Below, piece after piece: positions 1 through 31,051 of a stretch of 31,051 bases of DNA. Made by a program: the position numbers and the translations under genes. How positions within the stretch are numbered: the first letter of the stretch is position 1; every line of letters begins with the position of its first letter. Location: positions 1 to 31,051 of IMG/VR virus record IMGVR_UViG_3300020448_000026; one strand, 5' to 3'. Below the pieces are notes generated by a model, which saw nothing but the letters and a program-made list of their open reading frames with translations, was not told the origin of the DNA and did no database searches. The stretch comes from a virus.

Positions 1-149
1 TCCAGTAGATGCACAAAGTTTTCGTTTTGGATTTCGCCATAACCAGCATAGTTTTTACCCACTAATTTAAGTGTGGTGCTTTGGTCTATAGTGCCATCTT
101 CAACCGAAGCTAACTGTGTGCCGTTAGTTAAATTTATTATATACGCCAT
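1..149 (-). CDS. Tail-fibre-like protein, N-terminus only (third paralogue)
   Basis: Only the first 49 codons lie in the window; the gene continues past the left edge. It begins MAYIINLTNG and contains GKNYAGYGE and ENFVHLLE, which line up residue for residue with the N-termini of the two complete fibre-like genes just upstream (181-2010 and 2010-4091). It is therefore a third member of this family. The start is supported by an AGGGG ribosome binding site about 9 bases upstream and by a TATAAATA late promoter 28 bases upstream. Unlike its two neighbours it does not overlap the gene before it, so it has its own transcription start. Inference: the shared N-terminal domain anchors the protein to the baseplate and the unseen distal part contacts the host. 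The distal domain cannot be judged here. Confidence 0.8.
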   Translation of the reverse strand, partial: MAYIINLTNGTQLASVEDGTIDQSTTLKLVGKNYAGYGEIQNENFVHLL

Positions 150-177
150 TTATTAACCCCTAATCGTGTGTTACATG

Positions 178-185
178 TATTTATA
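178..185 (-). promoter_or_regulatory. T4-type late promoter TATAAATA
   Basis: The minus strand reads TATAAATA, an exact match to the T4 late promoter element recognised by the gp55 sigma factor. It overlaps the stop codon of the 609-residue fibre gene and sits 28 bases before the ATG of the next gene, with an AGGGG ribosome binding site between. It gives the third fibre gene its own late transcript. Confidence 0.7.
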
Positions 186-2010
186 CTAAATTGCCCGGAG
201 TTAGGTCTTGCACATATCCCCAGGAACCGCCGTTTACTCTAAATAATTTTAATGTTCTAGCAACAGTTGATGTAATAGCACCAGTAACATCATTAAATGT
301 TGCGTCTCCTATAACTGAAGCAGACCCATCATCGGCTCCGCTGTTATCTAATTTTTGTACTGTAGTCAAACTTTTGTTAAAACTAGCATTCAAGTTTGCC
401 GCTGATAGTGTAGCAACAGCTCCTACAGTAGATGTACAATGTATTCTTGCTTCTGTGCCGTCTCTTTTTGTGTTGGCTGGAGCAATATCATTTATAATAG
501 TAGCTATATTTGTGTTTAAAGTGCTACCTGTCCCTAATCCTGTAATATCTAAGGATAAAGGAATAACTTCTAAATCTATACTGCTATCAACGTATGCTTT
601 TGTTGCCACGTCTTGATCTAAAACAGGATCTTGAACATTTCTAATTTTTCTTGCTGTACCTAAACTAATGTCTCCTGCAAGTGTTAAAATCAAACCATTT
701 GTTCCACTTGCTACTCCAGTGCTTATCGTAATACCTGAAAAACTCATATTACCTATATTTGCACTTGTTAAGTTACCAATTGCTGTAATACCTGGAGCAG
801 TCGTACCGTCAATTAGGTCAATTCCATCTGATTGTAGTTTTGCACCGCCTGTTAAGTTAATATTAACATTTGATGTCCAACTGTTTGTTGAATTTTTCCA
901 CAACCATTCTTTATTTCCACCTGAGGATTCTACAGTAATACCAGAATCATTTACACCTGGATTATCTAATAGTGTGCTATCGTCTCCTCTTGCAAGTTGA
1001 ATTTGTTTATCTCTGACTCTTAAAGTTTGAACATCTAAAATAGTTTGCGTACCTTCAACTGTAAAATTACCACTTACCTTCATGTCTCCAGTTACATCTA
1101 ATGTTGCACTTGGTGATGAATTGTAAATACCTACTCTACTATTTGCTGAATCTATTGTAACAGCATCTTTCTTACCTAAACTTGTTGTCATTCTGATAAT
1201 ATAATTTTCACCAGATACGTTATTTTCAGATACAACACCTAAATTAGTTACTTTAATTTGATTATTATCTGTAAGTCCTATAGTAATACCATTGTTGTTT
1301 CTTACAGACAATGCTCCACTAGTTGAATCATCTGAGTCACTTGCTAAAAATTGTCCAGCAGTTCTAATAACACCTGACGAATCAACAAGTGATTCCGTTC
1401 TTGTTGCTGTTCCGGCAAACACAAAATCTGCATCAACAACATTAAAACCTTTTACTACATTTCCAGAAAAATTAGGAATTGTATCTATATTTTGCGGCGT
1501 AAATGATATCTTACTCCAAAGTCCAACAAGTGAACCTCCTATCCAATATTTTACAATGTTCCTACTTGTACCAGTATCATCAAGGACTGTTACTGTTTCA
1601 GGTCCAGACTTTCCTTGAAATGCATTATAAATTGGTCCTGCTAAAGTTAAGTCAGTCCCGTCATAAAAGTACATTTGATTAGAATTATTGTCAATCCATA
1701 AATCACCAGCCACCATTACAGGACGTGATGCACTTACAATAGGACCACCACCTGTTGTCCAAGCAGTTCCTGTGTACACCTGTAGTCTTTGATTAGTTGT
1801 ATCCCACCATATCTGACCGGCTAATGGTTGTGCGGGTGCAGATGAATTAGCAAAATTTTCCAACATTTTAACAAAGTTTTCATTTATTGCTTCACCAAAT
1901 CCTGAATAATTTTTTCCAATAAGTGTGATATCAGTAGAATTGATATCAATTTGTCCATCAGCTAGATTTACAAGTAACGCTCCACTTGTCTTATTAATTT
2001 GATATGCCAT
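181..2010 (-). CDS. Tail-fibre-like structural protein (609 aa)
   Basis: This is a probable virion fibre or baseplate appendage protein. Residues 1 to about 130 form a domain shared with the genes on both sides: an opening MAYQIN, then GKNYSGFG and ENFVKMLENFAN, then two short repeats of the form G-x-lW-x-D followed by a Y-x-G-x-W or similar motif (GQIWWD near 65, GDLWID near 102). The middle is beta-rich and repetitive, with SPSATLDVTGDMKVSGNF and RVRDKQIQLA segments typical of phage fibres, and KAYVDS follows later. The C-terminus has no collar domain, unlike the 693-residue paralogue. The start overlaps the previous stop as TAATG, with a strong AGGTGG ribosome binding site. Exact role (short fibre, long-fibre anchor or baseplate pin) cannot be set from sequence alone. 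Confidence 0.75.
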   Translation of the reverse strand: MAYQINKTSGALLVNLADGQIDINSTDITLIGKNYSGFGEAINENFVKMLENFANSSAPAQPLAGQIWWDTTNQRLQVYTGTAWTTGGGPIVSASRPVMVAGDLWIDNNSNQMYFYDGTDLTLAGPIYNAFQGKSGPETVTVLDDTGTSRNIVKYWIGGSLVGLWSKISFTPQNIDTIPNFSGNVVKGFNVVDADFVFAGTATRTESLVDSSGVIRTAGQFLASDSDDSTSGALSVRNNNGITIGLTDNNQIKVTNLGVVSENNVSGENYIIRMTTSLGKKDAVTIDSANSRVGIYNSSPSATLDVTGDMKVSGNFTVEGTQTILDVQTLRVRDKQIQLARGDDSTLLDNPGVNDSGITVESSGGNKEWLWKNSTNSWTSNVNINLTGGAKLQSDGIDLIDGTTAPGITAIGNLTSANIGNMSFSGITISTGVASGTNGLILTLAGDISLGTARKIRNVQDPVLDQDVATKAYVDSSIDLEVIPLSLDITGLGTGSTLNTNIATIINDIAPANTKRDGTEARIHCTSTVGAVATLSAANLNASFNKSLTTVQKLDNSGADDGSASVIGDATFNDVTGAITSTVARTLKLFRVNGGSWGYVQDLTPGNLV

Positions 2011-4091
2011 TAGCCACCTACCCCTGAATATATAATATATTTCACAGTTAAGAATGGATTCATGACATTATATGGTGTACCAAGTTCTGATATATCAAAT
2101 GTTTCATAAGTTTCTAAACCTGTTTGTTGATTATATTGAATGTTTCTTCTATTTAAGACACCACCGGAAGAAGTTCTGGCTTGTCCTGCATTAGATCCAG
2201 TTGGTGCATCATAAGGAATAGTATCAGCATCCTGTGGCGTACCACTGTCATCTAGTATTACGTAAAACTGAGCGCCTTTAGGTGATCTTAAATCATGTTC
2301 ATGTTCCGGTAAGTTTCTAACATCAATTGCACGACTTTCTACACCTGAACCTAATCCAACTGTATCTGCGTTAACATCTGTAACCCTGTTTGCACTTGTA
2401 CCGCCCATGTTATCAGCACCAATAGGAAATCTACCTCTTAGATCTGGTAAACCAAATTGTCCTGATGTTACCTGACTCTGATCTTTAAATTGATATTGTA
2501 CTGTATTATACAATGTCAGATAATCACTTATTTTTACTTCTCTACCATCACATAGTAACCAACCAGCTGGAATATTAATTCCACCAAATGGCATAATACT
2601 TCCGATTGGAATCACTGGTACTGAACTTACTAATGATTGTTGTGAAATTTTAAATACGCCAGTACTATCGCCTGACACCCTGTTAATAATGACCTCATCA
2701 TCTGAATTAGGAGTAGTCACTAAAGTTTTATTTGCGATAAATGTGTTACTTATTGCCGTAGTAAATACTTTAGTAGTACCACCTGTTTGTCCGTCAAATG
2801 TAATTTGATTTGAACTTACGTCTCCAGTTAACTCAAACGTACTTGAACTTGTCAATTTATTAGCGTTTGCAGAACCACCTGTAACCGTTCCTGTTAAGTT
2901 TCCTACGACGTTACCTCTAAATTCTACTGCATGTACTTGTGACCATCTACTTGTTGATGTGCCTAATGTATGCGTTTGTGTTGCACTTGGGACTATAGTT
3001 CCTGTAGTACTTGTGCCTGCAACATTTAGGTCTGTACCTACCCAAAGTTTTTTTGCAATACCAACACCACCCGAAATTTTTACAGCACCAGTTCCTATAC
3101 TGGTACTATCTGTTGTACCTTGTACAATTAAATTTGTACTTGTTTGTATTGATCCTGCTACGTCTAATGCTTCCGCAGGAGAAAGTGTATTAATTCCTAC
3201 TTTTTCTGTTGAGTCTATTCTAATAACATTTTTCTGTATACCTAAGTTATTAACTTTAAAGTCAATTGGTGCACCAGATGTTAAATTAGTTACAACTCCT
3301 GATGTTCCTTGGACGTCAAAAGTTACTATTGCATCTTGTCCTACTTGAATACCTTTGTTGTTGCTTACAATTATTTGATTTTCCGATGTACTTGTAACAT
3401 CACTTCTTAAAAATTTTGTAGCTGGAACAATGACATTACTTACAACTAGGTTTTCAGCTTTTTCACTTGTTCCGTAAAATTTTCCTATACCTGATCCGCC
3501 AATGTCTGCTGTTGATAAATTTAATCCAGGTTGTATTGTTGTGAAACCACTAATGGTAGTTTTTGGTTGAAAACTTTTTGTGCTGTAAATTGCTACTGGA
3601 CTTCCAGAAACTTCTGTTTGTAAAATTGTATAGTTTACTTCATCTTTACCTGTTACAATTACCGGCTTAGACCCAGTCAACAAACCATCACTGTACTCAG
3701 GTCCTACCAAGGTCCATCCTGATCCTGTAAAAATATACAGTTGATTGTTATCTGTATCACTCCATAAGTCTCCAGTAAGTGCTGAAGATACTGTAGGTGC
3801 TGTATTTCCTTTTTTCAATCCACTTGCATTAATCCAACCTGTACCATCGTAAAGTTTTAAAGTATTAACACCTGTGGAACTATCATACCAAAGTTGTCCT
3901 TGAATAGGATTTCTTGGTGCTGAAGTGTTAGCAAAATTTTCTAGTAAATTTAAAAAACTATTTGCAATAACTGACCCATAACTTGTTGTGTTTCTACCCG
4001 GAATATCTAAACTTGTGGTTTGATTGATCGTACTATCTTCGATAGATATTGTACCTTTGTTAGTATCCGAGTAATTTATTGTATAAGCCAT
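2010..4091 (-). CDS. Tail fibre protein with C-terminal phage tail collar domain (693 aa)
   Basis: Residues 1 to about 140 are the family domain shared with the two following genes (MAYTINYSD, LLENFANTSAP, then GQLWYD and GDLWSD repeats). The middle holds repeats such as AVKISGGVGIAKKLWVG and FRGNVVGNLTGTV, characteristic of trimeric beta fibres. From residue about 494 there is a classic phage tail collar domain: IPIGSIMPFGG, PAGWLLCDG, FGLPDLRGRFPIGAD, then LPEHEH at 594-599. In T4 the collar fold occurs in the short tail fibre gp12, whose H-x-H motif binds zinc within the trimer; H597 and H599 here could do the same (inference). The gene is TAATG-coupled to both neighbours, so the three minus-strand genes 4702 to 181 form one translational chain. 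Likely function is host recognition or attachment. Confidence 0.85.
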   Translation of the reverse strand: MAYTINYSDTNKGTISIEDSTINQTTSLDIPGRNTTSYGSVIANSFLNLLENFANTSAPRNPIQGQLWYDSSTGVNTLKLYDGTGWINASGLKKGNTAPTVSSALTGDLWSDTDNNQLYIFTGSGWTLVGPEYSDGLLTGSKPVIVTGKDEVNYTILQTEVSGSPVAIYSTKSFQPKTTISGFTTIQPGLNLSTADIGGSGIGKFYGTSEKAENLVVSNVIVPATKFLRSDVTSTSENQIIVSNNKGIQVGQDAIVTFDVQGTSGVVTNLTSGAPIDFKVNNLGIQKNVIRIDSTEKVGINTLSPAEALDVAGSIQTSTNLIVQGTTDSTSIGTGAVKISGGVGIAKKLWVGTDLNVAGTSTTGTIVPSATQTHTLGTSTSRWSQVHAVEFRGNVVGNLTGTVTGGSANANKLTSSSTFELTGDVSSNQITFDGQTGGTTKVFTTAISNTFIANKTLVTTPNSDDEVIINRVSGDSTGVFKISQQSLVSSVPVIPIGSIMPFGGINIPAGWLLCDGREVKISDYLTLYNTVQYQFKDQSQVTSGQFGLPDLRGRFPIGADNMGGTSANRVTDVNADTVGLGSGVESRAIDVRNLPEHEHDLRSPKGAQFYVILDDSGTPQDADTIPYDAPTGSNAGQARTSSGGVLNRRNIQYNQQTGLETYETFDISELGTPYNVMNPFLTVKYIIYSGVGG

Positions 4092-4702
4092 TATTCATTC
4101 AACCCTGATAGACTTTGAACTCTTACTGTATAATCTATTTGTACTAGTCTGTTCAAACTTTTTTGCACTGGATGGAAGATAACATGTGTAAGTAATCTTC
4201 CTGTGCCTGCGGAATCATAACTTACTAATCCTAATTCATCAAACACATACAAACTGTCTGCATTTGTGGCATTATCTACAGCATCTTGTCCTGTTGGTTC
4301 ACCATAGTCTAGTAAACATGTAACCAAAATATCTGTATAGTTTGTACCACTTACATGCCTGGATTCAATTTTATTACGTGCCGGGTCAGTATTGTTTACA
4401 CTTCTATCATCTACAACTTTTACATAAGTTTGGTTATATAAACTAGCATTTGTACCTGTAGAATTAGGTGTTAGATATGTAATAATACCTGTTGGGTCAA
4501 TACTTGTTCCTCCGTTACCAAAAGCCATTTGGTATATGAATCCGGATCCTGCATTTGCTAAACTTTCAGCTAATGAGATACTCATGTTTTCATAGTGAAT
4601 TGCGTTCCTTTTATCAACTAGAATTTCGCCTGATTCAGGATTGTGTATTTTGATATGTCCTTGGAGTAGTACTCCGTTATTTTCTTTAATTTGATCAATC
4701 AT
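4091..4702 (-). CDS. Conserved T4-like virion structural protein (203 aa)
   Basis: Soluble protein with no signal peptide or membrane segment. Motifs seen are GEILVDKRNAIHYENMS (about 25-41), YQMAFGNGGTS, LYNQTYVKVVDD, a LLDYGEP segment, FDELGL, and HVIFHPVQKSLNR (173-185). I recall this pattern from baseplate-region structural proteins of marine T4-like phages but cannot tie it to a T4 gene; it does not resemble T4 gp8, which would occupy this slot in T4. It starts after a short gap carrying an AATAAATA late-promoter motif and an AGGAAA ribosome binding site, and its stop overlaps the fibre gene start, suggesting stoichiometric production with the fibres. A connector between baseplate and fibres is a reasonable guess only. 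Confidence 0.65.
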   Translation of the reverse strand: MIDQIKENNGVLLQGHIKIHNPESGEILVDKRNAIHYENMSISLAESLANAGSGFIYQMAFGNGGTSIDPTGIITYLTPNSTGTNASLYNQTYVKVVDDRSVNNTDPARNKIESRHVSGTNYTDILVTCLLDYGEPTGQDAVDNATNADSLYVFDELGLVSYDSAGTGRLLTHVIFHPVQKSLNRLVQIDYTVRVQSLSGLNE

Positions 4703-4720
4703 ATTGTTTTCCTACAACTG

Positions 4721-4728
4721 TATTTATT
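4721..4728 (-). promoter_or_regulatory. Late promoter-like AATAAATA
   Basis: The minus strand reads AATAAATA, fitting the NATAAATA late element described for T4-like cyanophages and one base from the T4 TATAAATA. It overlaps the stop codon of the giant gene and precedes the next ATG by 18 bases, with an AGGAAA ribosome binding site between. The implied leader is very short, so confidence is lower than for the 178 and 23287 sites. Confidence 0.45.
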
Positions 4729-7700
4729 TTGGTAGCTCCACCTTTTCTGCCTTAAAGAAACGTGCTACCGTACTTTCCGAATCATTAAGTGAAATTCCAG
4801 GGTCTGTCCAGCGTTTTCCTTGTCTACGTATGACCTGAATCCTAACATTATTGGCCGGAATGTTGGTTAATGTTAGTACATTGCTGGATCCTGTTACTGA
4901 AAATTCTGCTGGCGATGTTACATCAGCTTCTGGTGAATCTTGGTCTATAGTAGCGTCGAATATACTAATTGCATTCTTTCTTAAACGTTTTCCTGCTACG
5001 AATACCTCAAATTCGTTTACTGAACTTGGTGTAAATCCTAATATAAACGTGCTTGTAGAACCATCACCTGTAAAGTTTTCAGTGATGGTACTATCTGAAT
5101 ATGGAGCAGTTTGCTGGATGTTAGCATTATATACATCACTACCTGTTTCATGTATCTCTGGTGCTCCAGTTCCTAATGTTGCCCTTTGTATTTGTCTAAG
5201 CGTATTACCTGTTTTTACAAGATATTCTATTCTCTCTCCGTTAATAAAAATTATTCCAGGAATACTACTTGTCTTATCAGGTTCAGGAAGACCAGATGCA
5301 TCATCTAAATGTATTTGCTTATCTCTCACTAATAAATCCTGCGTAAGTTTTACTGGTGCTACATCGCCTAATCTTTTGTAAATGTTCCTGTTCAAAATAT
5401 CCTTGAACTGACTAAATCCAAATTTAGGTTGTTGTGGTCCATCACTACTAAATTGTATAAGTTCTATTACATCGTTATCTGCAAATGATCCGTTATATTT
5501 TACAAATAATTGATCATCTGTAAGTTTATAATCTACACTCGGTGTTTGTAAAATACCATTAATGGTAAGCCAAACAAATTGTGCGTCAACAGCCTTAGCA
5601 CGTAATTTTATTAAACCTGCACGTAAATGATTATATTCTATATGATCTGTGCTTCCTACTGTTAATGTTGATCTAGTAACTACATCATAATTTATTCTTT
5701 CAAAGTCTTGTATATCATGTTTGTTAAATGTATAAACTGTTAGTTCTTCACCATATGTTGGGGCTGTGTTAAGTTGTAATTGTGATCCGCTATCAACCCA
5801 TGTGTTTTGATTATCAATTACTTGTATACTTCCAAATGCATAATCTCCATCAGTCCTGATATAAACTTCAAGGGTATCTCCTGCTACACCAACCCCAGGT
5901 TCTAATATCACAGAACTGTTTGCAGGTCTAATATTATATTCAGTTGCAATAGTTAATTCTCTTCCATTTAGCAATACTAACACATCTGAATTATCAAAAC
6001 TTCCTATAGGTCTTTGCCAAATCTCTAAGAAGTATTCTGACTGAAGAGCTTGTACTGTAAACTGTTGATTATATCCTGGATTTAAAATTTTGTTTCCTTG
6101 TTTTACAATTACATTATGGCTATTAGGTTTAGAACTGTAAGGAGTTTTATCTAACGTAAATATTTTAGTTGACCCATCACCGGTAAACTGGTTTACTTCT
6201 AATTTTGAAAAATTATCTACTGCACTATAAATTGCAAAATTAATAATACTATTATCTGGTGGTGCACTACCAAATGATAAAACTGCTTTTGCATCTTCGT
6301 CTGTACTATCAGTACTTGGAATTAAAACTGATTCTACTGCTACGCCGTTTACTGTTGCATAATAATCTAACTTACTTGTATAACTTGCTTTTGTAACAAA
6401 TTGTGTTGTGCTTCCATCACCAATAAACTCGTCAGCTTCAACAACATTTTCTCCATTACCGCTTATAGACAAAATATTTACAGAAGAATTTGCACTAGGC
6501 GGAGTATTCATCCTAACTTTTTTCAATCTATAATCAACAGTATAATTATTTTGATTTTGTATAATGTTATTAATTCTAACAAAAAGTCCATCTTTATTTT
6601 GTGGTTGAATACCAAATAAAAATTCAACTTCCGATCCGTTCGCAGAATATGAATTACTTGATAGTAAACTACCTCCTCCTTTAGGACGATGAAATACTTT
6701 TATGTTTACTGAGTCTTGGACTTGCCCAGGTACTTGCTCCTCGGGTCCTTTACTGGTGGTAGGTGTAACAAAACTATCACCGTCAACAATTATATCTTCA
6801 GGATTAATACCTTTTGCTGTTGTAAATTGTAGATCTCCACCACTTAATAAAGTATCGTAGGATCTAGGATCTGGTAAGAAAGATCCGTCTGATGTTGTTT
6901 TTCTAATTACTACAACATCATCAGCTTTGAAACTTTGGACTTGTTTTACAATAGTAACAGTTTGAGTTGTACCATCTCCGGTAATACTTTGCATTACAGC
7001 ATTTGGATTTGTTTGGCTTGCTGTACCAAAGTTTGGATCATCTATTCTTACACCATTTTTGTAAATATTGTATACTACTCCGTTAACTAAAGGTTTACTT
7101 AATGCAAAAACTTCGGTGCTTCCATCTAGCTGAAATATTTCATCATCAAATAATGTATCAAAAGTATCGTATGTACCGGTAAACCACGCATCTGAATCCC
7201 AACCAGTGCCAGAACCAAAACTATAACTGCTTACTTCAACTCCACCATAATCAACACCATCTAAGACTTGTCCTAATTCTTTACCAAACATTCCAGTTGC
7301 TGGATTATAATAAAGATTGATTCTATCTTGTGCTTGTAATAGATCAGGTGCTTTATCATAACTTATAACTATTGTACTACTTAAACTTTGTGGTAAAGTA
7401 AATGATATTCTACCATAGTTTCTTGTATATCCTTTTGAAGTGTCTTTTATATTAGTAAAGGTATATTCACTACGTAAAGATTCTAGTCCGTCTACTGTAA
7501 CAGTAATTTTTGTAGACTTTAATTGCATAGGCCATTTCAAGTCAAATATTTGTTGATCTAAAGCACTTGTAAATGTTTGTGTTTCATTTAATGTATTGAA
7601 AAGATATACACCAGTTGTTCTATCAAACTTACAGACAACATGCAATGCCCTTGCTTTACCTTTTCCTAATACTGGACTTAATCTTGCTGGTATAGATCCA

Positions 7701-10700
7701 TCAGCTTGTGAACCTTGAATGGTAATTGTTGGCTGTGATAAATATCCGCTACCTGTATTAAGCATTTCAACAGCAGTTAGTTTTCCGTCAGTACCTATGT
7801 ATGTTTTAGCTTGGGCTCCTGATCCACCTCCACCAGTAATTTCTATATTAGGAGGAGCATCATAACCTGTACCTGCATCTGCAATAGTTAATGCAGTCAA
7901 TTCGAACCCAATATTATCTGCCCAATGTTTGCTAGGATAATTTAAAATATCTGATGTACCTGAAACAATTTGATTATCAATTACCTGTACACTTTGAGGA
8001 ATAATTTTTCCAGCATCTGCATTATAGACAGGAGGTAGATCAAAATCTGTAACCGATGTAGCAGATGGATCTATCTTTTCATACGAACTTAAATATTCTC
8101 TAATTTTTGTTCTATAAGGTTTGATCTCTTTTACATAAGATTCATAACTAGATAAATTATCATTTTGGAAATTTACTTTTTCAGATAGGTCACCGATATT
8201 GTGTTTTGCTTTTATGTAACTTGTTTTAAATGCCCAATCAACGTTAGGTTGTTCTGAGAAAACATATCGTAAACTTGCAAAGAATAAATTGTTCCAATGT
8301 ATTGCTAAATCATCTGTAAAAATATTATTTTTAATAATTGATATTATTCTTCTAAATTCTTCTACAGGTTGTGTATCATAAAATATCTTATCAAAACTTG
8401 CACCATCATAAGCAATGTTTTCATTAGATACATCATATAAACTATTTTTAAATTCTATAGTTCCATTTTGTCTACCAATCGTATCATAATTAACTGTATA
8501 ATCTGAAGAAGCTGTATTGCCTGTTTTTTGTAATAACAACCAGCCGCCAGTTCCTACGTTTTTAATTTTTACAACATTACCTATTTCATCTTCTAATCCA
8601 CTTAATTGATAGCTAGATTCAACTGTGAAATCTATAGGAGTAAATTTGTTATAATTTGTTTTATACCAATCTATATATTGCCAGTAAAGATTAACGTCGT
8701 AAGATTGAGTTTTTGTTCTTTGCCATTCACTTCCTGTCCAAGAAAATATAGACCATAATCCGCTTACTGTTTCATCATTTTTAACAAGTACAGAAAATTG
8801 TCTAATACTAATAGTTGGTGCAACATAATTTTGTCCTGCTTTTAAGATTGTTACTGAAGATATTGCGCCTTCTGTATTTAATGTTATACCTAGTTCACAT
8901 CCAGTACCTTGTGTATCACTTATTGTGTATGACGGAGGATTAATATAACCAGCGCCTGGGTCTGTAATGAGAACATTTACAACATTCCCGTTTTCTACTT
9001 CTAATGTTAAAGATGCCTGTTTAGTTTTGGCCACACTTACAAAAGAAAGTTCTGCATATGAGTCGCTTGTAGTATCATATGTGCCGCCAGCAATTCCTGG
9101 TTGAGGATCTATTGCTGTAAGTCCTGATAAGTCTTTATCATCAACAATCAAGTTTGCTTTTAAAACTTTATTAACTCTTTCAATAAATTCTTTTCTTGCT
9201 TCAGTTCTGTTAATAAACCAACTTTGCCTAGGTTCATTTAAATTTCCGTATCTAGACCTCACTGGCAAATTGATATCAGGAACTGGTCTATCTTGGGTGT
9301 CAAAACCAACTAAACTATCAAACCATTTTTGCTCTATATCGGTTCTTGGAACACTTGTGGGTAAACCATCTGTAAGCAATTGATATTCATTGTGTGTATT
9401 CTGTTGCTGGTTTTCTATTGTCCACCAATTAAAACTAATTCCAACATCTTTATCTTTTATTAAAGATTCACAGTTGTATAAGCTGAATCTATTATCACCA
9501 AGAATAGTAACAAACTTATGTCCTATTGAACTAGGATCTGCTATAAATCTTGCAACATCGTAACCTGTTGTAACCCTATTGGGATTTTCTGGTAAAGTTC
9601 TTTTATCTTTTACCCAATAATAATAATAATTTTGAAATGTTTGTGTTGCAATATCATATCTTCTACGTACAGAATATGCAGTATCTCCATATTTAGATGT
9701 TCCGCTTATACCTGACGTCAAACCTGTTTCTGTACCTGCTTGACTATCCCATTCGCTAGGAAGTAGTGTGCTTTCAATCCACTCATATACATCTACAGAG
9801 GTTCCTGTAAATAATTTATTAAAGTTCTGTGTTGATTCTGTAATATCTCCTTGATGATGATTTATAAACCTGGCACTTCCGATATCCCACCAAAGTTTTC
9901 CTATCCATTGTTCAGCAGTATAGTCTAGTGTATTAGCTGTAATGCCAGTTGCTGTGCTTACAGAATATTGTGCTGGGTCATAAGATGTTTTAAAACTTAA
10001 TTCTTGTTCGGCTGGACCTGCAATTTTTCCTTGTAGAGGATCAATGTAATCTAAGTAAGAAACTAAACTATCGTCTGTCTTATTGAACAAGTATATACCT
10101 TTGAACTTGCTAGTATCTGCAGGTAACACAGGTACTCTTGTTTGTGCCCATGTAGTTGTTCCTTCTGGTTTTCTATATTCTGCTACAACTCCTTTATCTT
10201 GTTGATTGTTAATTGTAACAACTTGTTTAGGTAATCCAAGATATATGTGATTATTTGACACTAACATTACACTTCCAAAGTCTTGCGTATCTTTATCATA
10301 TGAAAAATCTTGTCCATATATCAATGTATCGTTTACTGTTTCATATATACTAACAAGTCCGCTTTCATTATCAGATGTACTAAATTCTGTATTAGATGCA
10401 TCAAATACTGTACTTGCAGAATCAAAAGAAGTAATTGTTTTAAGATCGCCTCCTTTAGAAGTTACTGCTAATGTATTTCCGTCGAAGTCTAGTTTGCTTC
10501 CAAACCTAGTGTTTGGTGTTTTATCGATTGGTCTAAGTGTTTGCTTGTAAATGAAGTCTGTACCGGTTTGAATATAAATGTATACACAACCTCCTGCACT
10601 AACCTCATCACTATTGTAAGGCGCTCCTACGGCAACTTTTTTACCATCATTTGATATTGCTATTGAACTTGCATATTCTTCTATTAAATTAAATGGTTCT

Positions 10701-13700
10701 AAAATTTGACTATATTCATAATGATTAAGATTTTTTCTATATACCACAATTTTTCTGTTTGGTATTGAACTATCATTAGTGTTCATATATCTTGCACTTG
10801 CAATCATGACAGATCCGTCTTTGCTTAAATCAAAATCTTCGCCAAATTCTTCAAGTAAGTTTTGTTCTAATACGCTATCTTTCAAAGAGAAACTTGTATC
10901 GTTTGGAACATAGCCTAGTAAATCAACACCTTCTGTTTTTGCAGTCCATTGACTTACAACAAAATTACCAGGTACAAGATTTGTAGTTGCTTCGTAAATA
11001 GTATCTCCTACACGTACTAAATCACCTATGAAATAAGACAATGTATTTTTAAAGAAGCCTCTATATTTGTTTTCTATACCTAATGCCCAATCATCAGTAT
11101 CATTTTTATCAAATATATAAATTCTACCTTCATTCGTTTCGGTCTTATCTCCTTGTGCGTGAACAAATAGTTTGTATGTGTTTGTATCAATTTGTCTAAA
11201 TTTTAATTGGTGTCCAAGACGTCTTCCGTTTGCAGAATTTGGAACAGTATAATAATTAATAGGCTGGAATTGTGATCCTCGTCTTTCATAAATTGCAACT
11301 GTTCCTTCGTTGCTAATGTTTGAAGAAGTACCATTTATATCAAGTGGAATATTATACGTTCTGGTCCAATCAAGATTTAAAGGACTAGGAGGATTGTTTG
11401 TATCTAAAACTCCTTCTAAAGTATTTGAACTGTATATCCAATATTCTAAATCTTGTAAAAAATCAGTAGTTGGTATTGGAATATTTGTTCCTTTATCTAC
11501 AACAATTAATGGTCCTGATACACTATCTTCCATATGAGTACTATTAATAGGACCCACTGTTCTAACAGTTGAATCATTTTCAACAAATGTTAAATTACTT
11601 GCTTCACCAAAGTCACTTCCTTTTGCCCAAGTACCGCTTTTATTTTTTAAGTAAAATCTTGCTGTAGCAAACGATCTTTCTATAAATGCAACAGTGGCAG
11701 TTGATCCTGTGTTTGTGTCTGTAACTGTTTGGCCTACTATAGGTAAAAACGGTTCGCCACTCAGGTCAAAGTTAGTCAATCTTGCTGTTGTCCAACCATT
11801 CCATTTATCATTTACTGTAAACTCTGTGTCATTAAGATAAGTGTAATCTAATCCTAATGGAGAAGGGTCTTGCCTAATATCATTTACATATAAATCATTA
11901 AGCCAAAATCTAAATTTGTTTCCGACTTGGAGGCTTGCTCCGTGTCCAGCAGGAGTTCTAATTACCCATCTAGAATCTAATATATTATTTTGTGTAGCAC
12001 CTTGTACATGACTTAATACTCCAAAATACGAAACTCTAGTTGGATTTGTAACAACATCTTCGTTTTGTTTTGCATCTAAAATATTTGTAAACGTAGGATC
12101 ATTTACAGAATTTCCTTGGATTGTAATATTTTGCACAACAAGATTTGCATTATATTCAAAAATGTTTGAAGTGTTAAAAGAACTACCAACGTTTACATAC
12201 CACCAACCTGCATGATAGTTGTCTTCAATATTTTGCTCTCTAGTATAATCTCCCACAGTAATGCCGCCTAAGGAAATTGTATCAGTTGCATTTAAAGAAC
12301 CATTTATATTGTTTAGATATAATTGCAAGTTATTATCGTTATCTATGTACCTATGTTGTACTGTTGCCCTTGCTGTAGAAGTTGTAATTTCATCACCAAC
12401 ATTTGGTGTTGCTAAAGCACTTATTATTTTTACAACTACATCTACCTTGCCTACTATTGTGTGTTGGCCATTAATTAATGTTTCTGTTAAAACAGAATCT
12501 CCGTTGAAAGGAGAAATACCAGCTAATGTTGATGTAGTATATCTGTTCCATTTTAGAGTTAAAATATCTCCTGGTTTTGTTCCTTCAAATTGTTCTTTTT
12601 CTGCCCTAATTAAAATATGATCTGTTGGTGCAAGTGGTATGGATGGATTACCTCTCATCATGTATACTATTCCAGGATAACGAGGAGTTGATGTAGAATT
12701 ATACTCATCACCTTTGCTTTGTTGATTAGATGCATGATTAAAAAATGTTTGAACTTCTTCTGCTAATACTTGTCTCTTAGCTTTCCATAACTGTTGGCTA
12801 TAAAATACGATATCGTTTGTCTCATAGGTTACTGAAGCACGATAATCACCTTTAAGTTTAGATTTTACATTTGATGCATTTGGTGATCCTATTGCCAAAT
12901 ATTTTCCATCTGGACTTATTACTGCACTTGTTCCAAAAGCCCCATTGGAATCATATAGATTGACAGTTTCGTCAATTTGTTGTAATTGTGCAAATTCTGT
13001 GTTATCACTAGGTCTCGTTAAAACATATACAGTTCCGTTTAGATCTTTTGGTGCAGTAATTGTCATGAGATTGTTATTATCTGAAACACTTAAACTAGCT
13101 CCAAAGTCTTTTTCGGTGCTATCAAATATTCCAGCAGTTTTGTTTATAATTTCTGGTTTAAGTTCAAAAACCTGTTTGCTTTTTAAAACTACCCATTTAC
13201 CCGTATCGTCATCATCTACCCAAATAGTATCGCTTTGGGCATTAGTTCCTGCAATAGTAAATTCTAACTGTTTTCCATCACGTTGTATATTATTATTTGC
13301 TTCAGTTAAGTTTGAAACTCTTACTGCCTTAAATCTAGTAATAAATCCTGTGTTAGCTGTGTAAGTATCTTCTGTTGCTGGAACATCTGTAACCGAATCT
13401 AAAGACAAAACATTAAGTTCCACCTTGTTAATAGTATAAAATCCATCAGTTCCTGTAGCAACATCATTTATTCCTATTACATCTCCTTTTTCAAATGCAA
13501 AGTATTTGTTTAATGTTACAGTGAATATATTACTAGCAGACGCTGTAATACTTGTTATTTTTAAATCTGTTGACATGTACTTGTATACACCCCAAGTCAA
13601 TTGGGTTTTATCTTTTGCTGTCCAAATATAAGATCCTTGTTGTAATAATGAAATATCTTCATTAATCAATAAATTATAATTTAGTATACTTGTATACACA

Positions 13701-16700
13701 TCTGCAGGATTAACATATCCTGATGAAGGCACGTAAAAATTATCATCATTGTAATATTTTGTAGGAAAAGGCTTATGATTATAATCTTTGGATTTTACAA
13801 AAATATTATTTCTATCTAACTTATAAATTAAAGAAGTGTCTTGCGGATCAACTGTATCCACAAGTTCAACTTGTTGTGGGTCTAATCTATATTTTGATTC
13901 GTCCAATAGTACTTCAAATACGTCATCACCTTCTGTTGCTCCATATCGTCCGGCTCGCACAGCCCATTCTTCGTAAAATTCTAAACTATCTCTATTAGCA
14001 CTTCCTAATTTGTCAAAAAGTTTGTTGAGAACATTTTTTGTTCCTTTATCTTGTATCATTCCTTGGAAAAATTTATATTGACTTACTTCATCAGGAATAA
14101 TATTTTCAAGATACTTTCTTTTCTGATAAGAAATTAAATGTTGTGCAAGTTTTTGTTGTTCGGTATCAAAGTTATCACTATCTAAATCGTAAAAATCTCC
14201 GAATTGTTTTGCTTTATAATCAAAATTAGGTAACAACCCTTGTGCCGGTTTATCGGCTAGTATGACAAACTGTTTGTCATCAAATTTATCAGATCCTGTT
14301 ACATTATTTTTTGCGACATAATAATATTGCTTATATTTTACTAGGTCGCCTATCTTATAATCCTGCCATGCTGTCCATTCATTAATAACTGCGTCTTGGA
14401 AAATGAAACCAGGAACATTTAATGAGCCGTTCCAGTCGCTTGATCTATAACCTTTTACCTTAATACGCTCTTGTCTATATCCTTGAGCTCTATTGTAAAT
14501 TTTATCACTGAATACTGTTTGATTGTCTATCACTATAGCATGTTCTGTTTGTGCTATAGGAAGTTTTAATTGATATATTCCTTCTTGTGTATTTTTTACT
14601 CTAAGCCCAAATTTGTTACTATTATCTCTTTCTGTGGTAGCAAAATCTGCCAATAGTCTTTTACCATCAGCTTGTAATAAACTATAGTCGTAAAAATTAT
14701 CATAGATGTTGTCCACAACGCTATATTTCTTTTCAAAAGCTATTTCTCTAGCACTTGGGCTTAAGGTTAATACAGTACCTGCCTCCCATGCTTGGGTTGA
14801 CCAAAACATAAATTCTTTTGCTGACAACTGCCAGTTTTCTATTTCTTTTAATGTGTCGTTATATTTTTCAAATGTAAACCCTACTGTTTCTAAGTATTTT
14901 GAATAACAAAGTAAAAAATCTACCACGTCTTGAATTTCAGTATACACAGTACCATAATTCACTGTAGTTGAAACCGTTTCGAAATTATTTGTAAACCTAG
15001 CTGACACACCTCCTACAATAGGAAGCTGATCCATTTTTTGGAAATTACTTGCTAAAAAATTTCCTGTGTTTGTAATTTTTACTCTATAAAAAGCATTATT
15101 AAATTTTACAATTTCGCCGGGCTCATATGTTTGGGAAGAAGAAAAATTGACAAAGTCTTCACTGACTCCGCCTACATTAATAAGAGGATCATTTCCTTTT
15201 TTCAGTGCCGGAAAAATTTTGAATCTAGGATTCTCTTTATCGTATCCTGATACTTTAAATCCTCTAGCTAACTTTTCAATTATGACTCCACTATAGGTAT
15301 AAACATTTAATGGCACACTTTTCGTTAATACGATTTTGTAATTTTCCTCAGGAACAAAAATATTTCCTTCATTTGTTGGTGTTCTACTATCTAGTATTAA
15401 TTTAAATTTACTCTTTTGGGTAAAGCCTCCTATTTTACTTCCTAATTTGTTTTCTAATGATTTTAATTTGTTTTGGTATTCAGTGAACTGTAAACTTTCG
15501 TTTGAGGCTAGATACCCTTGCATGTAATTTATTAATCCACCTGTGTTGACTCTTGTAGCATCTGCTGAACTATTTGGAAATTGTATCTGGCTTAATTCAA
15601 TACGCTTTGAGGTATCAGTATACACTAACTGATTTGCCATATTTCTTTTAATTCTACTTCTATCAAATGCTATGCCTATAAATTGTGCAGGCTCGCTCAT
15701 TGCCCATGCTTTGATAAGTGCGAAAGGATAATGAGAACTTCTTCTCCATGCTGTTTCGACAGGACCTTCATCTCCAAAAACAAAATCATTTTTGTATTCA
15801 GGATCTGGAGAATATAGTGCATATCCAGTGTCATTGGGACTTATTAAATTTCCTTTTTCATCAACTGGTATATATTTGTAAATATCTGGATTTTTAAATT
15901 TGTTTCTATAGGAAATTTTTGTGTTAGGTTCTCTGATTATTCCATTACTCATATCTTCCCATAATAGCAAATTATCTTTAGTATAGGGTGCTGTACCATA
16001 TACGGTGTCAAACCATGTAGGTTTAATTTTTAAACCTAATATTTCCCATGGATGCGAATGGGGTCTATCAGTATTATATAAATCTTTGTAAATTGCTCTC
16101 CAAAAGCCCGGTAACCTGTTATTATAAGGATCAGCCGCAAAGCTGTAATTGTAACTAAAACTATTTCCTCTTGAATATACATTATTTGTAGTATAATCTG
16201 GATTAGCAACAGCTTGTGACCAATCGTTAAATTCAGGCACCATTAAAGAAGAAATGTGATCTCTCGAAAATCCTGTATCTCTATATCTACTATCTACAAA
16301 GTCTGCTATGTCAATTATACTTTCTTCATAGGACAGTTTTAAATTATTATAAATTCTTTTTTCTAAATCTAATAAAAGTAGATCTCTAAAATCACCGAAA
16401 CAGCTCCATAATGATCCATCGTGTCCTTGTAATACGGGCTTAGATGAAGGCCATGCTGTAAAGTCATTTGTATCATATGTTGCATGATTCATTGACCCGC
16501 TTGGCATAAAAAAGATTCTATTATCTCCTTTAAACACATGTGTATGAGCAAGTCCTGAACCGCCACTAGTTTTGTCATATGCTTGTGCTGATTGTTCATC
16601 TGTAAATAAAGGATAAAACCATCCTAACTTGTCAGTATACGATTTTCCTGATGTTTGATCTATACCATATATTTTATATGGTCCTGTTGAATCAGGTACC

Positions 16701-19681
16701 GCATTAACATAAGTGTCATCTAAAGATATTTGTGGTTCAAATTTAGGATACAATCCAAGTTTGGTAGGAGTAGGAGGTACCCACGAACCATCAGTGCTTT
16801 CGTATTCATAAATTTTTAATATTTGTCCTGCTGTAACAGGTTTAGTAATTGTTACAAATCCGTCTGTGCTTATAGTATATTCTTTATCTTTGATTAGTTG
16901 TTTTTCATCCAAATACACTAAAACAGCATTTTCATTTAGTTCTGTAAAACTAACAGGCCTTGTAAGTGCAAATATAGTTTGTGATGCATCTTCTATCTCG
17001 TAATTTAAAAGTGTATCGCCTCCAAAAGGAACCATATCACTAAAATAAAATGGATCTTTATTTGTTTTTGTTTGACTCAAATTTAAAAGTATTCTATCAA
17101 CATGCTGTTTATCCTCAGCTTCAAAACCTAAATCATTTGCTACTCTTAGAAATTCTCTTTTGAATTTTATATATTCTCTGCCAGAATATCTAATTGCTTC
17201 TATCAAATCATATTCTTTATCAGTAAGATTAAAAAGTGCTAGATTGATAGGTCCTGAATGTTGCACAAATTTCAAACCATATTTAGATACTTGCCCTAAA
17301 TCTCCTAGGTTACTTTTACCAGGAAACTGTCCTGAAAAACCAGGAGCATTATCTACTATGCTATCAACGTGATCTAATACTTCTCCCAAAGTAAAATCAG
17401 TAATATTTTCATTCATAGGATTTTTTTCAAAATTTATTGGAAACTTGTAAAAACCTAATGCATTTTTTGGAGTTGCACTTGTTGTTTCTATCACTAATTT
17501 TTGATCAACTATCAAGTCTGTGTAAAATCTTACGTATGCATATTTGTTTATTCTATCAATAGTGTAATCTACATTTTCTGTTTTTCTTTTATTATCAACA
17601 TAAACTTTTACTCCAAGATCATTTAAATCTCCACTATTGATATAAACATCAATAATAAAGTTGTTTGTCCTTGGACCTGTTGTTATTTGTTGTACCACAG
17701 GTTGTTGAGATTTTGCAGGAGCTTTTGTCCAACCTGATACACTCGAATACGATGTCCTTGCTGTGTATTTTCTTAATAATGCAGTATCTGTCCTTACAGA
17801 CAAAACATCAGTAGATACATCATATTGATATGTGTCTCCTAAAAGATTAAAGTCGAAAGTTATATCACCACTGTTTTCTATGGTTCTATATGATAAGGCA
17901 AATCCTAATTCAGTATCTGCTGTCCCTGTACCTACTTTATAAGAAAAAACCTTTGTTCCAGTAAATGTGCTTCCTGATAATGTATTCAATGATGTACCTG
18001 CATCATTATACAGATCAAACAATGGTTGCTGGTTAGTGGCTATTTTGTCTTGTCCTTGCCGCCAGGCCGTTCCTGTATAATAAAACATTTTACCTTTAAA
18101 TTTGTCTCCACCATTTACAAGGACTGTTTCGTTTGTTAACGGCGTGGTATCTGTTGTTTCTTTTAAAGCTATTTGTGTTTTATTATTCTGTTTTATAAAT
18201 GTAACTTCATAAATTTTACCAGCTACTAATGTGTCTGGATCGGCTGTAAATAAGACTCTCATTCCAGATACTAACTGTGTACCATCTACAAAATAACCTT
18301 CTTGTCCTTCAATATCCGAAAACACATCTGTAGTGACTGTGTCAACTAAATCAACGTTTGCTTTTGCTTCTGTTCCAAAATTGTAAAGTTTTAAACCTGC
18401 CTCAAATTCTATAATAGGTCTTGTGGCTCTAAATGCTTGATCAATATTTACTGTGGTATTGTTAATTTTTGCTGTTGTTTCAATTACTGCTTTATTTGTC
18501 CATAAATTGTATCTGGACCATTGATTTCTATCTTTACTTGCTTTGTTAATTACCAAGTAATCTTTTTTATTTGCGTAAGATATAGCATCATCAAACGGCA
18601 AAGCATCAAAACTATTACCATCAAATTGTGTAGTAACATCTTCAAGGTAACTTGCACTTATTCCTATATCATTTTCTGAAATAAGTTTTATTTCATCTCC
18701 TACACCTTCAACGTACCATTGTCCAGTTGCATACTTTGTTGGTTCTATTGTTCCGTAAAATTCAACTTTCATGCCATTAGCTAATTCATAGCCATTTTGC
18801 ATTGTATAATTTTTTCTACCTAATATATCTTCTTCAACATTTAGATATGTGTTGTCAATAATGTTTTTTATAATAATTAACCCTGATCCTTCAACATCAT
18901 TTCCGTTAACGTAATATAATGTATCAGGTGCTTCTAAATCTATTTTCCAAGTAATTGTGCCATTTTCTATTTTTTGTTGGCTTACCCCGGTTGTATATAA
19001 GTTAGTATCATCCTCAATTTCGTTTGATGTCCTAATAGTAAACGGCATATTTTCGGCATCTATATCAAAAGTATATGTTTGACCTTTGTATAAAGTTAGA
19101 GTAGGATTACTCACAGGATTGTCTTCTGCAAATATGTAAGCATCATTATCTGTATTATCTTGTTTTCTTACCTTTAATGTGCTTTTTATTTCTCTTGATG
19201 TTCCGTATACAGGAATCGTGTTTGGTCCCATTGGTAACCAATAGTATTCTCTAAAGTTTACAAACTTATCCCAATTGATATGGGGATCCCATGCATAATA
19301 TTCTTGTCTACTTAATTTACTTAGATTAGATACGTCACCTCCACGTATTCTTATGCTGTTATAATAATCTCTATAATCTCTATATAAAGTTGTATTACCT
19401 ATATCATCAGTGACTGTTGCGATTGGTTCTAACTGATAACTTTCTCTCTCGGTAGATATATCTGAGAGATAATTGTCTTTGGCATTCCAGGCTTTTGCAT
19501 CCTTACGGCCTATGAATCCATCGACTTTTTCAACCACTCCTGGTTGCATAAGTTGATCTAAAGTGCTACTTAGAAATTTGTTGTTTGCAGTTGTGCGAAA
19601 ATAACGGGGAAGTAAGTCAGATGAACTACGCTTGGTTTCATCCTCACCGTTTATTGGAATTGGTTTTTCGTCTTGAGCCAT
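4724..19681 (-). CDS. Giant modular baseplate-region structural protein (4985 aa)
   Basis: A single uninterrupted frame of nearly 15 kb, coupled to gp6 by TAATG. The N-terminus (LLPRYFRTTANNKFLSSTLD, about 23-42) resembles openings of large structural proteins in marine T4-like phages. Approximate modules: a cupredoxin-like beta domain (192-273); a HTHVF / MPSGSMNHA segment (1036-1070); a HPWEILGLKIKPTWFD segment (1206-1243); four short aromatic G-D/E-x-V modules resembling CBM5/12 (about 1515, 1767, 2284, 2880); a helical region (1847-1917) faintly like T4 gp7; seven FG-GAP-like blades (2190-3172); two G-x-GY repeat blocks (3567-3624, 3927-3988); a helical and aromatic block ending in IKPYRTKIREYLSSY (3625-3880); and GDGST beta repeats in the last 800 residues. 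It occupies the position of gp7 in T4 (1032 aa), but homology to gp7 is not shown. Probable roles are wedge scaffold plus surface adhesion. The ribosome binding site is weak, so expression probably depends on coupling to gp6. Confidence 0.85.
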   Translation of the reverse strand: MAQDEKPIPINGEDETKRSSSDLLPRYFRTTANNKFLSSTLDQLMQPGVVEKVDGFIGRKDAKAWNAKDNYLSDISTERESYQLEPIATVTDDIGNTTLYRDYRDYYNSIRIRGGDVSNLSKLSRQEYYAWDPHINWDKFVNFREYYWLPMGPNTIPVYGTSREIKSTLKVRKQDNTDNDAYIFAEDNPVSNPTLTLYKGQTYTFDIDAENMPFTIRTSNEIEDDTNLYTTGVSQQKIENGTITWKIDLEAPDTLYYVNGNDVEGSGLIIIKNIIDNTYLNVEEDILGRKNYTMQNGYELANGMKVEFYGTIEPTKYATGQWYVEGVGDEIKLISENDIGISASYLEDVTTQFDGNSFDALPFDDAISYANKKDYLVINKASKDRNQWSRYNLWTNKAVIETTAKINNTTVNIDQAFRATRPIIEFEAGLKLYNFGTEAKANVDLVDTVTTDVFSDIEGQEGYFVDGTQLVSGMRVLFTADPDTLVAGKIYEVTFIKQNNKTQIALKETTDTTPLTNETVLVNGGDKFKGKMFYYTGTAWRQGQDKIATNQQPLFDLYNDAGTSLNTLSGSTFTGTKVFSYKVGTGTADTELGFALSYRTIENSGDITFDFNLLGDTYQYDVSTDVLSVRTDTALLRKYTARTSYSSVSGWTKAPAKSQQPVVQQITTGPRTNNFIIDVYINSGDLNDLGVKVYVDNKRKTENVDYTIDRINKYAYVRFYTDLIVDQKLVIETTSATPKNALGFYKFPINFEKNPMNENITDFTLGEVLDHVDSIVDNAPGFSGQFPGKSNLGDLGQVSKYGLKFVQHSGPINLALFNLTDKEYDLIEAIRYSGREYIKFKREFLRVANDLGFEAEDKQHVDRILLNLSQTKTNKDPFYFSDMVPFGGDTLLNYEIEDASQTIFALTRPVSFTELNENAVLVYLDEKQLIKDKEYTISTDGFVTITKPVTAGQILKIYEYESTDGSWVPPTPTKLGLYPKFEPQISLDDTYVNAVPDSTGPYKIYGIDQTSGKSYTDKLGWFYPLFTDEQSAQAYDKTSGGSGLAHTHVFKGDNRIFFMPSGSMNHATYDTNDFTAWPSSKPVLQGHDGSLWSCFGDFRDLLLLDLEKRIYNNLKLSYEESIIDIADFVDSRYRDTGFSRDHISSLMVPEFNDWSQAVANPDYTTNNVYSRGNSFSYNYSFAADPYNNRLPGFWRAIYKDLYNTDRPHSHPWEILGLKIKPTWFDTVYGTAPYTKDNLLLWEDMSNGIIREPNTKISYRNKFKNPDIYKYIPVDEKGNLISPNDTGYALYSPDPEYKNDFVFGDEGPVETAWRRSSHYPFALIKAWAMSEPAQFIGIAFDRSRIKRNMANQLVYTDTSKRIELSQIQFPNSSADATRVNTGGLINYMQGYLASNESLQFTEYQNKLKSLENKLGSKIGGFTQKSKFKLILDSRTPTNEGNIFVPEENYKIVLTKSVPLNVYTYSGVIIEKLARGFKVSGYDKENPRFKIFPALKKGNDPLINVGGVSEDFVNFSSSQTYEPGEIVKFNNAFYRVKITNTGNFLASNFQKMDQLPIVGGVSARFTNNFETVSTTVNYGTVYTEIQDVVDFLLCYSKYLETVGFTFEKYNDTLKEIENWQLSAKEFMFWSTQAWEAGTVLTLSPSAREIAFEKKYSVVDNIYDNFYDYSLLQADGKRLLADFATTERDNSNKFGLRVKNTQEGIYQLKLPIAQTEHAIVIDNQTVFSDKIYNRAQGYRQERIKVKGYRSSDWNGSLNVPGFIFQDAVINEWTAWQDYKIGDLVKYKQYYYVAKNNVTGSDKFDDKQFVILADKPAQGLLPNFDYKAKQFGDFYDLDSDNFDTEQQKLAQHLISYQKRKYLENIIPDEVSQYKFFQGMIQDKGTKNVLNKLFDKLGSANRDSLEFYEEWAVRAGRYGATEGDDVFEVLLDESKYRLDPQQVELVDTVDPQDTSLIYKLDRNNIFVKSKDYNHKPFPTKYYNDDNFYVPSSGYVNPADVYTSILNYNLLINEDISLLQQGSYIWTAKDKTQLTWGVYKYMSTDLKITSITASASNIFTVTLNKYFAFEKGDVIGINDVATGTDGFYTINKVELNVLSLDSVTDVPATEDTYTANTGFITRFKAVRVSNLTEANNNIQRDGKQLEFTIAGTNAQSDTIWVDDDDTGKWVVLKSKQVFELKPEIINKTAGIFDSTEKDFGASLSVSDNNNLMTITAPKDLNGTVYVLTRPSDNTEFAQLQQIDETVNLYDSNGAFGTSAVISPDGKYLAIGSPNASNVKSKLKGDYRASVTYETNDIVFYSQQLWKAKRQVLAEEVQTFFNHASNQQSKGDEYNSTSTPRYPGIVYMMRGNPSIPLAPTDHILIRAEKEQFEGTKPGDILTLKWNRYTTSTLAGISPFNGDSVLTETLINGQHTIVGKVDVVVKIISALATPNVGDEITTSTARATVQHRYIDNDNNLQLYLNNINGSLNATDTISLGGITVGDYTREQNIEDNYHAGWWYVNVGSSFNTSNIFEYNANLVVQNITIQGNSVNDPTFTNILDAKQNEDVVTNPTRVSYFGVLSHVQGATQNNILDSRWVIRTPAGHGASLQVGNKFRFWLNDLYVNDIRQDPSPLGLDYTYLNDTEFTVNDKWNGWTTARLTNFDLSGEPFLPIVGQTVTDTNTGSTATVAFIERSFATARFYLKNKSGTWAKGSDFGEASNLTFVENDSTVRTVGPINSTHMEDSVSGPLIVVDKGTNIPIPTTDFLQDLEYWIYSSNTLEGVLDTNNPPSPLNLDWTRTYNIPLDINGTSSNISNEGTVAIYERRGSQFQPINYYTVPNSANGRRLGHQLKFRQIDTNTYKLFVHAQGDKTETNEGRIYIFDKNDTDDWALGIENKYRGFFKNTLSYFIGDLVRVGDTIYEATTNLVPGNFVVSQWTAKTEGVDLLGYVPNDTSFSLKDSVLEQNLLEEFGEDFDLSKDGSVMIASARYMNTNDSSIPNRKIVVYRKNLNHYEYSQILEPFNLIEEYASSIAISNDGKKVAVGAPYNSDEVSAGGCVYIYIQTGTDFIYKQTLRPIDKTPNTRFGSKLDFDGNTLAVTSKGGDLKTITSFDSASTVFDASNTEFSTSDNESGLVSIYETVNDTLIYGQDFSYDKDTQDFGSVMLVSNNHIYLGLPKQVVTINNQQDKGVVAEYRKPEGTTTWAQTRVPVLPADTSKFKGIYLFNKTDDSLVSYLDYIDPLQGKIAGPAEQELSFKTSYDPAQYSVSTATGITANTLDYTAEQWIGKLWWDIGSARFINHHQGDITESTQNFNKLFTGTSVDVYEWIESTLLPSEWDSQAGTETGLTSGISGTSKYGDTAYSVRRRYDIATQTFQNYYYYWVKDKRTLPENPNRVTTGYDVARFIADPSSIGHKFVTILGDNRFSLYNCESLIKDKDVGISFNWWTIENQQQNTHNEYQLLTDGLPTSVPRTDIEQKWFDSLVGFDTQDRPVPDINLPVRSRYGNLNEPRQSWFINRTEARKEFIERVNKVLKANLIVDDKDLSGLTAIDPQPGIAGGTYDTTSDSYAELSFVSVAKTKQASLTLEVENGNVVNVLITDPGAGYINPPSYTISDTQGTGCELGITLNTEGAISSVTILKAGQNYVAPTISIRQFSVLVKNDETVSGLWSIFSWTGSEWQRTKTQSYDVNLYWQYIDWYKTNYNKFTPIDFTVESSYQLSGLEDEIGNVVKIKNVGTGGWLLLQKTGNTASSDYTVNYDTIGRQNGTIEFKNSLYDVSNENIAYDGASFDKIFYDTQPVEEFRRIISIIKNNIFTDDLAIHWNNLFFASLRYVFSEQPNVDWAFKTSYIKAKHNIGDLSEKVNFQNDNLSSYESYVKEIKPYRTKIREYLSSYEKIDPSATSVTDFDLPPVYNADAGKIIPQSVQVIDNQIVSGTSDILNYPSKHWADNIGFELTALTIADAGTGYDAPPNIEITGGGGSGAQAKTYIGTDGKLTAVEMLNTGSGYLSQPTITIQGSQADGSIPARLSPVLGKGKARALHVVCKFDRTTGVYLFNTLNETQTFTSALDQQIFDLKWPMQLKSTKITVTVDGLESLRSEYTFTNIKDTSKGYTRNYGRISFTLPQSLSSTIVISYDKAPDLLQAQDRINLYYNPATGMFGKELGQVLDGVDYGGVEVSSYSFGSGTGWDSDAWFTGTYDTFDTLFDDEIFQLDGSTEVFALSKPLVNGVVYNIYKNGVRIDDPNFGTASQTNPNAVMQSITGDGTTQTVTIVKQVQSFKADDVVVIRKTTSDGSFLPDPRSYDTLLSGGDLQFTTAKGINPEDIIVDGDSFVTPTTSKGPEEQVPGQVQDSVNIKVFHRPKGGGSLLSSNSYSANGSEVEFLFGIQPQNKDGLFVRINNIIQNQNNYTVDYRLKKVRMNTPPSANSSVNILSISGNGENVVEADEFIGDGSTTQFVTKASYTSKLDYYATVNGVAVESVLIPSTDSTDEDAKAVLSFGSAPPDNSIINFAIYSAVDNFSKLEVNQFTGDGSTKIFTLDKTPYSSKPNSHNVIVKQGNKILNPGYNQQFTVQALQSEYFLEIWQRPIGSFDNSDVLVLLNGRELTIATEYNIRPANSSVILEPGVGVAGDTLEVYIRTDGDYAFGSIQVIDNQNTWVDSGSQLQLNTAPTYGEELTVYTFNKHDIQDFERINYDVVTRSTLTVGSTDHIEYNHLRAGLIKLRAKAVDAQFVWLTINGILQTPSVDYKLTDDQLFVKYNGSFADNDVIELIQFSSDGPQQPKFGFSQFKDILNRNIYKRLGDVAPVKLTQDLLVRDKQIHLDDASGLPEPDKTSSIPGIIFINGERIEYLVKTGNTLRQIQRATLGTGAPEIHETGSDVYNANIQQTAPYSDSTITENFTGDGSTSTFILGFTPSSVNEFEVFVAGKRLRKNAISIFDATIDQDSPEADVTSPAEFSVTGSSNVLTLTNIPANNVRIQVIRRQGKRWTDPGISLNDSESTVARFFKAEKVELPK
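4975..7140 (-). repeat. GDGST-type beta repeats in the giant protein C-terminus
   Basis: Within the giant gene a degenerate protein repeat recurs, opening with F-x-GDGST-x-x-F-x-L and leading into a V-x-V-x-G strand: FQLDGSTEVF (about residue 4181), SITGDGTTQTV (4230), FIGDGSTTQF (4415), FTGDGSTKIF (4495) and FTGDGSTSTF (4862). Such repeats are common in phage fibre and baseplate proteins and look like stacked small beta domains. The DNA copies have diverged, so these are ancient duplications rather than recent ones. Confidence 0.65.
7720..8980 (-). repeat. Two G-x-GY glycine-rich repeat blocks in the giant protein
   Basis: Two blocks inside the giant gene, at about 8810-8980 and 7720-7900, share the pattern aGxGYxxPPxxxI, a Gly-rich turn, then GxxxxVxxLxxGxxYxxPTIxI. 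The first reads GAGYINPPSYTI then GQNYVAPTISI, the second GTGYDAPPNIEI then GSGYLSQPTITI. Each block is itself an internal duplication. They flank the conserved helical and aromatic segment at residues 3625-3880. Function unknown. Confidence 0.6.
10165..13110 (-). other. Candidate seven-bladed FG-GAP-like beta-propeller in the giant protein
   Basis: Seven repeats of an FG-x-x-hydrophobic-x-hydrophobic-S-x-D/N-x-hydrophobic-A-hydrophobic pattern, mostly followed by G-x-V-Y-hydrophobic, occur between residues 2190 and 3172: FGASLSVSDNN, FGTSAVISPDGKYLAIGSP, LGHQLKF, FGEDFDLSKDGSVMIASA, ASSIAISNDGKKVAVGAP, FGSKLDFDGNTLAVTS, and FGSVMLVSNNHIYLGLP. Pairing strands GTVYVL, GRIYIF, KIVVYR, GCVYIYI, GLVSIYE and GVVAEYR follow most of them. 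The spacing, including AxGxP endings, is like the FG-GAP repeats of integrin-type propellers. CBM-like modules sit near 12780-12840 and 10980-11041, inserted between blades. The fold is inferred from pattern only. Confidence 0.5.
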
Positions 19682-22600
19682 TAGTAACCGTAACCCCCAC
19701 CGCCGCTAGAACCTCCTCCTGATCCGGAAGAACCACCTGAACCCGATGATCCGGAAGAACCACTGCTACTACTTGTTGAACTGGTTGAACTTGTCGTAGT
19801 AGAGGATGTGGTTGTTGTAGCAGATGTGGAGGAAACAGTCAATGCTTGACTTTGTATGCCGGTATTCTGTTGTGTTGATGCAGTAACAACTGAACCTGAT
19901 GCTTGTATTCTTGATGCAGTTACTGAATCTATTACTTCAACATCTGTTACTGTAGCATCACTGACAAAAATTTCATCGTTCTCGCTCTTAATTTCGTACA
20001 AACTACCAAAACTTTGTGTACCTTGTTTAGGAACAATTAAAAAATTTACTACGTCAGGTGCAAGTGTGTTCATAACGTATGTTGCTAGTTCTGTAAAATG
20101 GAATGTTTCTCCAAAATCCCAATTTTGTAAAGAAAAATATCTGTTAATAGATTCTACTATCCTAACTTTTATATCATTATCGTTAATTACATTTTCACTA
20201 TTTTTCACAACCTTGAAAGTAGCTTGTAAATTTTCCTCTGCATGAGATCCAAAAAGTATTTTGTATTTGACAGGATGATAAATTACTTCATCACTGATTG
20301 CTTTAACATTGTTTATGTCTTGTCCATACTGTTGGAATAAATTATCTACGCTTGGTGGCAACGGTCTTGTTGATAAAGTGCCTGCAAGATATTTTCTAAA
20401 CTGTGTATCATAACTTTGTGTTAGCATATACACGTCTATTATATTACTTGCACTAGGGTCAATCCTATTGGATTCGTCTGCACTATGCACGTATTGGAAT
20501 TTAAGTTTATCTCTTCCTACGTGTGCTTCATAGTCGCTTGATAATGAAAGATTACCGCCGCTTAATACTTTAAAGTTATTTTGATCAACGATATAAAATA
20601 CTGTAGGGTCTGTACTATATTGACTATAAGCACCAATTTCCGTTTCTGTATTTTTGACTACAATGGAAGAGCCTGTAGACAAATAATTATACTTGCTAAA
20701 TCCTTGATCTGTTAATATTCTTTTTAGAAAAATATATTTGCTGGTTGAATTTACTGTAGGAGCTACAACGTTATCAAAAATATCCGGATCATCTACTGAT
20801 CCGTCATCATTCAAATCAAAGAAACTTACCTCTACTTTTTTGCTATTAACATAGCCGTCTGCATTTCTGAAGTCTTTAACTATTTCCCAATCTATATCAT
20901 TATTAAATGCTGATAAAGAATCTGGTTGTGTGTTAAAATTCATTATACCAATTTTATCTTTGACTAGCTGTCCTGTAGAAGAATCATAAATTTTATTTTG
21001 GTTGTCAAAGTAAAAAGATAATTCACTATCACTTTCAAAAATATATCTTAAGCCTCTATTAGTAATTGTGTATTTTTCTCCGTTTGTTTGGAATAATAAA
21101 ATCCAACTAGCATCTAATTTATTATTTGTAACATCACCAGTTTTACCATTACTAAACTGATCGTTAACATTTAAGTTTTCATTTATAATTACCCGCCAAA
21201 TTCTATTAACCTGATCATAACGCAATCCAAAAGTTTTGTAAGCAAAAACTTGATCAATAATTTGTGATCTTACGTCAGCTGTTAGATCTTTTACTAATTT
21301 AGGTTTTACTTCATCTAAAATACTATTATTTGCAAGTGTTTGATTAAACACTATAGGTCCTATACCTGTAGTGCTATTAACCGATGTTCCAGCACCATCA
21401 ACACTTATAACTTTTACCCATTTGTAAGAACTTGCTCCTTTGGCTGTTGCGTCAGATGTTAATTCTCCTTCGCCAACAAAATAAAATCCTGCCGGCGGTT
21501 TAAATTTAAGCAATGCACCTGCTTCAACATATTTTAATGAACCTCCGGTAAATGTACCAACTTGAAATGGAACATTACTTGAATTAGTAAAATATCCTGT
21601 TGAGGTATTAGTTCCTTTAGTAGATTGTACCCAAGTTGCGTTTAGATCACTAACAATAATTTTTGCATAATTACCAAAATAAAAATTACTAATTGCACGA
21701 CTTTGTATTGTAGGCAGTATAGTATTTTCTATCTGCCCTTCGATATCAGTTTGTGTAGCAAAAGTAAAAGTCTTTTTAGCTTCATAAGGTTCTCTATATA
21801 GTACACCATCTGAACCATACAAGTTTGTACTAGAATATTTTCCTGTAACATCTTTTAAATCAAAGTACCTACTTATACCACTAGCAACTCTATTTGTTGC
21901 TTTTACTTTAATTATTTCTTGATTTGATGTCAACGGATAAACATTATAGTCTTCTCCAGTTACCATCCTATTTTGTGTATAATATGTTTGAGGTGCATAG
22001 TTTCTAATACTTGCACTAGTTTCTGAAATACTTGAATTTGTTACTGTATCTTTTAATTCAACAGATACTGTCATAGTTTCTGTTTTTCCTTGTCTACTTG
22101 TATAATCAAAACTAAACTGTATATCAGTTAACTCTTGAGGATTAATACGCATTGTTCTGTTTGCACTAGTTCTGTAAAATGCTCTAAAGTTACCACTCGG
22201 TAAATTTCCAAATGTTCCATCTGCAAATACTAAAGTAATTTCATCATTTCCTCTAGTTTGAACTGTGTAAAAGTCCCTTACGCCTTTTGTTAATGCATTA
22301 TAGATTGCATTATTACCTTCCGTGGCAGGTACTTTTGTCCATAACTTTTCTACGTTTCCACCAGTGTCTAATTTAAATAACCAAACGTCTGTATTATTGA
22401 TATTTTCTGCTTCAATATTGATTCTTTGATTTGCTTGAGGACTTGCCACTTCAAAATCACCAGTTGTTAAATTTCCTTGTCTGAAGTGTAAAAAATATCC
22501 TGTGTTAGAACTACCGTTTCCTCTACCATCTTCTCTATAGATCATTTGTAGCTTATTGCCTGGTAATGGCATTTCTTCTTCTAGTGTAGAATTATCTAAA

Positions 22601-23259
22601 TTAATATCTGTTGATACCATTTCAAATATTGTTGATATTCCGTTTACTCCTTTACTAAATGTGTAAACTGGAACGTCTGTGTTGTTTGATTGAAATCTAT
22701 ATGTTTGTGTCAAAACGCTGTTAATTCTAGTAGACTTTCCTGGCTTACCTATTGTGTTGTTTTCTGGCAAAGCGGCATTCACAACTCTTTTAAATTGTTC
22801 AGCCCAATTTGTATTACTAGGATCATTCCAAACAATAGTTTGTTCTGCTAAATTAATACCATTACTATCAACAATAGATTCAGTTGTTGACACTGATTCA
22901 AATTTTAACAAGCCATTAGCGGCTTGATTACGCTTAGGATTGTATGATAATAATCTAGCAAGCCGTAAAACAGATTCCCTTCTTTCTGCTAATTCTAAAT
23001 AATTTTCTCTAGCATTAAGATCAACTCTATATGCTATATTTTGTCCTAAGAATGCAATTAGATCTATTAATGCTAGGTACTCTGACGTTTCTATATAATC
23101 ATTGAAATCTTCAGGATAATTATTACGCAGATAGTTAATCATTGCCCTACGTAAGGTATCAAAATCATAAGACGCAAACTCGGCGTTTCTAAAACTTTGA
23201 TAGACCTTGGTCCAATCTTCTGCTAATAATAGTCTATTTTGTCTATCGGTAGATGACAT
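19681..23259 (-). CDS. gp6: Baseplate wedge protein gp6 (1192 aa)
   Basis: In T4, gp6 forms the iris-like ring of the wedges and joins neighbouring wedges in the inner baseplate. The family N-terminus is clear: DWTKVYQSFRNAEFASYDFD (about 15-34), then YIETSEYLALIDLIAFLGQN (55-74) and ENYLELAERRESVLRLARLL. The C-terminal conserved part includes YHPVKYKILFGSHAEEN, NWDFGETFHFTELATYVMN (near 1044) and FGSLYEI. At 1192 residues it is far longer than T4 gp6 (660), with the extra length mainly in beta-rich middle segments and a 51-residue Ser/Thr/Gly tail (1142-1192). It follows a CATAAATA late promoter and an AAGGA ribosome binding site, and its stop overlaps the giant gene start as TAATG. Confidence 0.9.
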   Translation of the reverse strand: MSSTDRQNRLLLAEDWTKVYQSFRNAEFASYDFDTLRRAMINYLRNNYPEDFNDYIETSEYLALIDLIAFLGQNIAYRVDLNARENYLELAERRESVLRLARLLSYNPKRNQAANGLLKFESVSTTESIVDSNGINLAEQTIVWNDPSNTNWAEQFKRVVNAALPENNTIGKPGKSTRINSVLTQTYRFQSNNTDVPVYTFSKGVNGISTIFEMVSTDINLDNSTLEEEMPLPGNKLQMIYREDGRGNGSSNTGYFLHFRQGNLTTGDFEVASPQANQRINIEAENINNTDVWLFKLDTGGNVEKLWTKVPATEGNNAIYNALTKGVRDFYTVQTRGNDEITLVFADGTFGNLPSGNFRAFYRTSANRTMRINPQELTDIQFSFDYTSRQGKTETMTVSVELKDTVTNSSISETSASIRNYAPQTYYTQNRMVTGEDYNVYPLTSNQEIIKVKATNRVASGISRYFDLKDVTGKYSSTNLYGSDGVLYREPYEAKKTFTFATQTDIEGQIENTILPTIQSRAISNFYFGNYAKIIVSDLNATWVQSTKGTNTSTGYFTNSSNVPFQVGTFTGGSLKYVEAGALLKFKPPAGFYFVGEGELTSDATAKGASSYKWVKVISVDGAGTSVNSTTGIGPIVFNQTLANNSILDEVKPKLVKDLTADVRSQIIDQVFAYKTFGLRYDQVNRIWRVIINENLNVNDQFSNGKTGDVTNNKLDASWILLFQTNGEKYTITNRGLRYIFESDSELSFYFDNQNKIYDSSTGQLVKDKIGIMNFNTQPDSLSAFNNDIDWEIVKDFRNADGYVNSKKVEVSFFDLNDDGSVDDPDIFDNVVAPTVNSTSKYIFLKRILTDQGFSKYNYLSTGSSIVVKNTETEIGAYSQYSTDPTVFYIVDQNNFKVLSGGNLSLSSDYEAHVGRDKLKFQYVHSADESNRIDPSASNIIDVYMLTQSYDTQFRKYLAGTLSTRPLPPSVDNLFQQYGQDINNVKAISDEVIYHPVKYKILFGSHAEENLQATFKVVKNSENVINDNDIKVRIVESINRYFSLQNWDFGETFHFTELATYVMNTLAPDVVNFLIVPKQGTQSFGSLYEIKSENDEIFVSDATVTDVEVIDSVTASRIQASGSVVTASTQQNTGIQSQALTVSSTSATTTTSSTTTSSTSSTSSSSGSSGSSGSGGSSGSGGGSSGGGGYGY
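19684..19836 (-). repeat. Low-complexity Ser/Thr/Gly tail of gp6 with a 16-base direct repeat
   Basis: The last 51 codons of gp6 encode a Thr/Ser run passing into Ser/Gly and ending GGGGYGY. The DNA is noticeably richer in G+C than the surrounding genes. A 16-base direct repeat (gatccggaagaaccac on the plus strand) occurs at 19721-19736 and 19748-19763, which suggests recent slippage-driven growth. Function unknown; a flexible linker or a tethering peptide are possible. Confidence 0.8.
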
Positions 23260-23286
23260 CTAAAATCCTTTAATTTATACTACGAG

Positions 23287-23294
23287 TATTTATG
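23287..23294 (-). promoter_or_regulatory. Late promoter CATAAATA upstream of gp6
   Basis: The minus strand reads CATAAATA, matching the NATAAATA late element of T4-like cyanophages and seven of eight bases of T4 TATAAATA. It lies in the 64-base gap between gp25 and gp6, 27 bases before the gp6 ATG, nearly the same spacing as at the 178-185 site. It would start a transcript for gp6 and the giant gene. Confidence 0.65.
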
Positions 23295-23323
23295 ATTTTT
23301 TATTAACCTAGTAGTTAATTCTA

Positions 23324-23758
23324 TCACAGAATACCTGTAGCTTTGTCAAACCTCAATCTTAGCTGTTCACTGATATTATATGTAAGATAAGTCAATGTAC
23401 ACTCTATCTGCAAACCTGATTCAAACTCTGTGACTTTGACTTCTGAAGCACTTGTGCGTGGATCTGTATTAATAATCCTTGTAACATTTTTTACTATAGC
23501 GTCTTTGAGCACATCTGTCAAAGGTTCAAACAATGCGTCCCAAATAATACAACCAAATGTAGGATCAGCTAATTTTTCCCCTTGTCTAATATTGAAATGA
23601 TTTATTAAATCTTGTTTAATAAGGTTTAAATCATACATTTGAAACGAATTGTTTTCTTCATTTACTGTGCTGAATCCTCTATAGGCTTTTTGTGCTACAG
23701 GTGGTTTTGGCTGTCTCTTTGGTTTTAATGTTATTTCTTTGTATAAATTCTGTGCCAT
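23324..23758 (-). CDS. gp25: Baseplate wedge protein gp25 (144 aa)
   Basis: gp25 belongs to the lysozyme-like wedge family that, with gp6 and gp53, forms the conserved inner core of contractile baseplates and contacts the sheath. The family signature is visible: an N-terminal strand (YDLNLIKQDLINHFNIRQGE, about 42-61), then PTFGCIIWDALFEPLTD (66-82), followed by a helix and the C-terminal strands VTEFESGLQIECTLTYLTYN. Length is close to T4 gp25 (132). The start has an AAGG ribosome binding site in the 17-base gap after PAAR. The protein is a wedge component and not expected to be an active enzyme. Confidence 0.93.
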   Translation of the reverse strand: MAQNLYKEITLKPKRQPKPPVAQKAYRGFSTVNEENNSFQMYDLNLIKQDLINHFNIRQGEKLADPTFGCIIWDALFEPLTDVLKDAIVKNVTRIINTDPRTSASEVKVTEFESGLQIECTLTYLTYNISEQLRLRFDKATGIL

Positions 23759-23775
23759 GCTAATATTTACCTTAC

Positions 23776-24066
23776 TTATGGTCCTGCAAAAACATCAGGT
23801 GATCCTGCGGCAACACTTGTACATCCACTGATAGCATCACCTATTCTACCTGTACCTAACTGGTTAGTAAATACAGTCGGACTACCAACTGCTATAGGAG
23901 CCGCATGTGAAGGACATGGATCACCAGGTAATAAATGGCTTGTGTTTACATCGCTCTGCCTACTTACTGCTATTCCGTTTGCAAACACATTTGGACTACC
24001 TACTGCTCTTGTCATTCCCGAGCAATGAGCCACATCTGCATCTCCAATTCTAGTTACTGCTGGCAC
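23776..24066 (-). CDS. PAAR-repeat spike tip protein (96 aa)
   Basis: PAAR proteins form the sharp cone at the end of the gp5/VgrG spike in contractile phages and type VI secretion systems. Three PAAR-like repeats are seen as GSPNVFANG, GSPTVFTNQ and GSPDVFAGP, each preceded by a short Gly/Ala-rich strand. Candidate zinc ligands are H14, H44, H54 and C82, fitting the three-His one-Cys pattern of the family; C15 and C51 are nearby. The length is that of a minimal PAAR tip with no effector extension. It overlaps the 67-residue gene upstream by 17 bases and sits two genes after gp5, its expected binding partner. Confidence 0.92.
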   Translation of the reverse strand: MPAVTRIGDADVAHCSGMTRAVGSPNVFANGIAVSRQSDVNTSHLLPGDPCPSHAAPIAVGSPTVFTNQLGTGRIGDAISGCTSVAAGSPDVFAGP

Positions 24067-24253
24067 GTTCTATCTCCATTAATTTTTGTAATCTTGCAGG
24101 CCATTTTTCTATTTCTTCGTGTTGCTCTGTTGTATGCGGATCTGGTGGTATTGAAGGATTAAATTCTATAACATGATCAAAGTCAGTAGGTATATCTTCA
24201 TACTCTGTGTATGTGAACAATTTAAAGTCTTTCATTACTACAAACTTATGCAT
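24050..24253 (-). CDS. Small acidic protein between gp5 and PAAR (67 aa)
   Basis: I do not recognise this protein. It is rich in Glu, Asp and Pro, with HVIEFNPSIPPDPHTTE in the middle and a charged helical C-terminus (HEEIEKWPARLQKLMEIERA). There is no signal peptide or membrane segment. It begins by TAATG overlap with gp5 and ends inside the PAAR gene with 17 bases of overlap, so its reading frame is locked between the two spike genes and it is probably real. Position suggests a spike assembly or chaperone role, but nothing in the sequence proves this. Confidence 0.65.
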   Translation of the reverse strand: MHKFVVMKDFKLFTYTEYEDIPTDFDHVIEFNPSIPPDPHTTEQHEEIEKWPARLQKLMEIERASSN

Positions 24254-26949
24254 TATATCACCTGTCCTGTTCCAGTACTCATCGGTTGTGGTGGTGTTAC
24301 ATCAGCCAATGGTGTTAGATCACCATTTTTTATTTGTTGCCAAAAACCTCTGCCGGAAGCAGTTCTTTCAATTGTCTTACTACCGCTTGGGTCTGCATAC
24401 CCTATAGCATTCCTAAATTGCTTTCCTAAAGAAGTAAAATTAGTATCAGTCCAAGTAATAAATCTTGCTTTAGGTGGCTGTGTAAGATAAGCTACTGCTA
24501 ACTTACAAGCAACTTTAGGATCATTAGCTAACTCAGGATTACTGTAAACGTCTACTCCGCAATATCCTCCGTATAATTTGTAATTGTCTGTACCTGTAAT
24601 TTGAATCAGGCCACGTCCTCTGTATCTGTATCCATCACCAGTGTCAGGTGCGCCATTGCCCATTCTACTTCCATAGACTACACTTCCTATTTCAACTGGC
24701 TTTCTATGTAACTGTTCAGACAACTCAAATCCGCCTGGCTTCTTGAACATTTTAAATGTGGCTCGTAGTCCTTTGGCACTATAATTTAAGTTTTCGCTTT
24801 GAGGTTTAAACCTACTTTCTGCTTGTATCTGTGCTAGAGCCATACCTAATGCTTCTCCGGCTCCTCCAACTGATCCGCTTTTCAGTGCTTCTTCAGGAGT
24901 CAATCCTAAGCCTTTTATAAGTTCGCTTAAGAAAAATCTTTTTGACTCTAGTTGTGATATTGGTTCTGCTGGTTGTGTTCCAACATCGCCGTCATCATTC
25001 CTTTTGAATACTTTATCTATATCTACTTCAAGTGGATCCGAATCTCCTGCTCTAAACACACCAGAAGTGCTGTTACGTTCAGGCATGTCTGATTCTTTCT
25101 CCAACGTTGGTGTTGCCCGTCTTAATGAAGGAGATGTTTGAATAATACCTTCTGTAGCACCAGGAGTATGTCCACTAGGATTTAAATTTTCGTGTTCTGG
25201 CCAAGGTTCGTGTAAAGGAACACGTCTTGGAGTATTTGCTTCTTTGGCTTCAACTGCTCTTGTGGCATCTGCTGTAACACGCAAGTCTGCAATAGGATTT
25301 CCGTCCTTATCTAAAACTTGATCACTATCATCAACTGCTTGATTGGTAACTGATTTTGTAAATGTATCTCCAATTGAATCTGCTGTATCAGATGCGTTTG
25401 CTGTAAACGCCGCAGTATTCATATGTATTTGTGAAGCAGTTTCTTTGTGAACTACTCCAGACAGAACAGATGTATTTCTTGTTGAATCTATGATTGTGTC
25501 GGTTCCGCTTTTAATTTGTGTATTTGCTCCACTTGTTAATTTATTATCACCTACAGTATTAAGATTAAAAGCACCATTTACAGTTTGTCTATAATCTCCT
25601 ACAACTTTGCTATGGAGATTGGCATTTACAGCAATATGTCCATCTTGGCTGACCTGTAAATTATAATCTCCAGATATAGTAGATCTTTGTGTGCCAGCAA
25701 TTTGAACGTCTTCGTCTCCACCCACTGCTTTTTGTCTGTTCCCACTTACTCTAACATCTTGGTTTACTCCAACATTTTTCGTATCGTTATTTCCAATGAT
25801 AGTATCGTTATTAACCCCTACATTAACTTTTTTATCTCTGCCTGTGGTCAGATTGAAATCTCTTCCTGCTAAAATGTTAATATCCCTGTCAGCTGTAATG
25901 TTCAAGTCTGTTTCAGTTCTAATGTTTATACTGTCATTTGCATAGATATCGATCTTACCATTTGAAGTTAATTCTACCCAAGCACTACCTGTTGAATTTC
26001 CTATGTATATTAAGTCTTCAGAATTATGCATCAATATCTGGTGACCAGTTCGCGTTCTAAATCTCAATGAATCTCCGTATGGTAATGTTTTATCTACCTT
26101 GGAATTATTTTTAGGTTCTTTTCCTATGTCGTAATATACTGATCCGGTTGTACCTGGAAGACCTTGTCTAAATATTTCTCCATCTCCGTCATCCATTACA
26201 AAACTAGATCCACCCAGTCTACTTCTAAAGTGTTGTACAGATTCTCCTTTAGGACCATAGTTTCCTTTTGGTGCTCCGTCTCTCCTATCCAAAGGACCTG
26301 GACTATTCATTCCAAATACAGTACTAGGAATATCTCTCCTTGCACTTGCATTAGATTGTCCTCTATTGACATCATCGATAAGTCCTTGTGTTGCTACTGA
26401 ACGTGTATACAATGGATTGTGTGGCCTTGGTTCTTGGTCTGGATCATTTAATCTTGTTGCATTCTTTTTGTTGTATTCACCTACCGGAAGATTTCTATTT
26501 TTTAAGTCATTGGGTAATCCGTCTTGTATAATATTAGTTGCACGGTCCACAGGCTGTCCCTGAGGAACCATGTAATTCATAAACTCATCTTGAATACAAC
26601 CTATCCAATATCCTTGGTTAGATTGACCTTCTGCAAATATTACTAAAACCTTAGATCCAGGATCAGGTGGAATAGCCCAAAATCCGTAACTTTGTTGTGA
26701 GCCTTGATACGTTTTATTTTTGTCATTACTATCAACATTGTTTACTCCATAAAAAGGCATACAATATCTTACAGTAAATAATTGTCCTGGTTCAAACCCT
26801 CTGTCATTACCGCTTGTGACATTTGATAAAAGTTCAACTCTTAGGTCACCACTTCTTCTTGGATCTAAATGGCTTACCACTCTAGCCTCGAAAGGCCCCA
26901 TTGGCATTTTTACTGGTGTGTCTCCGGATGATCTAATAATTTCTGGCAT
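24253..26949 (-). CDS. gp5: Baseplate spike gp5 with C-terminal GH19-type lytic domain (898 aa)
   Basis: gp5 is the trimeric central spike that pierces the outer membrane. Residues 1 to about 150 form the OB-fold-like N-domain (GPFEARVVSHLDPRRSGDLR). A VgrG-like core follows with SRLGGSSFVMDDGDGE and RTRTGHQILMHNSEDLIYI. Residues about 325-500 are a triple-stranded beta-helix with octad-like repeats (INIRTETDLNITADRDINIL and onward). After a Pro/Glu-rich linker (560-680) comes a GH19 chitinase/lysozyme-type domain: MALAQIQAESRF with probable catalytic E711, ENLNYSAKGLRATF, YGSRMGNG, and YRYRGRGLIQITG (to 786). In T4 gp5 the lysozyme domain is a different (GH24) fold placed between OB-fold and helix. 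The gene is TAATG-linked to both neighbours, with an AGGA ribosome binding site. Confidence 0.92.
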   Translation of the reverse strand: MPEIIRSSGDTPVKMPMGPFEARVVSHLDPRRSGDLRVELLSNVTSGNDRGFEPGQLFTVRYCMPFYGVNNVDSNDKNKTYQGSQQSYGFWAIPPDPGSKVLVIFAEGQSNQGYWIGCIQDEFMNYMVPQGQPVDRATNIIQDGLPNDLKNRNLPVGEYNKKNATRLNDPDQEPRPHNPLYTRSVATQGLIDDVNRGQSNASARRDIPSTVFGMNSPGPLDRRDGAPKGNYGPKGESVQHFRSRLGGSSFVMDDGDGEIFRQGLPGTTGSVYYDIGKEPKNNSKVDKTLPYGDSLRFRTRTGHQILMHNSEDLIYIGNSTGSAWVELTSNGKIDIYANDSINIRTETDLNITADRDINILAGRDFNLTTGRDKKVNVGVNNDTIIGNNDTKNVGVNQDVRVSGNRQKAVGGDEDVQIAGTQRSTISGDYNLQVSQDGHIAVNANLHSKVVGDYRQTVNGAFNLNTVGDNKLTSGANTQIKSGTDTIIDSTRNTSVLSGVVHKETASQIHMNTAAFTANASDTADSIGDTFTKSVTNQAVDDSDQVLDKDGNPIADLRVTADATRAVEAKEANTPRRVPLHEPWPEHENLNPSGHTPGATEGIIQTSPSLRRATPTLEKESDMPERNSTSGVFRAGDSDPLEVDIDKVFKRNDDGDVGTQPAEPISQLESKRFFLSELIKGLGLTPEEALKSGSVGGAGEALGMALAQIQAESRFKPQSENLNYSAKGLRATFKMFKKPGGFELSEQLHRKPVEIGSVVYGSRMGNGAPDTGDGYRYRGRGLIQITGTDNYKLYGGYCGVDVYSNPELANDPKVACKLAVAYLTQPPKARFITWTDTNFTSLGKQFRNAIGYADPSGSKTIERTASGRGFWQQIKNGDLTPLADVTPPQPMSTGTGQVI

Positions 26950-29741
26950 TACAATCCTAGTCCTGCATCTAATCTATCTGCTATTTCTTGACTCTTTTCA
27001 GCATTTTCCTTATCTTTGACTCTGGCCGCATCAGCTTTTCCTTGTGCTTGTATTTGTGCATTCTTAATATCTGTATCTGTCAAATCGGCATAGTATCCAC
27101 CTCTTGCTTTTTCCTCCCATTCATCTAAAATACCATCACCGTTTAAATCAGCTTTTGCAAAAGCAATTAAATACGGATCTCCAGTTTCCTCGGCGGCTTT
27201 TACACGCTCTTCATATTGTTTTTTATCTTGATATCTACTATTTGTAACCGTACCAGCAGTTGTTTTTTGATTCCTTCTTCTAATCATACTTACGTCTTGT
27301 GTAAATTCATTACCTGAAAAATTGTTTATAACTTGCCAAACCTTATATAGCCCACTGAAATCTTTTACTCCTATTGTACGTCCGTCAAACTGTGGACCAT
27401 CAGCAGTAATATCTACAGGAGTTCTAAAATTCATTATTATATCTACTTCACCGCTTTCGTGATCTATTGCGCCATTGGCTTTTAAATTCATAAATGTAGT
27501 ACCATCTGAATTATAATTACCTACACCACTATCTGCCATGTAGTAAGGATCTCCCATAATACGCATTTCGCAAGTCAACAAATCAACTGCACTATTCATT
27601 AATGCTTCATTAAAGTTTCTAGCAATTCTTAGTTCAGGAGTTTCTTCTGTTGCTCCACCCGTCTGTGAACCAGAATTTTCTTTTATCTGTTCTGCTGTTT
27701 GCCCTTCTGTAGAAGTAGGTTCATTCACAACTTCCTCTTTTTCTGGATTGTCTGTGCCACCACCTTTTTCAGATAATCTATTTGAAGCGGATTCATTCAT
27801 TTTGTCTATCGCTAATGCATTAAAGAAAGCATTGTTAAATTCTAAATTAAAATCTAAAATGTCTTTGTTTTGTCCTGTGTAGATATAATTATAATGTTTA
27901 ACTGCGTTTGCACGAAGTTGATCATATCCTATTGGAGCATCATTAGGCATTTGGAAAATACTTTTATGCACTCTATAAGGTACAACTCTATAGACATATA
28001 TTCTGGCTTTTCTGCCCATTACCTTTTCGGTTGATGTTCCGTCTAATGTATACACGTGAGTGTTTATTCTAAACCAATCAACCATTCCACTTTTGTCTGC
28101 CGCTATTCCGGCATCTGTGATCCTTTTTCCGTAATCACTTAACAGTATTAATTCTTCAATAATTTTTGATATTTTTGTACCTGCACGGAAGTTAATTGTG
28201 CGTTCGGTTTTGTTTATTGTTGTTGCACCTCTGACTATGATTCCTGTTTCGGCTGTTTTAGCAAAATTACCTCTACCAAACGGAACGGCTCCTTTAGAAA
28301 ATGCACTAGGTGGCATAATTTTTTGTTTACCTATTTGTCCTACCTCTCCAGCCGCACCTGTATACTTGGCCTTAATACCTTCACTAAGATTTGATCGCTT
28401 TACGCTAAATCCACCTTTACCTTGTATGTATTCATACTTCTGCATATATAGATCTTTCGCTTCATGGGGATTTCCGGTATAATTTACAGTGAATCCTGTT
28501 CCTGCTAAAGTATTTGTATCAGCCGAACTAAACACTTCGTCTACATTAAAATTCTTAAAAGTTAAATCACCTTCTATAGCTTTATTATCAAACCTAGATA
28601 CCTCATAATCAAATTTATCACTTGCAATTTCTTTAGGAAATAAAATTATGTATTCATCAGTATCTACCATTTTTGTTTTTTTATCTTTGGCGCTTTTAAT
28701 TCTGTTATTAAGTAAATTTGTGTTTATAGCTGTAGTCAAACTATTAAGTCCTGATTGACAAATTTCTTCCAGATTTCTTCCTGATATAGTTACATCTGTT
28801 CTCAATGTTTGAAACGTATCTGATAATGCATCGTCATTCCAAGCATTAGCTTGTACATCGTATACTGATCCGCCTGCACTAGCCTGAAAATCCATTTTGT
28901 AAATTTTCAAAGGAAAATATCTTTTAGGTCCTGGAACTGTTGTTCCGTCATCCAAGTGTCCAATTGGTTCATATATTAGAACGTACGGTGCTTGTAGGTA
29001 ATCTGTGTAACCTGCATTCTTGGCACATAATTGCATAGTCTGTAGCAACATTCCCATACTATACGGCTCTGTTATCTTAAAACTGAATCCAAATGCGTTA
29101 GATCCTCTAGTTTTTTGGTTAGGAGCAATAATAGTTTTTATTTCAATATCGTCAATAAAATATGCAGTTGTAATACCGTAATATTGTTCTCCAAATGTTG
29201 TTGGTTTTCTATCTCTTGAGGTACCATCACTTTTCAAAATTAATTGATTTGAAGCAATGCCATTTTTCATATATGTTTTGTCTGGAAAGTTAGATTCATA
29301 AGTTGTAATAGTTCCTAAAGAAAAAATATGATTAACTGAAGCAAATTTTTCAAGTTCATTTTCAAAAGGAATTTGACCTAGACCAAACTTATATATTTTA
29401 CTGGTGTTTTTTGCAATCCTCATTATACTGTCTGTATAAGTTGGAGTTGTTTCATTTACAGTTGCACTTTCTTCTTTAACTGAAGCATTTGTATTAATAT
29501 TGTTGTTATTTTCACTTACTCCTGGCACAGGCACCTTCATACCATCTTTGCCCATTTTACCCATAAAGGAGTTCCACATTTCTGCGCCTTTACGTTGTTC
29601 TTCAAGTGTAGGTGGTTTTTTAGGTTCTTGTTCTTCTTTTAAAGCATTGCTTGTTTTTACAGGATTACCTTTGCTATCTCTAACAGCATTTCCTTTGCTA
29701 TCTCTTACATAGTGATCATGTGATTCGTAGGCAAATGCCAT
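26949..29741 (-). CDS. Hub-like virion structural protein in the gp27 position (930 aa)
   Basis: Located between gp53 and gp5, where marine T4-like phages carry a large structural protein that may replace the T4 hub gp27. Conserved-looking segments are IYVYRVVPYRVHKSIF (about 577-592) and YNYIYTGQNKDILDF (about 615-630), recalled from marine T4-like structural proteins. The N-terminus is hydrophilic with a duplicated VRDSKGN octad. Near the C-terminus, residues 865-876 read DLNGDGILDEWE, a canonical EF-hand calcium loop, followed by a charged helical tail. The start has an AGGAG ribosome binding site inside the end of gp53 and the stop overlaps gp5 as TAATG. Identification as gp27 equivalent is by position and not proven; T4 gp27 is only 391 residues. 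Confidence 0.7.
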   Translation of the reverse strand: MAFAYESHDHYVRDSKGNAVRDSKGNPVKTSNALKEEQEPKKPPTLEEQRKGAEMWNSFMGKMGKDGMKVPVPGVSENNNNINTNASVKEESATVNETTPTYTDSIMRIAKNTSKIYKFGLGQIPFENELEKFASVNHIFSLGTITTYESNFPDKTYMKNGIASNQLILKSDGTSRDRKPTTFGEQYYGITTAYFIDDIEIKTIIAPNQKTRGSNAFGFSFKITEPYSMGMLLQTMQLCAKNAGYTDYLQAPYVLIYEPIGHLDDGTTVPGPKRYFPLKIYKMDFQASAGGSVYDVQANAWNDDALSDTFQTLRTDVTISGRNLEEICQSGLNSLTTAINTNLLNNRIKSAKDKKTKMVDTDEYIILFPKEIASDKFDYEVSRFDNKAIEGDLTFKNFNVDEVFSSADTNTLAGTGFTVNYTGNPHEAKDLYMQKYEYIQGKGGFSVKRSNLSEGIKAKYTGAAGEVGQIGKQKIMPPSAFSKGAVPFGRGNFAKTAETGIIVRGATTINKTERTINFRAGTKISKIIEELILLSDYGKRITDAGIAADKSGMVDWFRINTHVYTLDGTSTEKVMGRKARIYVYRVVPYRVHKSIFQMPNDAPIGYDQLRANAVKHYNYIYTGQNKDILDFNLEFNNAFFNALAIDKMNESASNRLSEKGGGTDNPEKEEVVNEPTSTEGQTAEQIKENSGSQTGGATEETPELRIARNFNEALMNSAVDLLTCEMRIMGDPYYMADSGVGNYNSDGTTFMNLKANGAIDHESGEVDIIMNFRTPVDITADGPQFDGRTIGVKDFSGLYKVWQVINNFSGNEFTQDVSMIRRRNQKTTAGTVTNSRYQDKKQYEERVKAAEETGDPYLIAFAKADLNGDGILDEWEEKARGGYYADLTDTDIKNAQIQAQGKADAARVKDKENAEKSQEIADRLDAGLGL
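27114..27149 (-). other. EF-hand-type calcium-binding loop in the hub-like protein
   Basis: These 36 bases encode DLNGDGILDEWE (residues 865-876). Loop positions 1, 3, 5 and 12 are D, N, D and E, position 6 is G and position 8 is a hydrophobic residue, as in real EF-hand loops. A second loop was not seen, so a single calcium site or a dockerin-like half-motif is likely. Confidence 0.65.
29668..29705 (-). repeat. 24-base tandem repeat in the hub-like gene N-terminus
   Basis: A 14-base perfect repeat (cctttgctatctct on the plus strand) occurs at 29668-29681 and 29692-29705 with a 24-base period. It encodes two successive octads, VRDSKGNA and VRDSKGNP. A small in-frame duplication of apparently recent origin. 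Confidence 0.75.
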
Positions 29742-29742
29742 T

Positions 29743-30030
29743 TTAATCTCCTAAGATTTCTCTTACTTTGTCTATCTGAGGCAAATAAATTTGTGAGCCA
29801 GCTTTTAAATCATAGATAGGATCTTCCATTGTATCCATATTCCTTTGACAAAAAATCCACCATAGTCTATTGTCTTTATACATATCGTACGCAAGTAGAT
29901 CTGGTCTTTGATGATATTGTGGTTCAATAGTATATAAAACATCATCTGAGAAACCCGGTACAGGACGAATAGTTAAGACATCTAAAGTACCATCTGATCT
30001 AAAAGATGTTTTTGCATAAGGACTAGACAT
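29743..30030 (-). CDS. gp53: Baseplate wedge protein gp53, short form (95 aa)
   Basis: gp53 clamps the gp6/gp25/gp7 core of adjacent wedges in T4. The recognisable part is a LysM-like region: LYTIEPQYHQRPDLLAYDMY (32-51), DNRLWWIFCQRN (53-64) and the closing LKAGSQIYLPQ (75-85). At 95 residues it is about half the length of T4 gp53 (196), holding essentially only the LysM-like fold. It overlaps the cap gene as TAATG and stands one base before the hub-like gene. Confidence 0.85.
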   Translation of the reverse strand: MSSPYAKTSFRSDGTLDVLTIRPVPGFSDDVLYTIEPQYHQRPDLLAYDMYKDNRLWWIFCQRNMDTMEDPIYDLKAGSQIYLPQIDKVREILGD

Positions 30031-30953
30031 TAGACATATCCTCCTTTGATACCTTCTCCATTGATAAATTCATTGTAATTAAATTTTTCAACTTTGTCTC
30101 TGCTGTATATAGGTTGACAAGTAACTGTAAATTGAGATTCTGTAGGTGCCCAGGTTATGTCCATTTGATTTCCTTTTTGTGTTGCTTTTGGATCTCCAAA
30201 ATCACTGTAATCAATTTTAGGTTCGCCTTCAGATCCAACAATACCTGTTGCAACATAATCAACTTCGTTGGGCATATCAACTGTAAAGTTTGTTATAATT
30301 ACAGGAGTTTCTTTAAAAACATATTCTCCGTATCCGTTTAGTCTTACAATAGGAGGTGGAGCTCCCGGATCAGGTGCTCCTAAGCCATATTGCATTTTAG
30401 TTACTGATCTTAGATAATGTAAACATGCTATCCAATACTGTGCTTCAATTGAGTTTTGATTATAAAATTGACCTGTAATAACCAACTGATCCACTTGTGA
30501 ATTCTGGTATGCAAAAAAAGGATAATTATTATGTATAGGCTGTATTTGATTATAATTTGCTGTGTGACTGAGAATTATAGTCGGTGTATAAGGAAACACC
30601 ATTCTATTTCCGGTATGTGTTAAAGGATTAAGAAGTTTGGAATTGACAAATTGTGCGTTTCTAGGAAGACTCAACGACACACGCCAATCTTTACCTTCAA
30701 TATCACCGTATCCCCAAGTTGCTGTACCTCCTGGAACTGTACTTTCGTCTAATCCTTTTGGTAAGTTTTTTCCACGTAACCCTGACACATATTTGTCAGC
30801 TAAATCTTCAGCACCAGAAAATATATCCTGTGCAATGTCTTTACCTTTTTCTACCGCTTTAGAAACAAAACTAGGTATGTTTCCGCTATTGGTATTTTGT
30901 CCTGAAGCATCGGCTCCTGTTTTTGGTAGTCCTTGCGGATATTGTCCTGGCAT
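30030..30953 (-). CDS. gp48: Baseplate tail tube cap, gp48-like (307 aa)
   Basis: In T4, gp48 and gp54 form two rings on the baseplate hub that start tail tube polymerisation. Motifs matching the marine T4-like gp48 family are FPYTPTI (120-126), HNNYPFFAYQNSQVD (141-155), YWIACLHYLRSVTKMQYG (173-190), PPPIVRLNGYGEYVF (about 199-213) and TCQPIYSRDKVEKF near the end. The N-terminal 70 residues are hydrophilic and probably flexible. Length is close to T4 gp48 (364) and gp54 (320); the two are related, so gp54 cannot be excluded. The start is well supported by AAGGAG eight bases upstream. This is the first gene of the minus-strand cluster in the window and its stop overlaps gp53 as TAATG. Confidence 0.8.
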   Translation of the reverse strand: MPGQYPQGLPKTGADASGQNTNSGNIPSFVSKAVEKGKDIAQDIFSGAEDLADKYVSGLRGKNLPKGLDESTVPGGTATWGYGDIEGKDWRVSLSLPRNAQFVNSKLLNPLTHTGNRMVFPYTPTIILSHTANYNQIQPIHNNYPFFAYQNSQVDQLVITGQFYNQNSIEAQYWIACLHYLRSVTKMQYGLGAPDPGAPPPIVRLNGYGEYVFKETPVIITNFTVDMPNEVDYVATGIVGSEGEPKIDYSDFGDPKATQKGNQMDITWAPTESQFTVTCQPIYSRDKVEKFNYNEFINGEGIKGGYV

Positions 30954-30972
30954 TTGGTTAACTCCTTTTACT

Positions 30973-30980
30973 TATTTAGT
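30973..30980 (-). promoter_or_regulatory. Late promoter-like ACTAAATA upstream of the gp48-like gene
   Basis: The minus strand reads ACTAAATA, one mismatch from NATAAATA, 19 bases before the ATG at 30953 and followed by AAGGAG. Its last plus-strand base is the first base of the TTGACA box of the opposing promoter, so the two promoters touch. It is a weaker match than the 178 and 23287 sites. Confidence 0.4.
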
Positions 30981-31008
30981 TGACAAAATTATCAGAGTAT
31001 ATTATAAT
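30980..31008 (+). promoter_or_regulatory. Perfect-consensus sigma70 promoter, divergent
   Basis: TTGACA at 30980-30985 and TATAAT at 31003-31008 are separated by exactly 17 bases, an ideal sigma70 promoter. Transcription would start near 31015 and run rightward. A GGAG ribosome binding site at 31023-31026 and an ATG at 31032 follow. This would be an early, host-polymerase promoter facing the late cluster. Confidence 0.85.
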
Positions 31009-31031
31009 GTGGTATGAATCTTGGAGAAATC

Positions 31032-31051
31032 ATGAATAAAAGAATAAATTA
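31032..31051 (+). CDS. Start of a divergent plus-strand gene (first 6 codons)
   Basis: ATG at 31032 opens a frame reading MNKRIN to the window edge. It lies five bases after GGAG and downstream of the perfect sigma70 promoter at 30980-31008, so translation initiation is well supported although only the first residues are visible. An in-frame ATG at 31014 lies at the expected transcription start and lacks a ribosome binding site, so 31032 is preferred. Product unknown. Confidence 0.6.

Follow-up and report, generated by a model that had tools for sequence, protein, structure and literature searches.

A single very long gene lies directly after gp6 in the locus described here, in the slot where phage T4 encodes gp7 and gp8 as separate proteins. 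The locus raises the question of whether such a gene is real, how it came by its length, and what its product does in the baseplate. The window that we analysed is a 31,051 bp stretch of one metagenomic contig, an IMG/VR virus record, that contains no N letters. The giant ORF fills about half of it, as the original prediction had stated: it runs over positions 4724..19681 on the minus strand, begins with ATG, and comprises 4985 codons with no internal stop in the ORF listing. The computed product has a mass of 559 kDa, a pI of 4.8 and six cysteines, and it matches PHROG 10938 ('virion structural protein') with an E value of 2.6e-301 over five stretches. A megablast search of the window against phage records gave no match, nor did a phmmer search of the whole protein against the PDB. 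Huge phages have been reported to encode proteins as long as 7,694 aa (PMC7162821), and thus the size of this protein is no record.

The giant gene is a genuine, single and intact gene that is under purifying selection along its whole length. An IMG/VR scan with residues of about 1097-1766 as the query found 120 relatives, 80 of which were kept. The homologue is one ORF in all but one of these 80 loci; complete copies have 4897-5033 aa, and in the remainder the frame runs off the edge of the retrieved stretch. The sole split copy (634 + 4112 aa; L038, positions 6723-21658) may be genuine or may stem from an error in sequencing or assembly, and more distant relatives measure 4748 and 5060 aa. 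Compared with a relative that is 78% identical (L008), dN/dS is 0.115 overall and 0.07-0.22 across 500-codon blocks; for the first 2745 codons, comparison with another relative (L007) gives 0.05, and synonymous sites are close to saturated. The low dN/dS in every block, coupled with the single ORF in independent contigs and isolates, demonstrates that this frame is neither a chance opening nor an assembly join of separate genes. An assembly error and consistently split homologues, the two findings that the original prediction had named as refuting it, did not occur: about 80 IMG/VR contigs and the isolates carry the same single ORF, and splitting is confined to one contig.

The gene order in the window is gp53, hub, gp5, (PAAR), gp25, gp6 and the giant gene. 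The gp25-type wedge protein or sheath initiator (PF04965) is encoded at 23324..23758 on the minus strand. On the same strand, the gp6-type baseplate wedge protein of 1192 aa is encoded at 19681..23259; it matches PHROG 10646 ('baseplate wedge subunit') with E 1.3e-290 and PHROG 219 with E 1e-20. The stop codon of this gene and the ATG of the giant gene share one base (TAATG). Overlaps of this type are the usual arrangement for coupled translation, and the two genes are probably translationally coupled. Downstream, also on the minus strand (4091..4702), is a conserved gene for 203 aa (PHROG 11259) that is present in three environmental contigs (G001, G005 and G006), so the predicted placement between gp6 and a 203-residue gene holds. 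A one-gene homologue directly follows the gp6-type gene in the window and in nine isolates, and the isolate phages keep the gp25/gp6-giant order with small local changes.

Several other features of this cluster were observed. The C-terminus of the gp6-type protein (window 19684-19815), just before the giant gene, is a low-complexity tail rich in Ser, Thr and Gly that is found in many marine relatives and is absent from the freshwater ones looked at. The gp5-type hub protein (window 24253-26949) carries an endolysin/Glyco_hydro_19-like domain C-terminal to the gp5 trimerisation region. Two consecutive fibre-like proteins of 693 and 609 aa (window 181-4091) have similar N-termini, the first carries a Phage Tail Collar domain, and their genes are possibly duplicates. 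In one environmental contig (G001, also L108; about 7100-26700), an open frame of 6509 aa occupies the same slot and is followed by the same 203-aa-type gene.

The giant protein adds a marine member to a family that is already known, though uncharacterised, from giant tailed phages of the RaK2/PA5oct type. The smallest isolate homologues are those of 121Q (3323 aa), RaK2 (3326 aa), GAP32 (3341 aa) and Munch (3342 aa). Those of Vibrio phage 2.275.O (3771 aa), SCTP-2 (3807 aa) and PA5oct (3857 aa) are intermediate, and those of Atu_ph07 (4449 aa) and Phosso (4555 aa) are the largest. Scans with the RaK2 and Phosso proteins as queries yielded no new relatives. The length comparison that the original prediction had proposed therefore gives single genes throughout, from 3323 to 6509 residues, in which entire domains are present, missing or of different size within a core of constant length.

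This core emerged when the window protein was aligned with its homologues from the nine isolates, with 24 marine relatives of full length and with distant environmental relatives. Blocks of near-constant length were found in every lineage aligned at about residues 1-160, 400-890, 1100-1500, 1560-1960, 3190-3540 and 3640-3900, with PA5oct departing from constant length in 400-890. The N-terminal core (residues 1-160; 19202..19681, on the minus strand as are all segments of the protein given below) has a conserved LLPxxFRTxxNxKFLxxTLDQL motif and may supply the helices of a core bundle. Conserved core A (residues about 400-2080; 13442..18484) is common to the isolate jumbo phages, with 890-1100 variable. 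It includes a strongly conserved helical segment, IGYQxRxYLxN...SQxxFYxGxIxxKGT (residues 1815-1930; 13892..14239). Core B consists of residues 3190-3540 (9062..10114) and 3640-3900 (7982..8764).

Between these blocks, lengths differ widely, the values in gapped regions being approximate and dependent on the alignment. Region 160-400 comprises 240 residues in the window protein versus 39 in RaK2, and region 2180-3190 comprises about 1010 residues versus about 70. Likewise, region 3540-3640 has 100 residues in the window protein and 1-7 in SCTP-2 and PA5oct, and the regions at 1500-1560 and near 1766-1810 vary in size as units between lineages. Whole-domain differences inside a core of constant length indicate growth by insertion rather than by end-to-end fusion. 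By these sequence comparisons, the giant protein has grown by nested domain insertion.

The largest of these insertions is predicted to be a seven-bladed FG-GAP beta-propeller of the integrin-alpha type (residues 2170-3180; 10142..13174). An AF2 model of residues 2070-3215 has a mean pLDDT of 83.6, and VIA-align matches it to integrin alpha-M (Z 31.8, rmsd 3.4, 353 residues aligned) and to other integrin alpha chains (Z 28.5-31.6). Foldseek gives an integrin as its best match (E 5.4e-8). Independently of the model, a sequence profile of the propeller matches integrin alpha-6 (E 3.7e-5). Furthermore, the segment scores 32 bits against Pfam FG-GAP_2 (cut-off 23), a profile to which 35 of 36 members have a hit with E of 0.01 or lower. 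Reading of the sequence places seven FG-type motifs near residues 2193, 2249, 2824, 2946, 3003, 3060 and 3135. The propeller that the original prediction had called probable is thus supported by both the model and the Pfam match. The calcium motif D-x-[DN]-x-[DN]-G does not occur anywhere in the giant protein.

The propeller itself is interrupted after its second FG-GAP motif by a block of about 510 residues (2275-2785; 11327..12859), which contains one CBM-like and two VGQT modules. This insert comprises about 95 residues in two freshwater relatives (L098 and L103) and about 700 in Atu_ph07 and Phosso. The series of insert sizes, together with the absence of the propeller from RaK2, requires at least two nested steps. 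Integrin alpha-I domains sit between blades 2 and 3, and the position of the phage insert is suggestive of the same site.

Other modules were recognised by profile and fold comparisons, and their identities are predictions of this kind. Residues of about 184-275 (18857..19132) form a mobile domain in common with the cyanophage fibre protein PSSM2_028 (hmmsearch E 5e-18), which we take to be cupredoxin/YHYH-like. An internal profile search detected four CBM5/12-like (chitin-binding type-3) modules, at residues 1507-1554 (15020..15163), 1766-1810 (14252..14386), 2275-2320 (12722..12859) and 2866-2916 (10934..11086). The first two are also seen as folds in an AF2 model of residues 1090-2090, with modest scores (Z 6.9, rmsd 1.4, 44 aligned with Milano 8fqc_P1; Z 5.4, rmsd 1.4, 45 aligned). 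Phages 7-7-1 and Milano have modules like the fourth in their tail fibre/spike proteins (E 1.1e-5 and 9.8e-5). For Pfam CBM5/12, 36 of 45 and 25 of 36 members match, with the score of the window protein itself below the cut-off. Because folds of this kind are found in phage fibres and in capsid proteins of T4 as well, the modules do not imply sugar binding. Chitinase or deacetylase activity was considered and rejected, the hits falling on these CBM-like modules.

Two GY-type beta modules (residues 3560-3632; 8786..9004, and 3929-4000; 7682..7897) have a related module in depolymerase tailspikes, with the first also found in Dpo31/Dpo36 (E 0.0033) and the second detected by internal profile. 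PHROG 460 ('head closure Hc2') matches residues 3925-4011; because this match falls on the mobile second GY module, a neck function was rejected. The C-terminal part (residues 4001-4985; 4727..7681) contains, according to the internal profile search, fibre-type repeats with GDG(S/T) motifs. Carbohydrate-binding-like modules and fibre-type beta repeats had both been expected, and these comparisons bear out the two expectations at the level of profile and predicted fold.

How might such a chain serve the baseplate? A wedge scaffold of the (gp6)2-gp7 type has been described as well conserved across contractile systems, T4 and T6SS among them (PMC10457771), so that some protein is to be expected in the place of gp7. 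Convincing matches to gp7, gp8 or the gp7-helical profile were absent from PA5oct, Atu_ph07, SCTP-2, RaK2 and four environmental contigs (153-262 kb, possibly incomplete), with T4 positive in the same search. The giant protein is thus the only candidate found for the role of gp7. We favour, with a probability of roughly 0.55, a reading that makes it the third component of the wedge in the baseplate of a RaK2/PA5oct-type jumbo myovirus, with a core joining gp6 and gp25 and with projecting modules for binding and signalling. In other contractile tails, proteins of the gp7 class join gp6 and gp25; the constant core would do the same here, with probably one copy per wedge and six per virion. The inserted domains (the propeller, the CBM5/12-like modules and the fibre-type C-terminus) would project from the wedge as an exposed arm. 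These modules may attach to surface glycans or carry the fibres whose genes lie immediately downstream, and might pass a contact signal to the wedge. Copy number, the gp7-like contact with gp6, glycan binding and signalling are features that we infer, the gp7-like role being suggested by gene order and the absence of a canonical gp7 rather than by homology.

The gp25/gp6-giant order in the window and the isolates supports the wedge role, and the detection of homologues in virions and the adhesion-type modules also speak for this reading. Counting against it, there is no significant sequence match to gp7, and the most gp7-looking segment is modelled with low confidence and without a gp7 hit. 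Specifically, the segment at residues 1815-1930 had by eye seemed like gp7 or tail protein I, an HMM test was negative, and we keep it as a lead only. In the fold search with the AF2 model of residues 1090-2090, T4 gp7 was not among the matches listed, a result that is still compatible with gp7 likeness. Tail_P2_I (PF09684) matched neither the relatives nor T4 and is hence uninformative. A more ambitious version of the wedge reading, which we regard as speculative, is that a gp7-equivalent subunit has become an arm for receptor binding. The six copies, together about 3.4 MDa, would present integrin-like propeller heads that, with their lineage-specific inserts, recognise the host surface and are wired to the contraction trigger in one chain.

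A competing explanation that we consider less probable than the wedge reading, yet the strongest of the alternatives, is that the giant protein, instead of being a wedge scaffold, docks on the baseplate as a peripheral adhesin or as part of a fibre network, and that a small undetected protein does the job of gp7. Much of the chain does consist of fibre- or adhesin-type beta modules, and it bears no gp7 signature. However, the core is the best conserved part and stays near-constant in length while the adhesion modules come and go, the gene is always beside gp6, and the related genomes offered no other gp7 candidate.

Presence in the virion has been shown by others for homologues of the window protein. 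The record of PA5oct gp355 carries an ESI-MS/MS note (virion protein), and gp236 of CBB was detected in virions with 21 unique peptides and 7.7% coverage (PMC5259590, Table 4). For phAPEC6, virion mass spectrometry recovered 17 peptides (7.6% coverage) of the 381.88-kDa gp245 (PMC7247149, Table 1), which is listed after a 131-kDa wedge protein, gp244 (PMC7247149); from its size and position, gp245 is probably a member of the family. We consider it unlikely that the protein is translated whole and then cleaved into several working pieces in the virion. A 559-kDa chain is a demanding product, and the published peptide coverage of homologues is low (about 7.7%) and does not establish full length, but no sign of cleavage was found and the genes of relatives are not split.

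Still less probable is the fusion of T4-type gp7, gp8 and adhesin genes into one chain, the origin proposed in the original prediction and left unsupported by our results. The slot is indeed that of T4 gp7 and gp8, and two VGQT modules (residues 2416-2475; 12257..12436, and 2641-2700; 11582..11761) resemble domain V of gp7 with hhalign E values of 0.0014 and 0.0012 (reversed controls 0.31 and 0.39). This weak match was the one part of the suggested profile comparison that gave a signal: nothing else was significant in profile-profile tests against T4 gp7, gp8 and gp10, in which reversed-profile controls scored like most windows. Pfam Gp7_helical, Gp7_5th and Gp7_6th likewise gave no match to the giant protein at E up to 1, and gp7 proteins themselves score well. 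No gp8 (PF09215) match was found in the giant protein, and the four contigs and four isolate genomes of relatives gave none either, with T4 positive. Against fusion, then, there is no gp8 or gp10 homology, the VGQT modules (E about 0.001) sit in the variable insert and outside the core, the lengths differ through internal insertions, the propeller being absent from RaK2, and no family of split homologues was seen. Least credible of all is an assembly or annotation artefact: the window does come from a single metagenomic contig, but the same single ORF in independent contigs and isolate genomes and purifying selection throughout refute this reading.

Through these analyses, an anonymous 'virion structural protein' gains an anatomy made up of a conserved core and named modules. 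The insertion series, from RaK2 without a propeller through freshwater phages with a small insert and marine phages with a large one to a relative of 6509 aa, makes it testable how contractile-tail baseplates gain adhesion-type domains inside a wedge-position protein. Giant structural proteins are thus common in marine jumbo phages.

Comparison with known systems places the protein as follows. T4 gp7 follows gp6 as the giant gene does, and its domain V is the part that resembles the VGQT modules, but gp7 has only 1032 aa and its three Pfam profiles do not extend to the giant protein. In the neighbouring hub protein, the endolysin-like domain is C-terminal, whereas the lysozyme domain of T4 gp5 is central. 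The propeller shares with integrin alpha chains the seven FG-GAP-type motifs, the predicted fold and the large insert after the second motif, and differs from them in having no DxDxDG motif, in an identity of about 15%, and in its location within a phage virion protein. RaK2 gp465, 121Q gp582, GAP32 gp230, Munch gp262 and CBB gp236 (PHROG 10938) occupy the same slot after gp6 as single genes with the same core; these RaK2-like homologues (about 3323-3342 aa) have no propeller, lack most of region 160-400 and have shorter CBM regions. PA5oct gp355, SCTP-2 gp140 and Vibrio phage 2.275.O gp424 share core and slot with the window protein at 23-29% identity, but have 3771-3857 aa and a propeller region that is reduced or absent. 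Finally, although Agrobacterium phage Atu_ph07 gp180 and Sinorhizobium phage Phosso gp294 (4449 and 4555 aa) are only 23-24% identical to the window protein and have a C-terminal part about half as long, they share with it both the core and a propeller-sized region that carries a large insert.
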